A stretch of 64,000 nt of DNA, taken from positions 31,000,365 to 31,064,364 of the forward strand of contig OY987304.1 of the NCBI GenBank assembly GCA_963920635.1. The letters run 5' to 3'. A model generated the notes under the pieces. The model saw only the letters and a program-made list of their open reading frames with translations, searched no databases and was not told where the DNA came from. The stretch is from Pseudeuparius sepicola. Lineage: Eukaryota > Arthropoda > Insecta > Coleoptera > Anthribidae. Shown here piece by piece: positions 1 to 64,000 of this stretch. Each line of letters opens with the position of its first letter. The first letter of the stretch is position 1. The position numbers and the translations under genes are program-made.

Positions 1-1115
1 TGTGGTGTGCGACACCCCCACGCCCCTCCCCCATATCTTAACTATAGGTATAAACACAATAAGTATTTCATTACTGTACTAGCAACTAAACTAGAAGCAC
101 AAACAGCTGTATCTATGTATGTGCCACGATTTAGGACTAATCTGCTTATGTTGTGTAATTACAACATAATATACCTACTTCCACAGCTATTCAGTTGAAT
201 TTCTTCATTTTTAGCCACAGTATCATTAACATTTTTCTTATTAATTTTGTGCTCGAGGGTAATTTTTGCCTTAACCGTGCATTATGCATTCATTGTTATG
301 TTCTTTCCTCTACGTATCTCCAATAACATTGTTACCATAATATTTATTCTCTAGTCTACCTAAAACCAGAATATAAGCTATATCATCATCATTAAGCAAT
401 ATTAAAACAATATACTTACAAATCAAATAAACAAACATACCTCTTCATTTCTCCATGTTTTGCTCCCCGTTTTTATTGATAAAATTGACACACCATATCA
501 AAATCTATGCAAGGCAAGTTATCAGGACAAGCTTTTACAAATCTTGTCTTCATTATAAACCGAAAAAATAAAGTATTCACAGCAAGATTCTTTTAAAACT
601 GAGAATATAATTTATGTTTTCGCTGGGGTTATTAACCTTGGTTTCCGCGTTCCGCGGGCGAAAATGAGGTTATAAACGCACAAAGCACAAACCCTGCAAA
701 ATGCGGCGTTGCCGACGATTTTCCTTAAAGAGTTGAGTAATATGTCATCTGTCATATTTTATAGGGGGCATCTAATAAGTTCAGAATGGGATCAGTAAAA
801 TTCAAATATTTCATTGAAATGCTACGAAATTTGATTATTTCTCATCAGGCGCATACAAACTGAATCTAATAATTTGCCTGGGAGTGCTTGGTTATATAAA
901 AAAAGGCGAAATAAGTACTAAGAAAATAGCAGGTACTTATTGAAATTAGGGATCGTGACGTCACATTTCCTACTTTTGCGACCGTTTTTTTCAATTTTTG
1001 AGCAAACTAATGGGAAAAAAAATCTGTTGGTAGGGTTCCGTGATTATCTAGACATGTTTTACAAATTCCAAGTCAAAAAATTATTTTTCATTCCTATAAG
1101 TATACTTGTCCATTG
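1..1115. repeat. Left arm of the outermost inverted repeat
   Basis: This segment is the reverse complement of 59601-60733, at roughly 95% identity by eye in the parts I compared (for example 940-1115 against 59601-59770). The homology stops sharply at 1115 on the inner side. On the outer side it runs into the window edge, so the true end is not visible. I see no convincing coding region; small open frames here look like chance. It may be a long terminal inverted repeat of one large element spanning the window, or one of two independent copies of a family in opposite orientation. Confidence 0.85.
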
Positions 1116-1281
1116 TGGACGTATTGTGCGCTATATATGTCAGAGAAGTTAGCAACAATGTTAAAATATTAATCTGAGTTTCTTCCGGATGGATCCCGCG
1201 CCAGCTTTCGTCCTCCATTCCACGGGACATCCTCAGGGACATCCTCAGGGTGCGACGATCACATTGAGACTGATTGTTCTA

Positions 1282-1715
1282 TTACCTGTGATGGTATTCA
1301 TAGGAAAACGAAAATGGAGGGAACAGGCGAAAATGCGGAAAAAATAATGATATAATATTAAGGTGACTGGTTTTACCGTTTTGCGAAAAACGCGCGCTAA
1401 CAATTATGTAGGATTTCAATGGATCCAAGGATTTTTCTGTGGATGGGATGGGCCAATTCTGATAGGATCTTAGTATCACAAAGCAAGGCTTGGTGTCCCG
1501 TGATAATGTTCGGCAAGTGCAGAATGGCCCGGTTGACGCAACCGTATACAACGTTCATGTTCTTTAACACGCGTTGATACAGTACGTCCCGTTTCTCCAA
1601 TATACACTTGTTCACATGAGCATGGCACACGACATACACCACTCGTACTCAATGGCACAATATCCTTAATCGGTCGGTAATATTGGGATAATTTAGGGAG
1701 CGTGGAAAATCTTGT
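1282..1715 (-). pseudogene. Penelope-like element, C-terminal GIY-YIG fragment
   Basis: Read on the minus strand, the segment encodes the end of a Penelope-like retroelement protein. It starts with a linker (LPKLSQYYRPIKDIVPLS) and continues with a cysteine-containing GIY-YIG endonuclease region: VCRVPCSCEQVYIGETGR, then a TRVKEHER stretch. A frameshift near 1480 moves the frame, after which a typical C-terminus with DTKILSELAHPIHRKILGSIEI follows. In the family this nuclease cuts target DNA for insertion. No reverse transcriptase part is left here, so this is a 5'-truncated dead copy. A second, less truncated copy lies at 18806-20352. Confidence 0.75.
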
Positions 1716-1894
1716 TAGTACCCACTAAGAATAGAACCTTGCAAAAAGTTCCCACAATGTTACATCTACTTACACCATGTAAAGTTGCGTACTAAAGTTT
1801 TGCCAATTTTCCAGGAACATTTCTATGCGAATTTTGCATTTGCAAGATTACCAAAACTTCTTTTTACAACTTTGGTAGCATATTATTAATGTAA

Positions 1895-2340
1895 AGTTCC
1901 TGCAACCTCCCATTCAATTACCTGTGAGATATTACATTGTTAGGCTCTGTGAATGTTGTAGCAACTTTTTTAAATTAATTTTAAGACAACATTTCATAGT
2001 GAAATTCTCGCAACCTCCCATTCATTTACCTGTGAGATGTTACATTGTTAGGCTCTATGAACGTTGTGGCAAATTTTCTAAATTAATTTTGAGACAACAT
2101 TCCACAGTTAAATTCTGGCAACCTGCCATTCATTTACCTGTGAGATATTACGTTGTTAGGCTCTTATGAACGTTTTGGCAACTTTTAAAAATTAATTTTG
2201 AGACAACATTTCTTAGTGAAATTCTCACAGCCTCCCATTCAATTATCTGTGAAATATCACATTGTTTAGGCTCTGTCGATGTTGTGGCAACTTTATTAAA
2301 TTAATTTTGAGATAACTTTCCATAGTAATATTTTGAGAAT
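1895..2340. repeat. Tandem repeat, about 108-bp unit, four copies
   Basis: Four imperfect copies are marked by the landmark CCTCCCATTCAATTACCTGTG at about 1906, 2014, 2122 and 2231, giving steps of 108, 108 and 109 bp. Each copy also holds a GTTAGGCTCTGTGAATGTTG-type segment and an AATTAATTTTGAGACAACAT-type segment. The 81-aa open frame across it is only a by-product of a period divisible by three. Related GTTGCA-rich sequence recurs around 5330-5730. Confidence 0.85.
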
Positions 2341-2839
2341 TTAATATCTATGCGTTGGTACTTTGAAACAATATTAAGTCATATAAACATTTCGGTAATT
2401 TTTTGAAATAAAAGCACGCGTCCTCTAACATTAAACAAAAAACCTCTGTATTTTTATTCTCTTCTTATTGTCTATGCGGACAAAATGCGAGGTTGTCAGA
2501 CCAACGAATTTTTCATAACAAATTCAAATAAGACTAAAATAATTGATTTAACGACTTAATAATATGGTTTTAATTAAGAATACAGGATATCTATACGAAG
2601 CTCTTCTTTCTAAATTGTGGCATTTATACCTATATACTAACCTATAATATAGAAACGCGTAATAAATGGTGTAGGTAATTTCCCTCAAATAACCTAACAA
2701 TACAATAATATAAATAAAATGACTCTAGTGATTTGGCACCAGTGGTATGTGGCAATAAAGACGTTTAAACAGCAAGACTTTATTATATTTTTTGTGATAA
2801 CTTGCAAATAGAGTAATTTCTGGAGAAATCTGGCAACAG
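2341..2839. other. AT-rich stretch, no feature recognised
   Basis: I see no open frame with protein character, no repeat pair inside the window and no RNA gene here. Confidence 0.5.
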
Positions 2840-3021
2840 CCTGCGCGCGTTTTCGGCGGTTGCGGTCTAGAGGTCGCGCCGGTCGCCGACGCCGAATCCT
2901 CGAACGTTCGAGAAGAGAGAAGAGACACCAATCCCATGACGCCATCGCCATTATTTTTGTATTAGGTATGTTTCGTTTGTGTGTGGGAATAATAGTTTAT
3001 AGTTTAGTGTTCCCTTCCACA
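2840..3021 (+). promoter_or_regulatory. CpG-rich promoter or 5' leader-like block
   Basis: The block at 2840-2945 is clearly richer in G+C and CpG than its surroundings (GCGCGCGTTTTCGGCGG and similar). It is followed by a leader that ends in an ATG at 3022 with a splice donor 21 bases later. It could drive the putative two-exon gene starting at 3022. There is no experimental support; similar CpG-rich blocks in this window precede the THAP gene and lie upstream of the CACTA genes. Confidence 0.35.
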
Positions 3022-4621
3022 ATGGCAATCACCGACGACAAGGTAAGCTGCTTGAACTACCTGTATACCTAGAGAACATAATTTATATTGTTCAGGTGGC
3101 ACAGTTCGATAGTTGGATTTTTATTTATTTATTCCAATGACGTCAGAACCTATAGACAGGTTTGTTTTGATAAACGCTTGATGCCCAGAACTAACCACAA
3201 TCTAAGCGCTCCATTAAATTATTCCGAAAATGTCGCGAGATTGTCAGAAATTGCCCCTTTTTGTCGAGCCGTAGCGAACTTATTTCGACTCTGGGCTCGG
3301 AGGCTGGCGTCGTTAGACCATCCCCCGAGTCCCGAGTCTTCAGGTGAGGTTCCGATGCTTCCGGTGCCCCCAAACAAGAAAAAACATGCGATTTTAAAAG
3401 GGGGTTGCCGACAGCGAAAGTGACGTTAGATTTCGTATTTTTTTAAGTTGTAGGTATAGCATAAAATCTAATAACATTTTACCTGTCAAAAATTTAGTAC
3501 AAACATCTCTGTCTTCATTTTAATCATAAGATCTTAAAAGCATATGCAATGGAATTATTATTTTTCCCAAGATTTTCATAACCTATAAAACAAAACACTG
3601 CTTGTAAGATCTTATGATTAAAATGAAGACAGATAGGTATGTTTGTACTAAAATTTTGCCAAGTAAAATGTTACTAGATTTTATGCTATAGGTACAACTT
3701 AAAAAAAATACGAAATCTAACGTCACTTTCGCTGTCGGCAACCCCTTCTTAAGAGGGGGTTGCCGACAGCGAGAAGTGACGTTAGATTTCGTATTTTTTA
3801 TGTTGTATAGCATAAAATCTAATAACATTTTACCTGGCAAAAATTTAGTACAAACATCTCGGTCTTCATTTTAATCATAAGATCTTAAAAGCATATGCAC
3901 TGGAATTATTATTTTCCCCAAGGTTTTCATAACCTATAAAACAAAACACTGCTTGTAAGATCTTATGATTAAAATGAAGAATTTTTGCCAGTTAAAATTT
4001 TTTTTAGATTTTATGCTATACAACTTAAAAAAATACGAAATCTAACGTCACTTTCGCTGTCGGCAACCCCCTCTTAAGTGTGATTCTGGAGGAACTATAA
4101 CCGGAAATCACCGGGTGTATAGTTGGTTGATGGTTGACTTTCTGTCTTTGTTTGTAGCATGTTTTTAGAGTAGTATGGATATATTTAATCTTGGAGTCAA
4201 AATAAAGGGCATTTTAACAATGGGTCACCACGTCTATAGGTTTTGCATTTATTAAGTAAGTACTTAAACAATTTATTACGTCACTATTTAATTTTTGATA
4301 TTTGAAAGAATAATAAATTAATTTCACTCATTGGTGTTTGGTAAAATTTACTAAAGATTTTCACACAGTAAAATAGTTTTCAAATATCAAATTTTGCCAC
4401 GATTTTATAACACATTTTTGGTGATATTTTTTCTCTCTTGTTTTCCCATATAGGTACCCTACCTCACGAGCTGCAAGCACAACAGCAAGGACAAGACCTG
4501 TGAAGAGCACACTGCACGTTGCACATTGGTTTTGGTCGAGGGAAAACATCAGGAAAACCGAAGCAAACCAAGCAAAGAAGATCCTGCTAAGCCTGCTGAC
4601 AGCTCAAACCAAAGAAGGAGG
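3022..4621 (+). CDS. Putative spliced small protein, first two exons only
   Basis: Exon 1 would be 3022-3042, encoding MAITDDK and ending at the donor AAG|GTAAGC. Exon 2 would be 4454-4621, after a good pyrimidine tract and the acceptor ATATAG, with donor AGG|GTAACA. The two join in phase 0. Exon 2 is open for 56 codons in a locally GC-richer stretch and encodes a lysine, cysteine and serine-rich peptide (YLTSCKHNSKDKTCEEH near its start, then SKPSKEDPAKPADSSNQRRR). I cannot find a convincing third exon. I do not recognise the protein. Two foldback copies sit in the intron. It may be a gene fragment carried by a transposon, or chance. Confidence 0.3.
3395..3749. mobile_element. Foldback MITE, copy 1
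   Basis: The ends are near-perfect inverted repeats (GGGGGTTGCCGACAGCGAAAG.. and its complement). Inverted homology continues through TGACGTTAGATTTCGTA, CATAAAATCTA and TTCATTTTAATCATAAGATC almost to the centre, so the single strand can fold into one long hairpin. It has no coding capacity. Confidence 0.85.
3750..4077. mobile_element. Foldback MITE, copy 2, directly adjacent
   Basis: This is a second copy of the same hairpin element, starting AGAGGGGGTTGCCGACAGCG and ending CGCTGTCGGCAACCCCCTCT. It abuts copy 1 head to tail. Its right arm is shortened inside (the segment matching ATGAAGACAG is partly missing). Adjacent copies suggest duplication at one site or unequal exchange rather than two chance insertions. 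Confidence 0.85.
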
Positions 4622-4870
4622 GTAACACTCTTTTATTATTATAAAAATCTCCAAAATGTTACAGTTTTAAAATTCCCACGATCAACTTGAGGTCATTGAT
4701 ATATATTTTTTTTATATTTCTCGTACTCAATTAACAACCACTGCTTATTGTGTGATAAATTTTTAAATATACTTGTTAAAATTTGTGTGTGTGTTATTTC
4801 TTGCAAAAAAGGTGACTCAATCTAAGGCCGCTAGCCAGAGCTAAAAATTTGACGTGTTTGTTGTTGCAGT

Positions 4871-4997
4871 TTGAGGGTCAATTCAGAATCAGTTTGAAAC
4901 TAATAACTGCCAACGTGATTGGTAAATTTATATTTTAGCTTCCTTTGAACCGATCACATTGGCAGTTGCTAGTTCCGAACTGGTTCTGAATTGATCC
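4871..4997. repeat. Short foldback element
   Basis: The sequence TCAATTCAGAATCAGTTTGA and the following CTGCCAACGTGATTGGT are repeated in inverted form (ACCGATCACATTGGCAG .. CTGGTTCTGAATTGA) about 60 bases later. It looks like a small MITE of about 125 bp. Confidence 0.7.
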
Positions 4998-5084
4998 GCG
5001 AACACAGCTATTTTTTAACAAATATTTTGGAAAATACGAGTATAAGCGATATTACAATAGATCTTCTTTAATAACGGCTGTATT

Positions 5085-5320
5085 TATATATCAATGAAGT
5101 AAAATAACGGGTATTTCAGTCAAAATCATGTGTTATTTTTATTCTTTACAATGAACCAAGCTTTCGGCCATATTTTTGGCCTTCGTCAGGGCTAAAATAG
5201 TGTTTGATATATTATTGAGTAAGAGTTATTTATTTATTTATTTATAGTAAGTATATAAATAACTCTTACTCAATAATATATTTTAATAAAATACCCGTTA
5301 TTTCACTTCATTGATAAGCG
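5085..5320 (-). repeat. Foldback with Penelope-type terminal motif
   Basis: Two nested inverted repeats: TATCAATGAAGTAAAATAACGG at 5090 pairs with 5290-5318, and ATATTATTGAGTAAGAGTTA pairs with the segment ending near 5283. On the minus strand it contains CCTGACGAAGGCC..GGCCGAAAGC, the terminal motif commonly seen in Penelope-like elements and resembling a decayed hammerhead core (CUGA..GAAA around a GC stem). I read it as a remnant of a Penelope-type LTR. Confidence 0.45.
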
Positions 5321-6420
5321 ATATTCTTGGAAAGTTTCTTGTTTCAACCATTTCCCCACAAAGTTGCATGAACTTGGTAAGTAGGTATATTTCTGGGGAA
5401 GTTCCTAGAAGGTTGCATACACCTGGTAAGCATGATTTTTACGAATTTGCCAGGAAGTTGCATAAAGCTCGCTGGAACTCACCCAAGACATTTCTTGGCG
5501 AGTCTACTAAACTTTATTGCAATGTTGCTAGAACATTACAAGACGTATCGCTGGAACATTTTAGAAAGCTCCTGTTGTAATGCAACTTTACATTGCAATG
5601 TTTTGATTCTAACTTCTAACTTTGCTGAAATGTTTAGAATAGCTCCCAGTGCCACTGTAAGCAACGTTACACTTTTCTTTGGATTGTTCTTGCAACTTTG
5701 TGGAAACTTATATTTTCTTAGTGGGTATGAGTATGTGATGTCGATTTAGAATACTATGATAAGAAAATTATTGTTGATTGTTGGCAAGTAGAACATTAGT
5801 AAGATGCTTCAGTCCTCTATCAAGATTATCAGGATCGGAGAGAGATAAACTAAGGTACCTATTTCTGTATGGTTTGGTTTCCGGTAGACCGAGTCTCCTA
5901 GAGAACCATCCATCCTCCGTGAGACCAACACATCCAGGAAAGGAAGAAAACCGCCATTTTCATATTTTTTTATTATCTTGACTACTTAACAAGTTACAGC
6001 GCATGTATTAAATTTGGCAGTTTTGTCCAATTCTTGTCGATTAATTAGAAACACGTTGTTTGTCAGCGATTTGCATTATGTGAAACACATTTCCCATATA
6101 CCTAAATATACAGGTATTGTAGGTATGTGTCATTTCCTCACCACCCAAAAGGTAGAATATTTGACGTTTTTTTTACATTATGTCGTAACTCACGATCTGA
6201 GCTATCGAACGCACCACCACCGATTTTTCTGTAAAAAAAAATAGCCGAGATATGAGTGAGCCACTTATCTATATAAGCCCCCTGTGGAAATCTATACCTA
6301 TAGGCCAGAAACAAATAGACAAAAAATGATTTTTTTAGAAGCAATGCGCAACGCAGCTGCGAATATTTCAAATTTACCATGATTGCTTCGACCGAAACAT
6401 ACGTAGCATAGGTAATAGGT
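5321..6420. other. No gene recognised; GTTGCA-rich decayed repeat
   Basis: The part 5330-5730 has loosely repeated AGTTGCATxxxCCTGG and TTGCTGGAACATT-like motifs related to the 108-bp repeat at 1895-2340. The open frames at 5311-5749 have no protein-like features. The rest shows nothing I can name. Confidence 0.4.
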
Positions 6421-6421
6421 A

Positions 6422-7216
6422 GAGGGGAACGTGGGGGAATATCGACCGCGGGGTAATATCGACCTCATTCAAATCTACGTTGTTTGGCGCCGTAAGATGC
6501 CAGCGCCCCCTTCCACCGTTAGTAAGCTTCGGTTGAAAGTGTCAGCCATGTCTAGTTCGGAAATTCCACTCGCCATGTAGACTGAGTTGTGAAATATCTG
6601 GAATTGTTATATTTCTTATAATATTTCCACTGTTTTTGATAAGGTAAGGAGTGATTTCTATTCTATATATTCTAGCCATTAAGTTATTATTAGGTGCAAT
6701 AGTCAATTAGGTCGCTATGGCCTTAAATTCCGCTGATTATTTTCATGTTTTTCTAATCTGTTTAATTTTGAGGTTATCCGTAGGCTTTAGGGTAATGTCG
6801 ATCAGATCGGTTGATATTACCCGCTTGATCGATATTACCCGCAGCGATAATTGTCACACTTAATTATCTCCTGTAGTATGCTAAATAAATGTGTTTTGAA
6901 CAATTTCCGTTTTTTTTTTACAATTTGTAATGACCCAGATTTCGAAACCTTAAAATAGCCACAATTTTATATTTGGCCGATATTACCTGCAGTGATGGTC
7001 GATATTACCCTACTGATCGATATTAACCGATTTTTTTACATTATTTTAAAAATGATATTAGAAAGAAAGTATTGCATTTGTATAAAATTTTCAATGTTGA
7101 TCTCAAAGAACAGTTCATATACTGGCTCTTGTGAAATTTTCGGGCATTTGTAGCAATAAGTATATTAGAAATTTGCAATAGTTCTTAGATAGTCGATATT
7201 CCCCCACGTTCCCCTA
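6422..7216. mobile_element. MITE with subterminal GATATTACCC motifs
   Basis: The ends are a perfect 24-bp inverted repeat (AGGGGAACGTGGGGGAATAT.. and its complement ending 7216). Inside, the word (C)GATATTACCC or its complement GGGTAATATCG occurs about eight times in three clusters near each end and in the middle (6450, 6790-6845, 6975-7030). Such clusters are typical of transposase-binding subterminal repeats. There is no open frame of note. The target duplication is not obvious. Confidence 0.8.
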
Positions 7217-7803
7217 GGCGTTGAGTGAACGGTATAGGTTACAATAAAAAATTGGAAAACCCCCAACAGCCAAACTCCCGCAATCCATCACCAGCCGTCC
7301 AGATCCCGGCGTAGCGAAATTGGAGGCCGAATATACGACCTCAACGATAAAAGCGATTCGTTTTCTCACTTTTTAACATGTTCCCGCTCTGCCCCCCATT
7401 AGGATAATAAAATCGGGAGGAGGTCATTGTCACAAGCGCGAAGGGTGGCCTTGAGGGTTGTTTGTGTCTCCCTATGGTATTCTGGTCACTTCAAGACTAG
7501 TTATAATAACATAGAAATATGCGGGTTCAAAAACACGTCACCAAAGCCTCAGGGGTGTTACATGTGAAGAATTTGGAAGCTATAGGCCTTTGAAAGCCAA
7601 GCATAGGTTGCCGATAGATAAATTGATTGTATAAATCATGCAAAAATTCGCAAAAATTTTCCAATACATATATTATGTAGATATTTAGAGTACAGGGTTA
7701 TCAAACGAAAAGGCTCACCGAATCGAATCCTATATAGGGTATTTTTTATTTTTGACTTCAGCAAAAAGTTCAATATAAAAGTTGAACAACACAATTTTAT
7801 ATA
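7217..7803. other. No feature recognised
   Basis: This is a moderately GC-rich start (7260-7480) followed by AT-rich DNA. I see neither a coding frame nor a repeat partner in the window. Confidence 0.4.
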
Positions 7804-8412
7804 CAGAGTGTCTCACTTAAGAGTGAAACAACCTTATAACTTCTTTCATTTTTAACCGACCAGAACGAAATTTTTACCAAAGGTAGATGGCATTGTGGCC
7901 TACTTATTTCCAAAAAATTAGTTGCCTACTCCAAAGCCACCTGCGATGTCACAATCGAGGCTAAAAATCCGAAAATCATATTAGGCATATTTATTTAAAA
8001 AAAATACTAAAGGAAGTTGTTCAGAATCGATCCAGGACCCCAAATCTAAAATATGGTTAAAATCTAAAAAAAATAAAGGCCAAAAATAGCGATTCAAGAA
8101 TATTCTGCGTTTAGAAAAGTGTGCCATGGAAGTTTTGAAGGCTAGTTGTTTTCAAAAAGTAATAATTTCAAAATAAAATTAAAAGCTACAAATTTATTTT
8201 TTTTAATTTTTATTAATTTTTTTTTAATTTAATATTTTTTGATTTTGACAAAATTTTGGATTTATGGTTCTGGATGGATTCTGAACAACTTTTTTAGTAT
8301 TTTTTTTTAAAAAGCCTACAAATATGATGACGGATTTTTAGCTTCGATTCTGGTCGGTTAAAAATTATTAAAGAAGTTATAAGGTTGTTTCCCTCTTAAG
8401 TGAGACACTCTG
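7804..8412. mobile_element. TA-flanked foldback element (CAGAGTGTCTCAC ends)
   Basis: The left end TA|CAGAGTGTCTCACTTAAGAG is mirrored at the right end ..GTGAGACACTCTG|TA. Inverted homology extends inward through AACCTTATAACTTCTTT and TTTTTAACCGACCAGAA and beyond. TA on both sides fits a Tc1/mariner-type target duplication, so this is probably a non-autonomous member of that superfamily. Confidence 0.8.
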
Positions 8413-9039
8413 TATAACTTTTTAAAGGTTTTCTCTCAGATATTCTGTAATAAAAAAAAAAACAGTTACATTTTTTAAATAGGCATCAGTGCTAAAACTG
8501 ACACAGAAATTGTTGTTTAGAGTAGAGATCATAAAAGTTGCTCTAAATATAAAATGGTAAAAAATAACATATTAAAATAAAAATTTCCAAGTGCTCATAT
8601 TAAAAAAGCAGAATATAATATTTTATATTATTGTCAAGTAGCTAGGTACCTGCCGATGCCACGAGGCCTGGCCTGGCCGATACATAAGCCCAGGGCTGGC
8701 GATGGTTTGGGAGTTCAAAACCCCCACATTGAGAAAAAAGAGGGAAAACTACACCATATTATGTTGGGATTTTGTAATTTCCTATACCTTGGTTTTTACC
8801 ACAAAAATTCAATTTCAATAATTGTTTTCATTTGCGACTTCCCCCTAGAGCACTAACTCGGGAAATACCGTAACGGCCCCGCATGATACTAAACATTATA
8901 ATTATTTGAAATAACAAAAAATGCAGATTTTAAATACAGGATGACTTTTTTAGGACACCACAGCGATTTTCTCGTTCATTCTATGGTCAACTTGTCGCGC
9001 GATATAAAAAACCTCAAATTGGGAAAAACTATTAGTGTA
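8413..9039. other. No feature recognised
   Basis: AT-rich DNA with a short GC-richer patch at 8650-8710. The 66-aa open frame there has no features of a real protein. Confidence 0.4.
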
Positions 9040-9784
9040 CAGGGTGTCCCATTTTGAGTGTTTTTGGGTGTTTTTCTCAAAAATCTCGGTTATTATTAAA
9101 GCTAGAGGGTTGCGGTTTTCACGTCACTGTACTACTTTTTTGAGAGGAATTTGGTGGACCTATCAGATTTTAGATAGGTTTTATAGTTTTCGCGCATTGG
9201 CGCAGGACTGAAATTTTCGATTTTTTGGAAACCTCTCTCCTGACTAAAACTTATATAAGTATATCGACAAATTTAGTCAACTATTTTTTATAGATTTTTT
9301 TGGCGTAGAATCGAATGGAATAATTAGTTTTTTGGTAGCGTTAATAGTTTTTGAGATATGAACCAAAGTTATATATTTGTTTTAATGGAAACCATAGTTC
9401 ATATCTCAAAAACTATTAAAGTTAACTACCAAAGTTATATATTTGTTTTAATGGAAACCATAGTTCATATCTCAAAAACTATTAACGCTACCAAAAATCT
9501 AATTATTCCATTCGATTCTACGCCAAAAAATCTATAAAAATAGTTGACTAAATTTGTCGATATATACATATAAGTTGTAGCCAGGAGAGAGGTTTCCAAA
9601 AAATCGAAAATTTCAGTCCTGCGCCAATGCGCGGAAACTATAAAACTTATCTAAAATCTGATTGGTCCACCAAATTCCTCCCAAAAAAGTAGTACAGTGA
9701 CGTGAAAACCGCAACCCTCTAGCTTTAATAATAACCGAGATTTTTGAGAAAAACACCCAAAAACACCCAAAATGGGACACCCTG
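9040..9784. mobile_element. TA-flanked foldback, CAGGGTGTCCCA family, copy 1
   Basis: The ends TA|CAGGGTGTCCCATTTTG and CAAAATGGGACACCCTG|TA are mirrored, and almost the whole 745 bp folds on itself. The centre carries a short duplicated segment (CCAAAGTTATATATTTG twice near 9365 and 9427). A close copy lies at 21816-22483, so the family is recently active or was recently duplicated. Confidence 0.9.
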
Positions 9785-9869
9785 TACGTGCATATTCATT
9801 TTATGTAGTGACGGCGTCCAGAAATGAGCTTGCACAAATAAGAAAATAAATTGTAAAGAAAATAAATCG

Positions 9870-9901
<32 letters not shown>

Positions 9902-9904
<3 letters not shown>

Positions 9905-11838
9905 TGTGACCCATTTGTTTTGGGGTCAGTCTGTAAAAAGTGTATCAATCGTGCGATTTGGCTGATTTTTTTTTTAAATTGTAGAGCTCGATGAACTGCA
10001 CATTTTGAACAAAAATTGCCTGGTTCGCATAAAATCCAAAGCCTACTATGACCGTTTTTATGAGCAAAATTTTAAGAAACCATATTAGCGTTTTTTTTTG
10101 AAAAAATCTGTGTGCGCCAATGGACTGAGCACCCCTCGAAATGGGTATGTACAAAATTTCATCAAAATATTTCAAGTAATAACGATTTTGTAGAAAAATT
10201 AAAAATGCAGCCAAGGTACGTCTTTATTTTCAAAAATTCAAAGTTGGCCATGGAAAATAATTGAATTGTAATAATACAACCTTATGCTTATAAACACAAA
10301 ACATAAAAACAATTAAAATTATAAAATTTTTGTAACTTCTACCAAGCCTCCATTTTCTACAATGCATTTGTCGTTCCTCTTGCGTACATTCAAAATTACA
10401 TTTCGTATTTGCTGTGGAGTAATTTCCTCACAACTACGGTTTATCCTAGCTTGCAGTTCTTGTAAATTATGGGGTCTTGACTTATAAACATTTTGCTTAA
10501 GTGTACCCCAAAGAAAAAAATCTAAAGGAGTTAAGTCCGGAGATCTCGGTGGCCACTCACAGAAAGGACTATTTCGCCCTATCCAACAGTTTTCAAAATT
10601 ATTATCTAGCCAGTTTCTGATTAAACGAGCATTATGAATAGGACTGCCATCTAACTGTAACTTTAAATTTAAACGGTATCTTAATGGTAACTCATCTAAA
10701 GCATTTCTAAATTCAATTTCTAGAAAATTCAAGAAGCCAGCCGCATTCAAATTCCCTTCAAAGAAAAATGGGCCAATTATTCTGTCGCGTAGTATTCCAC
10801 ACCAAACGTTAATTTTTTGTGAATATTGTCTCCTTGCATTTATTATAAACTCTGGATTTTCAGCTGACCAGTGACGGCAGTTTTGACTTGATACTACACC
10901 ATTTGTAGTAAACGTGGCTTCGTCGGTGAATAAAATTTCATTTAAAAAGTTGCCATTATGGAGATATTCACCTTGCAGCCAATAGCAAAATTCTAATCTT
11001 CTCTCCTCATCTCCTGGTTCCAGGGTGTGCAAAAATTTTGGCTTAAACGGTTTTATTTTGTTTTGTCTCAAACATCTCCTTATACTCTCTCTGGGTATAT
11101 GAAGGTCTAAACTAGCCGTTCGAACACTATTTCGAGGATTGTCACTAAAGTATTGCAGAATTTGATTGTTATTTTCAACAAGTCCACGGCGTCCATTTTG
11201 CCTAGTTTTTAATAAATTTTTAGAAATCGATCCAGTTTCATCAAAAATATTGTTTATACGTTGTACAGTACTTCGACTCACTGATCTACCTGGGTGTCTA
11301 TTGTTAAATTCGGCCGCAGCTTCTGCTGCCGAGCGCTCGTTGTCGCCCACGAGTCGAACAATTTCTATTTTGTCTCTTATGCTTAAATATTCCATAATTA
11401 TGATAATTAATTGTATTGAGCACAAACAATTTCTGAACTCAATTTAGACAGTTTGACACTTAATAAAAGTAAACAATTCAATTATTTTCCATGGCCAACT
11501 TTGAATTTTTGAAAATAAAGACGTACCTTGGCTGCATTTTTAATTTTTCTACAAAATCGTTATTACTTGAAATATTTTGATGAAATTTTGTACATACCCA
11601 TTTCGAGGGGTGCTCAATCCATTGGCGCACACAGATTTTTTCAAAAAAAAACGCTAATATGGTTTCTTAAAATTTTGCTCATAAAAACGGTCATAGTAGG
11701 CTTTGGATTTTATGCGAACCAGGCAATTTTTGTTCAAAATGTGCAGTTCATCGAGCTCTACAATTTAAAAAAAAAAATCAGCCAAATCGCACGATTGAGA
11801 CACTTTTTACAGACTGACCCCAAAACAAATGGGTCACA

Positions 11839-11841
<3 letters not shown>
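9902..11841 (-). mobile_element. Tc1/mariner-superfamily transposon, apparently complete
   Basis: This is a 1,940-bp element bounded by TA dinucleotides (9900-9901 and 11842-11843) within TA microsatellites. It has long terminal inverted repeats: 9902-10269 is mirrored by 11473-11841 with only a few differences, starting CAGTGTGACCCATTTGTTTT. One transposase open frame on the minus strand fills the space between the arms. Near-identical arms and an unbroken gene point to recent insertion. Open frames read inside the arms are shadows. Confidence 0.95.
10319..11395 (-). CDS. Tc1/mariner-type DDE transposase
   Basis: This 358-aa transposase cuts and rejoins the element ends in the nucleus. The N-terminal half has helix-turn-helix character: MEYLSIRDKIEIVRLVGDNE, then GRSVSRSTVQRI, and a second RESIRRCLRQNKIKPFKPK stretch. 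The catalytic triad is visible as LFTDEATFT, LQLDGSPIHNA and SPDLTPLDFFLWG, with about 42 residues between the second and third aspartate. That is longer than the 34 of mariner and near the DD41D-type families. I chose the ATG at 11395 rather than the upstream one at 11425 because the family starts close to this point. There are no stops or frameshifts. The gene lies wholly between the terminal repeats. Confidence 0.92.
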   Translation of the reverse strand: MEYLSIRDKIEIVRLVGDNERSAAEAAAEFNNRHPGRSVSRSTVQRINNIFDETGSISKNLLKTRQNGRRGLVENNNQILQYFSDNPRNSVRTASLDLHIPRESIRRCLRQNKIKPFKPKFLHTLEPGDEERRLEFCYWLQGEYLHNGNFLNEILFTDEATFTTNGVVSSQNCRHWSAENPEFIINARRQYSQKINVWCGILRDRIIGPFFFEGNLNAAGFLNFLEIEFRNALDELPLRYRLNLKLQLDGSPIHNARLIRNWLDNNFENCWIGRNSPFCEWPPRSPDLTPLDFFLWGTLKQNVYKSRPHNLQELQARINRSCEEITPQQIRNVILNVRKRNDKCIVENGGLVEVTKIL

Positions 11842-11888
<47 letters not shown>

Positions 11889-11920
11889 AAAATAATATAT
11901 CAAAGAGGTACATTTCAAAA

Positions 11921-13041
11921 CTATAAAGATGCATTATACGCAACACCACGCAGGTACTCCATTACGGAACGATTAACGCGATCATTAACAATGACAGAAA
12001 TTGTAGCCTCTCGATCACGTGTCGAGGTTCACCACGGAGCACGCACTCAATTTGATCCTCCGCATGATGCTGATCTTTTTTAAATTCTTCTATGACCTGT
12101 AGACACCTACATGCGCTTTTCCTACAATATTTTCCCACCTTCGGTGCCAAGCTTCCAGTGTGTTTTGTATACGCGGAATTTGCTGCTCAATGGAACTATG
12201 AACCGACCATAGAATTGGTGCATATAAAGGCGGAGAACGAATAACTGCTCCATTTATCATATTATAACGTCTAATTCTTCCATGAACATAAGTGTTTCCA
12301 AACCAGTCAATCACATTACTAACCTCTTGTGAGAAATGCCGCTTTAGAACATCAAAGGCTTGTGGAATCTCATTTGATGGTATAAAAGCTAATGCCGACA
12401 AGTGACGTAGCATTAAACTGAAATTTTCGTCTGTGCCATATCTTGTTGCAAATCCATGTTCTTGAATCTTTCACTTCTGGAAATTCGATCCGAGATGATT
12501 TAATTACGGCCAATTCCAGATCTGTTAATATGATATGGGGTTTTAGTTCGATATCGTTTTCTTCGCTAAAATCAAGTAAGCTTTGAAACATACGTTTATA
12601 AGTTTATTCACTCTTGCTGGTCATCAATGAGTAAACAAGTGGAAGACATCTTAAATTTTCAGAGCCAATCGTATAAAGCTGATAGAACATCACTGGCACC
12701 GTCTTGAATATTATACCATCCATAATCCAATATATGGCTTTTGATAAATACTGGATATTTCGTTTTGTGCTGAACATCATAATTCTGCCTTCACCCACAG
12801 TAGAGTCGCTTATCAGAAACGTTTCACCGTTTATTGTAATGCGTAATGCAGCTGGTAAGTCAATTTCGTTCAATGATCGCGGTTCAGATGGTCGGTCCGC
12901 TTGCCTCACACGTTTTATAACTTTTCGAAGAGCGTTCTTTGATGGCATATACGGCTGTACTTCTGGAGGTGTAATTACGGTGTTTGTATGAATAATTTGG
13001 CATGGTAAATCCTGTGTCTGCTTTGATTGTTCTTTAACTAG
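11921..13041 (-). pseudogene. MULE transposase, DDE and C-terminal part
   Basis: Minus-strand remains of a Mutator-like transposase (MULE domain), cut from its N-terminus at 57495-57758 by a 44-kb insertion. Reading from 13041: LVKEQSKQTQDLPCQIIHTN, then PSKNALRKVIKRVR, then IMDGIIFKTVPVMFYQLYTI around the first DDE position. Next come LPLVYSLMTSKSE, HIILTDLELAVI, MLRHLSALAFIPSNEIPQAF, NTLEAWHRRWENIVGKAHVG and a normal C-terminus MEYLRGVAYNASL with stop at 11921. There are several frameshifts and stops and a small deletion after FPEVK. The first catalytic motif is altered (DGIIFKT for the usual DGTFKT). It is dead. Confidence 0.85.
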
Positions 13042-13047
13042 ACCGGG
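13042..13047. repeat. Target duplication, left copy (ACCGGG)
   Basis: This matches ACCGGT at 57495-57500 in five of six bases. Joining the MULE flanks through one copy restores an unbroken MULE frame (..Y-T-G-L-V-K..), which supports the border. Confidence 0.6.
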
Positions 13048-13131
13048 AGATAGTGACAGATTTTTGGACGTGATTTTACTCAGTATGCCCTGCAAAGGGC
13101 ATTATGTGGCACATATTCTCACAATAATAAG

Positions 13132-13818
13132 GTATGAATCAGAGAGTCATCCTGGGTTCTTCATATGAAAAACTGAGTTTTCAATTATTCGAAAAATATG
13201 CGTTTTGATATGATTTTAGTCAGGCTGCCATTTGTTTTATAATGAAGTTCAAAATAGAAAATCCTCGGAAAACCATAGGCATAGGCACCGTTAGCGTGGG
13301 TCCAAAGGGCTATTATTGCCACGCCACGTGACCTTGTATTTTAATAATTAATTTTTCCACGTTTCTGAACAGGCTGCCAATGAGAAGTATGCCAGTTCTT
13401 GTTATAAAACTGCTGAAAAAAGGATGGCATACCGATTGCCCATGTCCAAGTACTGTTTAAATTGAATGTTATTTAATAATTTAAACGATTTATTCGATGT
13501 AAAGTGTACTTGGACATGCGTAAACGGTATGCCATCTTTTCTTCAGCAGTTTCATAACAAGAACTTGCTTACTTCTCATTGGCAGCCTGTTCAAAAACGT
13601 GGAAAAATGAATTATTAAAATAAAAGTTCACGTGGCAATAATAGCCCTTTGGGCCCACGCTAACGGTATGCCTATAGTTTTCCGAGGATTTTCTATTTTG
13701 AACTTCATTTTAAAAGACATGGCAGCCTGACTAAAATCACAACAAAACGCATATTTTTCGAATAATTGAAAACTCAGTTTTTCATATGAAGAACCCAGGA
13801 TGACTCTCTGATTCATAC
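13132..13818. mobile_element. Foldback MITE inside the terminal repeat of the THAP element
   Basis: The sequence GTATGAATCAGAGAGTCATC is mirrored by GATGACTCTCTGATTCATAC at 13818. Inverted homology covers most of the 687 bp (for example CCGAGGATTTTCTATTTTGA in both arms). The other terminal repeat of the host element (57385-57494) lacks it, giving an empty-site comparison: GGTATGAA|CACAGAATAAC. Confidence 0.85.
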
Positions 13819-13839
13819 CACAGAATAACTAAATAGAAT

Positions 13840-14314
13840 TGTAGCGTCCGTATACGCGCATACGGCGACCCGTTAAGGACAGAGTTAGTATCGCCATCTA
13901 TGTGCTTCCTTAAGTACTGTGTAGATCATAGTCACCCAAGCAAGTAATTGACACACATATTCGTGAGTATCGGCTTGGTCGACCCGCGGCGCGCCCCACT
14001 TTGCAGTCCATCGGGCGGACGATGGCTCGGCTTATATCGGTCGGCGACGTAAAGGTTCGTGTGGGACGCACGTGCTTCTCCCTCCAGTGTGCTACCGCCT
14101 GCTCGTAGTCAGAGCCGGTGTATTACCTACACTTGTATTGGAAGTTTTGTTCCTGGTTCCTGTGTTTCAAAAGCGAATTGTTCAGTTTTGGCGTTAAGTT
14201 GTTGTTTTGTTGTGGATTTCTTAAGTACTGTTGTTTGCTGTTAAATTGTTGTTGTGGCTGTTATTATTTGCTGTTAAGTTATGTTTTGTGATTTTGTTCT
14301 TTTGCCGATCAGCA
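13840..14314 (+). promoter_or_regulatory. CpG-rich promoter and 5' leader of the THAP gene
   Basis: The block 13845-14110 is much richer in G+C and CpG than its surroundings (CGACCCGCGGCGCGCCCCAC and similar). It is followed by a GT-rich leader directly upstream of the ATG at 14315. The position suggests promoter plus 5' untranslated region. This is inference from base composition and position. Confidence 0.45.
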
Positions 14315-14641
14315 ATGGCCGCAAAGCGGTGCAGTTTTAAAAACTGCACCAGTTCTGGACTGGTCGAAGGAGTAGGACGAACATATTTTTCGACTTTCCA
14401 AAAAATGACTTTATCCGTGCAATATGGGTACAGAATTCTGGAAATTTGGACCTAATTAATTTACCCTATTCGGCCCTAAAAAACAAAGTTTTGTGTTCGC
14501 GCCAGTTTAAAAACCCTTCGTTTTTGATTCCCGACAAAAAAAAACTATATATAACATTATTTGACTTTATTATTGTTTGTCCTATCATCAAAACGTGGTA
14601 TTTTTTAGTTATGGACCGTTTTTAGGTCGTAATCTGCTAGT
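14315..14641 (+). pseudogene. THAP zinc-finger domain, frameshifted
   Basis: The start MAAKRCSFKNCTSSGLVEG has the C-x4-C spacing and N-terminal position of a THAP finger, which binds DNA and is found in P-element and other transposases. After YFSTFQK an extra A in an A-run shifts the frame. In the shifted frame the domain continues with AIWVQNSGNLDLI and then VLCSRQFKNPSFLIPDKKK, matching the second cysteine and the S-x-x-F..F part of a THAP domain (one finger residue, His, is replaced by Gln). The frame closes near 14641. No transposase body follows recognisably. Confidence 0.7.
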
Positions 14642-15559
14642 TTCAAGAAAAAGTCAACTTACAAGGTGCAATTTTTATATTTTTTCAAAAGATCAAAAAT
14701 TTATCATTGTCAGAATTTTTGGCTGAAAATTTGTACATAGGGGTAAAATAAAATTCCAAGCAACTTTTTCAAATAACATTTTTCGATTTTGGCTATTTAT
14801 TTAATTAAATGTCATTTTTGACAGATATGTCAAATTACGTCACGACGTTTAATTATCTCATTTCGAATATTTTTGCAAGCAGATATGATCTCCCCAGAGC
14901 AGTTTCATCTTAGCCCAAAAATAAAAAAAATTCCCATATGGTTCCAACTTTCTGTGGCACTGTATAACATTACCGATTTATCTCTTACCGCTTTCGAAAT
15001 GTTCGCCTCTGTTTTCCTGGTTGGTGTAGAAAAAGGAAGCGTATCTTCTAATTATATGAAACAAATTTTCGGTCCATGACCTACTTATAGCTGTGGTCAC
15101 AGAATAATATTTTGTGCCGTACGGTTAGTGTTATGTATTAAAAAGCAAAAATGAAGTCATGGACTACTTTCAGGTAGTTGTAATATACGCTCCCTTATTC
15201 TATTCAAATCAGAAAACCTGGGCGAATATCTCAAAAACGGCAAGAGATGTCCCTATAATTTTGTATAGAAAAATAACAATTTCCTAAAATATTTTTTTAC
15301 TTCCCGTTAAACCGGGAATGATGTATAAATTACAAACGAGCAGATTTTAATATATTTTGTCCGTAATATTAAAAATGGAAACAAACAGTATTTTTTATTT
15401 TTCGAAAAAATTGTTTTTTCGAGGACACCCAGTATGTCAATTGTGACGCTAGATTCAGATTCCCCGGAAAAACTCACCCGGGTTTTAGCAGACCCTTTTT
15501 CTTTTGACTAAGGAAATAATCGGACTTTTTAAAACACTTTTCTTGAGAAACCCTGTATA
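14642..15559. other. Interior of the THAP element; nothing recognised
   Basis: AT-rich DNA. The open frame at 14873-15079 has no family features. A CCCTGTATACAGGGTG palindrome at 15551-15566 marks the border with the next foldback. Confidence 0.4.
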
Positions 15560-16178
15560 CAGGGTGTCCAACTTTAAAACTGTACAAAGCCGTAAAATCT
15601 TCATTTTTGGAGATATTCGCCTAAACTTTTTTTGTTTGAAAGGCCTTCAAAAACCGCGTCTTTTGACCTTCCTTCCATTTTCAAAATGCAAATCCAGGGC
15701 CGGCTGCGATTTTTTTTATACGCCCGATTTTCAAGAAAACCATTTAGCGATTTTTTTTATTTAAAATCTGACCCCATAGCGTTAATCACAACACCCTAAA
15801 ACCCCCATATACAAAATTCGAACAAAAAATGTACAGGGAGTTCCATTCTGTAGGGTGTCAAAGTTCAGCAAAATAGGAATTTTAGACATCTGGCGAGTCA
15901 AGTGTGCCATGGAATCCGTTCAGAACAGTCGAATGGTTAACAGGACCGCTTAAAATGTTGATGTGAAAAGATTTACTAAAAAAATTAACATTGTATTTTT
16001 CTCTGAGCCATCTCAAAATTCTGAAATTTTATCTTATACGGATCAAGAGTAGGTACTCTGGAATCATTGAAAAAATATTGATAAACACAAAAGTAACAGA
16101 TAAACACAATTTAAATTATTGTACCTTTCTCAACAAAGTCACTGCCTAAGATGATACATTTTCTGTGTGTTTCCTGTT
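15560..16178. mobile_element. TA-flanked foldback, left half
   Basis: It begins TA|CAGGGTGTCCAACTTTAAAA and is inverted relative to 54547-55159, which ends AAAGTTGGACACCCTG|TA at 55159. The outer 400 bases match well and the inner part at about 70% (AGTGTGCCATGGAATCC in both). The two halves form one foldback of about 1.23 kb, split at its loop by the CACTA-like element. A related copy is at 41914-42393. Confidence 0.8.
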
Positions 16179-16189
16179 CCCACATAGCA

Positions 16190-17285
16190 CACAGCCGTCC
16201 GTGTGACGTTCCGTATTCGTCATCACTTACGTCGTCAGTCCCAATATAATGACGTTCTAATGACCTTCCTGTAACGGTCGAATGTCACATCCTGCGACCG
16301 GCAGACAAGACGTCTCTGTGACGATAGCGTACTGATGTAAAATGTCTCATACTTTGTACGTCATATTTAGGCGTCACGATAATGAGGGCAAACTGACATA
16401 TATGGGACGTCAAGTATTTCACGTCTCAGTAACGTCCTATATACTTTGGACTTCACATTTAGACGTTTCGGTAACGGGAGAAAACTGGCGTATGTAGGAC
16501 GTCAAGTATTTGACATTCTGTGGACGTTATATTTACGCGTCTCAAAGACGGCAGATTAATGACGTCACCTATATGTTATGTATTGACCACCGTATGACGG
16601 ACTATATGCGTCACCATATATATTTGTATAAGACGTCCCAGTGACGACTAAGTGACGCGGTTTAATATCACGTACTTTAGACGTCATATTAAGTCGTCCT
16701 GGTAACGAAAGCAAAATTACGTATGTGGGACGTCAAGTATTTGACATTGTGTTGACGTCAGATTTACACGTCTCAAGAACGGCAGCTTAATGACCTCACC
16801 AAGTATTGACGTCCGAATGACGGCCTACTTGTGTCATCATATATTTGTAAAAGACGTCCCAGTGACCGCTAAATGACGGGGTCTAATGTCACGTACTTTA
16901 GACGTCAGTTAAGTCGTCCTGGTAACGAAAGCAAAATTACGTATGTGGAACGTCAAGTATTTGACATTGTGTTGACGTCAGATTTATACGTCTCAAGAAC
17001 GGCAGCTTAATGACCTCACCAAGACGTCCGAATGACGGCCTACTTGTGTCATCATATATTTGTATAAGACGTCCCAGTGATCGCTAAATGCCGGGGTCTA
17101 ATGTCACGTACTTTAGACGTCATATTAAGTCGTCCTGGTAACGAAAGCAAAATTACGTATGTGGGACGTCAAGTATTTGACATTGTGTGGACGTCAGATA
17201 TACACGTTCCAAGGACGGTAGCTTAATGATGTCACCAAATAATATATATATTAACGTCCGAGTGACGGCCTATGTGAGTCATCAT
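16190..17285. repeat. Left subterminal ACGTC-rich satellite
   Basis: Imperfect tandem copies of about 216-220 bp, marked by CGTCCTGGTAACGAAAGCAA at about 16695, 16915 and 17131, with more diverged copies to the left (16370, 16460). GACGT or ACGTC occurs dozens of times. It lies directly inside the left terminal repeat of the CACTA-like element and is the likely transposase or TnpA-type binding array. It has no open frame. Confidence 0.85.
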
Positions 17286-17294
17286 AGATATATT

Positions 17295-17645
17295 CACTTC
17301 CGAAAATTATAACCAAAAATACTACCAAAATTATTGGCAAAATTGTTGATGAAATAATTTGACGTAGAAACCTGTCGCTTCAAAAACTATTAAATTTAAA
17401 GTATATAGTTTAAAACCAGTACTTTTTATCCAACATTTCTTCTATGGATGTTTGGTAGGAGATTTTTATTTCAAGTGTTTCAGTTTCTTCTATGCATGTT
17501 TGGTAGGAGATTTTTATTTCAAGTGTTTCAGTTCCAGTATTTTTTAATAGTGATAATTATATACATTAAATTTTTTCAACGAAAATTTTGCCAATCGTTT
17601 TGGAAGAATGTTTGGTAGTAAATTTGCTTATAATTTTTGGAAGTG
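17295..17645. mobile_element. Small MITE (CACTTCCGAAAATTATA ends)
   Basis: CACTTCCGAAAATTATAA at the left is mirrored by TTATAATTTTTGGAAGTG at the right, and CCAAAAATACTACCAAA has a mirrored partner near 17610. A direct duplication of about 56 bp (TCTTCTATGxATGTTTGGTA twice at 17446 and 17487) lies inside. Confidence 0.65.
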
Positions 17646-18805
17646 TAAAACGGCTCTTACCAGACGTTACATTTTAAAATTCTAGACATCTTTACAGGGT
17701 GTTATTGAAATTTAAGAAAAATGTATAATTTTACTTGCTTCATACACCATAAGCATAGACGAAAACTACCTAGCAGTAGCTATACTTTGATTCTGTGCCA
17801 TATACATAGCGTGTTCCAAAAAGTTGGAAACATACCTATTTTTATTATTAACTGTATTTTTTATTTGTCAGAAAAATTAACTCTCGTTAAAAGTTGGTGC
17901 TTGTCCAGTGGCGTAACCAGAATGTAAAATTGGGAAGGGAGCTATTTCCAAAAAAAAAATAATTATCGGAGTCGATGTGGTGATAATGATTTCAAAATAA
18001 AAATCGCACGGCAGATCTTTTGGGGGGGGGGGGCTAAACCTCCCTCCTGGTTACGCCACTGTGCTTGTCCTTGAATAAAAAATTACCCCAACAAAAGTTG
18101 TGTAAAATATATTTTTTTATTTTGGCATTTACCCAGATAGAGATAGTTTGACATTCTTCATCATGGGCGTCTCAATGGGGGGGGGTCAAAGGGTTAAAAA
18201 TACACCAAATTTTGTGTGTGCTCTGTTCCCAGATTTCTTGCGAAATTATGAAATTTCAGCATGCACCGTTTTCGAGTAAAATTGTTTTGCAGTGTGCCAT
18301 GAAAACGGGTATTAGAAATTAGCCTGCCATAATTTACCAGCTGCTGTTCCTGCGACCCAAGGAAAGAATGAAAAAAGTTCTAACAATCCTGGCCTCAAAA
18401 ATGCCCCCTAAGGGGGCTATAGCCCCCGAAATGGACAGTTTCGCAAATGGTTTTTTTCTAAATAATCCCAGAACGACCAAAGGTAAAATTCTTTGGCCCA
18501 TTTTAAGAAAAAAACTTGTGGCGCCCTCTGTGAGATACGCTGAAATTGACATTTTCAGCTTATTCTCCATCCCCAAAAACATAGCAGTGCCAAATTTCAG
18601 TTCAGCAGCTTGATTATTTCGGGAGATGTAGCCAAAATTCAATTTAAAAAAATGTACTTCAACGCCCTGTATCTCAAAAGTTAGGAAGTTTACGACATAC
18701 GTTCATATGAAGTTTTTTCCTAAAATGGGCCAAAGAATTACCCCCTTCCGTATGTACATGATATTTAGGAACACCCTGTGTATATATATATATATATATA
18801 TAAAA
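17646..18805. other. Foldback debris, no gene
   Basis: This holds a short foldback at about 17905-18062 (AGTGGCGTAACCAG mirrored by CTGGTTACGCCACT) and fragments of CAGGGTGTT-type elements. An imperfect inverted pair (TTTTAAGAAAAAAACTT and similar) lies at 18490-18760, followed by a TA microsatellite at 18780-18800. Open frames on both strands at 18334-18642 look like mirrored shadows. Confidence 0.5.
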
Positions 18806-20352
18806 TAATACCTATAGAGAATATCATAGCATGTGTTGAAAAGGGCATTTCTTACTTAGAAGATCTCAGGAAGGAGAATAAAGATTCAATTCGCTCTAAA
18901 ATTTGCAATATTCTTACCAATCAAAAATCCAAAATCTATAAAAATAATAAAACCTTAAAAAAACAATTTTTCCATTTATTGAATGAAACCAAAACTTTTA
19001 TCAAAAAACACCCTAACATATTGATTATTTCGGCTGACAAATGTAACAAGACAGTATTAATGAACAAAATTGATTATCAACATAAAATGCTTTCACTATT
19101 GAATGACATTAATACCTATAAAAAAGAAACATCTAACCCTTTGCAGAAAATCCAAAATAAACTAAACAAATTGATTATAGAGTGGCACAAGAAAAAATAT
19201 ATTGACACAAAATTAAAAAATAAACTTACATGTTATAACGGACTTTCTCCTTACATTTATGGCTTACCTAAATTGCACAAGAATGGCACACCTTTGCGGC
19301 CTATTGTTTGATTGATTTGATTTTTATTCACAAATTTTTGGAGTTGCTATGGGGTCTCCTATTTCGTCCACTGTTGCTAACCTTGTCATGGAGGAATTAG
19401 AAAATAATATTATTAATAAATTAAACAACAAACCTTACTTTTACAAAAGATACGTCGATGATTGTTTGTTATGCTTACATAAAGATGAAGTTGATAATGT
19501 TTTTCTGCCTTTAACAATTTCCACCAACGTTTACGCTTCACCATTGAAAAAGAAAATAATAATAGCATTAATTTCCTCGACTTAACTATTACATATAACT
19601 CACAAGGTGATATCACAACTAATTGGTACACAAAGAAAGTATGGTCCGAACGATACTTAAATTTCAATTCTTACACACCTATTACATATAAAAAAGTGTT
19701 GTTAATAGTCTTACTGACAGGGCCATAATCCTCTCTCACGCAAAGTATAGACCACATAACATAAAAAAAATAAAGAACGTTCTAAAGAAAAATAATTATC
19801 CTGAAACCTTTGTCAACCCATTAATTAAGAAAAGAATACATAAAACATATAACACAGATATAAATAATAGAACTAATACTACCAAATATTTCTCTATGCC
19901 GTATGTTCAAGGTGTTTCTGAATCTATTTCAAAATTGTTTAAAAAATATAACGTAAACGTTGGACATAAACCTCCTAATAACACTAAGAGCCTGTATACA
20001 ACATTAAAACCACATGTCAATAAAGAAGACCAATCACAACTAATTTATAAAATTAACTGCATAAACTGTCCATCTACTTATATCGGCCAAACTAAGCAAT
20101 ATCTCAACAAAAGGTTATATAAGCATAAGTATGATATAAGAACTCACAATGATAACTCAACTGCCTTATGCAACCATGCTCTAGAACAATTTCATAATTT
20201 TGACTTTGATAATACTGAAATTATTTGCAATGAAGGTGATTTTCTAAAACGTAATATACTAGAAATGATACATATAAAAAACATAATAACAGTTTGAATT
20301 ACAGAACAGATACTGAACATTTATCACAAATTTACTATGATCTCATTAAATA
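18806..20352 (+). pseudogene. Penelope-like element: reverse transcriptase and GIY-YIG nuclease, broken
   Basis: Plus-strand remains of a Penelope-like retroelement protein. The N-terminal part holds ILIISADKCNKTVLMNKIDY and YGLPKLHKNGTPLRPIV. A deletion at about 19311 removes central reverse transcriptase motifs. The frame resumes with AMGSPISSTVANLVMEELE and the catalytic YVDD in FYKRYVDDCLLCLHKDEV. A frameshift near 19550 leads into INFLDLTITYNSQGDI. After another shift the C-terminal part follows, with YKINCINCPSTYIGQTKQYL, a GIY-YIG endonuclease, and a last frameshift before YYDLIK and stop at 20352. The family reverse-transcribes at the nicked target. This copy is dead. Confidence 0.88.
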
Positions 20353-20895
20353 ACTAAGAACTGCTTTATTGTTTTCAAAAATTAAAATTAAAAATTTCTC
20401 CTGTATACCAAATAGAATAGAAATAAAAAATCAATAACTCGGGAAAAAAAGGATATTGTTTTTGCCTTCCTTGCTCGTCGTTCTGCGCCACTTGCTATTC
20501 TTTCGTTCCACACACCTGACCAAAATTTTAAAATTTTTTAAATATAATGTGAAAATTGTAACCTTTCCCAATTAAATGTAAAAATTGGCGAAAAGTATAC
20601 TCTTATAGATATGTTAAATTTAACACTACAATGTTTCTGATATGGTTTAGACATTGTTAATTTGGAATGTTTTTCTTTTGACTGATGAGAATTCTTGTAA
20701 GTATTTGAAAAATTAATTTTTAAATGTTTTTATTTATATAGTGAAAAATCTTTTAAGCATTCCTTAACCCTTTTTTAGCAAATTACTCGATGTAAAATTG
20801 TACCTGAGGATGGCCGCTGAGCCGAAACGTACGTAGTGAAAAAGTTTTTTAATAAATATTGTTTTATTCGGTCGAATCCCAAGAAATGTGTGTTT
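20353..20895 (+). repeat. Probable 3' untranslated/terminal region of the Penelope-like element
   Basis: No open frame. Near 20802-20830 it contains CCTGAGGATGGCCGCTGAGC and then CGAAACG, the terminal motif typical of Penelope-like elements and resembling a hammerhead ribozyme core with one change from CUGAUGA. AATAAA follows at about 20850. It probably belongs to the copy ending at 20352. Confidence 0.5.
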
Positions 20896-21075
20896 TATTA
20901 TTGACGAAACGACCAAGAAACTAAATTTGTAGTAAACAGAATAATAAGACTTCCCTTTAAAGGGAGGTGAATATTCAAAGCTAGCAATATACTAGAAATG
21001 CAATAGGATATGCAAGTCGAATAAAGGAAACTATTCCGATGTAGAAAATAAATAAGTACTACGTACCCTACTACA

Positions 21076-21366
21076 GTAAGCAAGTGGCTTGCCAATCTCC
21101 AACGACGGTAGGTTTCATTATATCATCCGCGGCGATTGCGCCTAAGGAAGCACCAGCAAGCGAGTCGAAGTCTGTCAGTTGCAGCAGCACCAGCGAAGTG
21201 AGCAATCAAGCGTGTACCCTGCTTGAATTGGAGTTTATGGAGAACTATTGTCGCCGAATGAACATCCAGGTAAGTGATTTCGTAAATTAGTTAAGTTTAA
21301 TAAATTTTAACTTTATGTTCCTTTCAGATCTACCCAGCATATCCTTGCAATCCGAGGACCGTATAG
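21076..21366 (+). CDS. Unidentified gene, last two exons
   Basis: Exon 21076-21270 follows the acceptor CTACTACAG and ends at donor ATCCAG|GTAAGT. It encodes a serine- and alanine-rich stretch (EAPASESKSVSCSSTSEVSN) and then ELEFMENYCRRMNIQ. The next exon, about 21328-21366, follows CCTTTCAG and encodes IYPAYPCNPRTV and a stop, in phase 0. An AATAAA lies about 60 bases downstream (21425). I do not recognise the protein, and the upstream exons are not found. It runs convergently to the CACTA transposase gene and may be a third gene of that element or a captured fragment. The GTG at 21084 is not a plausible start. Confidence 0.5.
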
Positions 21367-21815
21367 TTCCGGTGGTGATGGTTTTCATTATTATAAGTAT
21401 ACAGATATTCACTTGTGGTTAACTAAATAAATGTAATTCACTAAATACCAACTATTTTTTTATTTATAATGCAATCGGATCCAAAACCGTCCTATATACT
21501 TCCAGCGAGGGCAGCATTTTCCAGTCGCTTTATATTTGCATTTAGATATTTTAGAAACCTTAGAAAAACGGTATATTTAACATACAAAAAATAGTTTTAT
21601 TTCTTCAAGCGTTAAACACAAAAATCTTGAAACAAGATTTTACGATGTTGTGGCCATAAATCGGACTCTTAAAACAAAATGCTATTATAAATTAAACAAA
21701 ATTACAATTTATTTAAATTGCATATACATTTTAAAAGAAAACAAGTACATACACATAAAAGATAAAACAAAACATTTTTCACTAAAACCACAATCTAAAT
21801 ATTTTTTTATAAGTA
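21367..21815. other. No feature beyond a polyadenylation region
   Basis: AT-rich DNA with AATAAA at 21425. The 89-aa open frame that starts at 21650 runs into the foldback and is not protein-like. Confidence 0.4.
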
Positions 21816-22483
21816 CAGGGTGTCCCATTTTGGGTGTTTTTGGGAGATTTTCTCAAAAATCTCGGTTATTATTAAAGCTAGAGGGTTGCGGTTTTCACGT
21901 CACTCTACTACTTTTTTGAGAGGAATTTGGTGGACCAATCAGATTTTAGATAAGTTTTATAGTTTCCGCGCATTGGCGCAGGACTGAAATTTTCGATTTT
22001 TTGGAAACCTCTCTCCTGACTACAACTTATATGTATATATCGACAAATTTAATCAACTATTTTTATAGATTTTTTGGCGTAGAATCGAATGGAATAATTA
22101 GTTTTTTGGTAGCGTTAATAGTTTTTGAGATATGAACCAAAGTTATTTTTTTAAAATGGAAACCATAGTTCATATCTCAAAAACTATTAACGCTACCAAA
22201 AATAATTATTCCATTCGATTCTACGCCAAAAAATCTATAAAAATAGTTGATTAAATTTGTCGATATATATAAGTTGTAGCCAGGAGAGAAGTTTACAAAA
22301 AATCGAAAATTTCAGTCCTGCGCCAATGCGCGGAAACTATAAAACTTATCTAAAATCTGATTGATCGACCAAATTCCTCTCAAAAAAGTAGTACAGTGAC
22401 GTGAAAACCGCAACCCTCTAGCTTTAATAATAACAAAGATTTTTGAGAAAAACACCCAAAAACACCTAAAATGGGACACCCTG
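21816..22483. mobile_element. TA-flanked foldback, CAGGGTGTCCCA family, copy 2
   Basis: TA|CAGGGTGTCCCATTTTGGGT at the left is mirrored by AAAATGGGACACCCTG|TA at the right. It is a full-length relative of 9040-9784, with the same segments in the same order (GCTAGAGGGTTGCGGTTTTC, CGCGCATTGGCGCAGGACTG). It is inserted just downstream of the CACTA transposase. Confidence 0.9.
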
Positions 22484-22600
22484 TACATACATATAAAACA
22501 TAAAACAACAATATTTTTTACTAAAATAGTAATCTAAATTTTTTTATAGGTAGGACAACGTCAATTTTATTGAAGATTCTGTATTGTATACATAAAAGTG

Positions 22601-23533
22601 TCAATCACATAATGTGTGAATAATCGGCATGGATATCCAAGAAGAATCACGTGGAAGCAGTAAACATTTACTCTTTATAATATTAATTGGCCAAGCAAAA
22701 TATTGTTTTGATATATTTTCTACATAATATATATCCAAATTCTCTGAACTAAATGGATAAGTATATATAGGTCGTTTTTTCATAAACTTTTTTCCTATTA
22801 CGTAAGTATCCTGTTTGTGCAAAATAATGTTGTGTATTTCTACAACCGACCCATCTCCAAGCAAACAGTAAGAGTTAGCTCTTTGGCAGAAATAAGTACA
22901 TAAAATAAAATCTTTCATTTGGAGCTTCTTGAACTGATAACAGTTAGTGTAAAATAAAGTGGGACCCGATTCATGTTCCAATAAGTGTATTACATTCGGC
23001 TTATCGGCCACAAAATCCTTCTTAATTAGTCATGCATCAGCTTCTTTTAATCTACGCTCAATTTGTTGCAATGGTCTTTTCGACGATTTTATTAGAGATT
23101 TCAGGTGACCTAAGTAATTTTCAAAAGGGAATGCAGAAAACTCATCCAATGGTCCAAAATTTTTCACATCATCAACCAAATGGCACAAAATATGAACATT
23201 GTATATCAGAAATTCTTTTCCATATAATTTTTCGCAATGAGTTATAAAAATTTGCAAGATTTTATTAGGGAAGTCATAACCATGTCTAGTGATATGTTGC
23301 TTCGATATAAGAATTGAAATTGCACAATGAAACAACAAAAAATGTTCGTAGACAGCTAAATCGATTAAACCTTTAAGTACTACTGGGCCAACGTAGAGCA
23401 AAAATATCCGAAATTCAGTAGCCTTCCACTTTGAAAGTTCATCTAATGATCGCGGTTTCCTATTGAATTCAGAAGGAATGAACATTTTTAGTGATATTAA
23501 TCGCTCAGATATCCTTTTTAATATATGGCTTGA
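22601..23533 (-). pseudogene. CACTA-like transposase, C-terminal part
   Basis: Minus-strand continuation of the transposase beginning at 38969. Its first codons after the inserted element read HILKRISERLISLKMFIPSE. Then follow ELSKWKATEFRIFLLYVGPV, YEHFLLFHCAISILIS, YNVHILCHLVDDVKNFGPLD and FSAFPFENYLGHLKSLIK, the hallmarks of the DUF4218 part of tnp2-type transposases. One in-frame TGA at 23030-23032 interrupts the frame, which then stays open for 136 codons to the stop at 22601. An AATAAA on this strand lies just downstream (about 22570). The gene was split by the 14.2-kb element at GCTTGA and is otherwise only lightly damaged. Confidence 0.88.
23528..23533. repeat. Target duplication GCTTGA, left copy
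   Basis: This is identical to 37758-37763. Removing the 14.2-kb element and one copy restores the transposase frame exactly (..R-L-S-S-H-I-L-K..). Confidence 0.95.
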
Positions 23534-23559
23534 AGTAGTAATACAAAGAGAGTACGGGC

Positions 23560-23745
23560 TCACTTTGACCTCAGTTGACCCCTTGATCCTGAGAGTCCCC
23601 TACGGCCCGAGGTCACGGGAGCAAAGTGGCTACGTCATGCCCGAGGTCACGTGACGTCACCGGATGACCCCAGTTGACCCCTAGATCCTGATAGGTTAAC
23701 CTTTGACCTTTGGGCCACGTGTGACCCCCAGTTGACCCCCCCCCA
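23560..23745. repeat. GC-rich tip with repeated GTTGACC motifs
   Basis: CAGTTGACCCC-like words recur at about 23572, 23673 and 23728. They are interleaved with CGAGGTCACG (two copies), GTGACGTCAC and GATCCTGA (two copies). The pattern suggests an imperfect duplication of about 100 bp and an array of protein-binding sites at the element tip, possibly for a replication or transposition protein. The same array stands at 37545-37730 in the other arm. Confidence 0.6.
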
Positions 23746-23797
23746 CTCCAACGACGGGGCAACCCCCACTCCAACGGCTTGGTGGGGTGAGGTCTAT

Positions 23798-23871
23798 ATA
23801 TTCGTGCGCAAGAGCAGTTTTCCCGTTATATACACTTACAATTTCCCACAGTCTGATTTGCCGAGTTCAAA
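23798..23871 (+). promoter_or_regulatory. TATA-type promoter of the 102-aa gene
   Basis: GTCTATATATTCG at about 23791-23803 is followed some 25-30 bases later by a plausible start region (AGCAGTTTTCCCG). A leader of about 50 bases then ends in AAA-ATG. The mirrored copy precedes the gene in the right arm. Confidence 0.6.
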
Positions 23872-24180
23872 ATGCAGTCGTTCCTGAATCACCTGAACAA
23901 GAATTTGATCGTCAAGAAATTCGAAAGCGTTCAAAATATGGACGTGGATGAAAATTTTCAAATCACGAGCGTGGACAAAGTGAACACGCAATACGGAGAG
24001 AAGGTCTACGTAGAGTTCGAAGAATTTAAGACGGTGCTGCCGCAACGATACACGGCCGAGTTTACGCCCCAACGGATCGAAGAAATTAATAGGGATATCG
24101 GTAACGGAAGGAGGTATTACATGAAGAGTCTTGGACCCGTCGGCCGATCTACAAATATCGAATTTATTGTAGAACCATGA
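23872..24180 (+). CDS. Small protein of 102 aa in the terminal repeat, intact copy
   Basis: It starts MQSFLNHLNKNLIVKKFESV and is rich in alternating charged and hydrophobic residues that predict beta strands. Key stretches are VNTQYGEKVYVEFEEFKTVL and RYYMKSLGPVGRSTNIEFIV. The pattern of a conserved YG-K-V-VE strand followed by a second strand ending IEFIVEP suggests an OB-like, possibly single-strand DNA-binding fold; this is inference, as I cannot name the family. A TATA box precedes it and AATAAA follows at 24305. Coding composition is less AT-rich than its surroundings. A frameshifted copy is in the other arm (37109-37416), so the element had two gene copies by structure. Confidence 0.8.
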   Translation: MQSFLNHLNKNLIVKKFESVQNMDVDENFQITSVDKVNTQYGEKVYVEFEEFKTVLPQRYTAEFTPQRIEEINRDIGNGRRYYMKSLGPVGRSTNIEFIVEP

Positions 24181-24309
24181 CGAAGCTGGAGTACAGAAGA
24201 AAACTGCAACAATATTTGAAGAATTTAGAAGCATTGAAATATGAACTTATGTTATATGAAATTAAAATGAAGATAAAACATATTGACTTACACAATTAAT
24301 TTTTAATAA

Positions 24310-25190
24310 ACGTTTAAAAATCTTTTGTTGTGTTTTTTTATAAGAATCTTTGTGTTGAAGGGAAAACACCTGAAGCATCATATTATAATAAAACTCTCAC
24401 TCTAAGCAATAATATCACTCTATTCCACTGTTATGTGTATACAGGGTGATTCTTAACTTATACACATAAATTTGGAAAATTGTAGGTTATGTCAAGTAAT
24501 GGCTAATAATGAAAAAAAAAGTCTAATAAAATTGTTATCGATAAGGTCTGCGTTTGTGATCTTATGAACCATAGTTTTTAATTTATTTGTGCAAATAAAC
24601 CCCGAATTGTTCAAGTACACAAAAATATAACTCAGCTGTTGCGTCGCATCGGGTTACTCGCTGCGAACGCGTGACCGCATAGTAAATATATAGTAAGAGA
24701 AAACACGTGGAATAGTTCACGACAGACGCCTGCTTTGTTTGGTCGAGCACTCAGCGATTTTGCTGAAACCGCATATAGAACAATAGGCTACAAATTTCAC
24801 CCAATTATCTTCTAAATAAAAAAATCTGAAAAAATTGCAGATAGAATAATAAACGGAAAATTTGGGAAAATCAGCATGTAACGCAAACGATTTAGGCCGG
24901 AATCTTCAACTAGACACGTGGAAATCCGAGGTAGACTCCTTGGTATCAGGAAATGTGATACATTATGGTAAATAAGAAACCACGTGGAACCGTATATGAT
25001 GCGATGTACAACGTAAACAATTAGTACGTCAGGGGCTCGGATTTTCTGCTGATGCAGGTATATCGTGATTTCCAAATATATCTTCTGATCGGCTGATCGG
25101 AAAAAATCCTCATATAGCGCAATCGATTTTGGGGCCACCCCTTGGGGGGGGGTGGACTTAGTCTACCCCGGGGTGGGTGGGGGGTGGCGG
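24310..25190. other. Arm sequence without a recognised gene
   Basis: AT-rich DNA mirrored at 36108-36980. Open frames of 108 aa on the minus strand here and on the plus strand in the other arm are the same sequence; they show no domain and end in low complexity. A run of G at 25144-25152 precedes the hairpin. Confidence 0.45.
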
Positions 25191-25257
25191 GTGGGCAACT
25201 ACGTGCCAGGAGGAACGGAGGCCGAAGGCCTCCGTCCGACTGGCATGTAGTTGCCCG
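25191..25257. repeat. GC-rich perfect-type hairpin in the left arm
   Basis: GGGCAACTACGTGCCAG and GGAGGCC form a stem with GGCCTCCGTCC and CTGGCATGTAGTTGCCC, about 30 bp long with a 3-base GAA loop and few mismatches. The element is otherwise AT-rich, so the hairpin stands out. Its mirror is at 36034-36100. It could be a replication or recombination structure, like hairpins in the ends of some DNA viruses; this is inference. Confidence 0.8.
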
Positions 25258-26329
25258 AACAAAATCCACCCTTCCCCCTTGCACGCGTTTCGCGCATGCG
25301 CAGTTCCGCACTTTTGATACCTATGAAAATTCGAAAAATTTTGAAAATTTTTTATTCAAAAAATGTAATTTTAAAAAGGTCCTGATCCTATAATCCCGAT
25401 AACATTTTGGGAAATTTTCATTTTTTGACGGTGAAATGTACAAGACAAGACGAATGTTTTATATACAAGTGCAGATAGAATTTTTTCGAGTGACTGATAA
25501 AAACAGTTATTATAATAGTTAGTCGGAAGGCCCCAGATAACATAGGAAATTTTGTTTGAACAAAAATCTGTAAAAAAAATCCAAGACGTGAAAATGTAGG
25601 TAGAATTTTCGAATAAGTTTTGTATACCGGTAAAAATATATGTAAAGGTAAAAATAACGTCAGTTTCACTTGGAAAAAAATGATGAAAAAATTTCAGTAA
25701 AAAAAATACGATGTAGAGGTTGTACCAAAAAAAATTGGAAATAATTATTTATTCCAGTAAAATATACACAAGACCGAAAAAGGTAATTGCGCGGCTGTCC
25801 CATTTTATACACCCTAGCTGTTTCAGTTCATCTCGTTTGGAAAAATTTTAGGGGTTATTACTTTTTTAAATACCGGTTTCCTCAACCTTATTTGAAAGTA
25901 AATATTTTTTAGTTCCCCACAGAAGGAAATAATGACGATATTTTATACCGGTGGATTCAAAAAATATATAAGGTTAGGAAAAAACCTTGGTAGGCAAACG
26001 CGGCTCTGCTGACCAGACAAAAAAAAACCTTAGTCGACAAATAATGGCCTATAAGAAGGGTGCGTGATTCCACGTATCAGTTCGAGTGCTCCAAGATGCA
26101 AGTAAGTATATACCAGCTGTCCCATTTTTAAACAGCTAGATATTTGGAAACCTTTCGTAAAAAAATTCCCAAGGATTACATGAGCAAAAGAAAGAAAAAA
26201 ATGTAAATATACCAGCTGTCCCATTTATAAACCGCTTGATATCTTGGAAACGAAAACTTATATAAAGGAAGTAAAAGCTATATCTTAATAGGCGGAGGAC
26301 CGACTGTCATTCAGACAGGTGAAAATTTT

Positions 26330-26637
26330 TTGTGATTTTTTGTAGAAGTTTTTTGCCAAAATTTTTTTTTGTCAATTTTTTTTTCGTCAAAATTTTTTTT
26401 TGTCAAATTTTTTTTTTGACAATTTTTTTTGCCAAAATTTTTGTTTGCCAAATTTTTTTTTGCCAAATTTTTTTTTTGTCAAAATTTTTTTTGTCAAAAT
26501 TTTTTTTGTCAAAATTTTTTTTTGTAAAATTTTTTTTGACATTTTTTTTTGCCAAATTTTTTTTTTGTCGAATTTTTTTTTGCCAATTTTTTTTTTGCCA
26601 AATTCTTTTTCGACAAAATTTTTTTTGATACAAATAT
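26330..26637. repeat. T-rich tandem array (TTTTTTTTGTCAAAAT-type, about 16 bp)
   Basis: About 18 imperfect copies of T(7-9)-GCCAAA or T(7-9)-GTCAAAA. The open frames reading FFxxFF or KKxxKK are artefacts of this array. The mirrored array at 34612-34960 is longer, which explains part of the length difference between the arms. Confidence 0.9.
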
Positions 26638-26969
26638 AATTGCTAACGTTTAATTTGTTTACCCCATTTACGAAAATGATAACAAAATTGGATCAGACAA
26701 GATGTTTTTTCGAAGTATAGTTTTTAAACACAGGGTGCCACCACCGGTTTTACGATATAGGTTTCAAAATGCGACGCAAGTACATAAAAAAAATACCCTA
26801 GAGATAAGAAAACAAAATACAACTCACCGAAAGATTCTTGATGATGTATAAAAAGAAATCAGGTTACATCTAATGCCCCAGACAGTAAAATAAACATCCC
26901 CGAGCTATCAGATATAACCAAACATCATTTTTCTAACGGCACAGTCATTTTCACGGGAAAAACAACCAT

Positions 26970-27166
26970 GCCTCGCTACGTGGTGCGTCGCATACTCGCC
27001 GTCGCGTGGTGTATGGGCGCCAGCTTTTGGCCAATTTCAAGGGAATCGTTTTTCATATTTTCGACGGATTTTCGTCTTTTTTGCAGACGTTACACTGCTA
27101 AATTGATCCGTTTTGCTGGCAAAAAATATTTCTATCGCCATGACTGAGTCACGACGCTTGACCTTA
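26970..27166. repeat. Inner inverted repeat, left copy
   Basis: Directly inside the left arm, this 197-bp CpG-rich segment (from GCCTCGCTACGTGGTGCGTC to GTCACGACGCTTG) is mirrored at 32098-32291 at about 98% identity. The two copies are 5 kb apart and bracket the GNAT gene, DEAD-box fragment and spliced gene. Confidence 0.9.
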
Positions 27167-27249
27167 TGCAATTCGCTGCTGGCGCAACTTCCAAACGCTT
27201 CCCCAAATATCTTAACATCTCAAATGGATCAAGGTTTCGGCTAGTTTAA

Positions 27250-27367
27250 AATTTATAAAAGTGGTGGGGGTAACGTCTTAAAAAGTGTATGGAAAAATAT
27301 AAAAGTGGTGTTGGTAATGTCTTAAAAGTGTGTGACCGATGATTTTTCATTCAAACGTCTGTGCAAC
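27250..27367 (+). promoter_or_regulatory. Duplicated TATA-containing leader before the GNAT-like gene
   Basis: A block of about 52 bp containing TATAAAAGTGGTG and GGTAA(C/T)GTCTTAAAA is repeated (27256 and 27308). TATAAAAG is a strong TATA box, and the second copy lies about 65 bases before the ATG at 27368. Confidence 0.55.
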
Positions 27368-27856
27368 ATGGAGATCAGATTCTTTTTTGATCGACAAGCA
27401 GTAAACAAAATAAGACAAGAAGTCGTGAGAGATGGTATTGCAAGAAGTATGTTCGATCAGTGGTGCCTAGATAAAAAAATATCGTGCTATATATTATACG
27501 TTGATGCTAAACCGGTTTCATTTGTCCTAATGTCAAAAATTGATTTCGACCCTTTAAACAAACACTCCAACCCGAAAAATCTCAATTTTGTTTTTACCCA
27601 TGAAGAATATCGTCGAAGAGGATATGCGTCAAGACTAGTGAATCATATTAAGAAAATTAATCAATTTACGTCTTTCTGTTCTAATACCAATTCAGAAAAA
27701 CTTTTTGAAAACTGTTCATGTATTAATTACGGAGAAATAAATTATAACACCATGTATAGATCCCCTAATAAAATGTTTGTGTCAATTTTTCTTCTTTTTT
27801 TTTTCACAAAGCACCTCAAAATCGGGTCCATTATTGCCGAAATCCTCCAACATTGA
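27368..27856 (+). CDS. GNAT-like N-acetyltransferase
   Basis: A 162-aa protein from the ATG at 27368; the frame also runs 12 codons upstream without an ATG. The core has strands and helices of the GNAT fold: CYILYVDAKPVSFVLMSKID, LNFVFTHEEYRRRGYASRLV and then NHIKK. RRRGYAS fits the acetyl-CoA-binding R/Q-x-x-G-x-A signature of motif A. Such enzymes move acetyl groups to amines; the substrate cannot be told. The last 25 residues (after NKMFVSIF) look unlike a GNAT end, so the C-terminus may be altered. It has no visible intron, and a TATA box precedes it. It lies in the unique centre of the 14.2-kb element. Confidence 0.65.
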   Translation: MEIRFFFDRQAVNKIRQEVVRDGIARSMFDQWCLDKKISCYILYVDAKPVSFVLMSKIDFDPLNKHSNPKNLNFVFTHEEYRRRGYASRLVNHIKKINQFTSFCSNTNSEKLFENCSCINYGEINYNTMYRSPNKMFVSIFLLFFFTKHLKIGSIIAEILQH

Positions 27857-28610
27857 TGATTCAGCAAGAAATTAGACTACACCCTGATGTACGCCTCTGA
27901 AATCCGGGTGTCATCAAACATCTGTGCTCCCACGATCCAGGTACGAGCGCGGCTGAGATATTTTGCATCGGAACCCTAGACGCAGCGGCGCTCCGTGGCG
28001 CCCGGCGTTTTGCTGTGCAAGTCTCGATAAAAAATTTGGCCGACGAGCGTGGCCGAGAAATTGAAGAACCACGTCGCATTTAACTGACAATCATCATGCG
28101 TTCGTTTCCTACTTCGAGGTAGAATACAGAACGCAATAAAAAAAAATCGAAAATGTTTCACACCTTCAACAAAAATTTTTAATCGCAAATTAGACGTACA
28201 GTTTCATATGGATATTAGTTATAAATAGGTTGAATTGTTCTTTTATATATATTTTTAAATTGTAACAAAACTATATGCATTCATTTTCCCACCACCTTTG
28301 AGGTAGAATGCAGGGCGCAGGAGGTCTAATCCATGTTTGATCAAACATATTAGAGAGATACAAAGAATAGTGTAATTTAAAAATATGGGATATTACCTTA
28401 TAAGCTTATATTATGAAAGTATGGAATCACAAACAACCGTTTCGAGCTGCAGGGAGAGTCGCAAACTTGATGATACAAAATTCATTTTTTCATACAAATC
28501 CTAAACAATATAGACTAGAAAAGATTAGAGTAAAAACTAGATAATGCAAGTTGGGGCCTTCCTTCTTTCGCCACTGGGGTTGAAACCCAATCTTGAGAGA
28601 AACAAAACCA
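27857..28610. other. No gene recognised; two copies of a short motif
   Basis: A GC-rich patch (27900-28080) precedes two occurrences of TTTGAGGTAGAATGCAGGGCGC or a close variant (about 28112 and 28299). Nothing protein-like is seen. Confidence 0.4.
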
Positions 28611-28618
28611 TATGAAGG

Positions 28619-28823
28619 GTACACGGGAAAAACAGGCCAAGTCATTTTTTGTTGAAATTGGGATTACAGTGCCATCTTGTGGTAAATTGTGTGCTCTTTC
28701 AAACCAACGTAATAGTCAGGGGAAAAACAGGCTAGGTCACAATATACGTATTACTTTAAAATACCCATACACGGGAAGAATAGGCTAAGTCAGCGCGGAA
28801 CAGGGGAACAACAAGCTAAGTCA
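28619..28823. repeat. Iterated ACGGGAAAAACAGGCTAAGTCA motifs
   Basis: Four variants of (C/G)GGGAAAAACAGGCTA(A/G)GTCA stand at about 28621, 28717, 28769 and 28801. The inner ends of both terminal repeats carry the related CACGGGAAAAACAACCA (ending 26968; starting 34277 in complement). Repeated spaced motifs of this kind are usual for initiator or transposase binding sites. Confidence 0.65.
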
Positions 28824-29099
28824 TAATAAAAATCGCATAAAATCGTCAGCTGTTTTGTTTAAGGTTAGCAGTTAATTATCGTGATCGTGTTTGCGCTGGC
28901 GTCTTTGTACAATCATTACATCACAATAAAATCATTCTTCTGAAAAGTGAAGTTTGCGATAATTTGTCTAACAATAATCAAGACCAAAACGAGCTATTTT
29001 TCATTATATTTAAACAAAATTGCCAAATCCCACTGGTTTATAAACTTCACTATGAAATGTGCTATTTATTCACGATTAGTAACATATTGTGGCGTCGGG

Positions 29100-29285
29100 T
29101 AGATGAATTGAGATTAAAATGGTGGAAGAAGATAACAGAAAGAAGTTGGGTTAACAAAAGCTGACTCCTATACAAAAGTATGCAATACCTATCATAATGA
29201 CAAGTCAAGACTTGGTGGGGTGTATTCAAAACAGGCTCTGGAAAAACGGCGGCCTTTTTACTACCCCATCATCCACTAGATCGTT
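29100..29285 (+). pseudogene. DEAD-box RNA helicase fragment (Vasa-like), broken
   Basis: In one frame from 29158 it reads KLTPIQKYAIPIIMTSQDLV followed by GCIQ, the Q motif and the lead-in to motif I of Vasa/Belle-type DEAD-box helicases. One extra A then shifts the frame; in the shifted frame the sequence reads TGSGKTAAFLLP, the ATP-binding motif I. Upstream (29100-29157) weak similarity continues through a stop. No later helicase motif (DEAD, SAT) is seen. It is a short captured or decayed piece of a host gene, and not functional as a helicase. Confidence 0.8.
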
Positions 29286-30480
29286 TCTGACCAAACACCG
29301 CTCTTAAAAACTGAGAAATATCTGAAACGTTGTTTTTCACAGATATATGTGATACAAACACCGTACAATATATTGGAGAGGAAACAAAATTAATATTATA
29401 AAATGTACTATTTAGGCATTGGAAAAGAAACAGAACCAAGCCGTAGATAAATATTTAATTATAGCAGCGTAGGTAATAGAAGATTTTAACGATGATTACC
29501 ACAGTGACTTCCTTCCAAATTTCGATAAGTGGAACCGTTTATCAATGACTCCACCGTGACTTTCTACCCCTGCGATTTTCGCTACCTAAAGCAAGCACTC
29601 TAACAATTTTTCTAGAGAACACAGCCTAAAAGTCTGCCTAATATCCTTACAGAGGTATCTTTTATTTAAAAATATTATACTATTTTAGAAGAGTGCCTTT
29701 TCTGTAGCTTACACGTTAAAATGTTGTTAATGAAACTTGTTCAAGATGAAGAATTAGGTAGGTGTAAAAAAAAATTTCAAAACCTTAGGCCCATTTTGAC
29801 CCATTTTGACCTTCTAGCCGAGACGCCGCGATCAACCTCATTCGTACCCCAAAATGTAAATTTTCAACATACACCCCAAAAGTTCAGCTTTTACCTTGGA
29901 AATATTTTTCGACTAAAAGAAAACACCGATACGAAATTTGAGTGCGCCCGGCCTTGGCGTTCTTGTCCTTTCTGGAATTGGTTTTGTGAGCGATGGGAGA
30001 TACCTCTGTTGTTCGATTTTTAAGCGGAAAGTAGGTTGAACTTTTTTTTTTGGGAGATATGTTTTTGCGTCTACATTTTTAATTAACTGTGCAACGATAT
30101 GATTGGACAACCCATGCGCGATTTGTTTCTTTAAACATTATCACATTCAATTTCGCAAAGACTCTGCGATGTATTAACAATCTAATTCCCCCTAGTCCAT
30201 CAGCCCAGTCCGGCCCTAAAGAACGTGTATAACGCCATACAGTCTAGCTAATTTTTTTTGGATTACATTGCATTATATCGTTCATCCCCGTGGCCTCTTG
30301 TTTACCACATATTAAATTTAATGACCACGCATAACGCCACACAGTCTCGCTCAGATCAATAAACAAGTTTTTTAAAAATTCTAGAGTGGGCAAATCGTTT
30401 TTCTCCTACTATATTTTTTGACTGACATCGATTTTTTTCCCTTTAAAGAGGTTTGTTGAATGGCCATTAGCCAGTTCACA
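29286..30480. other. Centre of the 14.2-kb element, no clear gene
   Basis: The 100-aa open frame at 29721-30023 is not protein-like in composition. A GCATAACGCCACACAGTCT-type motif occurs twice (about 30226 and 30331). CTTATAAG at about 30498 may be the TATA box of the next gene. Confidence 0.4.
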
Positions 30481-30557
30481 GCCTCCTCTCTTATAAGTTT
30501 CTTGATTCACAATAGTAGTTCCAGTGGTGTGTTTTTTGTGTATTTTGGATACTTACA

Positions 30558-31300
30558 ATGCAGCACCCTAAGAAGTTGTCTCTCTCGACAAAGAAACCTA
30601 CTATCCTTAGCAATATGCTAATAATGCCTGTAAGTATAAATCTTGGTTTTCTGGTAATCTTCAACAATTTTTTTCATACAAAATTATTTTTTAAACTTTA
30701 TTTTTGAAAAATACTTTTTTTCTAAATTAAACTTATTATTTTTTTTCTTTTCAGCCAACCATCGACTCTGCACAGTCATACAACATGCCCGATTTGAATA
30801 GTGCGTCCTTCGTGTCGCCCTCCCAAGTGCCTTGTTACGACGAGATAATGGCATTCTGTCCGAATTCCATTATTTCACCGGTTCATCGGCAAGAGGACGT
30901 CGAGCAGTGTGGTGTGGAAAACACGAATAACCCACAATTGAAAGGAAATGGTGGTAAAGACATGCGTCAGTTGGGCATGGACAGCGAGGACTCCTTTAGT
31001 GACGTGCACATTAGTGTTAGTCAGCAGATGGACAGCGAGGATGAATTCGAGGAGCTGACTAGTCCTGGGAGTACTTCACTCGGTTCCTATATATTACAGG
31101 TCTCAAAAGGGCTGAAACAAAAGGACGCCGAAAATCTAAAATCCTTGAGAGAGGAGCAACATCGACTGGCGACTATTAGGAGAGAGAAAGAACGACTGAG
31201 AAAAAGGGAGCAGGTATCTATAGCCAAAATTGAGAAAATGGAGAGGGATAAACGGCTGTCTGCTGGTATTTTAAAAAGATTTAATGTGGTAAAAAAGTAG
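30558..31300 (+). CDS. Two-exon gene, 205-aa acidic/coiled-coil protein
   Basis: Exon 1 (30558-30629) encodes MQHPKKLSLSTKKPTILSNM and four more residues, ending at donor CCT|GTAAGT. The intron has a long pyrimidine tract and acceptor TTTTCAG. Exon 2 (30755-31300) continues in phase 0. The middle is acidic and serine-rich (SEDSFSDVHISVSQQMDSED). From about residue 130 a basic, charged helix follows (LREEQHRLATIRREKERLRK), likely a coiled coil. TATAAG lies upstream (about 30495) and ATTAAA and AATAAA downstream (31310, 31444). I do not recognise the family. The clean frame and splice sites suggest a real gene, possibly a DNA-binding or structural factor of the element. Confidence 0.75.
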
Positions 31301-31449
31301 TTTTTTCTCACATTAAATATTTTTAAAAAATTTTTGAGTCTTTATTTTTCAACGTTGTTTATAGATACCTATCCTTCTTTTAGTTTTAAATTTAATACGT
31401 ATTCTTAGCTTTTAAGTATATTTTCTTTTATATTTTTATACACAATAAA

Positions 31450-32097
31450 TATGTTTTATGTATATTTTTGGTTTTTTTCTATCCTCCCTTATAAGTGCAA
31501 AAACATGTTGAAACTAAAATGTAATAATAATATAATCCTAGAGACAAGTATTTCCTGATTTTGTTCTCCTGAGAAACATGTTACAAACTGAAAATATGTT
31601 AAAGTGCACCATAAAAAGATAAAGATAAAATGTGTAAGTATATATTTTTATTAAATAAACCAAAATTCCATTTCTGAATTTCTTACAACAGTACCGATTA
31701 AAATAATAAGTCGCTGTTCGAGTCCTATACACAAAGAGTGAATTGCCCATTTTCTTTAAGACTGTCTCGTTCTGTTGTGTTTGTATAAGTAGGTATTGTT
31801 CTCTCAACTTTTTTTCATTCATAAACAGCTCAACTTATATGAAATTTCCACTTTTTCTCTGCATCCAGCATATAATACAAATTTTCCAACCCACATTAAC
31901 TTTCTAAAACTGCATAAAATTCAATGAGGTTATTCATGAAAACAGTCGATTCTTATTACGGCATTTTTATCCAGTCACCAGTCACAGTTCGATGTATGAA
32001 TTTTATTTACAATTCATTGCATGAAGAAAGCATGCATATTATGTTACACCTTTTCCCGCGAATGTCTCTACCCACACACATTGTTTATCGCATAAGG
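31450..32097. other. No gene recognised
   Basis: AT-rich DNA between the spliced gene and the inner inverted repeat. The open frames on both strands show no protein features. Confidence 0.4.
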
Positions 32098-32291
32098 CCA
32101 AGCGTCGTGACTCAGTCATGGCGATAGAAATATTTTTTGCCAGCAAAACGGATCAATTTAGCAGTGTAACGTCTGCAAAAAGGACGAAAATCCGTCGAAA
32201 ATATGAAAAACGATTCCCTTGAAATTGGCCAAAAGCTGGCGCCCATACACCACGCGACGGCGAGTATGCGACGCACCACGTAGCGAGGCAT
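32098..32291. repeat. Inner inverted repeat, right copy
   Basis: Reverse complement of 26970-27166. It is followed to 32465 by a further CpG-rich stretch that the left copy lacks, so the homology stops within GC-rich DNA. Confidence 0.9.
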
Positions 32292-32660
32292 CTCCGGGCA
32301 AGTTGACGGCGGCGCGGCGGCCAGATTTCAACAAACGAAGTGGCGCGCAATGCGTCGAAAGGCCGAGATGCTTCCATCTCGAGCGGCGATTTGCATGTGA
32401 CGAAACACCGGCGGCTCTCCCACGTGGGCGTATTGAAGGCATCTCCGTTGGAAATGCCTGATTAGAATCGCAATAGGTACCTTTGTTTACTTTTTACCAG
32501 CAAAACGGGTCAATCGGTGTCATCGCTATGTTGTCTGCTATATTTTTTATTGTAAATTAGGCCATTTTTTTCTTGACCTGAATATTTCTCTGTTTTCGAT
32601 ACGTATTATAGGCTTACTATTCACGTAAGTAAAGTCAACAGTGCGTTTTGTATTTTAGTT

Positions 32661-33020
32661 ATTCATTTTTATCCGTCTAAAATATCAAGGAATACCCCCA
32701 AAAGCTAGCAAAATTGGCAAACAGTCGATAAAAATTCCGTTGAATAACTTATTACTACTACCTATGGTGCCTTTTTTATTAATCAGAAGTGTATTATATG
32801 AGTGAAAGTATTGTTTTGGTGAAATTTTTATTTTTAATTTTTATTATTCATTTTTATCAGTCTAAAATATCAAGGAATACCCCCAAAAGCTAGCAAAATG
32901 GGCAAACAGTCGATAAAAATTCCGTTGAATATCTTATTATTACTACCTATGGTGCCTTTTTTATTAATCAGAAGTGTATCATATGAGTGAAAGTATTGTT
33001 TTGGTGAAATTTTTATTAAA
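32661..33020. repeat. Tandem duplication, 185-bp unit
   Basis: ATTCATTTTTATCCGTCTAA at 32661 recurs at 32846 and the following 170 bases match almost perfectly. No coding frame. Confidence 0.9.
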
Positions 33021-33489
33021 TCGGTTTAAAATGAGCGATTTCTATGTTTTGAGGTTGTAACTCCTTGTAGGTAATATGCAAACATGATTCAAAAGGAATC
33101 CAACTGACCATTATTAAACTACAACTTTTTGTCTAAAAAATTTTTTAAAGAGTTTAGCTTCTAAGATTATAAGCTGTTACAATTAACTGTTGATAAACTA
33201 AACATATTTTAATCGCATTTACTAAACAATTTAAGCCAATATTTTTGGATCCTCTAACTTACGACGCAATAATAAGGCTTCACATGATATCTAGAAAATT
33301 GCCACTCGCAATATTTTTGATTCTAGATAATCGAGAAAATTGTCATTATTAAACCTAATTATTAAATTGAGTTGAAAGTCAACGCACAAAGATTTTTGTA
33401 TGATATTTACTCTCAGGGTCGTTGTCTCAGAATTCTATAAGAGATTCTTAAGATTTTTTTCCTATTATCTCAATTAGTAACTTATTGAA

Positions 33490-33735
33490 ACTCAATTTAC
33501 ACAAAACCAATTTTCAGAGGACAAAAATCCCTTGAAAATATGATTTTTTAAATTTTATAACGTTCAGTATTTTTTATTTTGGTTATATAGTTACCACCTA
33601 GCTTGACCCAGAGAAACTGAATTTTACACAAGAACAATTTTCAGAAGATAAAAATCCGTTGAAAATATGATTTTTTAAATTTTATAACGTTCAGTATTTT
33701 TTATTTTGGTTATGTAGTAGCTTGACCCAGATGGA
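33490..33735. repeat. Tandem duplication, 127-bp unit
   Basis: CAATTTTCAGAGGACAAAAA at 33508 recurs as CAATTTTCAGAAGATAAAAA at 33635, followed by an identical AAATTTTATAACGTTCAGTA block. The rest of 33021-34276 is AT-rich with no gene seen. Confidence 0.85.
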
Positions 33736-36033
33736 ATTTTTCTTTTCATCACATTCTGTTCTAACGGGAAGCGTTTATGATGTTGTCTCGGTCTATTGAA
33801 CAACTATTCTAAAATAACCCAACCTGTATAAAACATAAAATGGGACAGCCACATCACTACTTTTTTTGCCTTGTATATTTCCAAACTGGCTGTTAGATGT
33901 GTTTCTCACCTTAAAAAATTAAAGCCAATATTTTTTTTTGGACCCTCAAACTTGCAACACAATTAGGTTTCACATCTCTGGCATATTTCTCATTTATTTT
34001 ATATATACGTAGGTATAAGTTTCATTGTTTAATAAAACCAACTCGGCACTTTTCACGTCCTATGCGTCGCACTTGCTTCAGTAGATTCTCGGTCGTGGCC
34101 ACAGATAAAGACTCTATCGAGGCGTTGTAATAAATATATGAAAAGTCTGAGTTTCGTGTTTGTTTTTCTTTGGAAAGATGGAAGTGTATCAGTACCTACT
34201 TCAGTATAATAGATACGCGTAGTTCAGTGAAATTTTGGATTACGGCAGTACCTATCTATGGAATTTGAACGGTTACTGGTTGTTTTTCCCGTGAAAATGA
34301 CTGTGCCGTTAGAAAAATGATGTTTGGTTATATCTGATAGCTCGGGGATGTTTATTTTACTGTCTGGGGCATTAGATGTAACCTGATTTCTTTTTATACA
34401 TCATCAAGAATCTTTCGGTGAGTTGTATTTTGTTTTCTTATCTCTAGGGTATTTTTTTTATGTACTTGCGTCGCATTTTGAAACCTATATCGTAAAACCG
34501 GTGGTGGCACCCTGTGTTTAAAAACTATACTTCGAAAAAACATCTTGTCTGATCCAATTTTGTTATCATTTTCGTAAATGGGGTAAACAAATTAAACGTT
34601 AGCAATTATATTTGTATCAAAAAAAATTTTGTCGAAAAAGAATTTGGCAAAAAAAAAAATTGGCAAAAAAAAATTCGACAAAAAAAAATTTGGCAAAAAA
34701 AATGTCAAAAAATTTTACAAAAAAAAATTTTGACAAAAAAAATTTTGACAAAAAAAATTTTGACAAAAAAAAAATTGGCAAAAAAAAATTTTGACAAAAA
34801 AAATTTTGACAAAAAAAAAATTTGGCAAAAAAAAATTTGGCAAACAAAAATTTTGGCAAAAAAAATTGTCAAAAAAAAATTTGACAAAAAAAAATTTTGA
34901 CGAAAAAAAAATTGACAAAAAAAAATTTTGGCAAAAAACTTCTACAAAAAATCACAAAAAATTTTCACCTGTCTGAATGACAGTCGGTCCTCCGCCTATT
35001 AAGATATAGCTTTTACTTCCTTTATATAAGTTTTCGTTTCCAAGATATCAAGCGGTTTATAAATGGGACAGCTGGTATATTTACATTTTTTTCTTTCTTT
35101 TGCTCATGTAATCCTTGGGAATTTTTTTACGAAAGGTTTCCAAATATCTAGCTGTTTAAAAATGGGACAGCTGGTATATACTTACTTGCATCTTGGAGCA
35201 CTCGAACTGATACGTGGAATCACGCACCCTTCTTATAGGCCATTATTTGTCGACTAAGGTTTTTTTTGTCTGGTCAGCAGAGCCGCGTTTGCCTACCAAG
35301 GTTTTTTCCTAACCTTATATATTTTTTGAATCCACCGGTATAAAATATCGTCATTATTTCCTTCTGTGGGGAACTAAAAAATATTTACTTTCAAATAAGG
35401 TTGAGGAAACCGGTATTTAAAAAAGTAATAACCCCTAAAATTTTTCCAAACGAGATGAACTGAAACAGCTAGGGTGTATAAAATGGGACAGCCGCGCAAT
35501 TACCTTTTTCGGTCTTGTGTATATTTTACTGGAATAAATAATTATTTCCAATTTTTTTTGGTACAACCTCTACATCGTATTTTTTTTACTGAAATTTTTT
35601 CATCATTTTTTTCCAAGTGAAACTGACGTTATTTTTACCTTTACATATATTTTTACCGGTATACAAAACTTATTCGAAAATTCTACCTACATTTTCACGT
35701 CTTGGATTTTTTTACAGATTTTGTTCAAACAAAATTTCCTATGTTATCTGGGGCCTTCCGACTAACTATTATAATAACTGTTTTTATCAGTCACTCGAAA
35801 AAATTATATCTGCACTTGTATATAAAACATTCGTCTGAGTCTTGTCTTGTACATTTCACCGTCAAAAAATGAAAATTTCCCAAAATGTTATCGGGATTAT
35901 AGGATCAGGACCTTTTTAAAATTACATTTTTTGAATAAAAAATTTTCAAAATTTTTCGAATTTTCATAGGTATCAAAAGTGCGGAACTGCGCATGCGCGA
36001 AACGCGTGCAAGGGGGAAGGGTGGATTTTGTTC

Positions 36034-36100
36034 GGGCAACTACATGCCAGTCGGACGGAGGCCTTCGGCCTCCGTTCCTCCTGGCACGTAGTTGCCCACC
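36034..36100. repeat. GC-rich hairpin in the right arm
   Basis: Mirror copy of 25191-25257, with the same stem and GAA/TTC loop. Confidence 0.8.
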
Positions 36101-37108
36101 CGCCACCCCCCACCCACCCCGGGGTAGACTAAGTCCACCCCCCCCAAGGGGTGGCCCCAAAATCGATTGCGCTATATGAGGATTTTTTCCGATCAGCCGA
36201 TCAGAAGATATATTTGGAAATCACGATACACCTGCATCAGCAGAAAATCCGAGCCCCTGACGTACTAATTGTTTACGTTGTACATCGCATCATATACGGT
36301 TCCACGTGGTTTCTTATTTACCATAATGTATCACATTTCCTGATACCAAGGAGTCTACCTCGGATTTCCACGTGTCTAGTTGAAGATTCCGGCCTAAATC
36401 GTTTGCGTTACATGCTGATTTTCCCAAATTTTCCGTTTATTATTCTATCTGCAATTTTTTCAGATTTTTTTATTTAGAAGATAATTGGGTGAAATTTGTA
36501 GCCTATTGTTCTATATGCGGTTTCAGCAAAATCGCTGAGTGCTCGACCAAACAAAGCAGGCGTCTGTCGTGAACTATTCCACGTGTTTTCTCTTACTATA
36601 TATTTACTATGCGGTCACGCGTTCGCAGCGAGTAACCCGATGCGACGCAACAGCTGAGTTATAATTTTGTGTACTTGAACAATTCGGGGTTTATTTGCAC
36701 AAATAAATTAAAAATTATGGTTCATAAGATCACAAACGCAGACCTTATCGATAACAATTTTATTAGACTTTTTTTTTCATTATTAGCCATTACTTGACAT
36801 AACCTACAATTTTCCAAATTTATGTGTATAAGTTAAGAATCACCCTGTATACACATAACAGTGGAATAGAGTGATATTATTGCTTAGAGTGAGAGTTTTA
36901 TTATAATATGATGCTTCAGGTGTTTTCCCTTCAACACAAAGATTCTTATAAAAAAACACAACAAAAGATTTTTAAACGTTTATTAAAAATTAATTGTGTA
37001 AGTCAATATGTTTTATCTTCATTTTAATTTCATATAACATAAGTTCATATTTCAATGCTTCTAAATTCTTCAAATATTGTTGCAGTTTTCTTCTGTACTC
37101 CAGCTTCG

Positions 37109-37416
37109 TCATGGTTCTACAATAAATTCGATATTTGTAGATCGGCCGACGGGTCCAAGACTCTTCATGTAATACCTCCTTCCGTTACCGATATCCCTAT
37201 TAATTTCTTCGATCCGTTGGGGCGTAAACTCGGCCGTGTATCGTTGGGCAGCAGCGTCTTAAATTCTTCGAACTCTACGTAGACCTTCTCTCCGTATTGC
37301 GTGTTCACTTTGTCCACGCTCGTGATTTGAAAATTTTCATCCACGTCCATATTTTGAACGCTTTCGAATTTCTTGACGATCAAATTCTTGTTCAGGTGAT
37401 TCAGGAACGACTGCAT
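37109..37416 (-). pseudogene. 102-aa protein gene, right-arm copy, frameshifted
   Basis: Mirror of the gene at 23872-24180. It starts with the same MQSFLNHLNKNLIVKKFESV but lacks one G near 37253 (CTGCCCAACG for CTGCCGCAACG), so the frame breaks after about 55 residues, at the VLPQRY position. Promoter and polyadenylation signals are kept. Only one of the two copies can therefore make the full protein. Confidence 0.85.
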
Positions 37417-37757
37417 TTTGAACTCGGCAAATCAGACTGTGGGAAATTGTAAGTGTATATAACGGGAAAACTGCTCTTGCGCACGAATATATAGACCTCA
37501 CCCCACCAAGCCGTTGGAGTGGGGGTTGCCCCGTCGTTGGAGTGGGGGGGGGGGGTCAACTGGGGGTCACACGTGGCCCAAAGGTCAAAGGTTAACCTAT
37601 CAGGATCTAGGGGTCAACTGGGGTCATCCGGTGACGTCACGTGACCTCGGGCATGACGTAGCCACTTTGCTCCCGTGACCTCGGGCCGTAGGGGACTCTC
37701 AGGATCAAGGGGTCAACTGAGGTCAAAGTGAGCCCGTACTCTCTTTGTATTACTACT

Positions 37758-37763
37758 GCTTGA
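37758..37763. repeat. Target duplication GCTTGA, right copy
   Basis: Identical to 23528-23533. Confidence 0.95.
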
Positions 37764-38969
37764 CAAACGTGTTTTTAAATTTCCACTTATCCAAAAATTC
37801 AGTAATTTTCGACAAACTCCAAGGCAACAAGCGTGCATATAATCAATTGGAATATTTGTTACTAGTCCTATATTTAATTCAAGTAAAGGAGAAATTTCAC
37901 GATGGTGGTCCTCATCTTCTTGAAGCCGAAAAGATTCGTCCGTACGTTTAGGAGCTGATATATCTTTTAAAATAATTCTACCCTTATAATATTCTCCTAC
38001 ATCGCAACACTTATCACAACTGGAATAACCACCGTGAGATTTAATACATTTAATAAATGCCTTCGCAGGGGCATCACATATACTGTGAATAGAAATGAGG
38101 TAAGTTTGATTAGAAAATTCTACACCTTTTTTTCTCAGTAAATTAAATTCTGACACAAAGTCTTTTAAAAATATATCAAGAGGTTTTGGTTTTGAATTGC
38201 CACAAAATATTGCAACGACAAATGGGGAACTATTAGGGATATTTTTTATTAAACACAATATGGGCCATAATTGCATGTTTGTACTATGAAAAACTGGTAT
38301 ACCATCTAAATTAAAACTGAGGAGTATTTTACTAGTTTTTAGTAATAATAAAATATGTGGCGAAACTGTACGTAATACATTTAATATACCATTAGTTAAT
38401 CCTACATAACAATATTCCCCTGTATCTAGTTTGGTAGTAAATGTTCTTCGAGGAGTCTTTAGTAACGTCCTGCTATCCTTAGGTAATTTAGAACTTATTA
38501 TTGGGGCAAGTCTACGTAAAAGATCATTTAATGCAAAATGAGTTATATTGTGCATTACGGCCCACGATCTCAATTCTTCATTTATACTGAAAATTGGTTG
38601 GCTACAAATTCGAAAATTTTCTTGCCTATTTATTACATCGTTTCTATTTGCTAAGTCAATGACTACGTTTTCTTCTACTGTTGTTGAATGATTACTACTA
38701 ACAACGTCCCCATTTAAACATAAAATTTATTCTGCTGCAATGTTTGTTCCATTAATTGAATTGTCGATAGGAAAAAATAATTTGTGACTTGATTTTAAAG
38801 AAGTATTATCCAAATTATAACTGGTACTTGATTTTACAACAGTTTTATCACAATTGTTATTAATTTGTTGCAATGCACTTTGGATACTAGAAGCTATTCT
38901 TCGATAAAATTGACGTTTTCCTACGACTTGTTTTCTAATTCTGTGTGTTATTGGAGGCAAGGGTGGCAT
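37764..38969 (-). pseudogene. CACTA-like transposase, N-terminal part
   Basis: Minus-strand start of the tnp2-type transposase. From MPPLPPITHRIRKQVVGKRQ it stays in one frame to the insertion point at ..FWISGNLKTRLSS. It includes NLDGIPVFHSTNMQLWPILC (a catalytic aspartate region), CIKSHGGYSSCDKCCDVGEY (cysteine cluster) and NIPIDYMHACCLGVCRKLLN, all typical of this family in arthropods. A single TAA at 38727-38729 interrupts the frame. The C-terminal part is at 22601-23533. Together they make about 720 codons with two stops and no frameshift. Its ATG lies inside the last exon of the companion gene, in another frame. Confidence 0.88.
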
Positions 38970-41900
38970 GTTTATTTAATATTTTCCGCTTATTTTGTAG
39001 TCTCTCAGGTGCGTGTTTAAGGAAAATTTTTATAGCATTTTCTATGTCATTGTCAGTCACATTTGGCGTTGTTGTCTTCACCGCGCCTAAAAGAAATAGA
39101 TCTTTTACTTACGATGCGTGTGTTCAAAGTAAATATTTCAACAACAGAAAACTGCCAAAATGATGTTTTGCATAGATAGAAATTAAATTTGACTCAAATA
39201 AATGTAATTTTCTTTGAAGATTCTATTATCATTATACAGTTTTATTAATCAGTATTGAATTAATTAAAAAAATTCAGGCTTTTTTTAAAAAATCATGACT
39301 TTTTGACTATTTTAAAAAAGTCAGGAATTTTTCCAACCCTGCATTATTGACATACTAATCCCATATTTATTATCTTAATGTCAGATCAAATTACCATACA
39401 GATTTCCGGAGGTAAACAAACGCTTTATTTTACAGTAAAATCAAGAACTTTACCTGCCGCATTTGCGGCAGGTAAAGTAAAAATGCTTGTTTTATGAACT
39501 TAAATCTTATACTTTATCAACTTAGCCATGACCGCGTTTGACAATACACGAAAATCGTTCGCCGCTGACAGCCGTTGTCACGACGCGTCGCCGCACGGTT
39601 TAGTTGAAACAAGTTAAATAACACATATTAACTGTCTCCAGTTTTTTAATTTTCATTTTTTTCGGTCGGCGATAAAATTTTGTATGCACCACGTCAGTAA
39701 AGTGTCTTTATCGAACTCGCCTGTTACTCGCCTCGCTCGCTTCGCTCGCTCGGCTCATAATCTCAGACTCGTTCGATAAAGAATCGCTTTACTGACTTGG
39801 TACATAAATAACTATTTTTTTATTTAGATGTGACATTTTCCTACCGAATCCCCCGCGTGCTTGAATTAATATTTGTCGAAATTTTTTCTAGTACCTACAT
39901 GAATTTACTGAAAATTGTAGCGCAGCGACGAGGGTAGTTTTCTTAAAAATTCATGTACTCGAAAAATTTTCTGCAATAATTCAAGCACTATGGAGATTAC
40001 AAGTGAAAATATTTTAGGTTTGTAACCGAAAGTGCTCCTGTCGTCGCGGTGAATTTTAAAAATGTCCATTAATTAGATCCTGTATCTACATAATACTAAG
40101 AATTTTTACCTTTACTGGGAGTATGAAAAGCCCTGCCTTGACCTTGGATTCTGGGAATATTTGGAGGTCGAGGCAAATAACACTCTTCATTTATTTCACT
40201 GTTTCCGTCGCTCACTTCGTCGCTATCAGATTCCCTAAGTCTTTTTGATGGAAAACGTTTTCTGGCTTTGGATTTTGGAGTACTATTTTCAATATCGCTT
40301 TGTAAGTCAGAGGTAATCTCACTTTCTTTCAATTTTCTTCTAATCTTTTCATAATCATCTGGAAAACAAACGATAGGTACTAACTCATTTAAATTTTTGA
40401 TGCAAAGAAGATCAAAATTGAATATCTGGTTTGGTAGACTCTTAGTTCGTTAACTACAAATCTTTGTAATACTACCAAAATTGTCTCGAAAATAGTATTC
40501 TAAAATTAATTAACATAGTTAATATTATTTTTTAATATTTAAAGGATTTTCTATACACTATGGCGCGTGCGCGTCTGCGTACACGCCAGTTCTTTTTTGA
40601 AAGCAGACGTCTCTTTTATATGCAAATAAACGCCTCTAGAGGCAGTTTTAGAAAATGAGGAATATTAATTTTATTAATAAAATCACCTTAATAAAAAACT
40701 TTTGTAAACTTTAATTCTTAAAATTAGGTAAGTAGGTATACCTACCTATCCGAGGGTAGAAATATCTTTGATCTTTGGTATATCCCACAAACAAATTAAT
40801 AATAGTAATAATCATAATAATATTGCAAATTATGAAAGAAAGGTCAAGAAATGAGTTTTTCCCTAAAATTATCTACAGGGTGAGCGAAACTCGACGTCCC
40901 AGGCGTAGGTACTGCGGTAATACGAAAACTGAAAACAAAATTTCGAACAGGGGTTCTAAGGTCCAATTATGACTGAAAATTTGCTTTTTGATGTTTGGGA
41001 AAATGACCGCTGTGACATCATTTTTTCTCTATACATTGAAAGTCCTTCATTCTCAACAACCTTTGTAGGAAAAGATTCTCTGTATCTTTTATTGTTCAAA
41101 ATCTACAGGGTCAAATCACCAGGATTGGTTTTCCGAAATCTAGCTAGCTATGGAAACAATTAATGGTCAAAAATTATTTTTACTTTATTCAAATGGATTA
41201 TTTTTAAAATTTTTGAATTGTGCTTGTTACTGTATAACTTGTTGGCTATTGTTTGTTACAAAAAAAATAGAAATACTCCAATTGAATAAGTTTAAGGGTA
41301 CACAAGACACCCTAACATTATTCTTCACCCAACGCCCTAACATGGTCTTAAACAATTTATGACTATAAATTGTTTCCATGGCTAGCTATATTTCGGAAAA
41401 CCGATCCTGGTGATTAGAAAAAATTCTATGTTTTTTTTTTAGATTTGTAGATTTTTGTAGATTTTGAACAATAAAAGATACATCAAATCTTTTCCTACAA
41501 AAGTTGTTGAGAATGATAGGGACTTTCAATGTATAGGAAAATAATGGTAGGTATGTTTCTGGGGGGAAAATATAGAATACATCGAATAATTTAACCTTAG
41601 TATGTCAAATTTAAGAACCCCTGTTCGGAAATTTATTTTCACTTTTCGTGTTCCCGCAGTTGTGACATACGAATATCTTTAGAATCAGAGGAAGGTGTAT
41701 GTTTCAAAAATATACCATGCAAAAAAACACAAGTTTACTTTGCCACGTATTTCCTGTATACCTAATGTTTAATGTTCGAACCAACTATTAAACATTATAC
41801 AAAATTCCTTACAAATAACAAACTCGTTTTTGAATCACTTTTTTATCTTAAAAAGGAACGGAGATAAAATATAGGGGAATTTATAATCAATCGCCCTATC

Positions 41901-43473
41901 TACCTACCAAGATACAGGGTATCCCAAGTTATTACCGTTCGACTGGTTTGAATCAGTTACATGTACTTGACTCGCCAGATGTCTTTAGCATCCTGTTTTG
42001 CTCAACTTTGGCACCCCGTAGTATGAAACTCCCTGTATATTTTTTGTCCAAAATTGGTATATAGGGGTCTTTGGCGATCCTTTTTAACGGTATGGTTTGA
42101 TTAAATAATAGAAAAATCGCTAAATGGTTTTAGTGAAAAATTGGGTTAGAAAAAGGAATGTAGCATACCCTCTAAGTGCATTTCGACAAAGGTGATAACC
42201 TCAAAATAAGCGGGTTTTCAAGCCCTTTTCGAACAAAAAAAGTTTGTGCAAATATCCCTAAAAATGTTATTTTTAGGAATATTTGCATAAACTTTCCAGC
42301 AGTACTATATATACTACGGGGTGTCTACTTTGAATGTATGCATATCCCTAAAAATGTTATTTTTATTTGCATACATTCAAAGTAGACACCCTGTGTATAC
42401 AGTGTGTCCCAGGATAAATGAAACGAGAGGTGTAAAAGGCCAAAAATTTTCGAGTTCGAATTTGGCCTGCTTGCCTAAAAAATAATTTTCACCATATTTT
42501 TAATTTTGAAAAATAAAGTAGGCCCTGACAGGAACGATTTATTTATTTTCTGTGTAGGTTAAGTGCCCTTTCTCGACAATATATCGAAAAATTTCATTAG
42601 AAAAAGTTGCTGAGAATTGAAAATTATGTCGCTATGCCAATTTTCAAAATAATCGGCCTACTTTGATTATCCTCCATTTTATTTCCTATAGGTAGGTGGA
42701 CTTATCCTTGCCGTTTAAAATTTCGAAAAATTTCATTAGAAAAAGTTGCTTAGAATTGAAAACTATGACCCTGTGTCAATTTTCAAAATAATTGGCCTAC
42801 TTTGATTTTTGTCCACTTTATTTCCTATAATCAAAGTAAATCGTTCCTGTCAGGGCCTACTTTATTTTTCAAAATTAAAAATATGGTGAAAATTATTTTC
42901 TAGGCAAGCCAGGCCAGGACCCCAAATGGCCAAATTCGAACTCGAAAATTTTTGGTCTTTTACACCTCTCGTTTCACTCATCCTGGGACACACTGTATAC
43001 TGTTAGAATGGGAAAAAAGCGTAGATTTCAAAATCCAAAAAATATATAGGGTGTTCCACTTAAAAAAACGAAAGTTTTGTATATAACATCATATAACATC
43101 AGCTGAAACTAGATAAAATTGTCTATAATTTTTAATGTTGTAATTTTTTATCTTTAAAAATAAGGATGTAAAGGGGGATGAGAAATAACTTAGAATATCC
43201 TGTACATACCTAGTTACCACCTTAATTAAAATTATTGCAGTGAAATTATTATCACTTACCAGTCTCATAAAATTGCCGCGATATTTGAAAGAGTTCCCAG
43301 GAGGACCGATCCACTGATGATTCGCCTAATTTTAGTGCTTTTGAAAATTTATTAGAATTTTTATAGAAAGGCGGCCAGCACACTTTAGTTTTTTGTGGAG
43401 TTAACCAGTCTCGTCTTACAATCGATACCCCACCACCGGCATTCTCTGCAAACTCCACAAGTACATATGTCAT
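38935..43473 (-). CDS. CACTA-like companion gene (TnpA-like role), three exons
   Basis: Exons on the minus strand: 43473-43260 (MTYVLVEFAENAGGGVSIVR, then VCWPPFYKNSNKFSKAL), donor GTAAGT; 40358-40110 (DDYEKIRRKLKESEITSDLQ and a serine- and arginine-rich nuclear-localisation-like stretch KARKRFPSKRLRESDSDE), acceptor TTTTCCAG, donor GTAAAA; 39086-38935 (VTDNDIENAIKIFLKHAPER and stop), acceptor TTTCTTTTAG. All junctions keep frame, giving 204 aa without a stop. An upstream ATG at 43518 would add 15 residues. I infer a DNA-binding partner like TnpA of plant CACTA elements, from its position, size and charge. Foldbacks at 40876-42995 are inserted in intron 1. Confidence 0.7.
39451..39477. repeat. 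Perfect short hairpin
   Basis: TTTACCTGCCGCATTTGCGGCAGGTAAA: a 12-bp stem with a minimal loop, in intron 2 of the companion gene. Function unknown. Confidence 0.8.
39680..39985. repeat. Imperfect inverted repeats in intron 2
   Basis: GTCAGTAAAGTGTCTTTATCG pairs with a segment ending near 39797, around a CTCGCTCGCTTCGCTCGCTC run. AAATTTTTTCTAGTACCTAC pairs with the segment ending near 39972. These look like decayed foldbacks. Confidence 0.55.
40876..41756. mobile_element. TA-flanked foldback in intron 1
   Basis: TA|CAGGGTG.. at the left and ..CCTG|TA at the right. Inner arms are clearly mirrored: CGAACAGGGGTTCTTA and TGTTTCCATxGCTAGCTA occur in both orientations. Short open frames in it are shadows of the arms. 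Confidence 0.7.
41914..42393. mobile_element. Foldback related to the split copy at 15560/55159
   Basis: It begins CAGGGTATCCCAAGTT and shares the segments GTACTTGACTCGCCAGATGT and AAACTCCCTGTATATTTTTT with 15780-15900 and 54830-54900. The right end has its own small hairpin (TGCATATCCCTAAAAATG mirrored) and ends GACACCCTGTGTA. Confidence 0.65.
42400..42995. mobile_element. TA-flanked foldback (CAGTGTGTCCCAGGATAAATG ends)
   Basis: The left end TA|CAGTGTGTCCCAGGAT is mirrored by CATCCTGGGACACACTG|TA. Arms continue through AACGAGAGGTGTAAAAG and GTAGGCCCTGACAGGAACGA. It lies directly beside the previous foldback. Confidence 0.85.
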
Positions 43474-43519
43474 GACTGTGTAATTCCTAATAAACAGATT
43501 TTTTTGTGCTATAGTCATA

Positions 43520-44214
43520 ATTTGTTGTATATTCCGGTGTTTACCAGAGGATTCCAGTCGGCAACTTTGTGTTCTACATTTACTTATTGATTTTTCAGAA
43601 GATATACATGAGAATGAGTATGATAATCAGCTAACATAACTCGGCAAACAGTAATAATAAGCAAAGAACAATTAAAAATAAAATATTTCTTTGGGCGATT
43701 TGAAATTATGGCTTCCAATCTTACATTATAACCTGTTAAACTCGACGGGCAAAATATAGTTTTATGACATTTTTCGTTAAAAAGCGCCTCCATATATATT
43801 CCGCCATATTGAAAATTGGGATTTTTCTTTTCATTTCATTACCACTTGGTGATTTTTTTATTAATTGAAGTTATGTATATTTTCAACGGAAATTTATAAT
43901 GTAACTTGATAAGCATTTTGCGAGGGATTGATTAACCACTAATATGTGCGCTATATAATATTTATAATTATATCTTCCCATCTAATGATACATATTTTAG
44001 GACTTTTAATGTTGAAGACATGATACTAACCAATTAAGGAGAATTGAGATAAACAAGTTAAAATTATCATTATTATTATCAGTCTTCATCATCTCATTAT
44101 TTTTCATTATTATTTTTAGTTAAAATGTTTATTTTATAGTACCGCTCGTAAAACAAGAGTAGTGGCTCAAACAAAGGGGTGGGGGCATTTGGTAAAACGC
44201 TCGCGGCAGTGGCG
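43520..44214. other. No gene recognised
   Basis: AT-rich DNA upstream of the companion gene's first coding exon. A leader exon may lie here or further upstream, but I cannot place it. Confidence 0.4.
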
Positions 44215-47200
44215 CGTCAGGGCCGTAGCTAGAGGAGGCCGAGGAGGGCATGATGAGGCCCTACCTTTTAAAATTGACCCATAATTAATAACATTAAATT
44301 ATTAATTGCCATAATGTTCTCTTATTATTTACAAGTTAATAAAATAACTAAATCCAAATAATCGTTTACACAAGTACTTGTGATATAATTACTGTATCGT
44401 TGTTTATCTACTGATTGCTTACTGGGTTTCGTTTTGTTTTCTAAAGACTAAAGTAATTATTTTTTATTGGTCATTTTTCTAAAGATTGTTGTGCAATTTC
44501 TGCATGGTAGTCCTTTTTGCAGCTTTTACTATACCGGGTCGCCACGGGATGTGGCCCACCCCCAATTTTTCTTTTATTTTTAACGTCTTTAAGATAAAAA
44601 TTTGAAATTTGAGTTGCATGTATATCATGTAAAAACGGTTTTTTACATATTTCCACGTTTTTTCTATTTCCGGTTTTGCCAGAAATTGAGCCAGAAATAT
44701 CATCAACTTTGGTTTTTAAATAACACCCTGTATACCTAAACTTTTACATATTCGGTTTCAGTATAAAATTCTACGTATCCAACAACGTTTCTGTCAAATT
44801 TTGACAGCTGACAATTTTTTTAAAAAAAATTTGCATCCAGGAGCCCATGGACTTTAAATATGCTTAATATATTATGTCCTTCCGTAGCCACAGAAAAATT
44901 TAAATTTTAACAGACAAATTTTTATTTATACCTACCTATTTATTTATTTTTACAAGTCTATTTTACATACCTATGGGGAGCTACTATTTTTTCAACCGAC
45001 TTATCAAGGCAGAGGCTATTTAAATTTGCAATATGTGGCCATATTATTTGTGGGTTAACTTTAGGTACCTAATTTAAATGTAATAAAATAACCTTTGATT
45101 AATAGGAGAAGAAGTTAGGAGCCACACACTCATGATACTCACACTGGTCCTATTTGAAAAAAAAAAATACTTGGAAAAATGTGGCTATAAAATAATAAAA
45201 TTAACAATGACAGCTGTCAAATTTTGACAGAAACGTTGTTGAGTTGAGCACCTATGTAGAATTTTATGCTGAATCCGAGGCTGAATCCGAATAGGGTAAA
45301 AATATAAGATACGAAGTCGGTCAAATGGAGGCAAACTTGCGCCTTTGGGCGCCTAACAATATGCCGTTGAGAAAATTAAAATATTTTCATGGGTTGCTGA
45401 GATATTTAAGAAAAACCGAATTTTTGAAAATTATATTTTATTTTTTTTCTGACGCCATTTGCGATAATATTAAAAAATAAATAATACTTTTTTATTGCAA
45501 CTTTTTCTGGACTACGTCCTGGTATTTTTAGATTTTCGGGGCGACTTTTCGTTTTTGAGATAGAGGGATCATCTTAATTTTTTTAAATACGGACCTGGAT
45601 TTTTTATTCCATATTTCGAAATAAATCGTTGTCCTGAATACAACGATGTATGACACATACATATTTTTTCTCGCTATGGCCGCCAAAATGCACATTTACT
45701 ACGAAAAAAATTAATACGGTCCTGGACTGTGCATTGTTCTCTCTTTTTTCAAAGCTATTCCAATTATAACAAGTAATCATTTTTTTATACCTACTGGATT
45801 AATTAAACTCTATGTTTGTCATATCTTGAAATTCTTTTTTACACTTTAGGTAAAATGTATCTCACTATTGTTAGTAATAATTATTATTGTTGTTATTTAC
45901 CTAAAGTATAAAAAAGAATTTCAAAATATGACAAACATGGAGTATAATTAATCCAGTAGGTATTAAAATAATGATCATCTGTTATAATTGGAATAGCTTT
46001 GAAAAAAAAGGGAGAAAAATGCATAGTCCAGGAATGTATTAGTTCTTTTCTTAGTGAATGTGCATTTTAGTAGCTAAAACGAGAAAAAATATGTATGTGT
46101 CATACATTGTTGTACTCAGGACAACGATTCATTTCGAAATATGCAATAAAAAATCCAGGTCCGTATTTAAAAAAATGAAGATGATCCCTCTATCTCAAAA
46201 ACGAAACGTCGCCCCGAAAATCTAAAAATACTATGACGTAGTCCAGAAAAAGTTGCAGTGAAAAAGTAGGTATAATTTATTTTTCAATGTCATTGCAAAT
46301 GGCGCCAGAAAAAAATAAAATCTAAATTTCAAAAATTCGGTTTTTCTTAAATATCTCAGCAACCCATGAAAATATTTTAACTTTCTCAACGACATATTGT
46401 TAGGCGCCCAAAGGCGCAAGTTTGCCTCCATTTGACCGACTTCGTATCTGTTACGGTTTCCAAGATCCCCATGTTGAGCACCGGAACTGAATCACCCTCT
46501 GTATACAGTGTGGCCATTTTAGTGTGCAACATATGGGAATTTTTTTTATTAATTGCACAACCAAAATTCAAATATTGCCGAAAGTTGGTGCATGTTCGAT
46601 AATGATATTAGGTGCCCTTAGAATTGTTGCAAGTTAAACCGCATACAGGGTAAGTCGAAAAATATAAAAATTACACAAGAGTGAAGTACCCTTATTTCAA
46701 AAAATTCAGGAAAAGGTTATTAAGAAAAGTTGTTTAGAATTAAAAGCTATGCCTAAATACCAAAACATAGCCTCCTAAGAAAAAAAAATTTTCGTCGATG
46801 AATTTCCACAGTTTCTTATTAAACATTTAAAATAAAAAATTTGCACCTTAAATGAGAGTTTTTTAATAGACACATTATCATTACTAATGTTTTGCCTTGT
46901 TCATAAGAATTTTTGCGAAATTTTAAAGTTGTGTTTAATATCGTTGCAACAAACATCAAGTTTGTGATTCCCTAAAAAACTAAAAATCTAAGTTAATTTT
47001 ACAAATATGCTTGAATTTGAACAAAGTTATGAGAAATTAATTTGATTTTGATTAATTTATGAAAGTGTTTAAGGGGAATATTAAAAAATATATTTTTTTG
47101 GAAAATTATTAATGTTTTTCAAAAAAATATTTTTTTTTCTTAGGAGGCCATGTTTTTGTATTTAGGCATAACTTTTAATTCTAAACAACTTTTCTTAATA

Positions 47201-47822
47201 ACATTTTGCTGAATTCTTTGAAATAAGGGTACTTTACTCTTGAACAATTTTTATATTTTTTTACCTACCCTGTATGCTGTTTGACTTGCAACCATTCTAA
47301 GGGCACCTGATATGATTATCGAACATGCACCAACTTTCGGCAATATTTGTATTTTGGTTGTGCAATTAATAAAAAAAATTCCCATATGTTGCACACTAAA
47401 ATGGCCACACTGTATATGTCAAAACTCGAAAAAAAAAAAACGCTTTGACATGAAACATGTAGTACCCCAAATTTCAAATTTTTGTCTTAAAAAAATAAAA
47501 GAAATATTGGGGGTGAGCACATATCCCCGTGGCGACCCGATAGAATAAGTATGTACCTACCTAGGTAAGTTAATTATATTATTTCATCCTCTGTTGATAT
47601 CATAATAGGTAATAGTTATTTCTTGTTTTTGCAATAATGCAAAAAATTATTTGTTATTAGTGCGTATTATGTGTTTATAACACACAGACTGTATTATTTT
47701 TTCTGAATATTTATTATAATGTTGCTCCAAAAACAAAAAATGTACTTATGCCCTTTTCCAAATTTGTGATGCCCTACCCTCGGCCCTACCTAAAATTTGG
47801 TTCTAGCTACGGGACTGTGAAG
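44215..47822. mobile_element. Nested foldback complex
   Basis: The outer arms GGGCCGTAGCTAGAG.. (44220) and ..CTAGCTACGGGACT (47815) are weakly mirrored. A second layer pairs CGGGTCGCCACGGGATGTGG (44535) with CCCCGTGGCGACCCG (47525). Inside stand three adjacent foldbacks: about 44730-45300 (CAACGTTTCTGTCAAATTT arms), 45305-46450 (GACTTCGTATCT / AGATACGAAGTCGGTCAAAT arms) and 46507-47414 (CAGTGTGGCCATTTTAGTGT arms, TA-flanked). None has a credible gene; all open frames follow the mirrored arms. Confidence 0.75.
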
Positions 47823-48380
47823 CATTTTGAAATTTTAACTAGCAACTTTATTCTATCCTGTGTAATACCTACAACAGAAGCATATTCTTTCGTACTATTT
47901 TCATTTAATGGAAAAAGAATCTAAACAACAGGAATACTTAACAATAATTTGCACTGAAAAGTTATTTTAGAAATTGTTGAAAATGATCACAGTTTTCTCC
48001 GAGGCATAAATTTATTCTTCGTCGAAAATTGATAAGTTTAAGATTATTTTTCCATAAACGGTTGTTATTCAAGTTTGACGTTTAATTTCATAGCCAACTT
48101 TTTAATTTTCAAAGATTTTAAATACCTATCACATCTGCAATACGTGTTTCCAGTAATTCGCTTTTTTGGCGAAAGCGAAAAAGTTTTTCGAAAAATAACA
48201 GGAGTAAAAAAAGTTTTAGAATTGAATTCTTCATAACACAAAGTAACAATTTTGTAAGTCCGCCAACGGACAAAAAAGTTCTGTCACATTTTTAGGGTGC
48301 ATCACTCTATATCAACCCTTTAAAATGGTACAATTGAACTATGTTTTCTGTCGATTAAAAAAAAATCTCCTTCGAGCATA
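47823..48380. other. No feature recognised
   Basis: AT-rich DNA without a repeat partner in the window. Confidence 0.4.
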
Positions 48381-48389
48381 AAAAAATTC

Positions 48390-48672
48390 GAGAAAATTTT
48401 TGGCCCTTTGTACGCCCCTGACTTTTCTCCAATCTGCTACGGTGGGGGGTTTTTCTTGCTACAAAAGACTTTTGGTAAAAATCTGGTGGTGTAACAAATT
48501 TGCCTTCCACCAAAAATAAATCCGAAATTTTTTTACGAATTTTAGAACGTAGTACGCCCCTGACTTTTTTCAAATCTGCTATGACGGGGTGTTTCTGTTG
48601 CTGCAACGGACTTTTGGTAAAAATCTGGTGGTGTAACAAAATCGCCTTCCACCAAAAATAAATTCGAAAATA
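48390..48672. repeat. Tandem duplication, 142-bp unit
   Basis: CTTTTGGTAAAAATCTGGTG at 48469 recurs at 48611, together with GCCTTCCACCAAAAATAAAT and GTACGCCCCTGACTTTT. The 94-aa open frame across it is a repeat artefact. Confidence 0.85.
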
Positions 48673-48949
48673 ATATAATAATAATTTAACGAATTTTAGA
48701 GCATAGTACGCGGTTTGTTGCTAGCATATTTCCGTTGCTTAAGCTGCCTATTTGTAATGCCACTGTGACGACACAAAATCTCTAGCATCAGCATTAAGTA
48801 GGTAGGTCTTTGTAACCGAATTATTGAGTATCAATATTGACTTGACTTCAGTGCATGTTTTCAGAAATTTAGAAATATTATTCTTGAAATAAGTTGCTGA
48901 CTGTACCCGCTACTTGGTAAATATATATCAAGTACCTTACCTTTCTCAG

Positions 48950-49400
48950 ACACCAACGGTTACAACGTAGACCAACGGCAATGGCGGTTAGGTTAGGTTG
49001 CGCCTGGATTGAAGCAGCCGTGGCGTCTTACTGGAATAATAACCAATATTCTAAGATACTGGTCTCCGCCTGTAGACCTACGCACAATTCGTACAAACAC
49101 CACTTCTGCTGCTCTGACTAAGGCGTTGGGCGGGCTGCACTCATCACTCATCAGCACTGCGTCGCCTACGTCTGGTAGTCTGGTCTCCAACTGAAAAGGC
49201 GCGGCTGCGGCGCGCCCGCGCGCCGTCCCGACACATTGCCAAAGCGCTCTCGCCGGCACGCGGATGACGCGGTACCGTTGGGCCAATCAGAACGCTGCAT
49301 ATTGCATACCTACCACGTCATGTCACTTTTCGTTGTCGCATCCGGTGAACCACAGCGGTCAAGGTGACGTCAGGATATGGGACCAACCAAAACCACAGCA
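48950..49400 (-). promoter_or_regulatory. CpG-rich promoter-like block upstream of the CACTA-like genes
   Basis: About 450 bases are strongly enriched in G+C and CpG (GCGGCGCGCCCGCGCGCCGT at 49208). They include a CCAAT sequence (GGGCCAATCAG at 49279) and a TGACGTCA-like site at 49362. It lies upstream of the minus-strand companion and transposase genes and just inside the right satellite. I infer the promoter of those genes, possibly with a spliced leader. Open frames on both strands are probably by-products of high G+C. Confidence 0.45.
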
Positions 49401-50663
49401 AAACGTTTCATTATTATTCTTTAGTAATTAATTAATTTTGAGTTTGAGTGCCGTGTGTGGTGTCCGAGTCTATTTTCAGTGACAATACCTACCTATATCA
49501 AGGAAATAAAATGTTGCCTTCAAAAAATTGTTTCCGATTCATCTCGAGAGATTATTAGGGTAATATAAAATTTCTTAGGTGGGTATATATATTATTATAG
49601 TACATATATAACGGCTCGCCGCTATATATAATATATTATAATATGATAGTGGAAACGTCTATACAGGTAAGTATATTTTCGATTCTTTATAGTTAAATTT
49701 TAACTAAACCAACGGCACTTTTTAAGTTTGTTTCAATCTTTAAAAAATGCGCTAAGTATAATAATTTATTTACATTATAGCAGAACGCGGCTATTTATTA
49801 TTGGAAGTGAAAAACCCCCCAGCAATTATCGATTATGGAATATTTATTATGCCGATATATGGCAACTTTATTAGGCAGCAGGGTGATAATCTACTAGGAA
49901 AAAAACGGTCCGTGTTTTTGCCATTTTCGTAGTAGGTAGTATAACAAAAATTATTGTATACGGACCCTTTTATAAAAATGCCACCGACCTTAATTTCCTT
50001 TTTTTGGCTGCATAACTTTTAAACGGTTCAGCCGATTTTCTTAAAATTTGTCACGAATCAAAATCCAGTGTGGATATATATAATATTACCATATTATTAT
50101 TAGGTATATATATACCTTAATAACTGTTGTGGTGAGTTTTTTGTAATCATTGTTATGAGATATTAGAAAGCTCCTATTTGCGGAAATGTTAAGGACAGGA
50201 ATCTGAAATTTATTTTGACAGATCTCCTTTCTCGCTGCAACACACATCACCGTGCAGTGTAGACAAAATTTTGATTTTCAACTATTCATAGCTTCAAAAC
50301 TAAACTAATCTTTGAAGTATAATAACATCATATTATTGGACATGTCTAGAGTGTTTATAGTTATACCAAAGATTTATATATAACACTATAAATCTTTGGT
50401 TATACTATTAAGTATACATATACAATCCAAAAAAGTTATAATACACAGGGTGTTCCATTTGGTTCAGAAAATTGTGAGATCGTGTGTGGGATATGTTTTG
50501 CTGCAACATTATTATACAACACTTTCGTATCGGGCAAATTTTATTAGACCGAAGGAGGACATTATCTCTTACTGGAAATTAAGACGTATATAGCTGAGAT
50601 GTAAAAATATTTCGTTATAAGAATGAACCTATAATGTGACGTAAAATTGTGACGTGATATATA
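49401..50663. other. No gene recognised; TA-rich repeats
   Basis: TA-rich palindromic stretches at 49585-49640 and a hairpin at about 50356-50403 (TTATAGTTATACCAAAGATT mirrored) are the only structure seen. Confidence 0.45.
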
Positions 50664-52021
50664 CAGGGTGTTATTTAAGTACGTAGCCGATTTTATTGAA
50701 ATCTAGCAGTGTTAGTTACGGTAAAAAGGGGTTAATTAATTTAGCCCTAAGTAGATTCAAATTATTAAGTCCAGTGGCGTCCCGGGGGGCACCGTGACCA
50801 ATATTTAAAAAAAAAAAAAATGTACTACACTCACTTTTTTTAAACTTTTATACGTTTTTCGCATTAAGGAACTAAGAATACAACTTTTTGGTGTCTTGAA
50901 TTTTTTTCGTATCTGGCTTCGTTTTCCAGAGAAAAAATAAAAACCACTTTATTGCACGTCATTGCTTTTTTGTTGCATTGCTGCTTTCTCGAAAACGAAG
51001 CAAGATACGAACAAGATTCAAGAAACCAAAAAGTTGTATTTTTAGTTGCTTAATGCGAAAAAAATATAAAAGTTTTAAAAAAGCCAGTGACGCACATTTT
51101 CTTTTTCTCAAAAATTTTGGTTAAGAAACGCCACTAGACTTGATAATAATTGTAATCCACTTTTATATTTTTTTCACATTAAGCAACTAAGAATACAACT
51201 TTTTGGCCTCTTGAATCATGTTCGTATCTTGCTTCGTTTTCGAGAAAGTAGCAATGCAACAACAAAGCAATGACATGCAATAAAGTGGTTTTTATTTTTT
51301 TCTCGAAAACTAACGAAGATACGAAAAAATTCAAGATACAAAAAAGTTGTATTCTTAGTTGCTTAATGTGAAAAAATATAAAAGTCGATTACAATTATTA
51401 TCAAGTCCAGTGGCGTCCCTTAACCAATATTTTTGAGAAAAAGAAAATGTGCGCCACTGACTTTTTTGAAACTTTCATATTTTTTTCGCATGAAGCAACC
51501 AAGAATACAACTTTTTTGTCTCTTAAATTTTGTTCGTATCTTGCTTCGTTTTCGAGAAAGCAGCAATGCAACAACAAAGCAATGACGTTCAATAAAGTGG
51601 TTTTTATTTTTTTCTCTCGAAAAGAAGCCAGATACGAAAAAAATTCAAGATACCAAAAAGTTGTATTCTTAGTTCCTTAATGCGAAAAACATATAAAAGT
51701 TTTAAAAAAGTCAGTGGCGTACATTTTTTCTTCTACAATATTGGTCACGGTGCCCCCCCGGGACGCCACTGGATTTAATAATTTGAATCTACTTAGGGCT
51801 AAATTAACCCCTCTCTACCGTAAATAACACTGCCAGATTTCAGCAAAATCGGCTAAAGGATTATTAAGATGTTGTTGAAAAAATATATTTTTTTTAAAGT
51901 TTGACACCCTGTATCTTGAAAACGAAGCGATAATGGACCTATGTTTATATAAACTTTTCCCCTCAAAAACACTCAAAGAATCACCCCTTGAAGTTTGGCT
52001 ACGTACTTAAATAACACCCTG
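50664..52021. mobile_element. TA-flanked foldback with repeated inner modules
   Basis: The left end TA|CAGGGTGTTATTTAAGTACG is mirrored by CGTACTTAAATAACACCCTG|TA. Inside, a module of about 240 bp (TCTTGAATxxxxTTCGTATCTTG.., with GCAATGCAACAACAAAGCAA) occurs four times in alternating orientation between 50830 and 51720. GTCCAGTGGCGTCCC and its complement mark the module borders. Confidence 0.85.
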
Positions 52022-52025
52022 TATG

Positions 52026-54530
52026 TCCCTGTATATTCGTCAGTAAACTTCGTGACTTAACAAGTAGGTACGTTACTATGACGTAATGTTGCGGGTTGCG
52101 GACGGCGGACGTTACAAAATCTGGAGTCAACTTAACGTCACTTGACGTACATTTTCTAAATTAAGGAGTACGTTATTCTGACATAAAATTGTGTACGGTA
52201 CTGCGACGTTACAAAATCTAGCGTCAACTTAACGTCACTTATCTTGACGTAAATTTTCTGACTTAACGAGTACGTTACTCTGACGTAAAATTGTGACGTC
52301 TCTCTGACGTGTCAAAATATGTCGTCTGGTGGATGACCTGCATTCGTCAGTAAACTCTGTGACTTAACAAGTAGGTTACTACGACACAAAATTGCGGACG
52401 CTACTGTGACGTTGCAAAATGTGGCACCAACTTAACTTCACTTAACTTGACGAAAATTTTCTGACTTAAGTTGTACGTTAATCTGACGTAAAATTATGAC
52501 GTCTCTCAGATGTATCAAAATATGTCGTCTGGTGGATGACCTGCATTCGTCAGTAAACTCTGTGACTTAACAAGTACGTTACTACGACGTAAAATTGCGT
52601 ACGGGACTGTGACGTTACAAAATCTAGCGTCAACTTATCTTGACGCAAATTGTCTGACTTAAGGGGTACGTTACTCTGACGTAAAATTGTGACGTCTCTC
52701 AGACGTGTCAGAATATGTCGTCAAATGGATTACCTGTGTTCGTCAATAAACCCTGTGACTTAACAAGTACGTTACTAGGACGTAAAATTGCGGACGGTAC
52801 TGTGACGTTGCAAAATGTAGCGTCAACTTAACGTCATTTATCATGACGTAAATTTTCTGACGTAAGGAGTACGTTACACTGACGTAACATTGTGTCGTCT
52901 CTCAGAAGTGTCAAAATATGTTGTCAGGTGGATGACCTGTATTTGTCAGTTAACTCTATGACTTAACAAGTACGTTACTACTACGTAAAATTGCGGACAG
53001 CACTGTGACGTTACAAAATCTAGCGTCAACTTAACGTCACTTAACTTGACGTAAAATTTCTGACTTAAGGAGTACGTTACTCTCACGTAAAATTGTGACG
53101 TCTCTCTGACGTGACAAAATATGTCGTCAGATGGATGACCTGTATTCGTCAGTAAACTCTGTGACTTAACAAGTACGTTACTACGACTTAAAAGTGCAGA
53201 CTGTACTGTGACGTTACAAAATCTAGCGTCAACTTAACGTCACTTAACTTGACGTAAAATTTCTGACTTAAGGAGTACGTTACTCTCACGTAAAATTGCG
53301 ACGTCTCTCTGACGTGTCAAAATATGTCGTCAGATGGATGACCTGTATTCGTTAGTAATCTCTCTGACTTAACAAATACGTTACTACGACGTAAAATTGC
53401 GTCCGGTACTGTGACGTTGCAAAATCTAGCGTCAACTTAACGTCACTTATCTTGACGTAAAATTTCTGACTTAAGGAGTACGTTACTCTCACGTAAAATT
53501 GTGACGTCTCTCTGACGTGTCAAAATATGTCGTCAGATGTATGACCTGTATTCGTCAGCAAACTCTGTGACTTAACAAGTACGTTACTACGGCGTAAAAT
53601 TGCGGACGGTACTGTGACGTTACGAAATCTAGCGTCAACTTAACGTCCCTTAACTTGACGTAAAATTTCTGACTTAAGGAGTACGTTAATAGGACGTAAA
53701 ATTGTGACGTCTCTCTGACGTGTCAAAATATGTCGTCAGATGGATGACCTGTATTGGTTAGTAATCTCTCTGACTTAACAAATACGTTACTACGACGTAA
53801 AATTGCGTACGGTACTGTGACGTTGCAAAATCTAGCGTCAACTTAACGACACTTATCTTGACGTAAAATTTCTGACTTAACGAGTACGTTACTCTCACGT
53901 AAAATTGCGACGTCTCTCTGACGTGTCAAAATATGTCGTCAGATGGATGACCTGTATTCGTCAGTAAACTCTGTGACTTATCAAGTACGTTACTACGACT
54001 TAAAATTGCGTACGGTACTGTGACGTTGCAAAATCTAGCGTCAACTTAACGACACTTATCTTGACGTAAAATTTCTGACTTAAGGAGTACGTTACTCTCA
54101 CGTAAAATTGCGACGTCTCTCTGACGTGTCAAAATATGTCGTCAGATGGATGACCTGTATTCGTTAGGAAACTCTATGACTTAACAAGAACGTTACTACG
54201 ACGTAAAATTGCGGACGGTACTGTGACGTTACAAAATCTAGCGTCAACTTGACGTCACTTATCTTGACGTAAATTTTCTGACTTAACGAGTACGTTACTC
54301 TGACGTAAAATTGCGACGTCTCTCTGGCGTGTCAAAATATGTCGTCAGATGGATGACTTTTATTCGACAGTAAACTCTGTGACTTAAGAAGTACGTTACT
54401 ACGACGTAAAATTACGGACGTTACTGTGACGTTGTAAATTCTGGCGTCAAATTAACGTCGCTTATTCGTCAAGAGACGTCACAGACCAATGCTGACTGAA
54501 AAATGACGTCTTGTGACGTTAAAGTGACGT
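52026..54530. repeat. Right subterminal satellite, 203-bp unit, about 12 copies
   Basis: The landmark ATGGATGACCTGTATTCG occurs at 52725, 52928, 53131, 53334, 53537, 53740, 53943, 54146 and 54349: a strict 203-bp spacing over eight steps. Older copies at 52329 and 52532 are more diverged. Each unit holds about ten GACGT/ACGTC or GACTTA words. It lies directly inside the right terminal repeat of the CACTA-like element. It is much more regular than the left array, so it has been homogenised recently. Confidence 0.95.
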
Positions 54531-54546
54531 GTGTGTGCTATGTGGG

Positions 54547-55159
54547 TTGTGGCACACCATAGGCACCTTAACTGATATGGACTTACTGACTGACAGGCTT
54601 CTGTATTTTTTAGATTTAGTTCGTTTATAGTGAGTGTGTGGAGCGGCTTTGATGTGTCTACTTGATTTTTGACCCGTATAAAATCTCAAAAATTTAGTAA
54701 TTTGAGGTGGCACAGATAAGAATACTCTATATATTTTGTATTGGACTTTTGCACACCAACAGCTTGAGTGGTTCTATTGACCATTCAACTGTTTTGAGGG
54801 GATTCCATGGCACACTGGACTTGGCAGATAGATGCCTTTAAAATTCCTATTTTGCTCAACTTGGACACCCTGCAGAATGGAACTCCCTGTATATTTTTTT
54901 ATTCAAATTTAGTATATAGAGGTTTTGGCGTGTTCTGATTAACGCTGTGGGGTCAGATTTTAAATAAAAAAATCGCTAAAGAGTTTTCGTGAAAATCGGG
55001 GGTATAAAAAAATCGGAGCCGGCCCTGGATTTGCATTTTGAAAATAGCAGGAAGGTCAAAAGAAACGGTTTTTGAAGGCCTTTCAAACAAAAAAAGTTTA
55101 GGCTTTTGTCTCCAAAAATGAAGATTTTAATGATTTCAGTTATAAAGTTGGACACCCTG
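54547..55159. mobile_element. TA-flanked foldback, right half
   Basis: Inverted partner of 15560-16178, ending at CACCCTG|TA (TA at 55160-55161). See the left half. Confidence 0.8.
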
Positions 55160-57179
55160 TATACATCAAAATTATTGCTTATAAAAACTAAGATTTTCTA
55201 AAATTCTGGGCGGTTCCAAGGAAGTTTTTAGAATTTATGTACGGGGTTAGTAATAATTGTTTTCAAACAAATAAAAATTGGAGTGTAGGAGTGGCAATTA
55301 GGCCAGGGTAGATAATTTTTGAGAACAAAAAAATCTAGAACAGCATGACACCCATTGGAAAAGGAAGAAAATATAGCAAAAATAACAGAAAAAATAATTT
55401 AAGGGCGATTTAAGCTACGGGTGTTGTAGGGGGTGATCTTTTAGGGGTGGAAAACGGTTTATCACGATATCCGGCAAAACTGCAACTCCTATCAAAAAAG
55501 TTAAAAGGCAAAGTTGTAGGTAATAAAAAGATCTACAACTTTTGTATTTACACTTTTTTCACATAACCTCAAAATATCCACGAAAAATCAAAATAACCGA
55601 TTTTTTTGTTTTTAATTTTTATCTTACAAAAAAAATTCTACGAAATTTGGTGGAAACTAACCTTCTTATGTCTCGAACATGCTGTAATTTTTTCAAAATA
55701 TTTATTTTTACCCCTTTTTTTGATTTTAAACCGAAAAGTAACCTCATTTTCAATCGAAAATACCCACGTCAAAAAAGCTGCTTTTTAAAAAAAGTCGGTT
55801 CGCTTTTTGTTCGTTGAAACCTCTACTTTCTGATGGTGTAAAAAATATACATCACTTTGAAAATTTTCTCAGAAAATGCAAAAAACGAAAAACTCGATAT
55901 CGAAAAATTGGTTTTTAATCATTTTTTTAAATTTTGGACTATTTATTGAAATTTACACTTTAATTACTTGAAAATTTTAAGATTGCATGTTGAACAGTAT
56001 GGGAATCTTGCAAACGGTGAGAGATAGAACAACAACAAACAACAAATGCGGAAAAAGTTGCGCAATTTTGAGGTCAGTAAAATGGTACAAACAGATTTCT
56101 AATATATTTTTTCGTTTTTGAGTTATTTCGCCAAAAGTGAAATTTTGCATTTTTGATTTTATTTTTTTCTGAAGTTGTTATCAACATTTAAATACAGGGA
56201 AACAATGAGTAGAAAAAAAGGAATTTTCAGTATAATTGTCTCAAAACATTTTAAAAATATTGTCCATATACATCATGGTATTTGGAATGCAAGTGCTTTC
56301 AAAATCTGCAAAAAAATCCAGGTTCGTATTTAAAAAAATTAAGTTGAAAATGGTTTCTCAAAAAACGAAATGTTGTAGAACAAATCTAAAAACGCCATCT
56401 TAAAGCCCGTTAAAAAGTGCCATAAGAAAGTGTTTTTCTTTTTTCCTATCTGTGATAACAACTTCAGAAAAAAATAAAATCCAAAATGCAAATTTTCACT
56501 TTTTTCAAAATAACTCAAAAACGAAAAAAGATATTAGAAATCTGTTTGTACCATTTTAGCTTGTAGCAGTCTCCGTATATTCAATAACGTATTGCTATCC
56601 TAAATTTTGTTCCTAAACCTATTTTTTTAATACTTTTTAAATAACTTTGAAATATATTTTTTAATATATCAGCAAAAAGTCGCTTCGTTCTCAAAAAAAA
56701 AAATTTTTTTTGAGGGTAGAACTAGATCAGACCCCATAGGTGTTGTTAAGTACATCACTGTGCATACGAAATGGCGATTTACGACATTTTTTTGTGGTCG
56801 AGACCTTTTTTATTTAGAAAAAACTGTCGAAATTGGCATTTTACGGAAATTTTGTTTTTTTACGTTAACATCGTCATATCTTTGAGAGTAGTGGAGCTAT
56901 CGACTCGATTTTTTTTTTAATTGAAGCTAACATATGAGCGCTTACAACGAATGCCATTTTTGTTGTCCAATATTGTTTATTAACCACTTTAAATAGCAAC
57001 AAACGTTATAAAAAGTGTAATAAAATTTTCACTAAGCGAGAAACTTTTTTATTTGTGGAAATTTTTATATACATGCTGCGAGGGAAATGTGCCCAAAACA
57101 CGAAAAAAGTTTTTGGCAAAAAAAATTACCTATAGCGCCTATAGTTTTTGAACTGTGCATTTTTTTGACGACTTTTTAG
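55160..57179. other. Interior of the THAP element: foldback, no gene
   Basis: A foldback lies at about 56083-56563 (AAAATGGTACAAACAGATTT mirrored). The open frames at 55542-55817 are phenylalanine- and lysine-rich from AT bias and show no domain. No body of a THAP-type transposase is recognised. Confidence 0.5.
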
Positions 57180-57384
57180 CCCGATTTCGCTTCACTAAAT
57201 AGGACGAGGCGGGCCGGGCACCGTTTTCGTTGCGCAAAGAAGCAGGTAAGTAGTTTTGATGACTCCGCAGGCGGCGATCGTGCTTGGCACCGAGCGCTGT
57301 CTCAAAATTTGTTTCCTCACTGGTCCCGTCGACCTGAGACGGGCCGGCAAACCGAGATTATTGCCGCGGTAAGCGTTGGAATTC
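57180..57384. promoter_or_regulatory. CpG-rich block near the right end of the THAP element
   Basis: GC-rich DNA (GGCGGGCCGGGCACCG and further) with two donor-like words, CAG|GTAAGT at about 57245 and CG|GTAAGC at about 57369. It could be a promoter and leader exon reading plus, or part of the subterminal region. No protein frame is supported. Confidence 0.35.
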
Positions 57385-57494
57385 TGTTTTAGTTATTCTG
57401 TGTTCATACCTTATTATTGTGAGAATATGTGGCACTTAATGCCCTGTGAAAGGCATATTGAGTAAAATCACGTCCAAAAAATCTGTCACTATCT

Positions 57495-57758
57495 ACCGGT
57501 ATAAATCTGCCCGATCGATTTGGCACACACCCGCTGAACTTGCTTGTGGTGCATGATTGTGGTCTCCAAGCTTCTGAAGCTGATGCCGTCCATTCACATA
57601 CTTCGTGGTTGCTCTGCCTTTGCAATCTTCATTTTTTTTTGCAGCACCAGTAATAAATGTCACCACGATTTTTATCATTTACCATTAAATAGCCTTTAGC
57701 ATTGTTATTTCCTCTTTGGGACGGTAAATAAATAATAATTTTCACACATATCGCTCAT
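57495..57758 (-). pseudogene. MULE transposase, N-terminal FLYWCH zinc finger
   Basis: The minus strand starts MSDMCE at 57758. After a one-base shift it reads YLPSQRGNNNAKGYLMVND and then IYYWCCKK. After a second shift it reads EDCKGRATTKYVNGRHQLQK and LGDHNHAPQASSAGV: the W-C, C and H-N-H residues of a FLYWCH finger, used for DNA binding in MULE transposases. A third shift precedes the junction at ACCGGT. The rest of the gene is at 11921-13041. The two parts belong to one gene because the frame resumes through a single copy of the duplication. Confidence 0.85.
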
Positions 57759-58081
57759 TTTGACTGGATTACTTAACAACAACACGGAGCTAACATTTAT
57801 GTGGCCTAACTTTAATAGGGTATTTAACCGTTTTTCAAATTTTATTTTGTTGAAAGCCTGTATTGATGCAGACTATACTAGTAAAATTCTAAACTAAAAA
57901 TTTTACCTCCTTTGGGAGAAAATTGAGTTCAAAATTATTTCCGTTTTTAACGGTTTTCTTAATTTTGACGTCATAATAATTTTGAGCTATGTGAATAGGA
58001 CCGCGAAGCCTTGAAGCTTTATTCGTTTATTGTACGTTGCCAACTCGTGTGATTTTTCCTTGCCGGTCGAATATTTTGTTA

Positions 58082-58629
58082 TTAGAATAGCTGTGTTCTA
58101 GTATGGAAACTCAAATTGTCAACATAAAGTTGATTATACAGTTCAAATTCTCTGACTGTTTTTAACTCTGGTTCTTGGTTCGGACTAGTTTGAGATTGCT
58201 TCCTAGAACAAACCTATTAATTGCAATAAATAAGAACAGCAGTTAACTTTATAAAAAAACACTATATTCCGTAAAGATATAATATACTTTCTCAATGTTT
58301 GTTGAAGAATAGTCGGTCTTTGGAGTACAGGATTTACTTCTGAATACAAGTCCGAAAGGGGATCTGGCAACGGTGCAGCAAACTAGTAACGATAACGGTG
58401 CCGTCCTGACCTAATCTTGATGTTTTGTGGGTATCGAAATATAACCTAGCTTTCTAGCTTTGCGGTTTTCGCGTTTCGCGAGATTGTTTCGCTTTGGCAT
58501 CTCGCTTTAAAAATTGTGAGAGCACAAATAGGTATGTCAATTTCCGGAAGATTGTCTGAACTTGTTTTAACAAAACCCACATTCACTACAGGAGGAGCCA
58601 TTACTTTACTCTTTGTCAACTTCTTCGCA
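58082..58629 (-). CDS. Putative exons of an unidentified transposon gene
   Basis: Exon A (58629-58446) follows the acceptor TTTCTGTTTCAG and is open for about 60 codons. It includes an ATG at 58601 and MAPPVVNVGFVKTSSDNLPE followed by IDIPI, then a basic stretch ending in a stop. Exon B (58202-58082) follows the acceptor GTTTGTTCTAG and reads KQSQTSPNQEPELKTVREFE onward to a stop. I cannot show that they are joined. The start of exon A is loosely reminiscent of the N-terminus of insect YqaJ/SWIM-type transposon proteins, from memory only. Treat as unassigned. Confidence 0.3.
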
Positions 58630-58639
58630 CTGAAACAGA

Positions 58640-59600
58640 AAGCAAATTAAACACTCTATTTACTCTCATACCTATATAAATGCATCAGGTAGGTAGGTAT
58701 TTCTTGGAATTTAAATGATTACCTGTTTATATTCTTTAGGTACCTACCTACAATCAAATTGAGAAAGAGTGCTTACTAAATTATACTTTGCTCTCAAACA
58801 CTTTTATCTGGGGATTGAACTACCCACTGCCAATATCAATTTTATGGTACCTATTCATTTTTCTTTGTAATTGAAACTATAGGGTTTAGGATTGTACCAT
58901 GGATTTACATTTGTAATTAATTAGATTTTATTACACTATCTTTCTCAATTTCAAACACAAGCACAATTTTTAATTATATTATAAGAAAGGAGCAATGATA
59001 AAAATTTACATTGCCTACTTGCTTACCTTATTTTAATCCTTGATTTGTGAACACTTAGGTCAGGTATAAAAATGAACTAATACCTCATTTAGTCCTTTAC
59101 TATTATGGCGACGCGATAAACAATGGTTTTAATAAAATATAAAATTCAAAATCGTTTGGAACCCCTCAATAACTTTGATAAAATTACAAATTTTGAAATG
59201 TAAACAAAACTCCAGCTGATATTATTTGACTAGTGACATATCAAATCACAAAATAATAAGATTAGGTCTCCAGTCCAAGTCCGTACCACATGATAAAAAA
59301 ACGAATGAAAATGTTCGGCTCGTTATTCTGACGTCAACACGCGGTCGGGTCCCGAACGCAAATTCAAATAAATTCAAATTTTATTTTGAAAATTCTAACT
59401 TCGTGGATACTTATTCGGGAAATAAAAAATGGTTAAAGTTATCTTAGGACTTGATGAATCAAGTTATGTGCAATTTATTTGAAAATTTGATTAGAGGAAA
59501 CTACCCTATTCTCTTACTATTTATACATAATACCTATTTTAAATTACCATTAAGTACATGACAGTAAAATACATTTAATCCACTAAACATAGAATTATTT
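58640..59600. other. No feature recognised
   Basis: AT-rich DNA with TAGGTACCTACC-type short repeats. The open frame at 59226 has no protein features. Confidence 0.4.
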
Positions 59601-60733
59601 CAATGGACAAGTATACTTAGGAATGAAAAATAATTTTTTGCCTTGGAATTTGTAAAACATGTCTAGATAATCACGAAACCCAACCAACAGATTTTTTTTC
59701 CCATTAGTTTGCTCAAAAATTGAAAAAAACGGTCGCAAAAGTAGGGAATGTGACGTCACGATCCCTAATTTCAATAAGTACCTGCTATTTTCTTAGTACT
59801 TATTTCGTCTTTTTTTATATAACCAAGCATTTCCAGGCAAATTATTAGATTCAGTTTGTATGCGCCTGATGAGAAATAATCAAATTTCGTAGCATTTCAA
59901 TGAAATATTTGGATTTTACTGATCCCATTCTGAACTTATTAGATGCCCCCTATAAAATATGACAGATGACATATTACTCAATGCTTTAAAGAAAATCGTC
60001 GGCAACGCCGCACTTTGCATATAACCTCACTTTCGCCGGCGGAACGCGGAAACCAAGGTTAATAACCTTAGTGAAAACTAAATAAATTCTATTCTCAGTT
60101 TTAAAAGAATCTTGCTGTGAATACTTTATTTTTTCGGTTTATAATGAAGACAAGATTTGTTAAAGCTTGTCCTGATAACTTGCCTTGCATAGATTTTGAT
60201 ATGGTGTGTCAATTTTATCAATAAAAACGGGGAGCAAAACATGGAGAAATGAAGAGGTATGTTTGTTATTTGATTTGTATATTGTTTTAATATTGCTTAA
60301 TGATGATGATATAGCTTAAATTCTGGTTTTAGGTAGACTAGAGAATAAATATTATGGTAACAATGTTATTGGAGACACGCAGAGGAAAGAACATAGCAAT
60401 AAATGCATAATGCCCGGTTAAGGCAAAAATTACCCCCGAGCACAAAATTAATAAGAAAAATGTTAATGACACTGTGGTTAAAAATGAAGAAATTCAACTG
60501 AATAGTTGTGGAAGTAGGTATATTATGTTGTAATTACCCAACATAAGCAGATTAGTCCTAAATTATGCACATACCACGATGTACGAGGATCATACATCAT
60601 GGCACATACGTAGATACAGCTTTTTGTGCTTCTATCTTTAGTTGCTAGTACAGTAAAGAAATACTTATTGTGTATAATATACCTATAGTTAAGATATGGG
60701 GGAGGGGGCGTGGGAGTGTCGCACACCCCAATG
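59601..60733. repeat. Right arm of the outermost inverted repeat
   Basis: Reverse complement of 1-1115. It starts sharply at CAATGGACAAGTATAC (59601). The outer limit cannot be set because the partner runs off the left window edge. Confidence 0.85.
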
Positions 60734-62940
60734 TTGAAATCGATTATCAAAACAAGAAATCATGCGTTTGTAAAAACGATCGTTGATATCTACATGTGAG
60801 AACCATGATTAAGAACTAATTTAAATAATCTAGTGCAAGTTCGACAGCAGAGTTTCATTCGATATCTAGTGCTTGACCGTCAATGACTAGTTTTTGCGGG
60901 TATTTTTTTCTTGTATGATCTAATGAAGTATTTAAGTAATTAAGTCCGTAGTAGTACACTTTGTCGCATCCATTTTGATGCGGAAAGTTGTACTTTTCTG
61001 CACTAGTGACATTAACTTTGTCAACTAATAATAGAACTAAGTACGCTTGTAAAATTTTTGCAGGTAGGTACATATTAATGGAAAACTTATTTTAGATGAA
61101 TGTAAGCAAGGTATTGCTTTTCTTTGCTGACTTCCTGGAAATAGCGAAGAATCATGGACAACATCAGTAGATTGTTATATTGGAAAAAGTCAACACAAGT
61201 GCAATAAAAAATATGAAAGTCTACCTTACAGGATAGTTGAGAAAGACATACCGACATACCTCAATAATTATTATACGTTGGAGTAGTATGAAGGAAGATT
61301 TTTGGCAAAAATCAAAACGTATTACAAGGAGGGATTGTCTGACATGTTAAAAAACGAAAAATGCCCTGTATCTCCAAAACGAATCGAGATTTTGAGATTC
61401 AACTGCTTTCCATTGCCCTCAAAAATCGAGCACAGTACACCTACCTACTCTTTGTCCATCTCTTCGCAGACTAGAAGAAACCCCCCCCCAAAAAATCCAG
61501 TTTGTTACAATCTGTGCACGCGACATGAAAACTGTATTATTTGATTTTGGAATATTTTCACTAAATTTAATAGATAACTTATTTGAGGTTTTGCCATAGA
61601 ATGCAAAATAATGCTTTTTTTTTCTTGTAAATTAAAGAAATCTTAATTTTTTGCCGGCTGCTGCATTATATTTTTTTATTTTTAACTTCTATTAACCACA
61701 ATCACAAATTATGCTTATGAAAATTTATTTTCCAGAAAAAATATAGGTATAATATGTATAGTGAAAAAATTCTAAAGAATTATGTCATTTTTTATGAGGA
61801 TGCTTCGGCAATCACAATATAATTTACCTAAATGGGTCTAAAATAGTTCAAGCTATGACAATAAAGTTTTTCGACTGAAAACTTGGCTTTATTGCGTTTT
61901 ACATGTTATATTTCTAACATCACGAAGAACTGGCACCTTCTCCAATATTCTAGCGTTACATTTTTGAACCGATGCAGGTCTAACTACTTCTTGTAAGTAA
62001 GGGCTCATGAAATTAAAGTAATAAATTTTTTATATTCAGACCAGGTAAGTGCTTGACGTCTATAGGATTAACTTTTCTCAGTTTAGTTTATAACCAATCA
62101 ATGCTGTTGATTAACACTAGCACAGAATAAATAGGTGAAGCTATTTATTCTGTGACACTAGGTATTGAGGCTAAAATATCATCAGTTTCTTCAAACAACT
62201 AGCAGTCGGTGGAATATACTTGATAACAAGTAAAAAATCGTTTGGCAGAGCCACTAATCTAAAATCGTCAGCTAAAATGTTACACCTGGTTGGTTCTTTA
62301 TTGTCTTTAATATATCAGCAAGTCTAGATATCTAATTTATGCAAGTTCAGTTAGGTACTTACGAATTGTGTCGTTTTATAGATAAAATCGACTTGTTTCC
62401 AATAAAAAAAAAAGTTTTGTAAACCAACCAGCATAGCGTCCGAATCATCAATACCAATACCTAGTGTTCCCAGCATTTTCCTCAGCAAAATAGAATGGTT
62501 CATTTCCGTCATGGATTATTAGAATGAATGGTGAAAATAGTTCAAATCATAAAAAATAAAAGCTATATTTCGATTTGTGACGCCACAAAATAGGTTATGT
62601 TTATGTTTTCGCAGACTGACAGCTTGGCATTGAGGTGCGGCGTTGCCAAACCTGGTGCCATGGCGGTAAATTTAGGGAAAAATAAAATCCAACAGGTAGT
62701 TACGTATATTGAACTTTAAAAATTAATTGCGGCAAAACGGGGGCGAAAAAAAAATAAAAAAAAATACAGCAAGTATATCTCACCCAATACTATCCGATGA
62801 GCAAATAAAAAAAAGTGGTGTATTAGTCCATTGCCACTGTTATACCTGCCTTAATTTTAGATTCCTTGTATACAATCAACCTAGCCCAAATTCTATTACT
62901 GTACCCCAGATAAACCCACACGTTTATCTGGGACTGTACT
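60734..62940. other. No gene recognised; two short hairpins
   Basis: CACTAGCACAGAATAAATAG pairs with the segment ending near 62162, and CCCAGATAAACCCACACGTT with its complement near 62932. Short open frames (60855-61073 minus, 61302-61544 plus) show no recognised domain. Part of this stretch may continue the outermost repeat. Confidence 0.4.
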
Positions 62941-63141
62941 TGTAACTTATAGATGGAGATGTGATTCTTCTTTTTTTAAAAAGCTTTATTGAACGCAGGT
63001 ACAAACTATATTGAACTTGTTAATTGATTTCGCGGTATTTATATAATTTGGAAGTGCGGTGTGTTACAGAAAATAAATGATGATTGTGCTGATCCATATG
63101 GTTTCGTCAGGTCGGTGTACTATGGGGTCGTTGAACATAAC
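62941..63141 (-). repeat. Probable 3' LTR of the errantivirus-like element
   Basis: On the minus strand a polypurine tract AAGGGGGGAGGAG (63154-63142) follows the env gene and leads into TTATGTTCAACG. AATAAA (about 62990) lies near the far end, and the segment could end ..AGTTACA at 62941. The exact ends are uncertain because the other LTR is outside the window. Confidence 0.45.
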
Positions 63142-63151
63142 TCCTCCCCCC

Positions 63152-64000
63152 TTAGGATGGAAGTTCGTCCTCGGGCTTCCTTTTGGGTTGATGAAGTTCT
63201 CGAAGTTCTTGAAGTGAGATTCTTGGTCTGAAGAACATCGTTTGGAGTCTTTTTCGTTTTCTTATGGTAAAGTAAATGATGAAACATAGTAGGGTGATGA
63301 TAAGAAGTGTGGTTGACCAGGTTGCTGTGGAGATGACGACTGGATCTAGATGAATAGGTTGAACGGCTGAGAGTTGTGGTGTTTCTTGGAGAGACTGCAG
63401 CTGATTTAGTTGTAGACGATATTTGGGATTGATTTTGACAGGAACGATTACTGGGATTTCAGCTTTTTTTGTGTGGAGGTGTGGGGGTACCAAAACGATA
63501 TCTTCTTTGTTGTGGATTGGGTAAATATGGTAGAGTGGGAATAACAGTTCATCAAGGATAGGAATTTTTAGGATAATAAGTATCTGATTTTCCGTAGAGA
63601 TTATAGTGCTTTGAGCGGTTTCAATTAGTTCAAAAGGGTGCATGTTATCTGATACAGGCTTTATTATAGATAGATTTCAGTTGATTTTCTAGTTGAATAA
63701 TTTCAGAGAGAGAAAATAGTTCAATGTTTGACTGTTGTAATGCAGCTAGATTGATAGTTCGAATTATTTTTTGAATAAATTGATTTAGACGATCGAGATT
63801 AAGTATTTCGCTGTGAAGGGAGAGATATTTGTCAAATTCATCACTGAGTAGATTAATATCTTGTGCAATTTTAACTGTATTATTATTAATAGTTTCAACT
63901 AACATGTTATATCGTTTTATTGTTTGTGAGGCATAAGTTGTGGAGTTATTGAGTGTACCAATGATTTCAGACTGTTTGTTTTCGAGAGCTTGAATATGTT
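63152..64000 (-). pseudogene. env: Errantivirus-like env (fusion protein), partial and frameshifted
   Basis: Minus-strand C-terminal part of an envelope-type protein of a gypsy/errantivirus-like retroelement; its start lies beyond 64000. The first segment (64000-63645) is a leucine- and asparagine-rich helical region with coiled-coil character. A one-base shift at about 63645 moves the frame to the second segment (63643-63152). This has a single membrane span of about 20 residues, an RKRKR stop-transfer cluster and a cytoplasmic tail. In the family the protein is related to baculovirus F and mediates membrane fusion. As it stands it is broken. The polypurine tract directly follows the stop codon, as expected. 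Confidence 0.7.

Follow-up and report, generated by a model that had tools for sequence, protein, structure and literature searches.

Foldback elements such as FB and Galileo have long inverted arms with tandem repeats, a P-type transposase and duplications of 7–9 bp. Adenovirus symmetric recombinants have one terminus doubled as an inverted pair, which may enclose foreign DNA. A deletion derivative of the kalilo plasmid, cited in PMC11071308, belongs with such palindromic or symmetric defective forms of protein-primed replicons. LARDs, according to PMC6431247, keep the terminal repeats of their parent elements, have the coding core replaced and are moved in trans. Maverick elements end in (AGT)2//(ACT)2 or (AG)3//(CT)3; the intact vertebrate Mavericks described in PMC8097293 are 12.7–24.6 kb long, have terminal inverted repeats (TIRs) of 46–1,447 bp, are reported there as intronless, and most commonly show (AGT)2//(ACT)2 ends with 6-bp duplications. 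The locus considered here, an insertion of 14,224 bp in the beetle Pseudeuparius sepicola, is very probably a copy of a high-copy, non-autonomous, palindromic Maverick/Polinton satellite family that would be mobilised in trans.

The insertion occupies positions 23534–37757 of the window, the 64,000-nucleotide stretch of contig OY987304.1 that was analysed (features given without a sign are unstranded). An initial sequence-only reading had described a real element with exact borders, and this description holds: a perfect 6-bp target-site duplication, GCTTGA, lies at 23528–23533 and 37758–37763, the termini are AGTAGTAATAC...GTATTACTACT (AGTAGT...ACTACT), and a host frame resumes across the element. 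When the flanks are joined with one copy of GCTTGA, an open frame spans the junction. This interrupted frame is tnp2-like by Pfam (DUF4218, 1.9e-7; Transposase_21, E 0.0016, below its cut-off), with the part upstream of the insertion at 37764–38573 (−) and the downstream part, which carries the DUF4218 match, at 23030–23533 (−). Within the window, the 25-base end of the element is found only at the two borders, allowing up to 3 mismatches, and an Rfam search at gathering thresholds over 22500–38800 returned no matches. The (AGT)2//(ACT)2 ends, the 6-bp duplication, the presence of terminal inverted repeats and the overall length are all as in Maverick/Polinton elements (polintoviruses, adintoviruses).

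The same reading had proposed 3.4-kb terminal repeats. The arms are real, but they extend further inward, and the left arm (23534–27172, +) is missing a stretch of 1,985 bp, which in the right arm (32087–37757, −) sits at the point corresponding to the left arm after 26967. Positions 23534–26968 align to 34277–37757 with 98.1% identity over 3,489 columns, and homology picks up again between 26968–27172 and 32087–32291 (98.5% identical), so that 32292–34276 in the right arm is without a partner on the left. An insertion into the right arm was considered; however, another copy, e16.0, carries the 1,985-bp stretch in both of its arms (5,565 bp each, 99.8% identical, around a 4,907-bp centre), and a deletion from the left arm is therefore likelier. 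The same one-sided deletion is found in copy e14.22b, and thus the arms are not always equalised. A nested transposon at 26968–32291 was also considered and dropped, since its 205-bp inverted pair is the continuation of the arms. Each arm contains a tandem array of 15/31-bp units (26349–26627 and 34618–34938). At 3.6–5.6 kb, the arms of the family are at least 2.5 times as long as the longest TIR given for intact vertebrate Mavericks in PMC8097293.

A search of the source genome with the arm gene described below, which encodes an OB-like protein, yielded 3,080 candidates; 150 matches were scored, all with identities of 99% or more. Copies were chosen by this match and sampled together with the two arms of the window; because of this choice, OB identity among copies was not used as evidence of selection. 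The proposed search for more copies with 6-bp duplications was borne out, with exact duplications at 19 of the 22 copies examined (the window and 18 of 21 others); e7.4 and e14.22a have none, and in the remaining case the ends of the pair were not located. The ends are AGTAGT/ACTACT in all 12 fully read copies and in nine of 10 end-read copies, the tenth being the pair just mentioned, and the family termini read AGTAGTAATACAAAGAGAG. Centres were read in 21 copies, 11 having the centre found in the window (type A) and 10 another (type B); at least 4 of the latter mirror themselves through the middle, and none of the 10 has a centre gene recognised by Pfam. The family is young, many-copy mobile DNA.

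Over two segments, arms diverged less from their own mates than re-paired arms did in 20,000 of 20,000 shuffles, and the two arms within one copy have a shared history. Only 7 of 24 and 7 of 18 arms had no other arm as close as their mate; for e14.22a, e17.3 and e18.0 many other arms were nearer than the mate in one segment. Two copies, e11.4 and e14.22a, have identical deletion junctions in both arms. Together with the mate similarity, these symmetric deletions point to copying of the arms.

The unique centre of the window copy (type A, 27173–32086) carries the cargo that had been reported, which was recovered in full along with the OB-like frame of the arms. A GNAT-type acetyltransferase frame lies at 27368–27856 (+; Pfam PF00583, 3e-7), with TATAAA 70 bp and TCATTC 21 bp upstream; its final portion has the look of a frame running on into poly-T sequence. 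A broken fragment of a DEAD-box helicase (DED1/DDX3-like, E 2.2e-5) is found at 29158–29292 (+), followed by a putative two-exon coiled-coil gene with exons at 30558–30629 and 30755–31300 (both +), whose GT-AG sites are kept in other copies. An intron-bearing gene sets the element apart from the intact vertebrate Mavericks, intronless as described in PMC8097293. The stop-free lengths of the GNAT piece (176 aa) and the spliced exon (189 aa) were reached in none of 60 random 14.2-kb sequences. By base periodicity, exon 2 stands out (3.8% of same-length stretches score as high) and the GNAT frame does not (30%). Codon usage was scored as well but told nothing, since neither the GNAT nor the OB-like frame did better than random. 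Searches for relatives of the GNAT frame and of exon 2 found none, and in PHROGs the GNAT frame matches acetyltransferases weakly. The spliced gene and the GNAT frame are common to several type A copies; frameshifts disrupt the spliced gene in e13.6 and e14.22b, and e13.6 has no full-length GNAT frame.

The absence of Maverick core genes, also noted initially, was borne out by a Pfam scan that covered 82 of 132 stop-free pieces at least 45 aa long (set aside were 5 terminal and 6 tandem-array pieces and the right-arm duplicates). Matches below 1e-3 came from the GNAT piece alone, and six other Pfam families reached 0.008–0.046, each on single pieces, with no Maverick core gene among them. Protein-primed polymerase B (pPolB), integrase, ATPase, protease and capsid genes were thus all without a match in the 82 pieces, as were transposases and the bidnavirus/parvovirus polymerase, NS1-type helicase and parvoviral capsid genes. 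The element is therefore not filed as an autonomous Maverick, from which it also differs in having the OB-like gene in both arms. Outside the nested Maverick described below, no core gene was found in any of the 21 read copies, as far as these were scanned or aligned. The terminal 20-mer was absent from viral contigs.

The OB-like gene is open in the left arm (23872–24180, +; 102 aa) and frameshifted in the right arm of the window element (37109–37416, −). Its stop codon is overlapped (ATGA) by a 40-aa frame at 24177–24299 (+), with a right copy at 36990–37112 (−). The OB-like frame stands out by base periodicity (0.55% of same-length stretches are as high), while its stop-free length of 107 aa was equalled in 44 of 60 random 14.2-kb sequences. 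At the level of fold, Pur-alpha, PC4 and Whirly proteins were matched too weakly for a fold to be named, whether the OB type, a five-stranded barrel with a capping helix, or another. No relatives were found in the protein database, viral contigs, genome contigs or phages, two motif scans yielded 15 contigs and no relatives, and PHROGs gave no match. The protein may bind single-stranded DNA. B35SSB of phage Bam35 is described as an OB-fold-like single-strand-binding protein (PMC8276246), and the OB-like protein resembles it in being small, predicted beta-rich and tied to a protein-primed genome, a likeness of predicted features without demonstrated sequence similarity.

The element had been said to fit no family, a view overturned by a 19.3-kb Maverick nested in the family copy at C1:112.13 Mb. 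It has capsid, ATPase, integrase and polymerase genes (Pfam: DJR capsid 2.7e-77, rve 1.8e-14, PLA2-like 1.2e-11, A32-type ATPase 3.2e-11, PF03175 5.5e-6), a 107-bp TIR, AGTAGT/ACTACT ends and a 6-bp duplication, CGCATG. Near one end, and facing inward, it carries a homologue of the OB-like gene (53% identical, 2e-44; pN 0.26, pS 0.87), followed by a frame similar to the 40-aa frame. Arm DNA matches this OB end at 64% over 289 bp (8e-9), whereas against the other end nothing scores better than 0.027. Only the first six bases of the termini of the Maverick and the family agree (AGTAGTTAAG vs AGTAGTAATA), and standard blastn found no DNA match outside the OB cassette. Given the homologue near a Maverick end, derivation from a Maverick is the best reading of the element, whose arms correspond to one Maverick end, used twice. 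The OB-like gene would then be a small Maverick gene absent from Pfam, a candidate for a single-strand-binding protein.

We propose that each arm was built on a Maverick end (terminus, OB-like gene and small overlapping frame) doubled in inverted orientation, with the core genes lost and the centre occupied either by 4.9 kb of unrelated sequence (type A) or largely by the continued mirror image (type B). Complete Mavericks probably supply the enzymes with which the family moves: the protein-primed polymerase would copy it in trans from the AGTAGT termini, and the integrase, likewise in trans, would insert it with a 6-bp duplication. One template would regenerate both arms, probably via a displaced strand that folds back on itself. 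The helper, the replication route and the origin of the palindrome are inferred. Like LARDs, the family keeps terminal repeats, has other DNA in place of a coding core and would move in trans, although LARDs are LTR retroelements with direct repeats and an RNA intermediate. It shares with the adenovirus and kalilo defective genomes an inverted doubling of one terminus, sometimes around a foreign centre, but those genomes are sporadic, whereas the family is integrated and amplified. A tentative extension, to which we give rather low credence, is a satellite virus of a Maverick that exists in two forms, type B with a palindromic genome and type A with a filler in it, most of these genomes being close to a Maverick in length; a Maverick helper would replicate, package and integrate them, and the doubled OB-like protein would be the satellite's contribution to, or interference with, helper replication.

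It is unlikely that the family is instead autonomous, moving by a transposase or replicase of a new class that went unrecognised, with Maverick-like ends and an OB gene that are borrowed or convergent. Many copies without a recognised enzyme, and the occurrence of a spliced gene of unknown kind and of the GNAT frame in several type A copies, would suit such an element; however, type B, lacking any Pfam-recognised centre gene, is about as numerous (10 of 21), the spliced gene is frameshifted in two copies and the GNAT frame not full-length in one of them, and the OB cassette is a Maverick one. An origin as a cut-and-paste foldback transposon of the classical FB/Galileo type that acquired Maverick-like ends is very unlikely: the very long inverted arms, internal tandem repeats and variable centres are shared with that group, but the AGTAGT ends, the 6-bp duplications, the absence of a transposase from the Pfam-scanned pieces, and the signs of arm copying are not what it predicts. 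Independent internal deletion of a chance set of Mavericks is highly improbable. The suggestion that all copies derive from a Polinton by internal deletion stands insofar as the arms match a Maverick end, but near-identical arms, two centre types common to copies and the absence of core genes from the scanned or aligned parts of the 21 read copies, the nested Maverick aside, indicate one amplified family. A palindrome made by assembly, for which the 98% identity between arms might speak, can practically be dismissed because the arms are unequal, differing by 14 substitutions and 13 indels, around a unique centre, and other copies have their own distinct duplications.

No palindromic non-autonomous Maverick family was described in the literature searched, outside subscription journals and repeat databases. 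The Maverick-satellite reading makes two matters testable, namely the action of the Maverick polymerase and integrase in trans and the way in which protein-primed linear genomes regenerate their ends. If this reading is right, Mavericks have amplifying parasites of their own, comparable to the LARDs of LTR retrotransposons and the satellites of viruses; if the satellite-virus extension were also true, an animal genome would harbour, in this family, a parasite that lives on a Maverick in the manner of a defective-interfering virus or a virophage.

As the sequence-only reading had claimed, the element (23534-37757) has exact borders, a 6-bp duplication and a host frame that resumes: it lies between two copies of GCTTGA, has the termini AGTAGTAATAC...GTATTACTACT, and splits a tnp2-like transposase frame that reopens once the flanks are joined. 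Its inverted arms are 98.1% identical across 3,489 columns, with a further 205 bp at 98.5% beyond a stretch present only in the right arm (32292-34276); with that stretch left out of the alignment, they differ by 14 substitutions and 13 indels. The window also contains two inverted copies of a 1.1-kb sequence, 91% identical (1-1115 and 59601-60730), that flank most of it, a Tc1/mariner-like element (9873-11870) whose ~400-bp inverted repeats are 99% identical and whose transposase frame, 368 aa long, resembles Sleeping Beauty (8.4e-8), and a tandem array (52167-54465; 203-bp unit, ~11 copies, 89% matches). Short near-perfect palindromes (88-92% self-complementary; 9037-9787, 13131-13819, 21802-22497, 45307-46449 and 50684-51855) showed no relation to the element in the comparison made.

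The source genome (769 Mb, 16 contigs) was searched with the protein of the OB-like gene carried once in each arm, and 150 of 3,080 candidate places were scored. All 150 were stop-free, with 99% identity or more across the 102 aa; 60 stood alone, and the rest formed 45 inward-facing pairs less than 45 kb apart. Lengths implied by the pairs were 7.4-32.9 kb, falling at 13.0-14.7 kb in 25 of the 45. Eleven elements besides the window's were fetched whole: the first and last 12 bases were identical in all of them, and nine had an exact 6-bp duplication. Ten more pairs were inspected at their ends, nine showing the duplication and one having ends that were not at the expected place. The suggested search for other copies thus gave exact duplications at 19 of 22, window included. 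The only fully read copies lacking one are e7.4 (C1:142841672-142849074) and e14.22a (C2:64367383-64381608), possibly through recombination between copies.

Two kinds of centre were found among 21 centres typed, nine of them fetched separately. The window's own, type A, occurs in 11 (window, e13.6, e14.22a, e14.22b, e16.0, L045, L047, L050, L051, L054, L055); e16.0 has arms of 5,565 bp at 99.8% with 4,907 bp between them. Type B, called where the arms diverge from the window sequence at position 32550, and compared directly in centre sequence for six copies, occurs in 10 (e7.4, e9.6, e11.4, e13.7, e14.27, e17.3, e18.0, L044, L052, L053). Mirror symmetry runs straight through the centre in e11.4 and e14.27, and in L044 and L053 except for a few tens of bases; 920 bp are left unmirrored in e13.7 and >2 kb in e17.3 and e18.0; in e7.4 and e9.6 a large part of one side is missing. 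Pfam matched none of three frames from the type B centre. One type B centre (L036:6299-8358) has tandem repeats, with a 313-bp unit and, close to the mirror point, GCGTTAAC-rich units of 11-31 bp. Near-identical long reverse-transcriptase frames are inserted in two type A copies (L045:2105-4957, with an RVT_1 match of 1.7e-30, and L051:2-2578).

The unique centre of the window element (27173-32086) carries a GNAT frame (PF00583, 3e-7), a broken DED1/DDX3-like fragment (2.2e-5) and an inferred two-exon gene. This cargo is less well preserved: exon 2 is frameshifted in two of the four other type A copies that carry it. The reported absence of core Maverick genes (polymerase, integrase, ATPase, protease, capsid) stood: among the 132 stop-free pieces of at least 45 aa, none of the 82 scanned against Pfam matched one, the other 50 being terminal, tandem-array or duplicate right-arm pieces. 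Only the GNAT piece matched below 1e-3; six weak matches (0.008-0.046) were all to unrelated families.

A Maverick was found inserted in the centre of the longest family copy (C1:112132629-112164591, type A), which was read as three overlapping stretches kept separate, L047-L049. It runs from L047:999 to L049:1292 (C1, ~112.138-112.158 Mb; 19,294 bp by coordinates), with a TIR of 107 bp, ends AGTAGT/ACTACT and the duplication CGCATG. Its Pfam matches are to a DJR capsid (2.7e-77), rve (1.8e-14; a chromo domain beside it scored below threshold), an ATPase of the A32 type (3.2e-11), a PLA2-like domain (1.2e-11) and, over 64 residues, polymerase B (PF03175, 5.5e-6). We also read a short protease-like and a penton-like frame, for which Pfam gave no match.

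At its right end, facing inward, this Maverick encodes a homologue of the OB-like protein (53% identity to the window protein, 2e-44). The frame after it resembles, by eye, the 40-aa frame that overlaps the stop codon of the OB-like gene, and a 44-base DNA match (2e-4) lies there. Arm DNA aligns to this end at 64% over 289 bp (8e-9), versus a best match of 0.027 at the other end. Together, the homologue and the one-sided alignment make the window arms the counterpart of one Maverick end, used twice. The claim that the element fits no known family was therefore not upheld, and we read it as a Maverick satellite. The nested Maverick itself is not the direct parent: beyond base six its ends no longer match those of the family, and a standard blastn search turned up no other shared DNA. 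Comparison of the two OB genes gave a pN of 0.26 and a saturated pS of 0.87, so the protein has been under constraint since the two diverged.

Arms of the same copy also share history. Own-mate divergence was 0.23% against 0.53% for re-paired arms in a first segment (12 elements) and 0.37% against 0.59% in a second (9 elements), and none of 20,000 re-pairings in either segment was as low. Against this, only 7 of 24 arms in the one segment and 7 of 18 in the other had their mate as the strictly nearest arm, and each of e14.22a, e17.3 and e18.0 clearly broke the pattern in one segment. An identical deletion junction is present in both arms of e11.4 and of e14.22a; a one-sided deletion is common to the window and e14.22b. 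This within-copy history fits folded-strand replication better than cut-and-paste; by such a route, the arms of one copy would be replicated through a folded strand.

Symmetric recombinants of adenovirus, for which a literature search returned nothing, are one comparison system. LARDs (PMC6431247) are another, as is a kalilo plasmid derivative named in a reference title of PMC11071308. For Mavericks, PMC8969392 gives TIRs of hundreds of nucleotides, and PMC8097293 describes intact vertebrate copies as intronless, 12,723-24,620 bp long, with TIRs of 46-1,447 bp, 6-bp duplications and (AGT)2//(ACT)2 as the commonest ends. We conclude that the family is a non-autonomous palindromic Maverick satellite, with a putative helper, replication route, packaging and role for the OB-like protein.
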